Positions 1 to 64,000 of a stretch of DNA of 64,000 bases are shown here, in pieces. Numbering within the stretch: position 1 is the first letter of the stretch; the number at the start of each line of letters is the position of its first letter. The translations under genes were made by a program, and so were the position numbers. The stretch is from Lunularia cruciata. Its lineage: Eukaryota > Streptophyta > Marchantiopsida > Lunulariales > Lunulariaceae. The notes under the pieces were generated by a model, which saw only the letters and a program-made list of their open reading frames with translations, made no database searches and was not told where the DNA came from. The stretch covers positions 37,863,034-37,927,033 of the forward strand of contig OX419762.1 of the NCBI GenBank assembly GCA_948567375.1, read 5' to 3'.

Positions 1-380
1 TATGTTATCTGCATCCTTACACCAAGGTTAGTCTCATCTTCTTGTTGACATCCAAATTTGTAAACTTACTACAACTTGGATAGGTCCATTTGATATCACT
101 ATTATCATTTCTCCAATTGACAACAAACTTGCACTTCTTGGTTATATGTGGATCCATTTTGTCTTCCATGTTTTGAAGTTAAAACCATCTTTTTTTCTAA
201 CCCATCTTCCTTTCCTACTTGTACCCAATCATGAAGAATAAAAGTCAACTGTATTCTTACCCAATGAGACATCTAACATGGTTTCCATAGAAAAATTGAG
301 TATAAGGTTGTTTGGATGGGATCTTTGCTTCACAACGCTACATAGGAACCTCTTTCTCATCTCCAAACCACTCAAATGAC
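1..380 (+). pseudogene. Chromovirus integrase C-terminus and chromodomain relic
   Basis: Translating the plus strand gives a degraded match to the end of a Ty3/gypsy polyprotein. Around 60-190 the reading resembles the integrase C-terminal barrel (WIGPFDI, then HFVFHVLKLKP, compare the family signature 'IGPF...HPVFHVS.L'). Around 285-380 a second stretch resembles a chromodomain core (IEYKVVWMG followed by a WEPL-like end). Only this 3' part lies in the window; the rest would be to the left. It is a broken, old chromovirus copy. The call rests on short signatures and their correct relative order, so confidence is moderate. Confidence 0.5.
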
Positions 381-2295
381 CATACACAAGTTTGATAACT
401 CCATGGCAATAAATAAATCACCAACTAGCAATTAAGAAATATGTAATAATATGGAGCTATTATATGAGTTAGTTAACCCAAATATAACTAGGAATTCTAA
501 GAATATTCTATAAAAGCATCTAGGAAGCTTCTTGGAATAATTTTCTATAAGTACTTCGGAAAATTTTTGCTGAGAAACTTCTTGGTACCTTCCAAGGATT
601 GAATAATTTGTACACAAAGTTAATAACTAGCTTAGCTTATATGCCAAGTAGTTGGGTTCTAAAAGAAATTTTCTCAATTAGCTTAGCTTGCACTCCAAGA
701 AGGTGGCTTTGAGAAGCTTCCTTGGAATTTTCTCAAGAGCCTCATATTGCATCACTATAAACACCAAAGCCTAAGGTTGGCCTATGCACTTGGAAATTCC
801 TTCACTTGAGAGTTCCAATGTGATCTTCCACTTTGATCTTCCATCCTCCTATTTCTATCCTTGGTCTTCTTCACTTTTCCTCCCTTGCAATTTGTTCCAC
901 AATTGTACCTTGCTAACAATTTGGGGTCTACTCTCAATAATTCCTCTATTGCTTTGTAATATAGAGTGCATTCTTTTACCCTCTCTTGGAATTCTATCCA
1001 TTCCCTTAGAACTTCCTCTCCTTTGGCTTGGACCTTTATGAGTTCTTCCTCAAGGCCTTGGTTTTGTATGGTACACTCTACTATAATTTGGACTGCATCA
1101 AGCAATATGCTTATGTACTTTGGTCTTTCTCTTACTAGATGTGCTCTCCATCAAACTATTAATGTAATTTGCAAGAACTTCTTGTAGAATTAGGCAAAAC
1201 AATCACAAATGCTTCTAAAAAGGAGTTTAGGAACTTGAGCACTCACTAGAGTCAATTTTTTAGTTGGGACTTGTCATTCAAGTAATTCAAATGTATTTGA
1301 TCTAGTGTGCTCTTGTTGTTGGTGAAAAGTATCATCTATATCAAGTCCTACTTGCCTTTTTTGATCAGATATCTCAAAGATGACATCTCTACTATTGAGA
1401 GTGGTGTAATGTTGGGTGAAAATATGCAACTAGGAATTTGAGAGAGCAATGGGAATCCAATTTTGGCTATGTGATGGAGCAAAAACCATTCATTAATCTG
1501 GTCAAGAAAAGCATGTATAAAAATTTCACCAAATTTCATATGGTTTGGCCAATTATTGGTCTACCTATATAGGTAGACCAATAATTGGCCAAGATTTTTA
1601 CTACTACAACTACACAAGATTTTTATTCCCTCTTGAACTATTAATCAAGAACTATCAAAGATGCATTGAGTACCAACACTTACACTATTTATACAGTTGA
1701 GCTTAGAGACCCTTATCTAGTTCTAGAATTTGTGGTGAAGATTGATCCCATATTTAAAACCTTAATTGGCTAGTGCCAACTGATACATGTCACCACACTC
1801 AATTCTACAAGTGAAGGCCATGTGAGATCCTTCCCACATGTCCCATTGTCCTAGAACCTTCCCACATGTCCCATGCCCATAGGTCTCAGAGCCATTCCCA
1901 CAACCATGCCCATAGGTCCCATAGCCATGCCCACAATCCAACTACATATAGCTTCTGTAGCTTCTGTAGCTTACATGTAGTTACCATAAGACACATTTGC
2001 CATGAACTTCAAATGAGCATAACTTCTTTCTAGAGCTTTATTTTCCATGATCTTTGTATCCATGGAAAGCGCTTGAGAAGATAATTCCAATGAGATAAGA
2101 CATACCTCATTTGAGTTTTTATTCACATAGATATGGGTACCAATGTGAATTATCTTTTTGTTCATTCCTATAGATAAAATCTCATAGTGTGAAGAACTAT
2201 CCCATACTTACAGTTTTGCACTCTCGTAGAAGTTGTCTTGTACTTACTCTTCAACATTCTTGTGAGAATTATCCCATAGAGAGTATTCTAGATTT
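381..2295. other. Unassigned, probably retroelement-derived DNA
   Basis: No recognisable gene. It follows the 3' coding relic of a chromovirus and precedes the truncated 5' edge of element A, so it may be LTR or leader DNA, but I found no second copy in the window. A minus-strand open frame at about 782-1105 encodes a charged, coiled-coil-looking peptide of unknown function. Short degenerate direct repeats occur at 1828-1935 (variants of cccacatgtcccatg) and at 1948-1972 (agcttctgt). A perfect palindrome at 1545 is listed separately. Confidence 0.3.
1545..1592. repeat. Perfect 48-bp palindrome
   Basis: The two 24-base arms (1545-1568 and 1569-1592) are exact reverse complements with no spacer; the centre reads ctat|atag. 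The flanking bases 1544 and 1593 do not pair, so the symmetry ends sharply. It could extrude as a cruciform or fold as an RNA hairpin. No function can be assigned. Confidence 0.97.
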
Positions 2296-3072
2296 CATGC
2301 ATGAGGAGTATGAGAGCAACAAAAAGCATATTTGAATGTTTAGACTCATCTTGGGAACATGGAGCGTCACTAAGAGTGGAAATTGAGGCTACGCAAGGTT
2401 CCCCGTGGGTTTGAGGTGATTGTAAGGGTGGATTTGAGGAGGAGAGAGTTTAGAATAGAATTTGAAGAGAGTGTTGACAGGATCCAAAAACCTACACCAC
2501 TTGGAGGAAAGAGTGAGTCTAACTGCTCTTTATGTGGAGAGAACGAACATAAGGTAAGTTCATATCCATTCCTTTTATGAGAAAGAGATTGAGAGAAAGG
2601 AAAGGCTTACTTGACTTGGGTTTGCATGTTGGACCTTCTTCACCAAGATTTGGAGGGAGAAGATCTAAGACCAAGGAGTTGTGTGAGGTTTGTGGAGTTG
2701 AAGGACTTCCAAAAGGACATGAATGTACACCAAAGTCTCCAAAAGTGGAGTAAAAGCACTTTTGGAGACTTTGGTGAAAAATCTTGGAGAGAGTCTTAGT
2801 ACAACAACAAAAATACTACCTCCTTCATCAGCTAGTTCTCAAGATTTGTGATGGAGATAATCTTTCAACTTATGGATAAACTATCCATGACAATTCGATT
2901 AATATGCACTCTAGGATTTGATGTTGCTATAGAAATCTTGGAGCAACCTGAACCTTTTGTATTCCCTAGGGTGGATTACTCTCAAATGGTTTTAGTCATC
3001 TATATACTCTATTAGTCATAGAGTGATAGAAAGGAAAAAAATTCAAAGAAAGAAAGATAGTGAGGGATTAAG
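2296..3072 (+). other. Element A leader remnant
   Basis: Aligns with the gag-proximal leader of element B (36,000-36,480 on the minus strand). Both have a Cys-rich stretch reading SNCSLCGENEHK in A and SKCFLCGEKRHKES in B, which resembles a zinc-knuckle start and is upstream of the main gag. It contains the hairpin at 2728-2776. Otherwise nothing recognisable. Confidence 0.5.
2728..2776. repeat. Hairpin with 20-bp perfect arms
   Basis: Arms 2728-2747 and 2757-2776 are exact reverse complements (caccaaagtctccaaaagtg and its complement) around a 9-base loop. Sister element B has only the second arm at the matching place (36,013-36,070), so the first arm looks like an inverted copy of the second, made in this lineage. 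Confidence 0.95.
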
Positions 3073-4090
3073 ATGTGGAAACTTCCGGTTTTCTTTGGCA
3101 AGGATGGAGAAGATGTGGAGGCCTTTGTGAGAAACTTCAAGAGAGCTTGGATAGGAAAAAGTGAGAGGAGGAAGAATGAGTGGGCCTCATTATTACCAGA
3201 TTTCTTTGAGGATATAGCACTTACATGGTATGAGTTAAAATACCAAAAAAAAGGAGAGATGAGGAAGAAGAGTCTTGGGAAAGTTTGACTTCAAAACTCA
3301 TTGAGAACTTTCTTCTAGATGAGAGTTATGAGAGATTGATGAGTGATGTTACCTTTCTCAAGCAAGGAGATGGAGAGAAAGCAAGACTCTATATGGAAAG
3401 AGTGGAAAAGTTAGAGTCCAAATTTCACATAGTGTTGAGGAAGGGTAGAGATGATGTGGAGACTACTATGATTGGCATAGGCGTTATGCTCACCAAGAAT
3501 TTTGTGGGAGGATTGAGACCAAAAATTAGAATCAAGGAGAGATATGAGAAACCTTCTTCCAAGGTTGAAGCTATCAAGATTGCAATTTGTATGGAGGAGA
3601 GTTTGGAAGGGGATGAGAGTGATTTGGTGGTGAAGGAGGTTGTACATCCTCCACAAGGTTACAATTATAGTGGAACTTCAAATACTTTGATGGCACCAAA
3701 GTATCTCACCCCAAGTAGTAGTTGCTCTAGTTCTTGCACCTCCACCAAAGGATCCACTTCAAACCATCACAGAACAACTTGTAGATCTCAAGATCAATGT
3801 AGTGCAACTATGGGAGAAGAGAGAGGTGGATCAGAATGTGGGAAGAGGGCCTAGGAGTTATGGAAGTTATCCATATAGAGGAGGCCAACCAACCAATAAT
3901 TTCAATGAGAGAAATTGTTTTGGTTGTGAAGGAAAATGCCATATCCAAAGGAATTGCCCAAATTCCACTTACCATGGAGGAAGGGGTTATGAGGGAGCCA
4001 ATAGAGGGAAAGAGGGAGGTAGTGAAACCCAAGTGGCTCCTAATCCAAATAAAGGTAAGGAGATAGCATCTATAGATATGGTTGAGACCA
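3073..4090 (+). pseudogene. gag: Element A gag
   Basis: The capsid-like part at about 3073-3700 has the helical retrotransposon gag signature: LPVFFGKDGEDVEAFVR near the start, LLPDFFEDIALTWYE, and a middle stretch ending in kinship with ENFLLDESYERLM. A nucleocapsid zinc knuckle of the CX2CX4HX4C type follows at about 3916-3957 (CFGCEGKCHIQRNCP). Gag packages the element RNA into virus-like particles. The element B copy at 34,760-35,810 (minus) is clearly the same family. The frame is broken; fossil. Confidence 0.8.
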
Positions 4091-5080
4091 AGTATTAGAA
4101 GGGAGAGTGCTCAAACTCCAAGGGTCTTAATTTGGAGCTTTTGGCACAAGAGAAGAAGAGAGCTCGTTTTGCATAGGATGTGCACGCTTCTCAAGGATTT
4201 ACTCCTTTCCAACATACTCCTATGCCTACTAGGAGCACTTGCACAAGCACTTAAACACTATCAACAACAAAGACTCCAAGGAAGAAGTTGGGGATGGAGG
4301 ACTTCTTGATCTCAAAGCAACAATGGCTACAATGTATTGGAGGATGTTGGTAGTCACAAGGCTAGCATCACAATGGGCCAATTGATTGCTTTGAATCCTA
4401 CTTTGAGAAAGGAGTTTATAGGTGGTTTGAGTTCTACAATGAGCAAGAGGAAGAAGAAAGCAAAAGTTCCAATATCAATGGGGGTGGTGGATGCCAAACT
4501 AGCACCATGGGAGACTTGTAAATATGCCTCTAAGATTGATATGAGAGTAAATTGTCACAAAATCAAGAATGCATTGGTTGATGGAGATTAGTATTGAATC
4601 CCATGTCAGAAAGGTTGATGAAGAAGTTGGGTATGATACCCTCAAGACCTTCAACATTTGTGGTGAGCATGGCAAACAAGGAACAAGTTTGACCAGTAGG
4701 GATGATGGATAAGGTGGTAGTTTTAGTTATGGGAGTTCACACTCTCATTACTTTCCAAGTCTTGAAGGATTCAAGCTATGACTTACTTCTTGGAAGGCCA
4801 TGGTTGATAGCAACACGCACAACTGATCAATGGCACAAAAGGTACTTGAGGATTGGGCCATCAAACCATAGAGTCATAATTCTTGTCACTAACACCACCA
4901 ACACTTCACATTCAGATACACCATCTTCTGATTATTGGGAATCAGATTCTAAAGAAGGAGCTTCAGGTGTGGACACAAGCATGGAGGAGGAGACTTCCAC
5001 GGCGGAGGATGAATCTGAATCAGATTCAGATGTGTATCTCTTGTGTGCTATGGATTTTTCACCTAAGCCATAGGTTTTGC
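4091..5080 (+). pseudogene. Element A gag-pol linker and protease region
   Basis: At about 4700-4800 the reading GVHTLITFQVLKDSSYDLLLGRPWL is the C-terminal part of a retropepsin domain (the 'DLLLGRPWL' signature is usual in plant Athila/Tat-like elements). An acidic, Ser-rich linker follows (4900-5030, many E, D and S). Element B has the same order at 27,250-27,590 on the minus strand. The protease would cleave the polyprotein. Broken copy. Confidence 0.65.
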
Positions 5081-6560
5081 AGGACCCAGATAAATCACCA
5101 TTGACACTTGAGGAGGTAGAGAGAAGGTTAGCTACCCTCAAGTATGGCCCAAATATTACCAAGGAGGAGAAGGTGAGATTTGAGGAGATTTTCCGCAAGT
5201 TCATCCATGTGTTTGCTTTTAGTTACAAGGACTTGAAGGAAGTCACCTTGGAGGAGCACAAGATAGAGTTGGAATCACATGTAAGACCAATCTACCAAAA
5301 GCAACATTGCAGTAGCCCACCAATATCTTTGGTTGTGAAGGAGGAGATTGATCAGCTCAAGGAGGCTAGATTTATCTTTGAGGTGGAGAATTCAGAATGG
5401 GTATCTCCAATTGTGATTGTGAAGAAAAACAATGGCAAGCTTTGAGTATGTGTGGATTACAAGAAGTTCAATGTTGTTACCAAAAAGGACTACTACACAT
5501 TACCATTCATTGATGAGATCTTGGAGGAGGTTATAGGTCATGAGGGGTATAGTTTTGGAGATGATTATAGTGGATATAACCAAATCAAGATTGCACTAGA
5601 GCATCAACAACTCACCACATTCACCACATCTTGGGGAACTTATGCTTTCAAGGTCATGCCTTTTAAGCTTTGCAATGCTCCAGCCACATTCCAACAATTC
5701 ATGAACAAGGTATTTGAACCTTTCATTGGGAAATTTGTGAGAGACTTCATTGATGACTTTTGTGTCTATGGGAGCAAGGAAAAGCACTTTGAGCACCTAA
5801 TCAAGGTCTTGCAACGCTTGGATGAGGCAAGTGCATCACTCAACCCAAAGAAGTGCATTTTTGGATATGAAAAAGGTCTACTTTTTAGGCACATCATCTC
5901 CAAAGATGGAATAGCAATTGATCCTAAGAAGGTGAGGAAAATCTCAGACCTTCCATTCCCTTCAAGCTTGACAAAGTTACACCAATTCTTGGGGATGGTT
6001 GGGTACTATAGGAGGTTCATCTTCTCATTTTCTAACAAGGTTTATGCATTGACCATCTACATGAAGAAAGGTTTAGATTACATGGCAATTTTAGAAGACA
6101 AGGAGGCTCTCAAAGCTTTTAAGGAGCTCAAGCAATCCCTTGTTGTAGCTCCAATTCTTGTTAAACCTGATTGGAGTAAACCTTTCATCCTCTATATTGA
6201 TGCTTCTAATGTAGCTATAGGATGCACTCTTAGTCAATTAGACCAAGATGGGCATGATCATCCAATAGCTTATGCTAGTAGGAAAATGGTTTCAGCAGAG
6301 AAGAAATACTGTACCATAGAGAGAGAAGGGTTGGCAGTGATCTTTGGTCTTAAGAAGTTTATACACTACTTGATTGCAGGGAAAGCCACCATTGTCACAG
6401 ATCACAAGGCTTTGTAGTACATCTTCAACAAGCCTAATGTGGAAGGAAGACTAGCAAGGTGGATGATACTCTTGTGTGAGTATGACAACACCATTGAAGA
6501 TAGGCCAAGGAGGAAACATGCAAATGAAAATTTGTTATCTAGGACCTATGATCATGATAG
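5081..6560 (+). pseudogene. pol: Element A reverse transcriptase and RNase H
   Basis: RT domain at about 5330-5900 with WVSPIVIVKK, then PFIDEILEEV, YSGYNQIKIA, FKVMPFKLCNAPATFQ and the polymerase-site region FIDDFCVYGS (YxDD-type). The tether and RNase H follow at about 6130-6520 (LYIDASNVAIGCTLSQ, then YCTIEREGLAVIFGLKKF, TDHKAL). It would copy element RNA into DNA. Similarity to element B at 26,010-27,270 (minus) is high throughout. The frame is broken; fossil. Confidence 0.88.
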
Positions 6561-6644
6561 AGATGAACCAATGGATGATTCCTTCCTAGATGAGGAGCTC
6601 ATGACATTCTCAATCACTCAAGAGGTTCCAATGGAGTACAAGGA

Positions 6645-6698
6645 GATTGTGGATTTTGTGACAAGAGGTAGTTACCTCTTGTCACAAAATCCACAATC
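6645..6698. repeat. Hairpin with 26-bp perfect arms inside element A
   Basis: Arms 6645-6670 and 6673-6698 are exact reverse complements around a 2-base centre (gt). Element B carries only the left arm at the equivalent site (25,990-26,040). The right arm therefore appears to be an inverted copy of the adjacent left arm. It sits between the RNase H and integrase parts of element A. Confidence 0.96.
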
Positions 6699-6719
6699 CA
6701 TAAGGGATGCATGCTAGGG

Positions 6720-7974
6720 AGAAGAAGGCCCTTGCAGCAAAGATCTAGACCTTACACAATGGTTTAGGATATTTTTTTTCACCAAGGAGCATATGGTCTA
6801 CTTCAAATAGCAGTGGGTAAGGAAAGAGTCTATACTACTCATCAAGAAGTTTCATGAAGGTTTAGTGTGTGGAGGACACTTTGCAAGAAAGGTGACTGCT
6901 TTCAAGATTCTGGATGTAGGTTACTATTGGAGAGGGATTTTCAAGGATTGTCTTGATTATTGCAAAACTTGTCATGTTTGTCAAGCTTTTGCTAGAAAGT
7001 CTACATCCACTCTACCACTTAGATCAATTCCATTGCTAGAACCTTTTGAGAAGTGGGGAATTGATGTTGTAGGTCCTCTCAATAGAACCCTGAGAAAAAA
7101 TTGGTACATTGTGGTAGTTACTAATTACCTTACCAAGTGGGTTGAGGCTAGACTTTTGAAGGACAAGAATGAAGATGAAGTTGATAGATTTCTTTATGAA
7201 CGCATTATCACTAGGTTTGGATGCCCTTTGGAGTTGGTTTCTGATAGAGGAGGAGATTTTACAGGAAGTATCACTACAACCATGCTATGACATTTCTCTA
7301 TCACACATAGAGTAACTACATCCTATAAGCCAAATTCCAATGGCTTGGCAAAGAGAACCAATCAGACCTTGCGCAGGATGTTGGCCAAAGATGTAGAAAT
7401 AGAGGGGGCTAAACATCATTGGGACAAGAGGATTCATGCGGTTTTGTGGGAATATAAGAACCATGAAGACTTCCACCAAATATTCTCCATTTAAATTAGT
7501 ATATGGTATTGATTCTACCCTACCTATTCACTTTGATCTTTCCTACCTTCCAAAGCATTTGTAGGAGATTGAAGAAAGTACAAGGAGATGATACAAAGAA
7601 GTCAAGGAAGGAACAACTCATGGAGTTGGAAGAGGCAAGAGCAATTGCTATGGTTCAAGTGGAGAAAGCCCAAAGGAAACAAAAGGAGAGATTTGACAAG
7701 AGGCAAGGCAAGAAGAAGGTGGAGCCTTTCAAAGAAGGCAATTGGGTAATGTTGTTTGATTCTATTCAATTCAAGAGAGTGCAAAAAGAGGTTTTGGCCT
7801 AAGTACTTTGAACCTTTCATAGTGGAGAAGGTGTGAGGTAATTATACCTATGATCTCAAGGAGTTGGGAGGAAGACACTTTGATAAGATTTACCATGATA
7901 AATTGAAGATGTATCATAGAAGGTAGAGAGACCTTCACTTTGAGGACAAAGTGAAAACTTAGTCCGGGGGTAAA
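6720..7974 (+). pseudogene. int: Element A integrase
   Basis: The zinc-binding N-terminal domain is at about 6840-7000 (HEGLVCGGHF, then CKTCHVCQ). The catalytic core follows at about 7030-7290 with PFEKWGIDVVGPLNRT, TKWVEA and SDRGGDF, the regions holding the first two acidic residues of the DDE triad. The C-terminal part at 7500-7900 is basic and Lys-rich (KAQRKQKERFDKRQGKKK) and lacks a chromodomain. Just upstream of the LTR, at 7965-7974, ccgggggtaaa is a plausible polypurine tract. Integrase joins cDNA to the chromosome. Broken copy. Confidence 0.85.
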
Positions 7975-8642
7975 TGTAACACCCATTTGTGCATGTGTGT
8001 GTTATTGTGATATTTATCTTGGAATTACAAGTACTTGAGAGATATTATTTAGAGATAAAGGATGGTTCTACATTAGCCATATCTAAGATAGAGAGGACCT
8101 TACTTTAGAGGACATAGAAAAGATGAGCACCACTATTTTGGATTCTAGTGTGCTGACTTGATATTATTCTTAGGTGTTTGGCTTTGAGGAAAGAGTTGAG
8201 AACTCTTGGGCCCTCAAGCCTTTTTGTTTTGGATTTTTCTATAGTCCAAGGATAGCCCATGTGAAGGAATCCTTGACTTAGTGGTTAGGTCAAGATAAGA
8301 TCACATGCTTAGAGGAATATGCCCAGTTGGATAGATATTCCTTTATACTTTTTGACTTTACTTGACTTTTAGTCTAGTAACTTGAGTTACTCCAGTAATT
8401 AGTTACTTTGGTGCGTAACTATTTCACAAGTATATAAACCAGGGGTGAGGAAGTACTCATCATCCTTTCCTTTGCAACTATCTCTCTCTCATTGAGTTCT
8501 CTAGTGAGCAATGTCTTGAATATTGGAATGTTAGCCTTAGAGGAGTATGATAGAGTTGGGGTTCTTTGCTTTCTTAGTCCATGGTGCGCTACTATAATAG
8601 CCATTAGAGGTTCATCTTGAGTGAGAGATAGGCCGGCTCACA
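7975..8642 (+). repeat. 3' LTR of element A
   Basis: It begins TGTAACACCC and ends GGCTCACA, so it has TG...CA ends, with a polypurine tract immediately before it. Four further copies of the same LTR are in the window: 24,041-24,727 and 37,273-37,952 (minus), 38,810-39,483 (plus), 41,311-41,957 (minus). A TATA box lies at 8431. The strand opposite to transcription carries a short open frame (8419-8604, minus) that is similar in four of the five copies. Confidence 0.93.
8431..8438 (+). promoter_or_regulatory. LTR TATA box
   Basis: The motif tatataaa is placed about 200 bases before the LTR end and is kept in the same position in LTR H (39,275 region), in line with an LTR core promoter. Transcription would start about 25-30 bases downstream. 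Confidence 0.6.
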
Positions 8643-8902
8643 GGCTATCACTATGGATTATATTGTCATCTTGTTTCTTGCCTATCTCTACCATGAATCT
8701 TTGCAACCAAATCATCTCCATGCTAGCCTTTGAGATGGCCATGTACTCAATTTTTGTAGTAGAAAGAGAACCATTCGTTTGTAAACAATTAAAGACAACT
8801 AAAGACATCCAACTAATTGTTGTACTATCTAAGGTAAACACATACCTAACTAATTGTCCAAGTCTTCTCCCAAATTTTCATTAGAAAAGACTTCTAAAAT
8901 AG
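8643..8902 (-). pseudogene. Ty1/copia RNase H scrap
   Basis: The minus-strand reading includes MFTLDSTTISWMSL, then GSLSTTKIEYMAISKA and MIWLQRFMVEIG. These match the C-terminal RNase H of Ty1/copia polyproteins (family pattern 'G.ISW.SK...VALSTTEAEYMA...A..A.WL..L..ELG'). Only about 70 codons survive between the element A LTR and the outer end of gypsy copy D, so both may have inserted into a copia element. It is the only copia trace I recognise here. Confidence 0.8.
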
Positions 8903-9513
8903 TGTTGTTAGCATATATACATCACTACAAAAACAAACATCATTGTCAATATTATACACTATAGAAGCACAACTCACACATAAGTCATACATGAATTCTA
9001 AAGTGCCATAATAATAAATTCTTTCTTCTTCTTGAATCACACTCAAATTAGATCTATACTCAATCCTTCACTCGACACTTTACCAACAATCAGGCACTGA
9101 TTAAAATCAAGTCACACCCTCTCTAGCTTTGAGGCTCTAGGTGATGCTCATTAGTCTCTATCTACCATAGTTAGGTACTCAAAAGCTCAACATTAGAGAA
9201 ATGAGCTCTCTTGAGCTGCACTTCAAAGATATACCCCTCTACTCAACCTAGTTCTCCAATCCTAACCGTGTTGCCAATGGTGCAAATGATACAAGTGATA
9301 GTGGGTCCCATTATGTGATCAATAGCCCTAACATAAAATTGGACCACAAACAAGTAGTCTATGAGTAACTACCAAATACCTATGACTACCAACACTACCA
9401 CACCAATGTTTAAACAACCTAAAACAACCTACACAACATACATTTTTGTCAATATCATACACTATAGAAGCACAACTCACACATAAATCATACATGAACT
9501 CTAAAGTACCACA
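8903..9513 (-). repeat. 3' terminal repeat complex of element D (A-B-A)
   Basis: The same layout as in copies C and E: an outer ~105-bp unit (8903 to about 9012), a ~400-bp middle unit (about 9013-9418) and an inner ~95-bp copy of the outer unit (about 9419-9513). Shared words such as catacactatagaagcacaa mark the outer and inner units. The inner unit abuts a purine-rich tract (ctagttagggaggagac on the minus strand). More diverged than in C. Confidence 0.75.
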
Positions 9514-10527
9514 GTCTCCTCCCTAACTAGTGGTTAGGTCCCTCTAACTCTAAATAGCTATATATTCCAAGTATATGATATACCCTATGGTGGGCAAAGA
9601 TCAAGATATTGAGTGCTATCTAGCCCCATTGTTAGTTGCATATTTATAATCTATACCACATAAAGGGTGAAATAGATGTAGGTCAAGTACATCTAGGACA
9701 TAATGACTATCCTTGAGAAACCACCATGAGGGGAGGAGTCAAACATGCCTTATACCATCTTCTCAAACAACTATCACACACCAACATAGTAGTAGCTCCA
9801 CTAGAAGAGCCGCATAACATACACCACAAAAATTACATGTACAAGTGCCAAGCTTGGATCCATAGTGCAATCAATGTTAAGGAGGTGGTATGGTGCACAA
9901 TTGCACACTTGATCCTTCCAAACATCCTTCCAACACAAGGATTCCAAAAGGAAATTACTTGTGCACTCTCAAGATAGTGTGGCCTATAATAACATCAAGT
10001 GTTGTTAGTGTTGTTTGTTGTAGATATACATAGTCACCTGGATGAAATTGATGAATTGACGGTCTAAAACCTGCTCTTGAATGGTAGCACAACGTAAGAT
10101 ATCCTTATGTTGAGCAATTGTTACGTTCTCTTGCCAAGTTCAAAGATTGATGCCAAGCAAAGGCCATTGGCATGACTCTTTGAAAGATCTTTGCCCATTG
10201 AGAATATATACTCACCCATATGTTTAGATCATCCAAGTTCAAAACTATAGTAGCATCTTGATGAATGCTACAGGTAAATTAAATCTCATCCATATAGTAG
10301 AAAGTAAGGAGAGAAGGATGTTAAGAAGGCTTGCCGGTTGAACCAATAGTCAATGACCAAACAAGGTAATTAGAGATACCAATCTCCCATGTGGACTCTT
10401 TGCAAACCATACTTATCCAATCCTTTCTTAACCATCTAAACCACTCTCTCTGCTAAGCCATCTGCCTTAGGGTGATCTTAGGAGGTATATGATGATCAAT
10501 CAAGGCCTTGTCACACAAGACTTGAAA
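9514..10527 (-). pseudogene. Element D integrase C-terminus and PHD-finger region
   Basis: Collinear with 11,182-12,190 of copy C, including the minus-strand stretch that in C encodes the integrase tail and PHD finger (9720-9850). It is diverged, so zinc ligands cannot be read with confidence. It ends at the gaaa target site (10,524-10,527) where copy C is inserted. Confidence 0.7.
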
Positions 10528-11074
10528 TGTTGTGCATATATACATCGCTACACAACATACATCGCTGTCAACATCATACACTATAGAAGCACAACTCAGA
10601 CATAAGTCATACATAGACTCTAAAGTGCCACAATAATCAGATTGCTTAACACTCTCAACTCAACTCAACTCAGATCAATACTTGATTTGTCACTCAATAA
10701 ACTGCCAACAACTGGGCACTGATTACAGTCAAGCCACACCCACTCAAGCATAGAGAATCCAGGTGACGTTCACCGGCCTCTGTCCACCATAGCCAGGAAC
10801 TCAAAGGCTCAACATCAGAGAAGTGAGCTCTCTGGAGCTCACTTCGAAACTATACCCCCTGGACTTGAGCTAGCCCTAACGGTCCTGCTGACGGCACACT
10901 TGACGGTGTGAATGGTGCAAAGTGACGGTGGGCCCCACCGTGAAGTCATTACCCCAAACACCAAATCTGACTGTCTGAAAGTAGTCCCTGAGAAACTGCT
11001 GAAATAACTCTAACTACTATCACTAGAACTCCAGTGTCCGAGCAACTAGATGCGGAACTACAAATGGCGTGACA
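10528..11074 (-). repeat. 3' LTR of element C (units A2 + B)
   Basis: Read on the minus strand it starts TGTCACGCC at 11,074 and ends GCACAACA at 10,528. It has two parts: B (about 10,635-11,074), also present as the 5' terminal repeat at 19,978-20,408, and A2 (10,528-10,632, 105 bp), which the 5' copy lacks. Repeated ctcaa pentamers occur at 10,655-10,672. Confidence 0.8.
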
Positions 11075-11076
11075 GT

Positions 11077-11181
11077 TGTCGTGCGTATATACATCGCTAC
11101 ACAACATACATCGTTGTCAACGTCATACACTATAGAAGCACAACTCACATATAAGTCATACATAGACTCTAAAGTGCCACA
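11077..11181 (-). repeat. Inner A1 unit beside the polypurine tract
   Basis: A 105-bp near-copy of A2 (10,528-10,632), lying between the B unit and a polypurine tract (minus strand gctaggggggcaat). Read on the minus strand it runs from TGTGGCAC to ACGACA, so it too has TG...CA ends. Copies D and E have the same inner unit, so the A-B-A layout is a family trait. Confidence 0.85.
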
Positions 11182-11349
11182 ATTGCCCCCCTAGCTGGCG
11201 GTTAGGTCCCTCTAACTCCAGATAGCCATCTACTCTAAGTATATGGTATACCCTCTAATGGGCAAAGATCAGGAGGCCGGGTGCTATGGAGCCCCATCGT
11301 TAGTTGCCTGTCTGCAGTCTATACCATATAAAGAATGAAGTAGCTATAG

Positions 11350-11485
11350 GTCAAGTACATCTAGGACATAACCACTATCCCTGAGGAACCACCGTGAGGG
11401 GAGGAGTCATACATGCCATATGCCATCCTCTCGAACAGCTATCACACACTAACATAGTAGCAACTCCACCAGAAGAGCCACATAA
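11350..11485 (-). pseudogene. PHD finger at the integrase C-terminus of element C
   Basis: The minus strand reads CMLCGSSGGVATMLVCDSC followed by SRGWHMACM and PPLTVVPQG, and a WLCPRC-like end is in register downstream. The ligand pattern C-x2-C-x11-C-x2-C-x4-H-x2-C, then C-x2-C, and the 'GWH..C...PL..VP.G.W.CP.C' core are typical of PHD zinc fingers, which usually bind the histone H3 tail. It takes the place at the integrase end where chromoviruses keep a chromodomain, so a role in choosing chromatin targets is a fair inference. Copy E has the same finger. Confidence 0.85.
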
Positions 11486-12780
11486 CATACACCTCAAGCC
11501 TGCACGTACAAGTGCCAAGCTTGGGTCCATAGTACCATCAATGTTTGGGAGGTGGCATGGCGCACAATTGCGCACATGATCCTTCCAAACAACACCATCA
11601 TGTCCTTCTAACACAAGGACTCTAGATGGCAAAACCTCGCGCACTCTCAAGATAGTGCGGCCTGTAGAAACATCAAGTGTCGTTGGTGTTGTCTGCTGTA
11701 GATATACATAATTGCCTGGATGAAATAGATGGATCGAGGGTCTATAACCTCCTCCTCGAATGGTAGCATAGCGTAAAGTATCTCTATGCTGAGCAATTGC
11801 CAAGTTCTCAAAGGCCATCGGCATCACTCTCCGGAAGATCTCTACCCGTTGAGAACATGCACTCATCCATACATCGGGGTCATCCAAGTCCAAAACTACA
11901 GTAGCATCTTGACGAATGGCTGTAGGTAAATCTGGATCTCGTCCATAGAGTAGAAAGTATGGAGAGAAGGATGCTAAGGAGGCTTGCCGGCTGAACTGAT
12001 AGCCCATGGCCAACCAAGGTAATTGGAGATCCCAATCTCCCAAGTGGCCTCTCTGCAAACTATACTTTTGCAATCCTCTCTTCACCGTGTGAACCACTCT
12101 CTCTACTAAGCCATCTGCCTCAAGGTGATCTTGGGATGTAGTACGATGATCAATCAAAGCCTTGTCACACAAGACCTGAAACTCTCCCAAGAACTCTGTA
12201 CCCTGATCAGTCAAAACCTCCAGCTGGTGCACCAAACTGACTAAGAACTCCATCCAAGAACGAGTAAGTTGTCCCTTCACTAGACTTGTCAGGAAGTGCC
12301 ACCAACTCAATCCACTTGGAGAAGTGCTCCACCATCACCAAAATGTACCGATGATGTCTCACAGTCAGCGGTAAAGGTCCAGCAAAGTCCAAACTCCAAC
12401 GGTAACCCAATCCCATGATAGGTAATGGGTGTAATTGTGGCGTAGGAGCATTGAATAATGCTCTAACTCGGTCAGAAACCATACATCTGGCAACAAATTG
12501 CTGTACCTTGGTCTGCATACCGTGCCACCAATAATGACTTTGGAGTAAGATATACGTACGCTTTACTCCAAAATGTCCTAGCTCCTCATGAGCATGACGA
12601 ACCAACTGTGGTCTCTGTGCTGGAAGTGGTACTACTTGCACTCTAACATCCTCCCATACACACAAAAGGTGTCTACCCTCCAATCTGAACCGTTTGGCTT
12701 GCTGAAGAACACGGTCTCTCTCCTTGGCCCCAACTGTGCCACCCACAACACCAGTGCAAAGATAGTCCATCACTAAGACA
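11486..12780 (-). pseudogene. int: Element C integrase
   Basis: N-terminal zinc-binding region at about 12,480-12,610 (HAHEELGHFGVKRTY, HYWWHGM). Catalytic core at about 12,180-12,440 with RWSLDFAGPLPL, FSKWIELVALPD and VLTDQGTEFLGEF, and the third acidic region at 12,080-12,170 (HLEADGLVERVVHTVKRGL). The C-terminal barrel is at about 11,640-11,760 (FHPGNYVYLQQ, ILRVREVLPSRVLVLEG). It passes directly into the PHD finger. Fossil copy. Confidence 0.87.
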
Positions 12781-12794
12781 TCATCATGAATGTC

Positions 12795-14260
12795 TCACTG
12801 AACTGTACCGATATCTTCACTCTTTGGATCTGTGACCTCAATAACTCCTCCTATATGCGTTGAGAGAGATACCACCAAAGCCTCAAAAAATATACATAGA
12901 AAGGCAGATACATGCCAACCTGGCACCATCTCCTCATCTGTCTCACCATGCCAACGTGCTCCGGTCTGATCCTGCTGGCTGGGACATGGGTTTCTACTCA
13001 ACCCATCTGCATCATGGTTCACCACTCCAGGTCTATGAACAACCGTGAAATCATACTCCTGTAAAATTAGAACCCATCGTGCAAGCTTCCCTGAAAGCTT
13101 GTCGGACTCCATCAACCACTTCAGCGGCTGATGATCAGTGATGAGAGTGAAGGGGTTACCAAATAGGTAACATCGGAAATGTGCTACTGCCCAAACTGCT
13201 GCCAAGCACTCTCCCTCATATGAACTATACTTTGCCTCCGCTGAATTGTTGGAGCGACTAGCATAGGCCACCACAAACTCCTTCCCCTCATCATCATGCT
13301 GGGTGAGCACCGCTCCAAGCCCCAACATACGCCAATCAGTGTGAACCTAAAATGGTTGTCTCCTGATTGGTCTCCTCAAAATAGGAGCAGATGTCAACCT
13401 CTCCTTGAGCTCTACAAAAGCTCTCTCCTGCTCATCTCCCCAACACCACTCCTGTGTAAGCTTGGTCAGCTTTGGCAAGGCCTTGGCAATGGCACTAAAT
13501 CCTCTAACATAGCGGCGATAGAAGTTTGCCAACCCTAGGAATGCTCACACTCTGCTCACATCCGTAGGCCGAGGAATACGTGCAATAGCCTCCACCTTGG
13601 TTTGCTGGACACCAAGTCCTCCGGGGTAGATAGTGTGACCCAAATACTCAACCTGCTCGTGGAAGAACCTACACTTCCCAGGATGTAATTTGAGTCCATG
13701 AGATCTCAACCTCTCAAACACCTCCAACAACTGTCTCTCATGCTCCTCCACAGTAGTGCTATAAACCAAAATGTCATCAATATAGCACCGAGCAAAATCC
13801 AATCCAGCTAGGATCCTATCCATGACCCTCTGGAACTCAACAGGAGCGTTCTTCAACCCAAATGGTAAGAACCTCCACTGATATAACACATCCTTACCGT
13901 GAGGATCAATAGCCCAAAATGTTGTCTTGGACTTATCCTCCTCCCTAATCAGCAACTGATGATATCCCGCTCAAAGATCCAAAGTACTGAAGACCTTTGC
14001 ATGCCCAATTGCATCAAAAATCTCCTCCGGTGTAGGCATGGTATACCGATCAGACCTGGTCTGTCGGTTGATAGGACGGTAATCTCCACACATCCGCCTA
14101 TTTGTATAGTTGCCATGCATATCCTTCTTGGTTGGCATCATTGTTGCTGATGCATACTCTCCATGTGAAATCTCCACCAAACCAGCCTCAAAAAGGTCAC
14201 TACTACGGCTCTGAATCAATGTCCTCTCCATATCACTATATCAATAACGACGTCATAAAA
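12795..14260 (-). pseudogene. pol: Element C reverse transcriptase and RNase H
   Basis: RT at about 13,540-14,230: RMCGDYRPINRQTRSD, then AKVFSTLDL, FLPFGLKNAPVEFQRVMD, and the polymerase-site motif CYIDDILVYS (YxDD). The connection PTDVSRV..FLGL.NFYRRYV follows. RNase H at about 12,900-13,330: LGLGAVLTQHDDEGKEFVVAYASRS is preceded by the tether, then YSSYEGECLAAVWAV and TDHQPLKWLM. This RT type differs from that of both the Athila-like elements A/B and chromovirus F, so the window has three separate gypsy lineages. Fossil copy. Confidence 0.9.
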
Positions 14261-14755
14261 CTAGTGTGTCGCTAGTTAGCCCAATCCGTATACCAGGTCC
14301 CTTTAGAGCACCCAAATCCTTCATACTGAAGGGAAAACAACTCGTGTAACTCCTCAAGAACCTCCAAACCCTCCGTCTTTCCTCTCCAGTAAGCTTGGGT
14401 CCAAGATTTGGCTCCCAAGTATTCTCTGTAACTGTAGTAGGAGTGGAAGACATATTGACTGACTGCTACATTGGGCCCTTGGGAGCAATAGTGTCATGCT
14501 CCGGACCACTAGAGGTCCCAACCTCAATGTGAAAAACTCCCTCCACTCTGGTTGCAAGCTCCACACGTCCTTTGGCTGCATCCCATGTGGACCAAGGGTG
14601 TAATCCAAGTAGCTCACGCTCACCTGGATGGACTCCAAGTAGACCACTCTCCCTAGTAGCTACTGGATGTGTCCCAAGAATACCCTGTCCACTCGGTCCA
14701 TCACCCCCAACATGTGCCTGAATCGTCTCGATAGGCATAGGGCTCACAAGTGTCC
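14261..14755 (-). pseudogene. Element C linker between methyltransferase and RT
   Basis: No known domain. On the minus strand the peptide contains short imperfect repeats of the form GILGTHPVATR, GLLGVHPGER, LLGLHPWST, spaced about 9-12 residues apart. A proline/threonine-rich stretch and the N-terminal edge of the RT follow. The same linker is readable in E (40,070-40,260, plus) and partly in D (22,445-22,900, minus). It may be a spacer or a processing region. Confidence 0.5.
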
Positions 14756-15750
14756 GAGTGGTGATGCATATCAAGCACATCCTACGCTGCTCTGCCAAGC
14801 CAAGGCTCACAATCCAGGTCAAACAGTTCAGGTCCATAGCCTGACCTAACACCTGACGCCTAGATGCCTCTGACACTGCTGGAACAGCGGTAATACTGGT
14901 GCGAAAACCCATCGCCCGCTCTCTCTCATCAGCATTGGGCTCCACCAATTGCTGTAATTGTGAGTCCCAAACAAGTCCAAGTCCTCCCTCTCAAAAAGCC
15001 TGAGAGCCTGGGAAACTCATGAGTGTGGGAAATGCAGCTCTAGGCTGTCCAACTAGGTTCACCACTGCCATAGGTGACCTATCAGCCACTACCACTGTCT
15101 AAGACTGACATCCAGCATCCAAGACATCATCAACAAGAATGTGGTCTAGTCGCTAAATCCCATCATAACTATGATGTAGAACCTCTCTGGGTAAGAGGTT
15201 CGTCCACCAAAGACAAAGACGATGAGCCCGTGATCCCACTCTGGCTGCATCTAACAATACAGCAGGTCCCATCCATGAATGGACCTGATGTGTACTCGCC
15301 ACCACTCTAGTGCAAGAATCACCCATCAATGGAACTTTCTCCAAAAGGTAAGCTGGAGAAACAGACTGATGAACCTAGAGATGTTGTAGTATCCGTAACA
15401 TCTCCCAAAACACACCAGAACAAGGATCCTGAAGACCCAAACCACGGCCCGCATGTGTATGTCCCTGACATGGCCATCCAAAAATCACCAAGTGAATAGG
15501 CCCATGTCTCTCTAGGTCATGCACCCCTAGTAAGGAAATGTCTCTTGGTAAGGCCTTCTGGTAACCTCTTACTGCTGACATCGATAATAACTCCAGATAC
15601 CGATAGGCCAAGTGTGCCACATGATGTAGAGAGACTCACCTAGCAGTCTCATCTCTCTCTACATACAAGTACCTCTGTACTCATATACTTGCCTGTAACA
15701 CCGTAGCTAGTCCGGTGCTGATCCCACCAAACAACTCCAATAGGCATATC
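14756..15750 (-). pseudogene. DNMT3-like C5-cytosine methyltransferase domain in element C
   Basis: It lies between protease and RT, about 330 codons on the minus strand. Motif I (cofactor binding): LLELFGGISTGLATVL near 15,690-15,745. Motif IV with the catalytic Pro-Cys: GWPCQGHTHAGRGLGLQDP near 15,420-15,480. Motif VI-VIII region: DAARVGSRAHRLCLWW near 15,200-15,260, compare DNMT3 'DAKEVSAAHRARYFWGNLP'. Motif IX-X region: ADERERAMGF, then RRQVLGQAMDLNCLTWI near 14,790-14,940, compare DNMT3 'EMERVFGFP...RQRLLGRSWSVPVI'. The un-rotated order I-IV-VI-VIII-X fits DNMT3 and not DRM, whose motifs are rearranged. The domain would methylate cytosines in DNA. This copy is a fossil; related copies are in D (22,900-23,950) and the start of E. 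Confidence 0.88.
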
Positions 15751-16560
15751 CCCTCTACTAGATACTGCCAAGCAATGAGTGTGGTATCCAGAGGTGTCAA
15801 AGCAATCGCCTCTAGAGGCTCATCCTCACACTCATCTCCTGATGGTACGAAGGCTCCACTCCAAGCCTGCTGCACCAACTGATCTGCATGCTGCTGCAAT
15901 GCCTTCTCTGAACTCCACAATGGAACATCCAAGGTGGATGGAACAATCCCACTTGTACTCCAAAGCCGAGTGATCTCCTCTGGTACTGGAGTATCTTCTG
16001 CATGGGCGTTCCCCTCCAACAAGTCACCAGGCCAAGTAACTGCACCGCTGAAAGCTAAAACTGATGCTGCCATGGTCTCGGACTGTAGTGAGCCAAGACT
16101 GCCACTATTGAAGCGTACTGGTAGGCAACATACCCGTCCCTCACCAGACTGCCAACCAGGTCTATAAGAGGCTGTCTCCTCCCAATAGTCAATGCTGAAA
16201 CCCATAGGGTATAACACTGCTCCCCCAACTAGCACATCATATGACTCAACTATGGTCGCGATAGCCTGAGCTCTCACCACCGAGCTATCAGTCGGATGAC
16301 CAGGCTGAACCTCGACAACAAGCTCTCCACGTGTGATGTACTGTGTCAAACCACCACCTAGAGATGTCTGGATCTGAAATGGACACCTCTCCACATTGGT
16401 CTTCCGTAACTCCAGACCGACAACTGCAGACTTCCCCAACATAAGGGGCTACGCACCCGAGTCTAACAAGGCTCTCTGTGGTGTATAGACCTTCCCTGAA
16501 GGTCCCACCAAACAAAAAATCCCCCTCTGGTTATCCAATAGGACAACACCAGGTGTAAAC
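15751..16560 (-). pseudogene. pro: Element C aspartic protease
   Basis: The retropepsin active-site motif (ALLDSGA) is near 16,450-16,475. It is followed by the flap-to-end region on the minus strand, ending YDVLVGGAVLYPMGFSIDYW near 16,180-16,240, a signature of gypsy proteases. A roughly 120-residue linker, rich in W, E and S, then runs to the methyltransferase. The protease would release the enzymes from the polyprotein. A diverged relative is in the D block 37,953-38,809. Fossil copy. Confidence 0.78.
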
Positions 16561-18540
16561 CGCACTCTCTCAAAGGCCGGTCTAGCTGGCAACTCCTCCA
16601 GTCTAGCCGTTGCTGCCTGCCATAAACCACTGGTTGCTGAACGGATCCCATGCTCCTCAACCAAGTCAGCTCCACTACCAACCACCTCTTCTCTAGTAGT
16701 AGGAACTGCACCATCCCTACTCTCACACAACGTGGCAGCCAACCGGAACACTGGGGCTGGGTCAACTCCCAATGTAAACATGTCACTGGCTGAAAACAAA
16801 GGATGCCGCATAATCAGCTGAGCCGCCTCCAACATCATGCTAGACTCAGTCTGTGTAGTAGCAGGTGGTTGACTAGCAGGTAGTCCATCCTGTACTCCAT
16901 CAACACCTACCACACCTGCACTGGGACATCTAGGAACCATGGATGTCATCTGTAATGCCTCAGATAGCGTGAAAGACTGGGGAAGTCTGACCTGTCTCCC
17001 AACCTCTCCTCTTTGTGGGTCCAACTCCACTGATGCTCCTCTAGGCTCTAGAGCACATACTACACTCCTAGTCACTGCTGCAGATGCATCCACCTGTGCT
17101 GCTCCGCACATGAAGTCCAAAGCATCTCTATCACCAACATATGAGGTGGAAGCCTCAGCACCCGAATCTGATCTCCTCTGAGCAATAGCCATACTAGCCA
17201 ATCTCTGCTCCAACTGCTCAATCCAAGTAGCCATAGCTATGTTAGAAGTAAGGGCAGGTATTGCACCCCTACTAGGTGTAGATCCTCTACCACCACCTCT
17301 ACCACCTCGTCCTCCATGAACTAGAGCTCCTCTACTACCTACCATAGTAGCCCTACCACTCCGTAACTCCGGGTGTAGGTCAAAACATCGGTCACTAGTG
17401 TGACCAAATCTATGGCAATGCTCACACTGCCTTTGTGCTGGCTGTGATGTATCAGAGGTATCAGGTCCGTTGCCCTGAGTACACTCTCTCCTATGGTGAA
17501 GTCCACCACAAGTCCAACAAGCAACACCACCACTCACTGGTTGCTGCTGACCCAAAAATGAGGGTAAGGGTCTAACTCCACTAGGCCCTCCACTCGCTCC
17601 ATAGGATTTGGGCTGTCCACCCTGTCCTTGGAAACCAACTGGGCGTGGTGCACTCTACTGCACTCTAGAAGAAGTCACAATCGTGGATGAGGTCTCTCTA
17701 CCAAATCCAGATGTCACCACTCTCTCCTCCACCATATTGAGCTCAATATGCTTAGCCAAACCAAAGACTACTGCCAAAGTGGGCGAAGTAGCCTACAACA
17801 ACGTAGCATCACAAACTCTATGTTGCAACTCCTTGTCCAGTATCCATACCAAAACTGGACTGCTTGGGCCTCAGTAACTCCTTGAGTGAAACTGATCAGC
17901 CGCCTCATGCGAGTGTATGCCTCGTGTAGGCTATCTCCAGCCTTTCGTTGGAACTCCTACAAGCTCCTCAGCTTGTCAGTCCGCACTCCCTGGTAGTTCT
18001 ACCTCAAACATAGGAAGAACTCAACCATGGGGTTAAACCCCAGTACCACACCACCTCCTACAGCGGTACCTCCACTCGTAGTAGCACTATCTCCAGCTAG
18101 TGCACCTCCACTAGCTCCACCAACGCTACTCGAGCTAGAACTCGTGGGTACAGCTTATCTACTCCTGGCCACTGAGCCTAAAGTGATAAAAACATAGTGT
18201 GGAGACCAATACTGTCTCCATAACTGAATCTCCTCCAAATGAGCTCTCTTGAACTCATGGTAGTCATCCATTGGCGGACCCTCCAGATGCTGGAACAACC
18301 CCTTCCATGCCATGAAGGGTGTGAACAAAGTCGGGTTCCGCATCTGCTGCAGATCACACCAACTATCGAACTCCTGGATGAAGTCATCCAACTCAATGGT
18401 ACCCACTGTACCAGAGTAACACCTAGGGCCTTTGGAGGCCCCATAAATCTCATCCATGTCCCACAACAACGGTGCGGACACACCAAGTGCACTCTCAACT
18501 GAATCAGCTCATGTATCAAACTCCAACTCAAAGTCAATCT
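16561..18540 (-). pseudogene. gag: Element C gag with two zinc knuckles
   Basis: The capsid-like part is at about 17,900-18,480 (ELDDFIQEFDSWCDLQQM, then FMAWKGLFQHLEGPPMDDY). The nucleocapsid part at about 17,395-17,530 has a variant knuckle CWTCGGLHHRREC and a canonical CX2CX4HX4C knuckle CEHCHRFGHTSDRC. A short Gly-Arg patch follows (GGRGGRGGGRGS, near 17,285-17,320), then a Ser/Ala/Pro-rich tail leading to the protease. Gag would coat the element RNA; knuckles and RG patch bind nucleic acid. Fossil copy. Confidence 0.8.
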
Positions 18541-19977
18541 CCTCCCTCACTGGGACTTGAGATACAAGCTGATACCGAGCACCACTCCAAGTAAACCCAT
18601 TGCGTACTGCAGGGCTAACTCCTCTAGAATCTCCAAAGAACTCCGTTGTGACCACGTAATCTGCAACAGCAAACCCACACCACCAACTGCAACCGCAAGT
18701 CGCAACCGCAAGTGTACCACCAAGTGCCAACACCACCACGTGCCAACACCAACTAGACACCACCCACTAATGTAACTCTAACTGAGATAACTACACTAGG
18801 GGAAAGGCAACTTATAACCTGCCATCATAACACGCACTCTCACGGTCTGCAGGTCATCACTTCTTGCCTCACCGGAGAGAAACAAAGGTAGTATAATTGG
18901 TCATCACTCCAGCCTCACCACCGAGAGCACACCAGAGCACCAATGCTCAAAAGTCAGGGCACCTCATACAAACATGGTGCACAAACAAGAAGTAGAGAAT
19001 GGAAGGGATCCAATCACAAGAAATCTAAACGAAAACCCTCCATCTCATAACACAACACGAGACTGACTCTGCCACCATTTGGCATTTGATATAAGAGCAG
19101 TTCGTATCTAAGTCCTAAGCTACCAGGATCACCAAGAATGGGATCAAATTGCCTCTCCTAGCCAAAGCTACATGTGTATAGATAACAGTGGCACAGTCAC
19201 TAGGACAACAAGTGAGGGTGGACCAGTTGGCTAGGGCACCAGTCTAGGAACAAGAGATCTAGGGGTCAAACCCTGTTGCGCACAATCTAGCAAGAAAGGC
19301 AGATTTTGCCAACCAATGACCAAGATCTACTCTAAAGTAGCTAGCCTTATGCTAGCAAGCTGGCTTGCTGGCCCTTCTAGGCCTTCGTAGCCTCTCATAG
19401 CCCACAGCCCTATGCCTTGAAATGCCAAAATTCAGCCAAATGAGGCCTTTCTTGTTGCCACTTCGAAACGTCCTCCAAAATTAGCAAAACTTCTCCAAAT
19501 CTGCGAAAGTCCTCCAAACTAGCAAAACTCCTCCAAATCTGGCCCAAAATCTGATGTAAAATCTGACATAAACCCTAAAGATGACTATCCGCCAAATCCC
19601 CGCTAACTTTCCACTCGTGCCAAATTGACAAAATGGGTTTTTCCAAATCACAATTTCATGAGAAGAGCTTCCCAACTCCACCTTCAATTTCACTTTCTGA
19701 GCCCAACTCGCAGAAAATTGGTCCTGCCTTCACCTCCTGAGCTCAAAATCACAACACTGCTCAAAAATTGCTCCTTCTTTGCTCAAAATTTGGCCAGTGC
19801 TTCCGCACACCGTCCGCCTAATTGCCAAATCCGAATCACTTGAACGAGCTTCTGCACACTAGGGAAACACAGAACTCGATTCGAGCTACCATGATCTACC
19901 GAGCTTGGAGATACCACCAACACTCAACGTTCCTGCACCTGATTTCCCCTTGACTTCACTTCTTTGATGTAATCAGA
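18541..19977 (-). other. Leader of element C
   Basis: Long untranslated leader between gag and the 5' terminal repeat. At 19,062-19,077 the minus strand reads TGGTGGCAGAGTCAGT, close to the initiator-Met primer-binding consensus (TGGTATCAGAGC). It lies about 900 bases inside the terminal repeat that I can delimit, not beside it. At 19,480-19,560 short degenerate repeats (ctccaaa..tagcaaaact) occur. The stretch 18,800-18,900 and the word atccaatcacaagaaa near 19,010 recur in fragment G (44,150-44,340). A tRNA-like block is listed separately. Confidence 0.55.
19217..19283 (+). ncRNA. tRNA-like block (SINE head or tRNA pseudogene)
   Basis: The plus strand contains an A-box-like word (tggaccagttgg, consensus TRGCNNAGYNGG) and a B-box-like word (gggtcaaaccc, consensus GGTTCRANTCC) about 45 bases apart. 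Between them is a tRNA-like D-loop to anticodon-stem stretch (ctagggcaccagtctaggaa). I could not fit a sound anticodon stem or acceptor stem, so it is not a functional tRNA. It may be a captured tRNA-derived sequence in the element leader, opposite to the element's own strand. Confidence 0.4.
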
Positions 19978-20408
19978 TTGCTTAACACTCTCAACTCAAC
20001 TCAACTCAGATCAGTACTTGATCTGTTACTCTATAAATTGCCAACAACTGGGCACTGATTACAGTCAAGCCACACCAACTCAAGCATAGAGAATCCAGGT
20101 GACGCTCGCCGGCCTCTGTCCACCATAGCCAGGAACTCAAAGGCTCAACATCAGAGAAGTGAGCTCTCTGGAGCTCACTTCGAAACTATACCTCCTTGGA
20201 CTTGAGCTAGCACTGAAACCCTAACGGTTCCGCTGACGGCACACTCGACAGTGCAAAGTGACGGTGGGCCCCACCGTGAAGTCAGTACCCCAAACACCAA
20301 ATCTGACTTGGAAAGTAGTCTCTGAGAAACTACTGAAATAACTCTAACTACTATCATTGGAACTATAGTGTCCGAGCAGCTAGATGCGGAATTACAAATG
20401 GCGTGACA
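19978..20408 (-). repeat. 5' terminal repeat of element C (unit B only)
   Basis: On the plus strand it begins TGTAATCAG and ends GGCGTGACA, followed by the gaaa target copy and element D sequence. It matches the B part of the 3' end (10,635-11,074) along its whole length, with the shared ctcaactcaactcaactcag tract. It lacks the 105-bp A unit that flanks B on both sides at the 3' end. Confidence 0.85.
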
Positions 20409-22420
20409 GAAACTACCCCAAGAACTTTGTACCTTGAACAGTCAAAACCTTAGTTGGTGCACCAAAATGACTAAGAATCTAATCCAAGAACAAGTAAACC
20501 ATCCCTTCACTAGATGTGTCAAGAAGTACCACCAACTCAATCCACTTAAAGAAGTGCTCCACCATAACCAAAACATATTGATGATGTCTCACAATCAATG
20601 GTAAAGATCCAAAAAAGTCCAAAATCCAATGGTAACCCAATCCAATGATAGGTAATGGGTGTAATTATGGCATAAAGCATTAAATGATGCTCTAACTCAA
20701 TCACAAACCACACATCTAGCAACAAACTATTATACATTGGTATGCATACCATGCCACCAATAATGACTCTAGAGTAAGCTATATATATATATATATATAT
20801 GCTTACTCTAAAATGTCCTAGCTCCTCATGAGCATGATGGACCAACTATGGACATGGTACTAATTGCACCCTACCATCCTCTTATACACAAAAAAGGTGC
20901 TTGCCTTCCAATCTAAATTGCTTGGCTCATTGATGAACATGGTCTCTTTCCTTGGCACCAATTGTGCCACATACAACACCAATGTGGGTATAATCCATCA
21001 CTAAGACATCATCATGAATGTCTTGTTGAACTATACTTATATCTCTATCTTTTAGATTTGTGATCTCAATAACTCCTCTTGTATGCATTGATAAAGATAC
21101 CACCAAAGCCTCAAAAAATATACTTAAAAAGGTAGATGCATGCCAACCTAGCACCATCTTCTCATATGTCTCACCATGTAATTGTGCTCCAATTTGATCT
21201 TGTTGGCTAGGACATGGGTTTCTACTCAACCCATCTACATCATAGTTCACCACTCGAGGTCTATGAATAATTGTGAAATCATACTCTTGTAAAATTGATG
21301 CTCATCATGCAAGCTTCCTTGAAAGCTTGTTAGTCTCCATCAACTACTTCATTGGTTGGTGATTAATGAAAAGAATGAAGGAGTTACCAAATAGGTAACA
21401 TTGGAAATGTACTATTGCTCATATTATTGCCAAGAACTTTCTCTCATATGAACTATACTTCACCTCCACTAAATCATTAGAAACTAGCATAGGTCACCAC
21501 AAACTCCTTTCCCTCATCATCATGTTGGGTGGGCATTGCTCCAAGCCCTAACATACTCCAATCAATGTGAACTTGGAATGGTAGTCCTCTAATCAATCTC
21601 TTAAGAATCGGGGCAAATATCAACTTGTCCTTGAGTTCTATAAAAGCTCTCTCTTTCTCATCTTCCCAACACTATTCTTATGTAAGCTTGTCAGCTTTAC
21701 CAAGGCCTTGGCAATAGCACTACATCCTTTAGCATAGCAGCAGTAGAAGTTCACCAACCCAAGGAATGCTCGCACTCTACTCACATCTGTAGGCCAAAGA
21801 ATATGTGCAATAGCCTCCACCTTGGTAAGCTAAACACCAAGTCCTCCAAGATAGGTAGTGTGATCTAAATACTCAACCTACTTGTGGAAGAATCTACACT
21901 TCCCATGATATAATTTCAGTCTATGAGATCTCAATCTCTCAAACACCTCCAACAAATGTCTCTCATGCTCTTCCATAGTAGTGCTATAGACCAATGATGT
22001 CAATATAACACCATGCAAAATCCAATCTTACTAGGATCCTATCCATGCCCCTTTGGAACTTAGAAAGAGCATTCTTTAACCCAAAAAGTAAGAACCTCCA
22101 CTGAAATAATACATCTATACCAATGAGGATAAATACCCTAAAATGTTATCTTGGACTAATCCTCCTCCTTGATTGGCAATTTATGATATCCTACTTGAAG
22201 TTCTAAATTATTGAAGATCTTTGTATGCCCAATCATATCAAAGATCTCCTCCTATGTAGGCATGGCATATCAATCAGCCCTAGTCTACCGGTTGATAGGA
22301 ATCTCCACACATTTGTCTATCTATGTAGTTGCCATAAAAATCCTTCTTGGCTATCATCACTATAGTTGAAGCATACTCTCCATGTGAAATCTCTACCAAA
22401 CCAACCTCAAAAAGAACTCT
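20409..22420 (-). pseudogene. Element D integrase, RNase H and reverse transcriptase block
   Basis: Collinear with 12,190-14,250 of copy C. Readable minus-strand signatures include HHAHEELGHF (integrase zinc domain, near 20,820), VNYDVDGLSRNPCPSQQDQ (end of RNase H, near 21,200-21,250) and PTDVSRVRAFLGLVNFY (RT connection, near 21,740-21,800). It is more diverged than copy C and broken in many places. A TA-rich hairpin at 20,770 is listed separately. Confidence 0.82.
20770..20810. repeat. TA-microsatellite hairpin in element D
   Basis: The arms tagagtaagc (20,770-20,779) and gcttactcta (20,801-20,810) are exact reverse complements around a 21-base TA run. At the same place copy C has a shorter imperfect inverted repeat (12,540-12,575: ggagtaag...ctttactcc). 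The hairpin may therefore have grown from a pre-existing dyad, plus TA expansion. Confidence 0.85.
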
Positions 22421-24040
22421 ACTCTAGCTTTGAATCAATACTCTCTACATATCATTATATCTATAGGGATGACAAAAAACTAGTGTATCACTAGTAAGCT
22501 CAATCCAAATATCATGTCCTTTTAGAGCACCTAAACCCTTCATATTGAAGGCAAAACAACTCATGTAGCTTCTCAAGAACCTCCAAACTCTCCATCTTTC
22601 CTCTCTTGTAGGCTTGGGTCTAATATTTGGTTCCCAAGTATCTTTTGTAACTGATGTAGGGTTGGAAGACATATTGACTGGCTGCTACATTGGGCATTGA
22701 GAGAAATAATGTCATGCCTCCAACCATTAGAGTTCATAACCTTAGTGTGGAAAACTCCTTTTGTTATGGCTGCAAGCTCCATACATCCTCTAATTGCATC
22801 CCAAGTAGACCATGTTTACTTAGATAGACCCCAAGTAGACCACTCTCACTATCAGCTACTGGCTATGTCCCATGAATACCTTGCCCACTTGGTCCATTAC
22901 CCCTAGCATGTACCTGAATCATCTTGATAAGCATAGATCTCACAAGTGTTTGAGTGGTGATGACTATCAAGCACATCCTACTCTACCAAGCCAAGGCTCA
23001 CAATCCAAGTCAAATAGTTCAATTCCATAGGTTTACCTAGCATCTAATGCTTGGATGCCTTTGACATTGCTATGATAGTGATAATGTTGATGCAAAAACC
23101 CATCATCTACTCCCTCTCATCAATGTTGGGCTCCACCAACTACTATAACTATGAGTCACAAGTCCAAGACCTCCCTCTCAAAAGCATGGGAGCCTAAGAA
23201 ACTTATAAGTGTGGGTAAAGCAGCTATGGGCTGTCCAGCAAGGTTCACCATTGCCATAGGTTACATATCAACCACTACCACCATCTAAGACTCGCACCAA
23301 ACATCCAAATTGCCATTAACAATAAGGTGGTCTAGTCTCTAAATCCTATCATAAGCACATTGTAGAACCTTTCTAGGTAAGAGGTTCATCCACCAAAGAC
23401 AAAGACAATGAGCTCGTGATCCCACTTTGGTTGCATCCAACAACACAACGGGTCCTATCTAAGAATGAACCTAATGTATACTTGTCACCACCCGGGTGTA
23501 AGAATCACCCATCAAAGGAACATTCTCCAAAATGTAAGCTAGAGAAATGGATTAATGAACCAAGAGACTTCATAATATATGTATTATTTCCCAAAACATA
23601 CCAAAATAAGGATCTTGGAGACCCTAACCTTGGCTAGCACGAGTATGTCCCTAACATGGCCATCCAAAAATCACCAAACAAATAGAACCACATCTCTCTA
23701 AATCTTATGCCCTCATCAAGGAAATGTCTACTAGTAGGATCTTCTAGTAACCCCTAATTATTGACATCAGTAATAACTCAAGACACTGATATGCCAAGTG
23801 TGTCACATGATGTAGAGAGACTTGCTTAGCAATCTCATCTCTCTCTACATATAAGTACTTTTGTACTTGTATATCTACTTGTAATACCATAGCTAGTATA
23901 ATACTAATCTCCCCAAAAAACTCCAATAGACATACTTCCTTTATTGGATATTACCAAGCAATGAGTGTGGTATCCAAAGGTAATAAGGTAATAGACCTTA
24001 GAGGCTCATCTTCACATTGGTCTCTTGGTGGTACAAGGCT
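22421..24040 (-). pseudogene. Element D linker and DNMT3-like methyltransferase block
   Basis: Collinear with 14,260-15,860 of copy C. The motif I neighbourhood is readable near 23,790-23,926 on the minus strand: a FFGEIS-type glycine stretch, then VQKYLYVERDEIAKQVSLHH and LAYQCLELL. The motif IV region with a Gly-Trp-Pro-Cys stretch is near 23,650-23,680, and the VIII-type region near 23,380-23,450. It confirms that the methyltransferase belongs to the family and not just to copy C. The block ends at the element B insertion (ggct target). Fossil. Confidence 0.75.
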
Positions 24041-24727
24041 TGTGAGCCGGCATGTCTCTCACTCAAGATGAACCTCTGATAGCTATTATGTTAGCGCACC
24101 ATGGACTAAGAAGGCAAGGAACCCCAATTCCATCATACTCCTCCAAGACTAACACTCCAAGACTCAAGACATTGCTCACTAGAGAACTCAATGAGAGAGA
24201 GATAGTTGCAAATAAAAGGATGATGAGTACCTCCTCACCCCTTGTTTATATACTTATGAAATAGTTATGTACCAAAGTTACTAATTACTATAGTAACTCA
24301 AGTTATTAAACTAAAAGTCAAGTAAAGTCAAAAGAAGAAAGGGATATTTATTCACATGGGCATATTCCACTAGCATGTGATCTTATCTTGACCCAACCAC
24401 TAAGTCAAGGATTCCTTCACATGGACTATCCTTGGACTATAAAAAATCCAAAACAAAAAGGCTTGCGGGCTCAAGAGTCCTTAACTCTTTCCTCAAAGCC
24501 AAACACTTAGGAATAATACCAAGTCAACACACTAGAATCCAAATAGTGGTGCTCATCTTTTCCACTTCCTCTAAAGTAAGGTCCCTTCTATCTTAGCTAT
24601 GACTAACTTTAGCTAATCATGACTAATGTAGGACCATCCTTTATCTCTATGTAAATAATACCTCTCAAGTACTTGTAATACCAAGCTAAATATCACAATA
24701 CCACACACATGCAAAAATGGGATTACA
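24041..24727 (-). repeat. 3' LTR of element B
   Basis: On the plus strand it runs from TGTGAGCCGG to GATTACA, closely matching 37,273-37,952. It abuts D sequence on the left (...gtacaaggct). The antisense open frame at 24,052-24,264 (plus strand) starts at the LTR edge with MSLTQDEPLIAIM. Confidence 0.92.
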
Positions 24728-25995
24728 TTTACTCTTGGACTAAGTTTTCACTTTGTCCTCAAAGTGAAAGTCTCTCTACCTTTTATGTTACATCTTCAAC
24801 TTATCATGGTTAATCCTATCAAAGTGTCTTCCTCTCAACTCCTTGAGATCAAAGGTGTAATTGCCCCACACCTTCTCCACTATGAAAGGTCCAAAGTACT
24901 TAGGCAAAAACTTCTTTTGCACTCTCTTGAATCAAATAAAATCAAACAGCATTACCCAATCACCTTCTTTGAAAGGCTCCACCTTCTTCTTGCCTTGCCT
25001 CTTGTCATAGCTCTTCTTTTGTTTCCTTTGGGATTTCTCCACTTGAACCATAGCAATTTCTCTTGCCTCTTCCTATTCCATGAGTTGATCCTTCCTTGAC
25101 TTCTCTACATCACCTCCTTCTGCTTTCTTCAATCTCCTATGAATGCTTTGGAAGGTAGGAAAGATCAAAGTGAATAGGTAAGGTAGACTCAATACAATAT
25201 ACCAATTGAAATGGAGAATATCCAGTAGAAGTCTTCATGCTTGTCCTATACTCTCACAAAATTACATGAATCCTCTTGTCCCAATGATGTTTAGCCCCCT
25301 CCATTTTTCATCTTTGGCCAACATCATGCACAAGGTCTGATTGGTTCTCTCTGCCAAGCCATTAGAATTTGGCTTATAGGATGTAGTTACTCTATGTGTG
25401 ATAGATAAATGTCATAGCATCGCTGTAGTGATGCTTCCTATAAACTCTCCTCCTCTATCAAAAACTAACTCCAAAAGGCATCCAAACCTAGTGACAATGA
25501 ACTCATAAAGAAATCTACCAACTTCATCTTCATTCTTGTCCCTCAATGATTTAGCCTCAACCCACTCGGTAAGATAATCAGTAACTACTACAATATACTG
25601 ATTGTTCCTTGGGGTTCTATTGAGAGGACCTACAACATCAATTGCCCACTTCTCAAAAGGTCCTAGTTGAATTGATCTAAGTGGTGGAGTAAAAGAGATT
25701 TTATAGCAAAAGCTTGATAAACATGACAAGTTTTGAAATAATCAAGATAATCCTTGAAAATCCCTCTCCAATGGTAACCTGCATCTAGACTCTTGAAAGC
25801 AATCACCTTTCCTGCAAAGTATCCTCCACACACTAAACCTTCATGAAACTCCTTTATAAGTAGGATAGACTCTTCCTTACCCACTACTCTTTGAAGTAGA
25901 CCATCTGCTCCTTGGTGAAAAAGAATATCCTAAACCATTGTGTAAGGTCTAGATCTTGATGCAAGGGCCTTCCTCTCCCTAGCATGCATCCCTTC
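24728..25995 (-). pseudogene. int: Element B integrase
   Basis: Zinc-binding domain at about 25,740-25,880 (HEGLVCGGYFAGKV, YFKTCHVYQAF). Catalytic core at about 25,420-25,690 (PFEKWAIDVVGPLNRT, TEWVEAKSL, FDRGGEFIGS). A basic C-terminal region at 24,780-25,150 follows, with no chromodomain. Collinear with 6,720-7,974 of element A. Fossil copy. Confidence 0.85.
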
Positions 25996-27600
25996 TGGAT
26001 AGTTACCTCTTGTCACAAATCCACAATCTCCTTGTACTCCATTGGAACCTCTTGAGTGACTGAGATTGTCATGAGCTCCTTATCTAGGAAGGAATCATCC
26101 ACTGGCTCATCTCCATCATGATCATAGGCCCTAAATAACAAATCAGCATTTGCATGTTCCTTTCTTGGCCTATCCTCAATGGTGTAGTCATACTCAGACA
26201 AGAGTATCATCCACCTTGCTAGTCTCCCTTCAACATTAGGCTTGTTGAAGATGTACTTCAAAGCTTTGTGATCCATGACAATGGTGCCTTTCCCTCCAAT
26301 CAAGTAGTGTCTAAACTTCTTGAGACCAAAGATCACTGCCAACTCTTCTCTCTCCGTGAAAGAGTAGTTCTTTTCTCTTGAAACCATATGCCTACTAGCA
26401 TAAGCTATTGGATGATCATACCTATCTTGGTCTAATTGACTAAGAATGTATCCTATAGCTATATAAGAAATATCAGTGTAGAGGATGAAAGGCTTACTCC
26501 AATCAGGTTTAGCAAGAGTTGGAGCTACAACAAGGGATTGCTTGAGCTCCTAAAAAGCTTTGAGAGCCTCCTTGTCCACAATGAAAGGTTCAAATACCTT
26601 GTTCATGAATCATTGGAATGTAGTTGGAGCATTGCAAAGCCCAAAAGCCATGACCTTGAAAGCATAAGTTCCCCAAGGTGTGGTGAATGTGGTGAGTTGT
26701 TGATGCTCTGGTGCAATCTTGATTTGGTTATATCCACTATAACCATCTCCAAAATTGTACCTCTCATGACCTGCAACCTCCTCCAAGATCTCATCAATGA
26801 ATGGCAATGGGTAGTAGTCCTTCTTGGTGACAACATTGAGCTTCTTGTAATCCACACATACCCAAAGCTTGCCATTTTTTTTCTTCAGAATGACAATTGG
26901 AGATACCCATTCTAAATTCTCCACCCCAAAGATAAATCCGGCCTCCTTGAGCTTATCAATCTCCTCCTTCACAACCATAGATATTGGTGGGCTAATGCGA
27001 CGTTGCTTTTGGCAGATTGGTCTTGCATATGATTCCACTTCTATCTTGTGCTCTTCCAAGGTGACTCCCTTCAAATCTTTGTATTTGAAAGCAAACACAT
27101 GGATGAACTTGCAGAAAATCTTCTCAAATCTCACCTTCTCCTCCTTGGCAACATTTGGGCCATACTTAAGGGTAGCTAACCTTCTCTCTACCTCCTCAAG
27201 TGTCAATGGTGATTTATTTGGGTCCTTCAAAACTTGTGTCTTAGGTGCAAAATCCATAGCACACAAGGGATACACATCTAAATCCGATTCAGATTCATCC
27301 TCCTCCGTGCTTGTGTCCACACCTAAAGCTCCTTCTTCAGAATCTGATTCTCGATAATCAGAAGATGGTGTATCTGAATGTGAAGTGTTGATGGTGTTAG
27401 TCATAGGAACTATGACTCTATGGTTTGATTGCCCAATCCTCAAGTCCCCTTTGTGCCATCTATCTGTTGTGCATGCTGCTCTCAACCATGGCCTCCCAAG
27501 AAGTAAGTCATAGCTTAAATCCTTCAAGACTTGGAAAGTCATGAGATTTTGAACTCCCATAACTGAAACTACCACCTTATCCATCACCCCTATTGGTCAA
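25996..27600 (-). pseudogene. pol: Element B protease, reverse transcriptase and RNase H
   Basis: Protease end at about 27,480-27,587 (SYDLLLGRPWLRAACTT), then an acidic linker (27,290-27,360). RT at about 26,600-27,060: WVSPIVILKKKNGKLWVCVD, PLPFIDEILEEVAGHE, YSGYNQIKIAPEHQQL, FGLCNAPTTFQ. RNase H at about 26,100-26,390: REELAVIFGLKKFRHYL, MDHKALKYIF. It is the best preserved Athila/Tat-like pol in the window. Chromovirus F interrupts the element upstream at 27,899. Fossil copy. Confidence 0.9.
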
Positions 27601-27898
27601 ACTTGTTGCTTGTTTGCCATGATCACCACAAATGTTGAAGGTCTTGAAGGTATCATACCCAACTTCTTCATCAACCTTTTTGACATGGCATTTACTATTG
27701 ATCCTCCATCAACAAGTGCATCCTTGATGTTGTAACCATGTAACTCTCACATCAATCTTGGAGGCATATTCACAAGCCTCCCATGGTGTTGGCTTGGCAT
27801 CCACCACCCCCATTGATACTGGAGCTTTTGCCTTCTTCTTCCTCTTGCTCCTTGTAGAACTCAAACCACCTCTAAGCTCCTTTCTCAAGGTAGGGTTC
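27601..27898 (-). pseudogene. Element B gag-pol linker, left of insertion F
   Basis: The minus-strand peptide includes PTLRKELRGGLSSTRSKRKK and PVSMGVVDAKP, matching element A at about 4400-4510. It continues on the other side of F at 34,401. The 5-bp word ggttc at 27,894-27,898 is the left target-site copy of F. Confidence 0.85.
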
Positions 27899-28594
27899 TG
27901 TAATACCAAGAGCTAGCCATATGATCTAGATGTGAAATTTGGTTTGGTAACATCTAGAATGATTTTATACATGATGGTCAAAATAGATAAGATAGAAGTA
28001 TCACCAAAAGAGTACTTATACTAATAAGGCAGAAACCAAAATAGACTTGAGAACTTTAGAACCAATAGCTAGACATATGATTTAAAGGTGAGAATTGGTT
28101 TGGTAACATCTAGAAGGATGTTATACATGATGGACTAAACAGATCAGAAGAAGGTATCACCAAAAGGGGACTTCTACTAATAGAGTAGGAACCGAAATAT
28201 GCCTGAAATCTTTGAAGGCAATTTTAGAGGCCTAAACGGATGAATTAGGCCTCAAAAATGTATAAGAACCCCCCTTCCAATGGAGGAAAGGCTAGCCTTC
28301 CCTCCTCCTTGCTTTGTCTTGTCAAGAGCTTTCCAACAATACCTTACTCACGTGATTCTGAGATTCCTACAGGAAGATTCCTTAAAAGATTCCCTCCGGT
28401 CAAAGCTTGTTTGACCAACCAGATAGGACCTAGACCAGACATGTCACCCATCCAAGTAAGTAATCCAAGGGTGGAGCTTCCTTGGCGGAGATCCTCTTTG
28501 TCTATATAATAAAGAGAAGGTGCTCCCTTGGGGCATCGATTGTTTGAGTGTGCAATCTGTGTTTTCTCTCTTCTCTTGTCCTCGGAGTATTACA
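27899..28594 (+). repeat. 5' LTR of element F with duplicated U3
   Basis: Ends are TGTAATACC and ATTACA. U3 contains two tandem, diverged units starting at 27,911 (agctagccatatgatctaga) and 28,077 (agctagacatatgatttaaa), period about 166 bp. A TATA box (ctatataataa) is at about 28,502-28,512. Such repeats in U3 often act as enhancers in retroelements; that role here is inferred. Confidence 0.93.
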
Positions 28595-28595
28595 A

Positions 28596-28610
28596 TAGTA
28601 TCAGAGTGAG
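28596..28610 (+). other. Primer-binding site of element F (tRNA-iMet type)
   Basis: tagtatcagagtgag lies one or two bases after the LTR end and matches the usual plant initiator-Met primer site TGGTATCAGAGC at most positions. It is where minus-strand cDNA synthesis would start. Confidence 0.8.
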
Positions 28611-28724
28611 TGTTTTAGTCCAAGAGAGTGGATCACCCCTCTTGGAATAACACAAACTATTGAAACTGAGTAATTGAGGTGGAGAACATAGAGTAGTTGC
28701 TAGACTTAGGAAGGACTTTAGAGA

Positions 28725-29163
28725 GTGGATGGGATGGATGCGCCGAGAGGCCAATTTCCCGCACCTAGCTTTCCGTTCTCAAACCCATTCTACATCAAGG
28801 TTATGTATATCCAGCGTGAGCATATGAGGGTATTGCTAGTTTATCACTTTGGCGCAGAATTCATGGACAGAGTGATGAACTCACCAAACGCGGTGATTCT
28901 ACCTGTGGTGATATATGACAGAGAGTGGGACTTGACAATCTACATTCTATTATGATAAAATGGATATGAATGTCCCAAATCCTCTCTCTTTCAACACTCA
29001 AGTAGAAATCCGTTATGTAGTGAGGCCAAAAGTGATGTTTAGAGATTTTGTGATTAGGAATTTTGGTGAGGAGTATTATCAACGAGTGATAGCTTCTGAG
29101 GTCCCAATGGTAGTTTTGATAGTTTGTGCGCCTTCCAGAGTGATTATATTGACTTTGTATTGA
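28725..29163 (+). pseudogene. Element F leader: two related small frames
   Basis: Two short adjacent frames precede gag. The first (28,725-28,955) reads FSNPFYIKVMYIQREHMRVL and ends REWDLTIYILL. The second (28,960-29,163) has FNTQVEIRYVVRPKVMFRDF and FGEEYYQRVIASEVPMVVL. They look like two diverged copies of one ~55-residue module: basic middle, then F-G-x-E/F, R/D-R-V, V/I-L/V-P-V. A third relative is in fragment G (45,704-45,907, minus: LRDWLVARFGVVFVESVMG, ENVWDLTIYVLL). I do not recognise the family; it may be an N-terminal gag module. Fossil. Confidence 0.55.
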
Positions 29164-29194
29164 AGTAGACATTAGCAATTGAGTGTTGCAGGAA

Positions 29195-30295
29195 CCATGG
29201 ATCCGCAATTGCAAGAGTTGGTGCAAGGAATGCAAGAGTTGGTGCAAGGAATGAAAGGGATGTTGAATGAATTTTGAGAGATTAAGATGACCATGGAGAC
29301 ATTACAAAGTCAAGTGCAGATCCTCATGAACAATCAAGCCATGCAAGAAGGAGAGTCGTCTCAAAACCCAGTACTTGCAACTGAAGTACTTGGAGAGGCA
29401 TCCGTGCCTATGAACCCTATCAACGATGAAGCCACATTGCTACTCCGGATGAAGAAGACCTGCAACACCGAGCCTTACAAGGGGCAGCGTTCGATGGGAG
29501 TAGTGGAAAATTGGATCTTGAGAATGAATTGATATTTTCAATTGTTCTCAACAAAAATCACAGAGCATGCTGCAAGCGGTACTTGATGATAAAGCCCTCA
29601 CATGGTATGATGTTTGGGAATGATCCATGCTGGTAGAGAGAAGGGAGGTCACATGGATAGCAATGCAAGAAGGACTTTTGAAGAATTTCCAATCAGTGGA
29701 TTCTGTGCAAATGGCTCAAACCCGACTATGGGGATTGAGACAGAAGAATAGCGTACAAGAGTATGTGGAGGCATTTCTGGATCTACAAGTTGCAATTACC
29801 GACATGAGTCCAGTAGAGGCTCTCGACAATTTCAAACGAGGGTTGAAAGAGCAAATTTGCCAAGAAGTCATGGTGCAAAATCCTCGCATGGTATTTGAAG
29901 CCATTGCTTGTGCGTAGAGAATAGCATGAGCATTAGGTGGAGGTGAAGGAGTAGCTCCACCTCAACATTATCGGGCAGAAATGCCACACATGGGTGGACC
30001 AGTACCAATGGAATTGGGTAACCTTCGATTCCGGGATCAAGGAGCACGACTGCTTCAAGGGGAGCGGGGATGGGTAGAAGAACAAAGAGATGGAGTCCCA
30101 CGAAGAGACGAGACTCAAGGAGAACAACGCCGTTGTTACAATTGTGTCCATATTAGGCACATATCTACCAATTGTTGCACTTGTTTCCCTAGAGGCCTTT
30201 GGCCTTTGTTCAGGCAATCTTTGAACAACATGGAGAGGCACATTGAAGAGGAGGAGGTGGAAATCCCTTCGGAAAACAAAGATTGCCAATAAATG
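29195..30295 (+). pseudogene. gag: Element F gag
   Basis: An N-terminal coiled region contains a tandem 21-bp duplication (29,211-29,252, coding QELVQGM twice). The retrotransposon gag core is at about 29,400-29,900 (LKNFQSVDSVQMAQTRLWGL, then VQEYVEAFLDLQVAITDM). A CX2CX4HX4C zinc knuckle, CYNCVHIRHISTNC, is near 30,133-30,174. Gag forms the particle and binds RNA. Fossil copy. Confidence 0.85.
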
Positions 30296-31745
30296 TACCT
30301 CATAGCCTTATTGGCTCAATAAGGAAGCAAAGAAGCAAGGGAAGGAAGAAGAACAATGCGCAAAGATCACAAAAGGCAACCTCACAATTGATTGTCATGA
30401 ATGGAATCCTAGAAGGTAATCAAGTGAGAGTATTAATAGATCCAAGAGCAACAGAGAATTTCTTGTCTTGCTCTGTTGCAATGAGATTGGGAATGGATCT
30501 AGAGAGAGATGGAAGTGAAGAACTAGAGTTACCAAATAGGCAAACAGAGATGATTGAATCATTACCTAGACGGGTAACCCTCTCTATAAGAGAATATCAA
30601 GAAGCAATTGAGTAGCAAGTGATACAGTTAGCTCGTTATGATGCAATTTTAGGCATGCCATGGATGGAGCAATACAACCCTATGGTGGATTGGAGGAAGA
30701 AAGTAGTGAGAACCCACCAATGGTCAATCATTGGGGTTAAAGAAAAATCACACAGGTAGAAATTGCCTCTATATGTCGTAGGGACAGCAACTATCTATAA
30801 GACCAATAGATGTTTTATGGGTCTAATAAGAGAAGTCCAGAGTGCACAACTTGATGGACAAATTCCTGAGAAATTGAAAGATGTGGTGGATGAGTTTCAA
30901 GATGTCTTTCCCGATGATGTACCCTTAGGATTACCACCAAAAAGGCAAGTAGATCACAAAATTGAGACACTTCCGGGGAAGACGCCTCCTTGTATCGCCT
31001 ATCACCTCATGAGTTGGAGGAGTATAAGACTCAAATTGAGGAGATGTTGCAAAAAGGGTTCATCCAACCTAGCGTATCACCATATGGGGCTCCTGTCTTG
31101 TTTGTGAAGAAGAAGGATGGTACAATGCGCATGTGCATTGACTATCGGGGTCTCAATCAGCAAACAGTGAAGAACAAATACCCCTTACCTTGCATGGATG
31201 ACCTGTTTGATCAACTCCATGGAGCGAGATACTTCACCAAATTGGACTTGCAGAGCGGTTACAATCAAATCCAAATTGCAGAGGAAGATGTGTACAAAAC
31301 TGCCTTTTGAACCAAGTATGGCCACTTTGAGTATCTTGTAATGCCTTTTGGCCTCACCAATGCACCTGCCACTTTCATGAGTCTAATGAATGACATTTCG
31401 TCCATCCTTGGATAAGTCTGTTATCGTCTTCCTAGATGATATCTTAGTATACAATAGCATGATGACAGAACACAAACAACATTGACGAGAGGTCCTTCAG
31501 ATTCTAAGACATAATCAATTGTACGCCAAAATCTCAAAGTGTAAGTTTGGCAAGTCTGAAGTAGACTACTTGGGGCATAGAGTAAGTGCAGGGGGCATTC
31601 AAGTATTGACAAATAAAATAGAGGTCATTCAAAAATGGAGTGCCCTAGAAGATCAGACTCAACTTCAGAGCTTCTTGGTGTTGACGGGATTCTATTGTAG
31701 ATTTTTCAAGGACTTTTCCAAGGTTGCATAGCCTTTAACGACACT
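30296..31745 (+). pseudogene. pol: Element F protease and reverse transcriptase
   Basis: The protease region is at about 30,380-30,700 (GNQVRVLIDPRATENFLSC, MRLGMDLE). RT follows at about 30,860-31,700: [76 protein letters not shown], and a YxDD-type FLDDILVYN stretch near 31,425-31,450. The sequence FGKSEVDYLGHRVSAGGIQV follows. All signatures are typical of plant chromoviruses. Fossil copy. Confidence 0.9.
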
Positions 31746-32220
31746 ACTTGGCAAGGGGAAGAAGTGGACATGGACCAATCTTGAAGTGGTATGACCCAAA
31801 ACGTCCAATCAAGTTGGCTATAGATGCATCAGGTGTAATAGCAACAAGAGCAGTCCTACAACAAGAGTGGCATGACAGATGGCATCCAATTGCATATTTC
31901 TCTCGAAAGTTGTTACCGGAAGAACGCAACTACCACACCACAGAACAAGAAGAGTTGGCAATTGTTTTAGCAACCAAGCATTGGAAGCACCACCTGGGCG
32001 AGAAGGCATTTGTAGTAGAGACAGACCACAAACCTCTAGTCTACCTTGAGACGCAGAAGGATCTATCTTGTTGCCAAATTCGATGGGCAGAGTGGCGACA
32101 ACACTTCAACATGACAATCACCTACGTGGAAGGTAAGAAGCAACTTGCAGATGCATTCACCCGCATGCCAATGGCCAACAACTTGGTGACAGAGGTTAAG
32201 ATTAACCCTAAATTCTAGCA
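31746..32220 (+). pseudogene. Element F RNase H
   Basis: Reads LAIDASGVIATRAVLQQEW, then PIAYFSRKLLPEERNYHTTE, QEELAIVLATKHWKHHL, ETDHKPLVYL and WRQHFNMTITYVEGKKQLAD. This is the standard gypsy RNase H domain, which would remove the RNA strand after reverse transcription. It is one of the longest continuous coding stretches in the element. Confidence 0.9.
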
Positions 32221-33440
32221 AGAGATTCTGGCTACTACAAAAACTGATCCACAGATTGTAGAAGCACAATCATCCAAAGGTGTCACTAGCACCCAAGGAC
32301 TCACCTTTTGGGATGGCAGCATATGGATCCCAAATGTCCCAAAATTACGCACCACCATTCTAGCGGAATGTCATGATTCGGCCATTGCAGCTCATGTCAA
32401 AGTGGACAAGACCTTGGATGCAGTCAAGTGCCATTACTATTGGCCCAAGATGAGCAACGATGTGATGGACTATGTGCATAGCTACCTACTTTGTCAACAG
32501 AAAAAAGCTTCTAATCAAGCTCCTGCATGGCTCCTTCAACCTCTCCCCACTCCTACCCAACGTTGGGAACAAGTGAGTATGGATCTCATTTGTGAATTAC
32601 CCAAGACCACCTTAGGGTTTGACTCCATTGTGGTCTTTGTGGACCGGCTCAGCAAAATGATTCATGTAGCCCTACCACCAAGGAGGTGACCGCTCCACAA
32701 CTAGCTCAATTATACTTAGATGCAGTCTTTGCTCACCATGGCTTGTCTAGAGTACTCATCACCAATAGAGGCACCCAATTCACCAGTTTGTTTTGGTGAA
32801 CACTCTTTGGTTTCTTCAAAACCAAGTTGGCCATGTCCACAACTTACCACCCACAAATAGATGGCCAAACAGAGCGGGCTAATCACACAATTGAAGACAT
32901 GTTACGCGGCTTTACCTTAGAAGAGCAAGAGAGGTGGGACACCCTACTCCCGTTGGTGGAATTTGCTTACAACAATTAAGTGAATGCATCCATCCAGGTC
33001 ACTCCATTCTTCCTCATGTATGGTGAGCATCCCTTCACACCTTCTAGCTTGATGAAGATCCGTCCTGTGGCTACCAAGGTCAATGCAGTCAACACATTTG
33101 TTTCTAGAATCCAACAAGGTGTGGAGAGCGCCAAGCACACATTACAAATTGCACAAAATTGACAAAAGTAGTATGCTGATGCACACCGTCAACACATGGA
33201 GTTCAATGTTGGGGATCAAGTGTGGCTATCGACAACCAACCTCACGTTAGTTGGACCTCGTAAGCTCAGGCCTTATTTTATTGGGCCTTTCTTGATTCTT
33301 TGTCGCATCTGCATTGTGGCCTATCACCTTGAGCTACCACCACACATGAAGATCCATCTAGTGTTCCATGTCTCCCTACTACGCATATATGCTCCCCGAT
33401 CAGGCCAGGGTCATTCTCCACCAGACATTTGACCTTGTCC
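32221..33440 (+). pseudogene. int: Element F integrase
   Basis: N-terminal zinc domain at about 32,370-32,510 (AECHDSAIAAHVKVDKTLD, HYYWPKM, SYLLCQQKKASN). Catalytic core at about 32,560-32,900 (WEQVSMDLICELPKTTLGFD, VFVDRLSKMIHVA, ITNRGTQFTS, QIDGQTERANHTIEDML). C-terminal GPY/F-type region at 33,190-33,400 (FNVGDQVWLSTTNLTL, LRPYFIGPFLIL, KIHLVFHVSLLR). Fossil copy. Confidence 0.88.
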
Positions 33441-33454
33441 AACACTCATTGATG

Positions 33455-33655
33455 GCATAGAGGAATATGAAGTGGAGCGGATTCTCCAAAAACACATGCG
33501 TAGTACTCGCCACCCACGGGTGGACTATCTAGTACAATGGAAAGGTTACCCCTTCTATGAAGCAACCTGGGAGCCCACTGCCAATTTGGCACATGCACCG
33601 GTGTTGGTGCAAGCATTTGAGCAACAATTGCACAATGAGGACATTGCGTCTTAAA
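33455..33655 (+). pseudogene. Element F chromodomain
   Basis: Reads VERILQKHMRSTRHPRVDYL, then VQWKGYPFYEATWEP and LVQAFEQQL. The aromatic and acidic positions (Y-L-V-x-W-K-G-x-x...x-T-W-E-P) are those of a chromodomain. Chromodomains bind methylated histone H3 and steer insertion to heterochromatin in this family. The domain is followed directly by the polypurine tract and 3' LTR. Confidence 0.92.
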
Positions 33656-33667
33656 AGGAGGGAGGCT

Positions 33668-34395
33668 TGTAATACCAAGAGCTAGCCATATGATCTAGAT
33701 GTGCAATTTGGTTTGGTAACATCTAGAATGATGTTATACATGATGGTCAAAATAGATCAGATGTAAGTATCACCAAAAGAGTACTTATACTAATAAGGCA
33801 GAAACCAAAATAGACTTGAGAACCTTAGAACCAATAGCTAGACATATGATTTAAAGGTGAGAATTGGTTTGGTAACATCTAGAAGGATGTTATACATGAT
33901 GGACTAAATAGATCAAAAGGAGGTATCACCAAAAGGGGACTTCTACTAATAGAGTAGGAACCAAAATATGCTTGAAATCTTTGAAGGCAATTTTGGAGGC
34001 CTAAATGGATGAATTAGGCCTCAAAAATATATAGAAACTCCCCACCCAATGGAGGAGAGGCTAGCCTTCCTTCCCCCTTGCTTTGTCTCGTCAAGAGCTT
34101 TCCAATGATACCTTACTCACGTGATCTGAGATTTGTATAGGAAGATTCCCTCCGGTCAAAGCTTGTTTGACCAACCAGATAGGACCTAGACCAGACATGT
34201 CACCCATCCAAGTAATTAATCCAAGGGTGGAGCTTGCTGACATGTCACCCATCTGTGTCCCTAATCCTATGGTGGAGCTTCCTTGGCGGAGATCCTCTTT
34301 GTCTATATAATAAAGAGAAGGTGCTCCCTTGGGGCATCAATTGTTTGAGTGTGCAATCTGTGTTTTCTCTCTTCTCTTGTCCTCGGAGTATTATA
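33668..34395 (+). repeat. 3' LTR of element F
   Basis: A pair of 27,899-28,594. It has the same duplicated U3 (units near 33,680 and 33,846) and a TATA box near 34,303. It is longer than the 5' LTR because of a ~48-bp tandem duplication around 34,195-34,275 (gacatgtcacccatc repeated). Confidence 0.94.
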
Positions 34396-34400
34396 GGTTC

Positions 34401-35810
34401 AAAGCAATCAATTGGCCTATTGTGATGTTACCCTTGTGACTACCAACATCCTCCAACACATTGTAGTTCCATTGTTGCTTTGAAATCAAGAAATCCTCCA
34501 TCCCCAAATTCTTCCTTGGAATCTTTTTTGTTGATGGTGTTGATGTGCGAGTGCTCCTAGTAGACATAGGAGTATCCTTGCTTGGAGTAAATCCTTGAGA
34601 AGAGTGAACATCCTCTGCAAAATGAGCTCTCTTCTTCTCTTGTGCCAAAAGCTCCAAATTAAGACCCTTGGAGTTTGAGCACTCTCCCTTCTCATACTTG
34701 CTCTCAACCACATCTATGGATGCTATCCCCTTACCTTTGTTTGGATTAAGAGCCACTTGGGTTTCACTACCTCCCTCTTTCCCTCTATTGGCTCCCTCAT
34801 AACTCCTTCTTCCATGGTAAGTGGAATTTGGGCAATTCCTTTGGATATGGCATCTTCCTCCACAACCAAAACAATTTCTATCATTGTAATTGTTGGCAGG
34901 TTGACCTCCTCTATATAGATAGCTTCCATAAATCCTAGGCCCTCTCCCTACATTCTAATTTACCTCTCTCTTCTCCCATAGTTGCACCACATAGATCTTG
35001 AGATCTGCAAGTTGTTTTGTGATGGTTTGAAATGGATCCTTTGGTGGAGGTGCAAGAACTAGAGCAACTACTACTTGTGGTGAAACCCTTGCCACCAAAT
35101 TATCAAAATTTCCATCATACTTGTATCCTTGATGAGGATGCACAACCTCCTTCCCCACCAAATCACTCTCATCCCCTTCCAAACTCTCCTCCATACGAAT
35201 TGCAATCTTGATAGCTTCAACCTTGGAAGAAGGTTTTTCATATCTCACCTTGCTTCTAATTTGTGGTCTCAACTCTCCCACAAAATTCTTGGTGAGCATG
35301 GCTCCTATGACAATCATAGTAGTCTTCATATCATCCCCACCCTTTCTCAACACCATGCAAAATCTGGACTCTAACTTTTCCACTCTTTCCACATAGACTC
35401 TCACTTTCTCTCCATTTCCTTGCTTGAGAAAGGTAACCTCACTCATCAATCTCATAACTCTCATCAAGAAGAAAATTCTCAATGAGTGATGAAGTCAAAC
35501 TCTCCCAAGACTCTTCTTCCCCATCTCTCCTCTCTCTTTTTTGGTATTCTGACTCATACCATGTAAGTGCTGCATCCTCAAAGAAATCTGGTAATAATGA
35601 GTCCCACTCATTCTTCCTCCTCTCATTTTTTCCTATGCAAGCTCTCTTGAAGTCTCTCACAAAGGCCTCCACATATTCTCCATCCTTGCAAAGAAAACCA
35701 AAAGTTTCTCCATCTTCACCCCTCACTATCTTTCTTTTCTCTCAATTTTTTTTCTTTTTTTCTTTTCTTTTCTCTCACTCTATAACTAATAGAATATATA
35801 CATGAATAAC
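34401..35810 (-). pseudogene. gag: Element B gag
   Basis: Collinear with 3073-4380 of element A. The minus strand reads LLPDFFEDAALTWYESEYQK near 35,590 and RVYVERVEKLESRFCMVLRK near 35,370, with a zinc-knuckle region near 34,840-34,890. A peptide ending IGQLIALN abuts insertion F. Fossil copy. Confidence 0.82.
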
Positions 35811-37250
35811 ACCATTTGAGAATAATCCACTCTAGGGAACACAAAAGGTTTATGTTGCTCCAAGATTTCCATAGCAACATCAAATCTTAGAGTGCATATT
35901 AATCTAACTCTCATGGATAGTTTATCCATAAGTTGAAAGATTATCTCCATCACTAATCTTGAGAACTAGCTGATGAAGGTGGTAGTATTTCTATAGCTAT
36001 ACTAAGACTCTCCAAGATCTTTCACCAAAGTCTCCAAAAGTGCTTCTACTCCACTATACTCATGTTCTTTTGGAAGTCCTTCCATTCCACAAACCTCACA
36101 CAACTCCTTGGTCTTAGATCTTCTCCCTCCTAATCTTGGTGAAGAAGGTCCAACATGCAAACCCAAGTCAAGTAATCCTCTCCTTTCCCTCAATCTCTTT
36201 CTCTCAAAGGTCAATGGACATAAACTTTCCTTATGTCTCTTCTCTCCACATAGAAAGCACTTAGACTCACTCTTTCCTCCAAGTGGTAGGTTTTTGGATC
36301 CTCTCAACACTCTCTTCAAATTCTATCGTAAACTCTCTTTTCCTCAAATCCACCCCTACAATCACCTCAAACCCTTGTGGAACCTTTCATAGTCTCAGTT
36401 TCTACTCTTGATGACCATCCATGTTCCCAAGATGAATCTAAACACTCAAACACGCTTTTTGTTGCTCTCAAACTCCTCATGCATGAGATCTCAACTTTGT
36501 AGAATTGACCCTTCCTCACAATTTCACTCAAATCTCTCAACTAGTATGTGATAGTCCTCTAAAATTTTCACACTTGATCACAACTCTAGGCATCCCTCCC
36601 TCCAAAATTTCTGATCTTTTCATCTAGCCATTTGGCCTGGAAACCTTTCTATTCAACACACATATTTCAGATTTGGTCTGAAAACCACCCCCTTCACTTC
36701 AAAAACTCATAACTCATACTCAAGAATGATCTCTCTCTAATTTTTGTGTCAATAGGTAGGAGAAGATGTATTTTCTTGGAAAGTTTTACAACAATCCACT
36801 CAAAACTGAAGAAATGGCAAACTCTGTACAATTTTTGAGAGAGCATGTAGTTGCGGGAGCAGTTAACCCTATCAACTTTCAAAAATTCTAGCCCAATGCG
36901 CATAATAGCTCTCATAATAATTCCAAGTGTGCTAACTGAAAGACAACCCAAGCTATCATGTGTAGAAATTTCAAGTCCAGATCTTAAACTTTAGATTTTG
37001 CCCAAAATCACCTTAATCTCCAAAATCTGCAATCCACCTCACACAATCTCTCCAAATCCTCTCATGTGTACAAGATGTACAAAATCACTTCAAATACATT
37101 ATAATGAAAACATGGTATACAAATAGATCTTGGTTCTCTAACATAAGTTTAGCACTCTCCTCTCCTAATGTTCTCTCCAAGTGAGCTCTCATAGCCTCCT
37201 TTTGCCTAATGTAAAATTGAACGCGGAACATTATCTTGCCTTTTAGAGAG
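35811..37250 (-). other. Leader of element B
   Basis: A long leader between primer site and gag. Near 36,240-36,290 a Cys-rich peptide (SKCFLCGEKRHKES) resembles a zinc-knuckle fragment shared with element A. At 37,085-37,270 a small frame follows the primer site (QFYIRQKEAMRAHLERTLGE). A T-rich run at 35,742-35,770 (A-rich on the sense strand) lies at the gag edge. Nothing else recognised. Confidence 0.5.
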
Positions 37251-37268
37251 GTCCCGGCAACGGAACCA
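37251..37268 (-). other. Primer-binding site of element B (tRNA-Asp type)
   Basis: The minus strand reads TGGTTCCGTTGCCGGGAC a few bases after the 5' LTR end. The complement of the plant tRNA-Asp 3' end is TGGCGCCGTTGCCGGGG, so the match is strong over most positions. tRNA-Asp priming is known for Athila elements, which supports the family call. Confidence 0.75.
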
Positions 37269-37272
37269 AAAA

Positions 37273-37952
37273 TGTGAGCTGGCATGTCTCTCACTCAAGA
37301 TGAACCTCTGATAGCTATTATGGTAACGCACCATGGACTAAGAAGGCAAGGAACCTTAACTCCATCTTACTCCTCCAAGACTAACACTCCAAGACTCAAG
37401 ACATTGCTCACTAGAGAACTCAATGAGAGAGAGATAGTTGCAAATGAAAGGATGATGAGTACCTCCTCACCCCTTGTTTAAATACTTGTGAAATAGTTAT
37501 GTACCAAAGTTACTAGTTACCGTAATAACTCAAGTTACTAGACTAAAAATCAAGTAAAGTCAAAAGTAGAAAGGAATATCCATTCACATGGGCATATTCC
37601 ACTAAGCATGTGATCTTATCTTGACCCAACCACTAAGTCAAGGATTCCTTCACATGGACTATAGAAGAATCCAAAACAAAAAGGCTTGTGGGCCCAAGAG
37701 TCCTTAACTCTTTCCTCAAAGCCAAACACTTAGGAATAATACCAAGTCAACACACTAGAATCCAAAATAGTGGTGCTCATCTTTTCCACTTCCTCTAAAG
37801 TAAGGTCTCCACTTTCTTAGCTATGATTAACTTTAACTAATAATGACTAATGTAGGACCATCTTTTATCTCTATGTTAATAATATCTCTCAAGCACTTGT
37901 AATACCAAGCTAAATATCACAATACCACACACATACACAAATGGGTGTTATA
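37273..37952 (-). repeat. 5' LTR of element B
   Basis: On the plus strand it runs from TGTGAGCTGG to GGTGTTATA, with the antisense open frame at 37,284-37,481 as in the partner LTR. It is followed by the ggct target copy and element D protease sequence. Confidence 0.93.
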
Positions 37953-38809
37953 GGCTCCACTCCAAGCCTATTGCACCAATTGATTTCATGTTGATGTAAT
38001 GCTTCCTCAAAATTCCACAATGGAACATTCAAGATAGATAGAACAATACCACTCATACTCCAAATCCAAGGGATCTCTTTTGGTACTGGAGTATTCTTTG
38101 CATGGGCATTCCACTCTAATAAATCACCAAGCTAAGTAATAGAACCATTGAAAGTTGAAATAGATGTCATGGTCCTTGATTGTAGTGAGCCAAGACTACC
38201 ACTATTAAAATGTATTGGTAGGCAATGAACCCATCCCTCACCTAACTATCAACTTGGTCTATGGTCTATAGGAAGTTGTTTCCTTCCAATAGTCAATACT
38301 AAAACCCATGGAGAATAACATTGTTCCACCAACTAACACATCATATGACTGTACTACTATTGCAATGGCTTGAACTCTCACCATAGAGCTATCAATTGGA
38401 TGACCAGGCTAAATCTGGATAATAAGCTCTCCACATATGATGTACTCTATAGAACCACCCCTTGAGATGTCTAGATCTAAAATGGACACCTCTATACATT
38501 GGTCTTCAATAGCTCCAAATAGACAACTAAAGCCTTTTCCAACATAAGAGACTATGCACCTAAGTCTAATAAGACCCTTTATGGTATATAGACCTTCTTT
38601 GACGGTCCCACTAAATGGAAAATCCCCCTCTAGTAATCCAATAGGACAACTCCAAGTATGAACTATGCTCACTCAAAGGTAGGTCTAGTTGATAACTTCT
38701 CCAATCTAGTTGAAGCTACCTACCATGAACCATTGGTTGCTAAGCAGATCCCATGCTCCCCAACCAAGTTAGCTCCACTATAAACCACCTTTGCTCTAGA
38801 AGTAGGAAC
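37953..38809 (-). pseudogene. Element D protease block
   Basis: Collinear with about 15,855-16,700 of copy C (shared start ggctccactccaagcc). The minus strand holds the protease end and active-site neighbourhood around 38,520-38,590 and the start of the gag tail. It stops where LTR H begins, at about the C position 16,700. Diverged fossil. Confidence 0.75.
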
Positions 38810-39483
38810 TATAACACCCATTTGTGCATGTGTGTGATATTGTGATATTTAGCTTGCTATTATAAGTACTTGAGAGATATTATTTATATAGAGATAAATT
38901 TATGATTAGCTAAAGTTAATCATAGCTAAGATAGAGAGGACCTTATATTAGAGGAAATGGAAAAGATGAGCACCACTATTTTGGATTCTAGTGTGTTGAC
39001 TTAGTATTATTCCTAGGTGTTTGGCTTTGAGGAAAGAGTTGAGAACTCTTGGGCCCTCAAGCCTTTTTGTTTTGGATTCTTCTATAGTCCAAGGATATCC
39101 CATGTGAAGGAATCCTTGACTTAATGGTTGGGTCAAGATAAGATCATATGCTTAGTGGAATATACCCATGTGGATAGATATTCCTTTATACTTTTTGACT
39201 TTACTTGACTTTTAGCCTAGTAACTTGAGTTACTCCAGTAATAAGTAACTTTGGTGCGTAATTATTTCAGAAGTATATAAACAAGGGGTGAAGATGTACT
39301 CATCATCCTTCCATTTGCAACTATCTCTCTCATTGAATTCTCTAGTGAACAATGTCTTGAGTCTTGGAGTGTTAGCCTTGGAGGAGTATGATAGAGTTGG
39401 AGTTCTTTGCCTTCTTACTCCATGGTGCACTACCATAATAGCCATCAAAGGTTCATCTTGAGTGAGAGACAAGCTTGCTCATA
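38810..39483 (+). repeat. Lone Athila-like LTR H at a D/E junction
   Basis: It starts TATAACACCC and ends TTGCTCATA, the diverged counterparts of TGTAACACCC and GGCTCACA. It is full length with a TATA box near 39,275. The flanks (gtaggaac on the left, gtacacatt on the right) are different parts of two oppositely oriented methyltransferase-type copies and show no target duplication. It is thus not a simple solo LTR but marks a rearrangement. Confidence 0.85.
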
Positions 39484-40270
39484 GTACACATTAGGTCCAT
39501 TCTTGGTTGGGACCTATCGTGTTATTAGATGTAGCCAAAGTGGGATCATGGACTCATAGTCTTCATCTTTGGTGGATGAACCTCTTACCTAGAGAGGTTC
39601 TACATTGTGCTTATGACAGGATTCAACAACTAGACCATATCATTGTTGATGACATCTTGGATGTTGGGCGTTAGCCTCAAATGGTGGTAGTGGCTAATAG
39701 ATCACCTATGGCATTGGTGAACCTAGTTGGACAGTCTAGAGCCACTTTTCCCACACTTATGAGCTTCTCCTACCCCCATGCTTTTCAAGAGGGAGGCCTT
39801 GGACTGGTTTGGGACTAATAGTTATAACAATTGGTGGAGCCCAACATCGATGAGAGAGAGCGGGTAATGAATTTTTGCACCGGTATTACCATTGTTCCAA
39901 AAGTGTCAGAGGCATCAAGGCATCAAGTGTTAGATCAGGCTATGGACTTGAATTGTTTGACCTAGATTGTGAGCCTTGGTTTGGCAGAGCATCATAGGAT
40001 GTACTTGATAGGCATCAACACTCGGACACTTGTGAGTGTTGTGCCTATCAAGACAATTCAGGCACATGCTAAGGACAATGGGCCAAGGAGGCATGGTATT
40101 CTTGGGACACAGCCAGTGGCTACTAGGGAGAGTGGTCTACTTGGATTTTATCTAGGTGAGCATGGACTACTTGGGATGCAACTAGAGGACATATGGAGCT
40201 TGCAGCTAGATCAGAAGGAGCTTTTCACACTAAGGTTGGGACCTCTAGTGGTTAGGAGCATTACACTATT
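39484..40270 (+). pseudogene. Element E methyltransferase tail and linker
   Basis: Matches 14,490-15,300 of copy C. The motif VIII-type region is near 39,510-39,600 and the IX-X region near 39,845-40,000 (ERER..., VSEASRHQVLDQAMDLNCL). The linker repeats GILGTQPVATR, GLLGFYLGEH and LLGMQL (40,100-40,185) follow. Together with C and D it shows the domain in three copies. Confidence 0.75.
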
Positions 40271-41310
40271 CCTCCGAAGGGTCTAGTGTAGCAGCCACTT
40301 AGTACGTCTTCCACTCCTTTGATAGTTACAAAGGATACTTGGGAGCCAAATCATGGACCCAAGCTTACAAGAGAGGAAAGATGGAGAGTTTAGAGGTTCT
40401 TGAGGAGTTACATGAGTTGTTTTACCTTCAATATGAAGGATGTGGATGCTCTGAAGGGACCTAGTATTTGGATTAAGCTTACTAGCGATACAACAATTTT
40501 TTGACGTCCCTACAAATATAGTGACATAGAGCAAGCATCGATTTAGAGCCAGAGTAATGACCTTTTTGAGGTTGGTTTGGTGGAGATTTCACATGGAGAG
40601 TATGCATCAACTATAGTGATGCTAGCCAAGAAGGATATGCACAAAGGCGGATGTGTGGAGATTACCATCCTATGAATCAATAGACTAGGGATGATTGGTA
40701 TGCCATGCCTGTATTGGAGGAGATCTTTGATCGATTGGGCATGCAAAGGTCTTCAGTACTTTGGATCTTTGAGCAAGATATCATCAGCTGCCAATCAAGG
40801 AGGAGGATAAGTCCAAGAAAGCATTTTGGGCTATTGAACTCACGACAAGGATGTGTCATATTAGTGGAGGTTCTTACCATTTGGGTTAAAGAATACTCCT
40901 GTTGAGTTCTAGAGGGTCATGGATAGGATCCTAGCTAGATTGGATTTTGCTCGATGCTATATTGATGACATTTTGGTCTATAACACTACTATGGAGGAGC
41001 ATGAGAGACAATAATTGGAGATATTTGAGAGTTTGAGATCTCATGGAAGTGTAGGTTCTTCCATGAGCAAGTTAAGCAAGTGAGCAAGTTGAGTATCAAG
41101 TTGGTCACACTATCAACCTTGGAGGACTTGGTGTTCAACAAACCAAGGTGGAGGGTATTACGCATATTCTTTGGCCTATAGATGTGAGTAGAGTGTGAGC
41201 ATTCCTTGGGTTGGCAAAATTCTATCGCCGTTATGTTAAAGGATTAGTGCCATTGCCAAGGCCTTGACAAAGCTGACCAATTACACAAGAGTGGTGTTGG
41301 GAAGATGATA
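40271..41310 (+). pseudogene. Element E reverse transcriptase
   Basis: Collinear with about 13,460-14,490 of copy C. Readable spots are the PVLEEIFD stretch near 40,707, the YIDDILVY-type catalytic region near 40,958-40,985, and the FLGLAKFYRRYV-type connection near 41,200-41,240. Interrupted on the right by a solo LTR. Fossil. Confidence 0.8.
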
Positions 41311-41957
41311 TGTGAGCTGGACTGTCTCTCACTCAAGATGAACCTCTGATGGCTATTATGGTAGCGCATCATGGACTAAGAAGGCAAAGAACTTAACTCC
41401 ATCATACTCTTAAGGCTAACACTCCAAGACTCAAACCATTTCTCACTAGAGAACTCAATGAGAGAGAGATAGTTGCAAATGAAAGGATGATGAGCACCTC
41501 CTCACCTCTATTTTATATACTTGTGAAATAATTACGCACCAAAGTTACTAATTATTGGAGTAACTCAAATCAATAGGCTAAAAGTCAAGTAAAGTTAAAA
41601 ATCTAAAGGAATATCCATACTCATGGGAATATTCTTCTAAGCATGTGGTCTTATCTTGATCCAACCACTAAGTCAAGGATTCCTTCACATAGGCTATCCT
41701 TGGACTATAGAAGAATCTGAAACAAAAAGGCTTGCGGGTCCAAGAGTTCTCAACTCTTTCCTCAAAGCCAAACACCTAGGAATAATATCAAGTCAACACA
41801 TTAGAATCCAAAATAGTGGTGCTCATCTTTTCCACTTCCTATAAAGTAAAGTCCCCTCTATCTTAGCTATGAATAAATTTAGTTAATCATGACTAAGGTA
41901 CTTGTAATACCAAACTAAATATCACAATACCACACACATGCAGAAATGGATGTTACA
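41311..41957 (-). repeat. Solo Athila-like LTR inside element E
   Basis: On the plus strand it runs from TGTGAGCTGG to GATGTTACA, a full LTR of the A/B family without internal DNA. The flanks are directly contiguous parts of E (…gggaagatgata / gatcaggagagag…). A degenerate gat-type target word is on both sides. A solo LTR of this sort arises by recombination between the two LTRs of one element. Confidence 0.88.
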
Positions 41958-43870
41958 GATCAGGAGAGAGCTTTTGTAGAGCTCAAGGAGAGGTTAATAT
42001 TTGCTCCTATTTTGAGGAGAGCGATCAAAGGATGACCATTTTAGGTTCACACAGATTGGAGTATGTTAGGGCTTGGAATAATGCTCACTCAACATGATGA
42101 TGAGGGGAAGGAGTTTGTGGTGGCCTATGCTAGTCACTCCAACAATTCAGCGGAGGCAAATTATAATTCATATGAGGGAGAGTGATTGGCAACAATTTGG
42201 GCAATAGCACATTTCCAATGTTACTTATTTGGTAACCCCCTTTACTCTCATCATTGATCATCAACCATTGAAGTGGTTGATAGAGTCCAAAAAGCTTTTA
42301 GGGAATCTTGCACAATGTGCTCTAATTTTACAAGAGTATGATTTCACAATTATTCACAAACTTGGAGTGGTGAACCGTAATTCAAATGGTTGAGTAGAAA
42401 CCCATCTCCTAGCCAGCAAGATCAAACCGGAGCATGTTGGCATGGTGAGCTAGATGAGGAGATGGTGCCAAGTTGGCATGCATCTGCCTTTCTTTGTATA
42501 TTTTTGAAGCTTTGGTGGCATCTCTCTCAATGCATTCAAGAGGAGTTATTGAGATCACAAATCCACAAAATATAGATAGTGGTATAGTTCAATGAGACAT
42601 TCATGATGATGTCTTAGTGATGGACTATCTTTGCACTAGTGTTGTGGGTAGCACAATTGGGGCTAAGGAGAGAGACCATGTTCTTCAACAAGCCAAGTGG
42701 TTCAGATTGGAAAACAAACACCTTCTTTGTGTATGGGAGGATGGTTGAGGGCGAGTAGTACCACTTCCATCTCAAAGACCACAGTTGGTCCATCATGCTC
42801 ATGAGTAGCTAGGACATTTTGGAGTAAAGTGTACATATAGCCTACTCTAAAGTCATTATTGGTGGTATGGTATGCAAACCAATGTATAGCAATTTGTTGC
42901 CAGATGTATGGTTTGTGACCAAGTTAGAGCATCATTCAATGCTCTTATGCCACAATTTCACCCATTACCTATCATGGGATTGGGTTACTACTAGAGTTTG
43001 GACTTTGTTGGAACTTTATCGTTGATTGTGAGACATCATCAATATATTTGGGTGATGGTGGAGCACTTCTCCAAGTGGATTTGTGGCACTTCTTGACAAG
43101 TCCAATGAAGGCAAAACTTACTCTTTCCTAGATCGGGTTCTTAGTCATTTTGTTCACTAGTTGAGGTTTTAACGGATCAAGGTACAGAGTTCTTGGGGGA
43201 GTTTTAGGTCTTATGTGATAAGGCTTTAATTGATCATCATACTATCTCCCAAGATCACCTTGAGGTGGATGGCTTAGAAGAGAGAGTTGTTCAAAAAATG
43301 AAGAGAGGATTGCAAAAGTATGGTTTGCAGAGAGGCCACTTGGGAGATTGGGATCTCAAGTTACCTTGGTTGGCCATGGGCTATCAATTCAGCCGGCAAG
43401 CCTCCTTAGCATCCTTCTCTGAGTACTTCTACTCTATGGACAAGATCTAGATTTCTTGCAGCTATTTGTCAAGATGCTACCATAGTGTTGGACTTGGACG
43501 ATCCAGATGTATGGATGAGTGCATGTTCTCATCCGGTAGAGATCTTTTGGCGAGTGATGCCAATGGCCTTTGAGAACTTGGTGATTGCTCAACATAGGGA
43601 TATCTTATGCTATGCTACCATTTGAGGAGGAGGTCATAGATCCTTGATCCGTCAATTTCATCAAGGTGAATATGTATATCTATAATAGACAACATTGATG
43701 ACACTTGATGTTTCTACAAGCCGCACTATCTTGAGAGTGCATGAGGTTTTGCCATCTGCAGTCCTTGTGTTGGAAGGACGTGATGGTGTTGTTTGGAAGC
43801 ATCATGTGCACAATTGTGCACCATGCCACCTCCCAAACATTGATGTTACTATGGACCCAAGCTTGGCACT
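41958..43870 (+). pseudogene. Element E RNase H and integrase
   Basis: RNase H region at 42,050-42,400 (FVVAYASHSNNSAEA) and integrase at 42,600-43,800. Signatures are a zinc-domain region near 42,780-42,910 and the core near 42,990-43,210 (VLTDQGTEFLGEF-type). These are followed by DGLEERVVQKMKRGLQKYGL near 43,265-43,325 and the C-terminal barrel near 43,700-43,800 (ILRVHEVLPSAVLVLEGRDG). Collinear with copy C. Fossil. Confidence 0.83.
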
Positions 43871-43977
43871 TGTACGTGTAAGCTTTCAGTGTATGTTATG
43901 CGGCTCTTCTAGTGGAGCTGCTATTATGTTAGTGTGTGATAGTTGTTCTAGAGGATGGCATATGGCGTGTATGACTC

Positions 43978-46211
43978 GTTGTCATACTTTCCTTTTCTCT
44001 CTCTGGGAACACATAGGGTGCCTAGCTGTGGAGACTACAGATCAGAGGCTAGAGGTAAACCGTAATGACTTGACAAAACACACATGTAACCCTTGTTGCC
44101 GGAACCCTCCTTTCTCAGGACTAATATTCTTGCTATCAAGAAGGATAGTACCGGGCAACCTGATCTGTCATCACAGCACGCATTCCTGGTCTACTGGTCA
44201 TCACTTCCAACATAACCAAGGGGAAATACACAGCACTCCTAGAAGGAAATAATCTGAGCGCAACGCCCGCACACCAATCCAAGTCAACTGGACGTACAAA
44301 TAGGCATACAAGTACAGAGAGGATCCAATCACAAGAAAAGGCGACAACTGTCTATACTTTTTGTCGAGAAAGAGCTTAAGAGCCTTTGTGCTCTGTCATC
44401 AAGCTCATTCCAACCTGTACTCCAAGCCTCCTCCCATCTGTACTTCAAATCTCAACAAATTCCTACTTCATGTGGGGATTTTCTATGTCTTTTTGATGGG
44501 GAAAAGTCTGCGCAGCTCATATGCAAGTAACTATTTCTACATAGCTTGGATTCAAGTGATCTAGGATTCAATAGAAAGCCTGTAAGATAAGATTTCCAAT
44601 GATATAAAATAAAATTCAATCAGATCACTAAAACTCTCCTGAAAATCTCTCAAAGTTGGCCAGGGTTTTTCTTGGACTTCACCCTAATTTCAAAATCTTC
44701 TTTTTAGGGTTTGCTCCTGGTTCTTGGCAAATTTCCCCCAAATTTCTGATTCAGAAATACACTTGATCCTCACAAACACTCTGGAAACCTGAAACTCTCA
44801 GTCATAGTCACAGGACATGAGACTTGATATCCAATCAAGATGAAAGAAAAATTTGCTCTACCGAGCTTATGATAGTATTTTCAGCAGGATGTTTTGCATC
44901 AGATCTCACTCTTCACAGATCTAGAACCACCCAAATTTTCCACAATAGTTGGTTGTGTTTTCTCTAACCTCCTGCAAATTTTCGTAGTCTAATCCAACTC
45001 CAATCTTTAGATGTGGATCAATTCCTGAGCTGGGCTAACTTGTGAGCTCTACAGACCCAGGTATACAGACCCAGGTATACTTGATCCAAGATTCTGATTT
45101 CTCTATTTGAAGAATTCACATGAAACTTTCACACAGAGGAGGTAAACCTATCCACTAACAACTCTGGAAATTTTCATGAGGAAATTTGAACTGCAACTTG
45201 GGGAGTGACCAAAACTCCAAACCTGATCATTAGCTCTTCTCCAACACCTTACATCCCATAAGCTTCAACTTCAATCAATGGGATCTGATTTGAGATTGAC
45301 CCAAAACCAGAATTTATTGTGCTTATTACTGTAAGAACATTGTCTAATCTCCAATCCCATTGATAGATAGTGAAAAGGTCTCAAGAAACTCCCTCAATTG
45401 ACTACTTTGTACTCCTGGGTATCAATTCAACCCCCCTTCACTCAATTGATCATATCCCTCTCAAACTCAGCTCAAATCGAGTGATTTCTATCTGCAAATT
45501 GTAGCTTGTTGTCTCTTCTTTCCAACCATGTCCTTCATTCCTCAAATGCCCTCCCTAAACTCCCCCGATAGTTGAAAAACTCCTGACTTCCCCCTTGAGA
45601 CCCAAGTTCTTACACATTTGTCTTTTACTCTTTTCACTTTTTGACAAATGGACCCCACAACTCCACCTTGAAGCTTATGAGCAAAATTTTAGGCATTCCC
45701 CAACTATAGAAGAACATAAATTGTCAAGTCCCAGACATTCTCATAAGTAAGCACCGGAAGGACGATAGGATCTGGGTTTCCCATCACCGACTCCACAAAC
45801 ACCACCCCGAAACGTGCTACCAACCAATCCCGTAAGTTGTCACGGTGTAAAATCTGAAGCCTGATGAGAAAAGGATTTGGGAGTGGCAGATCGGGAGCAT
45901 GGGACATCTCATGCTCGAGTGCTCACTCTGATGATCTAATACTCGCTCTTTGCTACAACTCTCTCCCAACTTCCTTCTCTCCTCGAGACTCTCCAAACTA
46001 AAACACACCCATCTCTCTACTCGCCCTCATATTTATTCATCAGAGCCCTCAAACATGATAAGATTGTAACCCACGTTGCCAATCACATACATGTACATAG
46101 ATGGCTCACATGGCAACATCTCATCCGTCGGAACTAGCATGCAACCTACCCCACTAACGTGGAGATAAACTATGATAAGTCACTTTTTACGGGCTACGCA
46201 AACCACAACAC
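43978..46211 (-). mobile_element. Fragment G: 5' end of a gypsy-type element inserted in E
   Basis: About 2.2 kb interrupts the PHD region of E, with an imperfect gactc-like target word on both sides. Read on the minus strand it has an LTR-like stretch (46,210 to about 45,945), a primer-site-like atcagagtgagc at about 45,920-45,932, a small leader frame (45,907-45,704) related to those of element F, and a long leader. Part of the leader (44,150-44,340) resembles the leader of copy C. No gag core, pol or matching second LTR was found, so it is truncated or a short non-autonomous form. Confidence 0.6.
45704..45907 (-). pseudogene. Leader frame of fragment G
   Basis: Reads FLIRLQILHRDNLRDWLVAR, then FGVVFVESVMGNPDPIVLPV and ENVWDLTIYVLL. 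It aligns with the first leader frame of element F (28,725-28,955) along most of its length: NPF at the start, R-D/E-N/H in the middle, V-M-x-x-P, V/I-L-P-V and WDLTIY-LL at the end. Function unknown; probably a gag N-terminal module. It sits just after the primer site, as in F. Confidence 0.6.
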
Positions 46212-46267
46212 GACATCATCCCCTCATGGTGGTTCCTCAAGGACAGTGGTTATGTCCTAGATGTACT

Positions 46268-46440
46268 TAACCTATAGCTAGTTCATCCTTTATATGGTAT
46301 AGATTGCAAATAGGCGATTAACAATGGGGCTCAATAGCACTCGGCCTCTTGATCTTTTGCCCACTATAAGGTATACCATATACTTGGAGTAGATGGCTAT
46401 CTACAGTTAGAGGGACCTAACTGCCAACTAGAGGACCAAT
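46268..46440 (+). other. Element E 3' untranslated stretch
   Basis: Matches 11,182-11,355 of copy C on the opposite strand. It ends with a degenerate polypurine tract (actagaggaccaat) immediately before the terminal repeats. Nothing else recognised. Confidence 0.6.
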
Positions 46441-47089
46441 TGTGGTACTTTAGAGTCCATGTATGACTTACGTGTGAGTTTTTTTTCTATAGTGTGTGAT
46501 GTTGGCAACAATTTATGTTGTGTAGGGATGTATATATGCATAATAGTTGTCACACCATTAGTAGCATTGTACCTAGATTGCTCGGACTATATAGTAGTAG
46601 TGTTGGTAATCATAAGTATTTTGGTAGTTACTCATAGACTACTTGTTGATGGACAGATTTTGTGTTTGAGGTATTGACTACATGGTGGAACCCATCATCA
46701 CTTGCACCATTTGGCCCGTCGGCGGGACCGTTAGGTTTTGAGACCTAGCTCGAGTCCAAGGGGTATAGTATTGAAGTACAGCTTCAAAAAGCTCACTTCT
46801 ATGATGTTGAGCCTTTGAGTTCATGGCTATGGTGGAAGAGGCAAATGAGGGTCACTTGGATTCTCTTAGCTAGAGTGGATTTGACTTGATTATAATTAGT
46901 GCACAATTGTTGGCAAATCATTGATGATAGATCAAGTACTGATTTGATTGAGTGTGATTTGAATTGTGTAAACAAATTGATTATTGTGGTACTTTAGAGT
47001 CCATGTATGACTTATGTGTGGGTTTTGTTGCTATAGTGTGTGATGTTGACAGCAATGTAAGTTATGTAGCAATGTATATACACATAACA
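46441..47089 (+). repeat. 3' terminal repeat complex of element E (A-B-A)
   Basis: A1 at 46,441-46,546, B at about 46,548-46,984, A2 at 46,985-47,089 (105 bp). Both A units begin TGTGGTACTTTAGAGTCCATG and end with a TATATRYRYATAA-type tail. The layout is the same as in C and D. The element ends at ataaca, after which LINE-like sequence follows. Confidence 0.85.
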
Positions 47090-47139
47090 TCCTAGCTTGA
47101 CCGTTCATTAGGGCATTCCAACTCGCACCAACTTTTTTC

Positions 47140-47800
47140 TCTATAGCAATGAGGTTTTGCCTAGGTTTGGTCTACCCATCTGCATCTTCATTACTCACGT
47201 GTGAGTGTTGTTTAACACTAGATGTAACATCGGTCCATATGACATGGTGTCCTTTTGGAGGACAGAGGATAGCTACCCATGATGCTATTAGTGATGCTAT
47301 TAGGGACATAGTGTTTGCTATGGCAAGAGAGAATAGATACTTGGCTTGGCTTTCGTATGCTGTGCAGATGACACATGTTAGAGCAAACTTATACTTGATC
47401 ATGTGATAGTAGTGGATGTCGTGGTTACAGACCTTATGCATGATATAGTTTTGGAGGGGGTGATTACCCATTCCCTTGGGTGGGTGGCGAGTGTTACAAC
47501 AAGTCGCAAGGTCTCCAAGTATAAGGGCATGCCACGAGGTCACCTCTTTGTTCCTCTAGCCTTGGAGTTACATGGAACTATGGACAAGGCATTTGATACA
47601 TTTGTTAGGGAATGCGCTAGAGCTTATCATGTTAGACCCCAAGAGTACCACTCTCACTATCATACTTTGTAACATATTAGACAACGTGTGTCCATTGCTC
47701 TATGGAGGGCAATGGCTGGTGCAATCTATAGGAGAGCAATCACACTAGGGATGCCAATTATGAAGAACACAAAGTTTCTAGGGTTATCCATCATACGGCT
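47140..47800 (+). pseudogene. LINE-like ORF2 C-terminal relic
   Basis: The plus strand has a zinc-binding-type stretch CECCLTLDVTSVHMTWCPFGG followed by IATHDAISDAIRDIV (about 47,195-47,320). Further on come KVSKYKGMPRGHLFVPLALE and DKAFDTFVRECARAYH (about 47,495-47,630), then a IRQRVSIALWRAMAGAIYRR end (about 47,675-47,735). This order (C-C-H-C motif, HDAI, KYK..FVPLALE, QR.SIAL.RA.A.AI) is that of the C-terminus of LINE-type reverse transcriptase proteins in plants and algae. Stop codons break the reading between the first and second parts. No poly(A) tail or target duplication is evident; E's 3' end lies 50 bp upstream. Confidence 0.65.
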
Positions 47801-47889
47801 TCCCCAATTCAACCTTTCTTTGGATTTGCTTCTGTCTGAAGGTCTTGGCTTGTTTGCCAATGATCTAAGTGTGCCTACAAGTGGGTGAT

Positions 47890-49430
47890 GCTTCTTCAAA
47901 TGCTCCAGTTGTTTTAGACAATGACTTGCATAGTTAGTATATCTTAGGTGCAATAGTGCAGATTTCTCATATTGACTCTATTGGGGCTTAGTCTCATTTT
48001 ACCTTTATCGTCTCTCCCTTATAGGGCTTGATGGAGTTTTCCTGTCCTTTGTGTTTTCTGCCTGGTAGCCACTTTTACTTTATTTATGGTCAAATATTGA
48101 TGTATTCTCTTACAGTGTTCCCTAACTGAGGAGCATTATAGAATCTGACGAGATAATAATAATATACCTGATGTCATAATTATGCTAACTAGGTAATTGG
48201 ATGAACTTTTGAGATACCTTTTGCTCATCCCTACAATCATTTCAGGTCATCTGTTTCTGAAACTTTCCTTAAAATTCCACTTATGGCAAAATACTGACCT
48301 GTCTAGCATCTTAAGTTGATACTTCCTCTAAGGATGGCAGTCAGCTTAGAGGGAGTCAATCGTACACTTAGAGATACTCATCATCTTTCGCAATATCCAA
48401 GCGTGTACATTCTAGAGGGTTTCGATCACTTCTGCTTTGGTAGTAAGCAGACGTCCAACAGATTTACTTTTTAGACGCAATAAACTTTTGTCAGACATTG
48501 AGTTCGGCAATCAATGCAGCTGATAGGGAAAATAGCATGATGATGTATCGAGAGTGACATAAGGAATCTTGAAATTAGATTAGCTGCAGCGTTTGTTTAG
48601 GAACTAATTATATTCTTACTCTCCTGTCCACTAGGAGTGTACGAGCACCGCCATGTTTGCTGTGTGGGACAGTACTTGGAAGTTAGCCTCCTGACCGCCA
48701 TTAAGAACCATGATCTGCCTTATTAAGCCTAATAGCATAACTATGACGCTGACAATTTTATCTTAATTACACATTCCTTCAGGGGATTAATGAGATACTT
48801 TTGTTGACATGTAAACTAGGCTTGGAACAAAAGTCAACCTAAATATGTAGAACGGATGCCCTACTCGTAGTTTCCCATGATTGGACATCCATCACGCCAA
48901 TTTCACTCTTCTCCTTCTCTCTAGTTAATGTGATGGTCCCCTTTTGCTCTAGCCCTAGCCACATCTCTCTCGGCTGTCTACACAACGTTTCAGGTTACAT
49001 ATTTTCCAAAGTAGTGACTGAAACCATGAAATAAACTAAACTTCTACGTCAATACTTCTTCTCTCCCGCCAAGATCGGAAAACCTGGATGATTGGGAATG
49101 GAAACTTTACATAAAACCTCCATTTCAGCTTGATGCGGATGCAGATGCAGATGCGCGTAGGGATAGTATCTGTGTCTCTGTCCACGAACTAAATGAGAAA
49201 CTGGCCATTCAATCTTCCAAGTTATAAAACTGTAAATTTGGTCAAATAGTGTAATTCATTCCCTTAGCACATCTTCAGTGTCTGTCTTGCATTATAGTAT
49301 GAAATATCCCACTTTTTCAACTAGCGGTGCTCTGAAAGGAACGCGAAAGTCAAGCCCATGTGTAATGACTTCTCAATTCTAGCTACTGGATCCTTGTAAC
49401 GTGATCAGGAAATCGATTTCCTAAAGGGTT
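47890..49430. other. No recognisable gene; composition changes here
   Basis: From about 47,950 the sequence loses the low-complexity, coding-like character of the retroelement half. I see no conserved protein signature on either strand. A short repeat gatgcagatgca lies near 49,140-49,158. Either unannotated host intergenic DNA or very old repeats. Confidence 0.3.
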
Positions 49431-50890
49431 GTAAACTGCAGTTAGTTGTAAGATAATCGCGGAGGGAGAATCGTAGGAGCCAAGCCCGGTGAAGTGGAGA
49501 GGCCTTTGGCGGGACGTCCGCGTGAACGTACCACCTCAACCTTTAAGTACGGGGAAGCTTTATAAAGAGCGCCGGCACAGTGCCCGCCCGTTCTCCACGT
49601 CAACATTAGGCCGTTTGAGCTCTGGACAATCACGCGTCATTAACACCGCGTGTTAATCGCTATTACCCATCAACTTACTAGAGCCGGTGTCTTTCATGTC
49701 CATCCCGGTCGTACAAAGCTCCTGTACCTGCTAAAGCAGCCACTCCACAGTCATTAGCCTGCGTCATCATTACTTTATGTGATATACTCCCGTTGAGACG
49801 ACACCTCTCTAATAAGAGAACTTGTATTTATTTTCCACCTCCCACGTCACATCTAATCACCGACTGTTTTCACCTTGTTTTACAACTTTCTCACTTGTAA
49901 CTTTTTTCGCGATTAGGTAGCTGTGAATTAACAACTAGATCCTCTGTCATTATCGAAGTGGTTTAAATGCCGGTTCCGTGGAGAGTACGACAAGGGCAAC
50001 CGGCAAAAGGCTGGCCACGAGATGAATGATTAACGCAACCCGTATTTCATGATATTAACATGGTACAAACTTTTATAAAGTGACCTATACTACCAGTATT
50101 TCATGATTTCGATCCAAAGTATTAGTAGTCGACCTGCTGCAGCCCGTGCCTTGCTGAAAGGATCATTATCTTACATCAACATCTTTAAGGCCTAACTCAT
50201 CGGCTGCACTCGTGTGAAAGAGAGTAGAGCTGAGCGGACCTGATCTAACCTGATGTTCGGACCTTAACTAGGTGGTCAGGTCAAGGACAGTGAATGAAAA
50301 TTAGAGTTACCGAGCATTCGATGTCTTAACCCTTGAAGTTTTGCTCGGTCGGGAGGGAAATGTGTGACCGTGACTTGGGTTCAAGTAAATCTCTCGGCTT
50401 AGTTGCTGCTTCTGATAATTAAAAGGAGGCGGCGGAGGCGGCGGGACTGGTCCTGCATGTTTGGCTTGGTTCTTGCCTCCTTCAGCTCTCCTTGTGTTCA
50501 TATTTAGTGCTCTTCGACCGACTTCCCTCTCAGTGAGGATGAACCACCAAGGTCGGAGGCGGAGAACGCCCATACCAAACGATTCATTACCCTTATTAGA
50601 ATGTCGCCAGCTATTGGGCTAGGCAGTTTTATTAATGATCGCTGAGCTTGTTATTTCTTTGTGTGTTATCCGGTGCAGGCGTTCGGATTGAGATAGTTGG
50701 ATTTGCGCCAGCTCGCGAGTGTACTGAGTGTCTAGGATTGTCGAAGTCGGATATGTCCACCCACGTCCATAGCAGTGTTTCTCCACCACTAGATCGATTA
50801 TACATCACTCCGTGACACCTACTGGATGCCGGTTCCGTTATCACATGCATTATACATGCGCTCGATTGTCGTGGGGGAATGGTCTAGAAT
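49431..50890. other. No recognisable gene; possible promoter-like features
   Basis: A locally GC-richer stretch at 49,450-49,640 contains a TATA-like word (tataaag, 49,561-49,567) after a CG-rich stretch. It also has ACGT-core words (ccacgtca near 49,596 and cccacgtcac near 49,846) and a perfect dyad attaacac-cgc-gtgttaat at 49,639-49,657. No open frame of note follows. A GGC/GGA run at 50,427-50,442 produces a proline run in a minus-strand frame that I take as chance. No host exon recognised. Confidence 0.2.
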
Positions 50891-50901
50891 CCAGAACCAC
50901 T

Positions 50902-51079
50902 GACCTTCCTGTCTGATTTACAGCTCCTTTTCCTCTTAAGTCGATCTCGCGATCTCATCGGTTACCTCACCTTGATTTGAAGGCCGGATGGACCTTCCTG
51001 TCTGAGTTACGGCTCCTTTTTTTTTTGAGTCGATCTCGCGATCTCATCGGTTACCTCACCTTGATTTGAAGGCCGGATG
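50902..51079. repeat. 89-bp tandem duplication
   Basis: Two adjacent units, 50,902-50,990 and 50,991-51,079, both from gaccttcctgtctga to gaaggccggatg. They are nearly identical, differing mainly in the tract after gctcctttt. Each contains tcgatctcgcgatctc with a small gatctcgcgatc dyad. Recent duplication by its high identity. Confidence 0.95.
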
Positions 51080-51204
51080 CTCCAAGGATCCCGAGAAATC
51101 AACTGGACAGTTCTTCTCGATGCCTCTCGCCCCAATGATCAGAGTCAGTAGCTTTACGTAAAGTACTCTTCTGTGAAACAGTTTATTGGGCTAGGACCAA
51201 TCGG

Positions 51205-51226
51205 CCCAGCCCAATTATGGGCTGGG
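51205..51226. repeat. Short hairpin
   Basis: Arms cccagccca and tgggctggg are exact reverse complements around atta. It lies in the repeat-rich stretch before the foldback cluster. Function unknown. Confidence 0.8.
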
Positions 51227-51289
51227 ACAACTACACAGGATTTTCAGTGAATCAGATCGCGTTTGAAACCTAAACATCTGTGGGTCGAG

Positions 51290-51372
51290 CGCTGTCAATG
51301 GCGAATCCCCAGCTGACGCTTGAGAACGTTTGGATGCCGATGGCCAGCTGGGGGTTTTCTCTTGACAAGGCT
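51290..51372. repeat. Foldback 1 of a related cluster
   Basis: The left arm (51,290-51,316, tgtcaatggcgaatccccagc) and right arm (51,345-51,371, cagctgggggttttctcttga) pair at about 19 of 26 positions, with a ~29-base loop. The left-arm core recurs in foldbacks 2 and 3. Confidence 0.75.
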
Positions 51373-51716
51373 CGCTTCACGGTTTGGAGGATAAATTCAA
51401 CGTTTGAGGGTCACTAGGACTACGTGATGCGACGACGCATGCTTCAGTTGGTTGTCATGGTGTTCGCAATGTGAAGGCAGATGCCTAACTAATGGTAACC
51501 GCTCTGATGCACATATCAAGATTTCCTGCAGGGTTTCAGAAACACGAGGTGATACTGTGTTCAATTTATCAGACCAGCCGATCCTGAAGCACGTGGAAGA
51601 TTGTCTCCTGCACAATGAAGGGGTGTCTCATGGGTTGAGCATCGAGCCACTCATCCTGATACGCGTTCTATTCTATTATTTGTGATTCTGACCTCGTTGA
51701 AATTTGTGGAGTCTTC

Positions 51717-51793
51717 TCCATCAATGGTAAACCCCCAGCTGAGCCAGCATATTAATGCTCGCATGGTCGGCTGAGAGTTTACCTTTGATGAAG
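51717..51793. repeat. Foldback 2 of a related cluster
   Basis: The left arm (tccatcaatggtaaaccccc, from 51,718) pairs with the right arm (ctgagagtttacctttgatg, ending 51,793) at about 19 of 24 positions around a ~28-base loop. Same core words as foldback 1. Confidence 0.75.
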
Positions 51794-51876
51794 TAGCCTA
51801 GACGAATAGTGTAAGATATGGAGTGAGAAACGGAGGTGTGGGACTGTCGCACGCGTTGTTTCATCTAGAAGACCTA

Positions 51877-51962
51877 CCTTGTCAATGGTAAACCCCTAGC
51901 TGACTTTCTGTTCCATAGTGGCTGGGAACTGCAGTCCAGCTGAGGGTTTGTTATTGTCAAGG
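51877..51962. repeat. Foldback 3 of a related cluster
   Basis: The left arm (ccttgtcaatggtaaacccc) pairs with the right arm (ctgagggtttgttattgtca, ending 51,962) at about 20 of 26 positions around a ~34-base loop. A fourth, right-arm-only copy lies at 52,070-52,092 in the next tandem unit. Confidence 0.78.
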
Positions 51963-52190
51963 CATGCCGTCTAGTGCAGAGATCGAAGCTCGACAGTCCA
52001 GTGTGCATATGCCTATGTGAAATTTGTGGTTCAACATACAACACACCAGATTAATCGGGAACTGCAGTCCAGATGAGGGTTTGAACCGAAGGCATGCCGT
52101 CTAGTGCAGAGAATGAAGTTAGACCAAGTGCACCAGCGTGGAATCGCCTAGATGATATTTATGCTTTACACGCAACATGCAGGACTAATC
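51924..52190. repeat. 133-bp imperfect tandem duplication
   Basis: Units 51,924-52,056 and 52,057-52,190 share gggaactgcagtccag, ggcatgccgtctagtgcag and an end near taatc. The first unit includes the right arm of foldback 3. The units are clearly diverged in the middle. Confidence 0.85.
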
Positions 52191-52192
52191 AG

Positions 52193-52241
52193 ACGATTTC
52201 CAGACTGGCAATATGTGACATATTGCCAGTCTGGAAATCGT
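52193..52241. repeat. Hairpin with 24-bp perfect arms
   Basis: Arms 52,193-52,216 and 52,218-52,241 are exact reverse complements (acgatttccagactggcaat...) around a single g at 52,217. It lies directly after the 133-bp tandem pair. Together with 1545, 2728 and 6645 it forms a class of long perfect hairpins in this window. Confidence 0.97.
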
Positions 52242-52468
52242 GATCTCGTAAGTTTGCAAGCAGGATTTGACCTTGCTTGTACAGTTCAGCAGCAACATGT
52301 GGGAACTGCCTTGTTGTTTTGATGCCACGATAATATATTAGTTCTCATCTATCTTCTTTTCTTATTGCAATTATTTTGCCTCGTAGCACCGGTGAATTTC
52401 CAACTGAGGTCGTAGCACTGATAAATTTAAACCAAAGGTTTGATCTCATTCTAGTAACCGAACTTAAG

Positions 52469-52556
52469 CGCGAGGGATGGGATTGGGAACGATTAGATAT
52501 TTATGCTCCCACCGCGAGGGATGATATTGGCAACGATTAGATATTTATGCTCCCAC
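52469..52556. repeat. 44-bp tandem duplication
   Basis: Units 52,469-52,512 and 52,513-52,556 both run from cgcgagggatg to gctcccac and differ at a few positions. Flanked by non-repeated DNA. Confidence 0.92.
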
Positions 52557-52559
52557 CGC

Positions 52560-53980
52560 TGTACATTGTCGATGGTACAGCTACCACCATGCTCTACTCT
52601 AATATGTATATTCCCTGAAGCACCTGCAATATTGCGAAGGGGACTCGAAGTTAATAGTTCCAGTTTACCGCCTTCTACAGCTGGTGGAATACTGCGAGGA
52701 CGAATTCAAAATTGGTAATAATTTAACTACATTACTCACTGTGAGACATGGAACTGTCAACATTGAAATGGTAAGATGAGTGCGACAGACCGTGAACATT
52801 GCTAAATATTCGTTAAAATGCAGCTGTCAAACATTGGGCTGAAGATAGACCGAAAATTATGTAGGTGTACAACCTTAGGATGGGAAAAGACCGAACAGTT
52901 TCCAGTATCGGAGGGAAAATTGTCAATGCGAAATTTGCAATAGAAATATAATTTCTTGCGGAATTTGATCCTAATTTAGACTAAAACATTCTGGGAAAGC
53001 TGAAAATTGAATGTGTTCTTTCTTTCTTGATGATAGATGAAAACAACATTGGTAAGATACATAGCATACTTATTTCAGAAATAAATCAATGTGGGTAAAA
53101 CTTATCAAAATTAATCAATACGGGCAAGATAAGAGAAACCATGTAAGGACCGACTAGCAAAGAAGTTCTCTCAATCGTTAAAAGGTGGACTATCTAAACT
53201 AACTAAAAGATCGGAAAAAATTAGAAAACCCGAATTGTAGGGATTGATTAGGAAAGGAATAATCTCAATCGTAAAAAGATAAATAATCTAAAGTTGGAGA
53301 AATTTGAAAATGTATCCTTATCACATACGACAGACTAGTAAAGAGATGTATCTCAATAGAAAGAGAAATGAAGAAGTAGCCTCTAAACAAACATGATGAG
53401 GAAAATCTAAATGAGCAAATTAACAATTTGAAACATGCCTCGAAAAAAAAAATTTAATAAATCAAGAGGCAAAAAGAAATGAAGTAATGGTATGCAAGTA
53501 GATCGTAAACGGAATAGTATTTTGTGGAAGAAAGAACCGAGAACGTTTGAATAAAAAAGATCATGGAAATAAATTGACAGTTCACATCCATTTTATTATG
53601 TAGCACAATTTACATACTAAAATTGTGGAGGAAAGATAGGAGAGCGAAAGAACCAACTCACTAGTAGTCAAGCACATCAAGCCTAGACATTGTGAGCGAT
53701 TGGGATGTTGAACAATATGTCAAATCATTTACAATGATGAGCGAACTCGTATGGCTATCATTCGAATTTCGGGCTTACAATACTTGCTAAATTTCCATGT
53801 TTGCCGAATCATTTTATGTCAAACGCACATGTGCAGATAGCTACCCCCATCTTAAACGATGACTGAAGCGCCTCAGAATGAATCCCGTGAATCCCATTTT
53901 GTACACTATGTAGCGAACGTCTCCTCGTCTTCAGAGTTACATCTTACCTTTTCCTGGTACTTCGCAGCTTAGGAAACACC
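52560..53980. other. No recognisable gene
   Basis: A-rich stretch (especially 53,100-53,600) with no conserved open frame. Related words recur at 53,150-53,290 (aatctcaatcgt(t/a)aaaa), suggesting small old local repeats. Nothing further seen. Confidence 0.3.
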
Positions 53981-53985
53981 GAAAA

Positions 53986-54531
53986 TTGACGCAAATCAAG
54001 TACATTTTCTCTACTCAAATCCTTCTCATTGTCATCGTTCTCATTCGCGGTCGCCCTTCCCCCATTCTCATTCTTCACAGTCGATACTGCTACACCTTAG
54101 GACGGAAGGTGTTTCAGAAGGCATCCATGTCCCAGAAATACTTGTTTACGAGCTTCACGACGCAACTTTGGGGCACTCCATACTTCAGAACCTTTTACAG
54201 ATTGACTGGTACAGTAGCAGGGACGTCAGCAATGGGGGAACAACAGCGGAAACTTCTGGCTGATCCGCGCTGTTGTTGTCTGCTGGGAGCGAGCGAGCGA
54301 ACGAACCTCCACCAAGGTCTGAACATGCAAGAGCCGCTCTACAGCCGATTCGAAATCCGACAAAATAGTAACAGGCATCGCGGTAGGACCGTTCATGGAG
54401 CCATCGAAAGCTCTCGAACTACAGTGGACTGCAACAGGGGACCATGCAGAGTAGAATCTGGCTGGCAAGTTACGAACCATCGATTCCAAGTCCGCTTCGA
54501 GGGGCGGATAGGAGAGTCGACACGCTTATGA
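53986..54531 (+). other. Longest open frame of the right half, unidentified
   Basis: 181 codons with a hydrophobic N-terminal segment (FSTQILLIVIVLI) followed by an Arg/Ser-rich remainder. The opposite strand is also open at 54,226-54,489. I recognise no domain, and codon usage gives no clear support. It may be chance or part of an exon. A GAGC tetranucleotide run lies at 54,288-54,303, within both frames. Listed so the frame is on record, not as a gene call. Confidence 0.12.
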
Positions 54532-56940
54532 CAGTCTGGTTCTGTAGAACGAACCATGTACAGAAGAAGAAGAGAGGGAGGGGAGTAGAGAGGGGATTAG
54601 GCATCTATCTATCTGCATTTGACCGACTGCAGCCAGATGCGGACCATCTGAAGCAATCTAATGTTGATAAAGGGGTGCCGTGTTCATACAGAACTAAAGG
54701 TTGTCCAGCTCCATGACCATAGGGATTGCTGTGCGCTGACATCACGTGCGCGCGCCGAATATGAAAGTAAAAATGCAGGAAAGTACAGTATGCTCTCTCG
54801 TGTCTGTCTTCTCGAGAGGAGAAGAGAGCGAGGAACAAGAGACGATGCATGAGAGTTTGTGCATCAACGTGCCAATCTTGCTGAGGATGTTACAACTCGC
54901 ACCTAAATCTCTGCCAGTTTTCTCTGATCTCGCGCGCAGTCTAGACGTAATGACAATCATTGCAAAGTGCGCCTGGTTTAATGTTCAGTGACATACGGAT
55001 TGTGCCTAACTAAAGAGCTAGCTAGTAGCAAAACTTTTGGCCCTCATGCTTAACTTGGAGAGTACATAGCCTACGCTCCCACGAGTGACCTCCCTCTGTA
55101 CCTATTTACAGGTTCTGTAGAATTCCTCGGAGAAATTTCAAGCCCTAGCATCAGCCACTTATTTCGACGGCAAGTATTTCCTTCAACCGGTCGTCGACCT
55201 TTCAATCGAATGAACTTGACTGCAGTGCCGTGCTCCTCCATTGGTTTTCTCACCATCTTCAGGCGAACTTAGTGGATGGAGCACGTACCTCGATGTGGTC
55301 GGTCAAGCGAAGGAGAAGTTCGTCCCGTCAGTGACACCATATGCCAACGAATGTCGTCCGCGCAAGAATGTCCTAATGAACTGTTATTTAGTAAATTACT
55401 GTCAATTCGTCAAATTCCGGTAGCATGTTATTCAAATTGCGTATCCCGCGCGAACCTCCACCGTTGTTGAGCACAGCGCAACTTGCCGCCCTGAATTCTT
55501 ACCTTCCTTCCATTCTAACCTTCTTCTAATCTACTATTACAACCAAAAAGTTCTGCACAGTAACCATATCTGAAATTACACCTGCGCGTCGCGTCGCATC
55601 GCCTCGTCTTTCCCTCTCTGGATCAGATCACAGAGGGTGACAATTCATAGGGTCCGCGTTCAATTTGAGGAGTAGTAGCAGTGGCATGCATGCCATCTCA
55701 ACTGTCACGGTAAGTTGTCGAATGATCCAACACTACAGGTGCAGATTACCGCAGATCTGTCATTTGGTGCGCAGATCGTTTAAGGTCTTATTTAAGTACA
55801 TAGTAACATATATAGAGGAGGAGATCAATCAATAGTGCTGAAGTTAATTGTGACGAGAGAACTGCCAGTATTTTAACAAGCCTACATATTTATTATTTAT
55901 CTCGAAAAATATCTAAAGAGCTAATTCTTATAATGAAATTCGACTATATATGTTCATAGTGCTTTGATCCGTGCAGGATGGTTATTAGGAATAAACAGTG
56001 AGAAATGTATCGTTCCCTCAAACAAGAATACAGTGGCACCTGATATAGATTTTTAAGTTAGAGATTTTTTCTCCGAGAGGCTAACACATTTCTAGTTGTG
56101 TATATTGATTGATAGACATTAATTGTATCCAGTCTTATATTTCCTCTCAAACCAGAGGGTCTTAACTGGTGAAAAGCTTCGAGATGATGACATTGAAATG
56201 GACCCAATCATAAGATTTAGACTTTTGACTGAGAACTTCTTGAACCAAAACATCTAGGTCGATTGTTTGATAGCTAATACAACATCTAACTGGCCCAATC
56301 ATGATATCTTGACTAACAACTTCAAGACAACTTGACACAAGTTTAATGAATTGTACTATTGGATTGGCATCATGCCTGCATTTTGCAGTTGACGTGGATG
56401 AAGAAACCTCATGCTCTGGAGGTGGAAGGTCCACACTTTCCCTCTAGTTATCGTGTATAAAGAAGGGGTGCCATCAGGTGACCCCGAGAATTTCCGAATT
56501 TTGACGATCCCTTTCGCATGAATCTAACAGAGCTCCAACTCAATAAGCTGATTACCTACCACAAGTTGCGAAACGTAGATCTATAGTAAGGTCATGATCA
56601 TGAAGGCATCATGTCACGAGTTAATTTAGACACATTATCTTAAATCTCACGGAATTTGTGTAATGAAGGACAAGCTACTCACGGTGGTTGTTGTGGGAAG
56701 GATTCCATCTTCACTAAATGGCAAATGAAAAATGACCTCCAACCAACAACTCTGAAAATCAAACCCATCGTGTAGGAAATTGAGTGCGCACGAGATTGTT
56801 AGGTCTTATTTCCATCCAATTTCGGCCGATCGAGAAGGATGGAGGATAAGAGCATAAGATAGAATAGTCTTATAAACGGAGAGGATCGAAGTTGTTAGTT
56901 GGACCACTCGCCGAACTCAACAAAGAGTTAAACGACGGAG
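54532..56940. other. No recognisable gene
   Basis: A G-box (cacgtg, 54,743-54,748) sits next to a CG-repeat (gcgcgcgcc). A CT/GA-rich stretch is at 54,790-54,845. Several short frames on both strands near 54,600-55,260 overlap each other and match nothing I know. No splice-supported exon could be proposed. Confidence 0.25.
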
Positions 56941-59440
56941 TAGAGTGGATGTTTCTTGGCTTGAATGCATAGACGGAGCCTATGCAATCGAGTACACGTG
57001 TACGAATTCAACAGTAAGGTCCAGAATGGTCTCACAGTCCACTACAAAAGAAGACACATTGACTGCCCAATCCATTGGACTGCAAAGGCTCCGTCTCCAG
57101 ATATTGGGCACCTCAACTGACAAGGGCCAAACAAAACCTGTCTCATTAGTCTAAAGTTGCAACTCCCAAGCCATCAAAGTCTCAGGCTCTATTTTGACTG
57201 GAAAGTGCAGCTGCTGACTATGTTAGGTGCATAGTTAGAGTTATCAATCTTATTAAAGAATGTCCATTTGAAAATGACGAAAGTTGAACGACGTAATAGA
57301 CGGGACACGGCATAATTTAATGGATTAAAAAACTTACATCACCGTGAAGAATGGGAGGGGAGAGAGCCAGTCTGAAGGGGGCACCTTCACCTCACCTCAA
57401 CAGCATCCCAAATAGAAATTGTAAGAACACGCGACCATTTACTATAGTCAGATCGTGTCAAGGAGATTTGCTACTGCCGAGAATAACCAGCTCTTACAAA
57501 GTTGCTGGAAAATAAATGACTGTTATTTGAACCAATCTCTTCATTACAACAGCACCCGATAAGGAAACATACGCCAAGAAAAGAAAGTTGTGCTAGTCGA
57601 AGAGAATATCAAGAAAGGGTCAGACGTGTCTAACAGGGAAACACTATCGCTTGAATCCAGGCTTGTTGCGGAGGGAGATTATGTACCAGGTCCTGTGGTT
57701 ACCGTGACCTGAGTTGTACGACATACGCTTACGTCAGTTCACAGGTTACTTCTGATTTAGGAAATCCTTTGGGTGAGGATCTCATACAAATTCAAGTGGA
57801 GCAAAGGGGAATTACGAAGCAGGAAGGATACAGATCGAAATAATAGATGTTGTATGTCAAATTACGGGCGGTAAAAGTACTCTTCAAAGAGTTCTAAGTT
57901 GCAGAACCTCGATAAAGGGAACTCACTTATCTACAGTAAAAGCTACAGTGCACGATAGCGAGGCCGTGCAGTTGAAGCTTTCCAAAGCACTTGAGATAGA
58001 TTCGTGCGAGCGATCCACAAATTGTTCATTCTGACATTTATGTACAGCATTTGTGTACTGTTCACCCACAAAAGTGTTTCAAGTAGAAACGTTTATTTGT
58101 TGTCTAGATGATTCGTTTTCATCCTGGGGAATTTATCTGAGACAAAGTGTTCATGCAATGAACTACATGTACATAGTTTCCTTGGGGAGTACCAAAATGA
58201 CAGTATTCTTAAGTAAGTAAACCAGCTCTACACGGGTTTGGAGGTCCGAGAATCAATAATGATGAAACCCTCCGAATCTTACATCTAAATTGTTAAACAC
58301 TTCTGAATGTGGTCAGGATGAAGCGGTCGGTTCTGGGTGCAGGGTTTTGAGTTTGAATAAATCTGACTTGGCCGTGAATTCCTGCTGGTAGTGGGTTCTG
58401 CAGGACGTGATGGTGACGGACGTATATTTCGAGGTGCGTGGATTCTAGCGAATTTTGCAGTTTCAGTTGGGCATGATAAGATCAACCGAAGCAGAGCTCT
58501 TGTAGAAGAGATGAATCTCCTCACATGATCAAACCTGCAGCTTTTCAGCGAAGACGTATGATCACAACTCATTTCTCACATTTCCCCACAAAAATTCGAT
58601 AGTTTTTCCTCACTCCCCGTAGTACTCGTCTAAACTTTGACGAGAACCATATTTCATTGTCATTTCAATTTCACGCTAATTTGTTACCGTTCGCAGGCCT
58701 CAGCTGTTCACATGGATAAGTCAACACTACTTGCCGCTCGAATCCGCTCGGAGGGTTGGTATTAGTCCACATTCACGTTCTACACCTTTACGAGTTCAAA
58801 TTTTCGCCTCCAAGTTTCAACTAGAAAGGGATTACTTTTAATCAGTTTCAATTTCAATTGCATTATGCTTTCCTCTCGTGCACGGATACGGACAGGAAGA
58901 ACACAGGTTGACCTTACATTCAATGGAGCTTAGTCGACTTGAAAGCGGGAGGGTGTGAGGGAGGACAAGCCCCAGTATTATGTGCATGGTTCCCGGGACA
59001 TGATATAGTGAACCTCGGTGAAGGAAAATCTCTTTGGATTCTATTAAAAACTATATCGAAAAAACAATCGGGAATCTGTTGACTATATCTCCTGCTGCAA
59101 TTGTCTAACAGTATCTCGATATACACAATTGGGACGAAGTCTAACCCGCAGACCTACTAGTAATGCTAAAAGCTATAGATATCGATAGTTCCAACCATGA
59201 ACGTCAGATACAGTAGGAATTAACTCGGTTTACCATCACTATACCGATAGCACAAGCAATCCTATTGTAAGATTTCAGACTTCTAGTACAGTTTACTGTA
59301 TTGATTCTTGGTAACAGGTATTTATAACCTCAAGGAGATGTAGCTAACCACGTCAACGAAGGACCATCATGGTGACATGAGCAAATGGACGTATCTCTAC
59401 CATGGCCAGTGAGTGAAAAGATGCCATTCCAGGAAGGGAA
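56941..59440. other. No recognisable gene
   Basis: Scattered short open frames only (for example 56,945-57,154 plus, 58,285-58,572 minus) with no family signature. No tRNA-like, rRNA-like or retroelement-like sequence seen. Confidence 0.3.
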
Positions 59441-59455
59441 TTGATGTTTCTACAA

Positions 59456-59602
59456 TTCCCGCCAAGTTTCGAGATAGTTGAACTCCTAGATTAGTAGGAG
59501 TTCACCTATGGTTTTTGACATTTTCACTGTGCAGCTGTAGCTAGTACCTGGGTATTTAGCAAAAGTGCATCCGCTAATTTAAGATTTCCTAACTTGGCGG
59601 GA
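59456..59602. repeat. Spaced inverted repeat
   Basis: The word tcccgccaagtt (near 59,456-59,470) is repeated inverted as aacttggcggga near 59,591-59,602. A small hairpin, tgaactccta...taggagttca, lies at 59,479-59,504 between them. It could be a decayed foldback element; the arms are short, so confidence is limited. Confidence 0.5.
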
Positions 59603-62600
59603 GGTGTAATCGAAGACTCTCGAACTTGGCGTGAAGTATGGAAATATCAAAAAATGGTTGTGGAAGAATGTCAGTTCCCTTGCAAGAAAAGGTCGTAACT
59701 ATAAAACTAGCAGAGTGTACTGGATGGTAGATAAAACATGTCAAGATGACCATAATACATCGCACATATTCACAAAACAATCTCTAATCCATTCAACTTA
59801 TCATTTATGAGAGGCGAGTACTTTCACACCTGGGGTCTCATATGCTTATTCAGTTGGCTGAACTCTCAGCTTACCATTTACGTGAAGATGAGTATCTCAA
59901 ATAAACCTATGGACTCGATTATGGAGCAATGGATTACGCTTGTAGCAAGGTAATATCAACTTTTATGATCACATTCTACTTCACATGAATAAGCAACAAA
60001 ATCAAGTTAGTTAAGGGATAAAACTTGCAATTGAGCTTTGAGATTATTTCCAAACCAAGGAGCAGTCAAGATAAGGTCATACGTGCGATATATCAGCTAA
60101 GTTTATATTATGAAGATGTCTTTAAGAGGATCGAAAGTAGGGCGCCAGCGGAGGGTGCCCAGATGGGAAGATCCATCAAGCTTTACAAGGGTAGAGCACA
60201 AGAAGTGAAATATAATTAAGCACCAAAAGTATTGGTATGAGAAATAAGTTACTGCACCTAAGATATATAAGTTATACAAATAGTATGGTCTAAATGCCAT
60301 AGAGTATCCAAAAAATTATTATCTAATGTGATTATTCTTCTATGGATTGCATTAGAGCAATAGACACATGTGGTCTAAAGTAGACTACAAAGTAAACAAA
60401 TGATAATGATATCATTGATATTTATTATGAAAGGTTCTGATATATTTTTGACAAACATGTCAAATATAATATCTATTGCTCTATATAACTCCAAGGCTAG
60501 AGGAACAAGGAGATGACCTTGTTAAGTACAACTATATCAGGAGATCTTGGTTGCTACCATTCTGCTCACCGCCCATCCAAGAGGATGAATAATTACCACT
60601 TCAAAATAATACCATATCTGACATCCATCATTACAACATCTGCTACTATGACCCTATTATCTCAAACCAAATATAGGTCTACTCTAATTTGTGATGTTTT
60701 CAAAGTATACTAACGCATTCTCCAAGAGAATTATCCACTTTGCTGTAACAAATATTATATCTCTGATTGCATCATAGTAACTATATTCTTTCCTCCAAAA
60801 GGACAACAAATCATATGGACTTTTCTTGCATCTAATGGAAAACTACACTTACAAGCAAATAATGAGAATCCAAATGGGTCTGCCTGGGTAAACCTAACCT
60901 AGGCAGAATATCATCCCCGGAGAGAAAGTAGCCGGAATGAGTTAAGAATAACACTAATATCTCGTCAAACAAAATCCACGAGCCTACACACTTCCTAACC
61001 TGCATTATTTTAGGGAATAAGTAGCGATCAAGTCAAAATGACAAACCATATATTGACTTCGCCAAGTGGACGTAGGCACAATAAGGATTTTGAAGGACCA
61101 AAATGGCACGTCACTTTGCCACCGACATGCTCCTACCATATAATAAAGAACCAAGACATCTTTGATGTCTTGGTATGTGATTTCTGTAGCCTAGAGTGAA
61201 CTTTTCTTTAACTGGAACCTCAACCATGTTTTACTATGTTAGACAGAGAATAAGTGGGCTTTTTGTTCTTTTTCGATATATCAAAAGAGACATGAGGATT
61301 ATTGTAAGGATAAAATTTAGTCCGTTGGAGGTGTTGCAGAAATCCTCTCGGAGTATTTTCTAACATGAATTTATTTGTACGTTCTCAAACTGACAGAAAA
61401 CGAGCCAAGTTCACAACTCACAATCGAAGAACAAGATCGAGGCAGGTGATTTACTTTGTCAATGATTTCTTGCTGTCTAGGTTGATCTTCTTTTAGTGAA
61501 GGTAACGCACTTTTTATGCTTGAATCCAAACCTGCTTGATTAGCTTAAAACTGTGGGTGCCCTACACTTTTTTAACTGGTGACATTTAGAGCTTTCTATT
61601 AAAGCATCTACCACATTAGAGCACAGGTGAAACTTATGATCTGGAACTGACACAAAAATGTATTGATTAGAAGATCCAAGCGTTCATCTGCACCATGGAA
61701 GGTGTAAAACAGAACGGGAGCTTTCGGTGCACTAGGAAGATTCAAACTCCTCAACTGCTGTGAAGAACCAACACGGTAAGGACAGACTCAATAAATTGCT
61801 CCCATGAGAGCACCAGAATTCTCATCGTCATTCTAAAGTCACCCAGAGGAACATGGAAATTATCGAAACGGCTGGATTTCCTTCTGATTGCAGAACTTAG
61901 AACTAAACTATTCTTCAAACCTTGCACTGAAATACTTTGAGATACTCAGGTTGTCCTCTAACACACCGCCCCGCTCGATATCTAAATTATATCTAAATTA
62001 TTCATGCGAAGAGAGTTCAATGTCACTAATAGAAACTTATCACTCCGCGTTACAACTCGAGTTATTGTTCCCACATCCATAACATGAGTACATACATGAT
62101 GAAGATCTACTTAAACAGGTTAATATGGGGCTCCAGACTCTCTCCATGCATGTTGACACATTCGGGTCAAGTAGTATATTCTATTTTCCCAGTCGTACAT
62201 CTAAATGCAAGAAAAGAAAAACCCCTGACTGCAAAGAAGTATCTGAGTCTCAAATAATGCTGCAACTGTTGCGTAACAAGCAAAAGGCATGTCCTTCTCC
62301 CATTGTTTGCAGTGAGTCTTAAATTAATGCGGAATTCAAACTTAAACCGATTCAGGTATTAGTGCATCTGAAAGGGCCAGCTATCACACAAACATAATAG
62401 ATGAGTACAGCCTGCCAAAAGATGACGAGTAAAACATAAGCACAGTGACAGTTATATGCAATATTTGAAATAATCATACGTTCCTTAAATTTCAATATCT
62501 ATTTCAATTTCCAAGATACAGTTTGTAAAGCTGCTCCAGTTTTCTACAGCGGATTGGATTGCCAGGAGAAGTGAGAGCAGAATCGGACTTGGATAATTGA

Positions 62601-62940
62601 CCATATACAAAGTTAACAGAACATAGGGTACACAAGTGATGGTAAGAATGCTTTGCATCATGGGGTATACTAGGCTTATTAAGAATGTTATTAAATCAGG
62701 GGAGCTAGGTATCCGACAGAAGAACATGAACTGAATTGTCATAACAGATATATGACCTTCTACTTTTCTAAGATGGTGTTAATCTTGCAGACTAACTCCA
62801 TATCGTCAGAGCATCTCACTCGAAACCAGTTCTTCTTGTGATATGTTTATGCAAAACAGAATCTTGGTCGATGAGAGGTTTCCACGTGCTTCAAAATTTG
62901 AATGAACGGTCTTTAACACGGAGTGATGCTAGGCATATTG
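59603..62940. other. No recognisable gene; one small hairpin
   Basis: No conserved coding signature on either strand. A perfect 11-bp-arm hairpin, accaagacatc-ttt-gatgtcttggt, lies at 61,150-61,174. A short tandem atatctaaatt occurs near 61,977-62,001. Confidence 0.3.
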
Positions 62941-62944
62941 AAGA

Positions 62945-63037
62945 TAATATATAGTATGGTAGCTAGATTGTTACTGTTATACATCTTACTGTATAGTACG
63001 GTAGCTAGATTGTTATTCCATTAGCTGGAATAACAAT
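62945..63037. repeat. Direct repeat ending in a hairpin
   Basis: The word agta(t/c)ggtagctagattgtta occurs twice, near 62,953 and 62,995. The second copy runs into a perfect 12-bp-arm hairpin (63,009-63,037: attgttattcca-ttagc-tggaataacaat). Confidence 0.75.
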
Positions 63038-64000
63038 TGTCATCCGCTTACTAGAAATTGCCCCGATTGAGTTAACATTGCTTCCTACAATTACAAGAAG
63101 TCTCAGAAGAAGAATTTGCATGGGGAAATGGAGATGAGATTTACGAGTTATATAATCTCAACAAGCATAAGCTTCGTCCTACATATACAATGTTCCACCT
63201 TGTATAACGTCAAGTCATGAGCTATAATAGATCTATAAATCAACTAACACATAAGCATCAAAGGTCTTCGACTATTTAGTAAACTTATATTCTTACCCCA
63301 CAACCTGCAGTAACCTAGGGACTACATGTGGAACGTGAGCCTTAAAAGGCAGTTTCCATGAGCCGGTGAGAGTCTCACACCTACCAACAACATGACATGC
63401 TAAACATGCTGTGATATCTGTCTTATACTAGGCTCGATGACATATGAAACTGAGTGTTAAGCCTTTCCTCATCCTGTAAGACACGTCAGCCTCTTTTGAC
63501 AGCCTAGGGCTCACAGAATTTCAAGCCCGATTCGCATGGGATATATTTTCGTTTTACGGCGGCCACATTCCTTCCAAAATTGATTACCCTAAATAACCGG
63601 TTCAAATTAAGGAAGTGGTCAGAAAAGATTAATTAAAATGAGAAAAAGATATTTAAAAAGATACTGGTGTAGGTCACAAGAATAAATACCCAGTCGACTA
63701 AAAGTACATGTCATCTTACACGTAAAAATTAAACGGGGAAGACGTGTGTATAATATTTTACAAGAGGGAAAGATCTCATCAATGCGTATTAAGGAAAGAA
63801 AAAAAGCTAACCCCTAGAGTGACCTGTCTTATTGTAGCTAAGAGGAAAAGAATGGAACCTTGCTCAGATTACTATGTTAAACCCAGAGAGTTTTCAAGTT
63901 AGCATATGAATTACCAAAATTGCAACGGGTGAGAGGCTGTCCACAATTATCACGTTCAAATCAAAATATCTCACTCAGCAATAGAATGTCAGGAAGTTTC
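63038..64000. other. No recognisable gene
   Basis: No coding, RNA or mobile-element signature seen to the window end. Confidence 0.3.

Follow-up and report, generated by a model that had tools for sequence, protein, structure and literature searches.

A DNMT3-type cytosine methyltransferase domain in an abundant Ty3/Gypsy retrotransposon family of the liverwort Lunularia cruciata, with a candidate readthrough stop and split terminal repeats

The window analyzed here, a stretch of 64,000 nucleotides from the liverwort Lunularia cruciata, contains a Ty3/Gypsy retrotransposon, denoted element C, with an unusual segment between the protease and the reverse transcriptase (RT). Plants silence transposons by cytosine methylation, yet the abundant family to which this element belongs, present at more than 1,000 sites, itself appears to encode a methyltransferase of the de novo type. 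The locus raises the question of whether the domain is what it seems, where it comes from and what a retrotransposon could do with it.

An earlier note, made from the letters alone, had claimed an un-rotated DNMT3-like methyltransferase between the protease and RT of a Ty3/Gypsy element, and the motifs, the profile matches and the closest structures all agree with this assignment. The motifs LFGGISTGL, GWPCQG..GLQDP, DAARVGSRAHR..WWTNL and ERERAMGF..RRQVLGQAMDL are found where the note had placed them, in one minus-strand frame, and their order I-IV-VI-VIII-IX-X is un-rotated, as in DNMT3, both in the window copy and in L009, a copy of the same family with an open ORF1; neither shows the rotated order of the DRM family. 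Motif VI reads EKV in the window copy and ENV in L009. A profile built from relatives of the element matches positions 14,805-15,752 over profile positions 1-308 with 344 bits. In the window copy, six in-frame stops interrupt the methyltransferase, and this copy is not among the 123 places scored in a whole-genome Pfam search. The Pfam check that the note had called for, made on the stop-free piece of 86 residues (15,378-15,635), gives a match to DNA_methylase (PF00145) that passes the cut-off narrowly (22.7 bits, cut-off 22, E 7.9e-5), and the same piece has no convincing match in PDB (best, HaeIII methylase, E 0.089). The L009 domain (433 residues) is closest in PDB to DNMT3A (E 2.7e-11), followed by DNMT3B and, far behind, by HaeIII (0.00094), DRM2 (0.021), HhaI and Dnmt2; no DNMT1 or CMT appears by name among its 52 PDB matches. 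General profiles reach only the middle of the domain: in L009 ORF1, PF00145 scores 31 bits at residues 1068-1149, and NCBIfam dcm scores 28 bits, far under its cut-off of 100. Judged by its sequence, the window segment is a DNMT3-type cytosine-5 methyltransferase (DNMT) domain in a decayed copy.

The remaining coding parts of element C (Table 1) follow the Ty3/Gypsy order, with a PHD finger at the integrase C-terminus and, behind the DNMT, a UAG stop in a tobacco mosaic virus (TMV)-type readthrough context. Element C is almost certainly a decayed copy of a large, recently active liverwort Ty3/Gypsy family that carries its DNMT3-type domain between protease and RT. In another family copy, the sequences that flank element C adjoin each other, overlapping by 4 bp. 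The Gag assignment is helped little by Pfam (Retrotrans_gag E 0.07 in L009), and Pfam protease matches are found only in relatives, for example P0056. The element is not a chromovirus, as the integrase of L014 has no Pfam chromodomain and has the PHD finger in its place.

Table 1. Features of element C and of the DNMT regions of two older family copies in the window
Feature	Position	Strand	Basis
Element C, whole insertion, 9,881 bp	10528..20408	-	repeats, ends, target site duplication
Right target site duplication, 4 bp, GAAA on +	20409..20412	.	sequence
5' end of element C, TGTCACGCC	20,408	-	repeats, ends, target site duplication
Repeat A1	19971..20408	-	repeat comparison
TCACTTCTCTGATGT in A1, proposed RNA 5' end and self-primer	20148..20162	-	sequence
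Proposed primer-binding site (PBS) adjoining A1, complementary to the self-primer (1 mismatch in element C, exact in L009)	19956..19970	-	sequence
Gag region with two Cys/His knuckle-like motifs, broken	16449..18481	-	motifs by eye
Aspartic protease region (DSGA), approximate limits	15753..16480	-	motif by eye
DNMT3-type cytosine-5 methyltransferase, broken	14805..15752	-	family profile, Pfam, PDB match of L009
UAG stop closing the Gag-protease-DNMT frame	14466..14468	-	sequence
CAGUCA hexamer next to the UAG, matching CAR YYA of type I readthrough	14460..14465	-	consensus (PMC3542737, available text)
Reverse transcriptase	13482..14228	-	Pfam and profile
RNase H region	12795..13328	-	PF17917
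DDE integrase, broken, two overlapping profile matches	11801..12602	-	Pfam and profile
PHD finger, integrase C-terminus	11357..11494	-	PF00628 in window piece and L014
Purine-rich AGGGGGGCAA directly before B1, proposed polypurine tract	11183..11192	-	sequence
Repeat B1	11077..11182	-	repeat comparison
2-nt spacer from B1 (..CA) to A2 (TG..)	11075..11076	-	repeat comparison
Repeat A2	10635..11074	-	repeat comparison
Putative U5/U3 joint, single A between A2 and B2	10634..10634	-	repeat comparison
Repeat B2	10528..10633	-	repeat comparison
3' end of element C, CACAACA	10,528	-	repeats, ends, target site duplication
Left target site duplication, 4 bp, GAAA on +	10524..10527	.	sequence
DNMT of older copy, taken as the insertion site of element C	22996..23938	-	family profile, flank comparison
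DNMT (part) of third, older copy	39447..39974	+	family profile

Besides element C, the family profile identifies two older DNMT-bearing copies in the window. The halves of one of them flank element C (8,906-10,523 and 20,413-24,000, minus strand), so that element C seems to have inserted there. The other (39,447-47,090, plus strand) retains RT, integrase and PHD finger and has B-A-B repeats of its own at the 3' end; inside it, position 41,308 carries a repeat that recurs at 24,041 and 37,273. Ty3/Gypsy elements with no DNMT match are located at 5,326-7,488 (plus), 25,104-26,981 (minus) and 31,011-33,162 (plus).

The search for further copies in the host genome (566 Mb, 74 contigs) that the earlier note had recommended shows that they are numerous, with exact shared junction sequences at more than 1,000 sites. 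The exact-pattern counts, all of them floors, are 1,020 DNMT/RT junctions with TAG, 1,074 A2/B2 joints and 659 joints between B and A. When the DNMT protein of one copy was used as the query, 114 of 13,983 first-look candidates were scored, which is a lower bound; all are 96-100% identical to the query, 113 cover it completely, and some have internal stops. Unbroken ORF1 (1,428 codons) is present in L009 and L010 and unbroken ORF2 (1,037 codons) in L013 and L014, and none of the 20 loci examined has both at full length. Within a copy, A1 and A2 have a median identity of 97.8% (range 90.2-99.8% in 17 copies), which indicates that many insertions are young. At the 3' end of one locus (L017:677-860) there is a single B and no A2 could be found, the state expected if recombination had removed A2 and one B. 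The DNMT is under purifying selection, with pN/pS of 0.39 among 24 copies compared with 0.68 after random relocation of these differences, in a comparison where pairs are non-independent and most copies were chosen for open frames; on the same terms, pN/pS is 0.23 for RT (20 copies), 0.25 for Gag (19) and 0.46 for integrase (19), the relocated differences giving 0.65-0.68 across the four domains.

With regard to expression, ORF1 encodes Gag, knuckles, protease and DNMT and closes at a UAG, after which the same frame, open in L014, continues into RT, RNase H, integrase and PHD finger. In the loci examined and the window, all 26 junctions read TAG CAG and 25 of the 26 fit CAR YYA. Genome-wide, when the codon is left free and the hexamer fixed, TAG is found in 97 of the 100 listed junctions out of 745 (TAA in 2, TTG in 1); when TAG is fixed and the hexamer left free, CAR YYA follows in 92 of the 100 listed out of 1,020. 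UAG followed by CAR YYA is the type I, or TMV-type, readthrough context, described as the consensus of tobamoviruses in the available text of PMC3542737. Because young copies share the UAG and the hexamer by descent, their constancy within this genome is nearer to one observation than to a thousand and by itself proves little; the argument for readthrough is carried by the match of the context and by the open frame behind the stop. Among relatives, P0056 and P0035 lack a stop at the DNMT/RT boundary and P0056 has the whole series in one frame, suggesting that the stop is a feature of some branches only. We consider it probable, from the sequence context, that the UAG after the DNMT is read through. 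Given its location on the Gag-protease side of such a stop, the DNMT should be made at the level of Gag, above that of RT.

The ends of the element were compared in 17 copies, namely 16 of the 20 loci and the window copy (L010, L016, L017 and L026 were excluded, for example because an end is missing or altered). In all 17, A1 begins with TGTCAC, the last B ends in CA, and B is located on both sides of A2. An exact 4-bp target site duplication lies outside A1 and B2 in 14 copies; there is no clean duplication in L013, L020 and L021, and the flanks of L013 and L020 lie within the family and are non-contiguous, which fits recombination. Four of the 17 insertions are cleanly inside another copy, with contiguous flanks, the 4-bp overlap being directly visible in three; in a family this abundant some such nesting will occur by chance, and we draw no conclusion from it on targeting. 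In L009, ACATCAGAGAAGTGA, which adjoins A1, is the exact complement of the 15-nt self-primer candidate at position 257 of A, 28 bases 3' of a TATA motif. We infer that the RNA, with its 5' end predicted at this point, would prime itself at the 15-nt site adjoining A1, as proposed for Tf1-type elements. There is no sign of priming by tRNA, since TGG is absent from the 40 nt that follow A1 in L009. At the other end, AGGGGGGCGA or a near copy of it precedes B1.

In the sense of reverse transcription, the long terminal repeat (LTR) looks like B-NN-A, and the genomic order A1-ORFs-B1-NN-A2-B2 looks like a two-LTR circle opened at B/NN/A. If the LTR is indeed B-NN-A, the A2/B2 joint is where the end of U5 meets the start of U3. 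Among the 100 listed A2/B2 joints of 1,074, a single A is found in 88, GA in 4, AA in 3, TA in 3 and ACATCA, which corresponds to bases of the PBS, in 2; in the control joint B/NN/A, the spacer is 2 nt long in all 100 listed of 659. In the genome-wide listing this spacer is mostly GC and often AC, GT or AT, variants that fit the decay of the CHG site ACAGCTGT. When 13 variant-joint copies (12 picked for their joints, and L021) were compared with 16 common-joint copies, there was no clustering by joint type (13 changes, shuffled mean 12.5) on a copy tree that is star-like, with little resolution and one well-supported branch, and that includes one oddly built copy (L059) without the usual sequence before B1. 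The median difference between B1 and B2 is 0.9% inside a copy and 2.8% from copy to copy (15 copies, 120 pairs). The joint data suggest that the U5/U3 joint is probably made anew at each cycle.

For both the stop and the joint, other explanations have to be considered. RT could be made from a spliced RNA or from an internal start, with no readthrough of the stop; indeed, gene models of Marchantia and Sphagnum (P0005, P0034) pass from DNMT to RT without the stretch around the stop, which we take for predicted introns. The readthrough hexamer, the open frame after the UAG and the retention of TAG in almost all free-codon junctions listed, and also in the third, older copy of the window, make this alternative improbable. 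The split repeats, in turn, could be copied in the manner of DIRS and PAT elements, with an RNA running from A1 into B2 and the inner B1-A2 template restoring the ends, so that no end-joined molecule is formed. The A1-B1-A2-B2 layout matches that of PAT elements as described in the accessible part of PMC4157794, and one joint is common to most of those listed. This scheme, which we regard as unlikely although less so than the splicing alternative, is opposed by the location of the joint at the expected end of U5 (the PBS) and start of U3 (the purine tract), and by joint variants that carry PBS bases or a single additional base and are dispersed across the tree of copies. The tyrosine recombinase of DIRS-like elements is missing as well: no Pfam family of this kind is matched in L009 ORF1 or L014 ORF2, and the DDE integrase and the 4-bp duplications likewise place the family outside the DIRS, PAT and Ngaro groups.

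The origin of the DNMT was addressed with a tree of 67 domains (quick method, midpoint root), in which a single clade (SH-aLRT 100) unites the 43 retroelement DNMTs and is distinct from the 10 plant DNMT3s (SH-aLRT 99) and 14 other DNMT3-like proteins. The DNMT of the family is accordingly not a member of the plant DNMT3s, which combine the methyltransferase with DUF3444. Within the retroelement clade, 22 elements with the DNMT between RNase H and integrase make up one side of a branch (96), three of them known only as DNMT-integrase pieces and others only as RT-DNMT pieces, and most of the remainder are the 20 with the DNMT before RT, several of which are ORFs ending behind the DNMT. The RT (31 sequences) and integrase (30) trees, which carry a long-branch warning and in which P0055 and P0070 are uncertain, recover this division as well, and in the RT tree both groups are distinct from two Gypsy elements without a DNMT in this genome. 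As the three trees agree, DNMT and polymerase appear to have been passed on together, and the DNMT seems, by its position in the two groups, to have changed place within the polyprotein. The named hosts among the matches listed are Marchantia, Sphagnum, Cymbomonas and Monoraphidium, with Marchantia providing the closest named retroelement proteins. Scans of viral contigs with P0015 and P0041 yielded no relative that would point to viral carriage. The host's own DNMT3 (L001/L048) shares 59% identity with a protein of Marchantia paleacea, 58% with MpDNMT3b and 49-56% with five proteins of Riccia. The genome appears to have a second DNMT3-like gene (L004, G000:C1:51668693-51668857); by eye, L002 looks DRM-like, with rotated motif order, and L003 looks like a CMT.

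The precedents mentioned in the earlier note, in a charophyte and in dinoflagellates, are real: the available text of PMC5890265 describes KnitGypsy-Dnmt3 in the former and retroelement DNMTs in the latter. Whether the liverwort case is related to them or separate, which the note had left undecided, is answered in part: the collected retroelement DNMT3s are one clade distinct from the host DNMT3, a clade defined without the Klebsormidium sequence, no protein so named being among the matches listed.

Substitution patterns show that family copies have been methylated: in pairwise comparisons of DNMT and RT, C-to-T differences affect 2,727 of 48,086 CG sites (5.7%), 3,998 of 85,986 CHG sites (4.6%) and 3,561 of 277,490 CHH sites (1.3%). 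Element C and the remainder of the window both have a CpG observed/expected ratio of 0.39; the ratio is 0.07 for the right half of the older copy beside element C and 0.05 for the non-DNMT Gypsy element at 5,326-7,488. The latter being as CpG-poor as the old DNMT-bearing copy, methylation is not special to the DNMT family; other elements of this genome are probably methylated too, and the CG/CHG decay can be wholly the work of host methylation.

Taking these observations together, we propose a life cycle that, as a whole, we consider the best explanation, with a probability of about 0.6. The main translation product would be Gag-protease-DNMT, with a minority of ribosomes passing the UAG and adding RT-RNase H-integrase-PHD, which would result in a particle rich in DNMT and poor in RT. 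Such particles would reverse transcribe the self-primed RNA, and the DNMT would methylate either the double-stranded cDNA inside the particle or the freshly inserted element; each copy would thereby arrive bearing the host's own silencing mark, which the host would then maintain. The PHD finger may direct integration to chromatin in which the H3 tail is unmodified. The ends of the finished cDNA would be joined (U5/U3), and the integrase would cut and insert at CA-NN-TG inside the LTR, producing the order A1-ORFs-B1-A2-B2. To our knowledge, textbook LTR elements and retroviruses integrate linear cDNA only. For the individual steps, we put methylation of the family's own DNA, which we regard as the best explanation, at even odds. 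The PHD finger resembles those of CHD4, KMT2, KDM5, BAZ2, UHRF1 and ATXR5, several of which read unmodified H3K4; by analogy, there is an equal chance that it reads H3K4me0, and insertions would then be aimed at silent chromatin. The full combination, that is, a self-methylating retrotransposon that provides DNMT at the dose of a capsid protein through a leaky UAG and whose DDE integrase inserts end-joined cDNA at CA-NN-TG inside the LTR, leaving permuted two-LTR circles as genomic copies, is put forward tentatively, at somewhat less than even odds. As to the benefit, we can only conjecture that self-marking hides the cDNA as self or spares the host harm; similar ideas have been voiced already (PMC5890265, available text).

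Two further alternatives concern the DNMT itself, its source and its role. A recent capture of a host DNMT3 by a single Gypsy family, independent of that in algae, has a possible source in the DUF3444-containing DNMT3 of this host; the grouping of the latter with the plant DNMT3s, the separate clade of the 43 retroelement DNMTs and the coincident grouping of the same elements by RT and integrase render such a capture very improbable and suggest an old passenger of these elements. Alternatively, the DNMT could be kept for a role other than DNA methylation, such as particle assembly, nucleic acid binding or RNA methylation. In 15 of 43 aligned retroelement DNMTs, Glu replaces Pro in motif IV (GWECQ type) and the catalytic Cys is retained, a substitution that is unusual among C5 methyltransferases. 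Moreover, no methylation by the Klebsormidium DNMT was seen in yeast, in a test that the authors call inconclusive (PMC5890265, available text). Against such a role, the catalytic Cys, the motif VI Glu and the motif VIII Asp are present in 43 of 43 of these proteins and the motif VIII Arg in 42, and DNMTs of dinoflagellate DIRS elements methylate CG in yeast, as stated in the same source. All told, a different role appears unlikely.

What is already known, from the part of PMC5890265 available, is a Gypsy element of Klebsormidium that has DIRS-like repeats and carries a DNMT3; the element, assigned to Gypsy there, is called LTR Copia in the consulted part of a 2025 paper (PMC12344493). In the literature searched, with most subscription papers and all bioRxiv preprints outside reach, PMC5890265 was the only paper found on a DNMT in a Gypsy element, and no DNMT-bearing Gypsy in liverworts, PHD finger on a Gypsy integrase or Gypsy inserting as an opened circle was recognized. 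As far as these searches go, the new findings are the occurrence in a liverwort at more than 1,000 sites with close kin in Marchantia and Sphagnum gene models, the Gag-side DNMT before a candidate readthrough stop, the integrase PHD finger, the putative self-priming site and the evidence pointing to an end-joined intermediate. The genome of L. cruciata is reported to have grown by Ty3/Gypsy bursts (PMC9985172, available text). Methylase-encoding transposons have been stated to be absent from land plants such as tracheophytes (PMC6338049, available text); contrary to this statement, such elements occur in the genome of a liverwort and among the gene models of Marchantia and Sphagnum. The split-repeat anatomy allows one to ask whether an integrase can use end-joined cDNA. 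Marchantia is genetically tractable and, with close kin of the family there, self-marking of copies becomes directly testable.

The nearest described relative, compared by description, is KnitGypsy-Dnmt3 of Klebsormidium nitens. Going by the accessible text of PMC5890265, it shares with the Lunularia family an un-rotated, intronless DNMT3 inside a Gypsy polyprotein, a DNMT under purifying selection and a DIRS-like repeat layout combined with Gypsy domains. The algal DNMT is described in the Pol ORF, whereas in Lunularia it is located between protease and RT, in the Gag-protease frame before the UAG; the algal element has fewer copies, compared with more than 1,000 junction sites in this land plant, and the available description makes no mention of a PHD finger. 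Close in sequence are 14 gene models of Marchantia polymorpha (P0001, P0003-P0010, P0012, P0013, P0028, P0031, P0033), with DNMTs 59-73% identical, and one of Sphagnum fallax (P0034, 48%). They are deposited as hypothetical proteins, no element having been found described in the literature, and P0001 has the same Gag-protease-DNMT order as the Lunularia family. Mostly metagenomic elements (P0036-P0043, P0045, P0049 and others) belong to the same DNMT clade and share the integrase and PHD finger, but their order is RT-RNase H-DNMT-integrase-PHD, with the DNMT after RNase H instead of before RT. In five of them (P0038, P0040, P0041, P0043, P0049), a shared region with a DPWAG motif follows the PHD finger, perhaps another methyltransferase-like domain.

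Individual features have parallels elsewhere. In Tf1 and Tj1, the PBS is complementary to a stretch of the 5' repeat, as is the proposed PBS of the Lunularia family, and the stop at the end of gag in Tj1 is comparable to the stop found here; unlike the Lunularia family, these elements have ordinary LTRs, and DNMT or PHD finger are unmentioned in the text available (PMC4600332). Finally, PAT and Ngaro elements of the DIRS order share the A1-B1-A2-B2 split direct repeats but carry a tyrosine recombinase (PMC4157794, available text), whereas the Lunularia family combines this layout with a DDE integrase and 4-bp target duplications.
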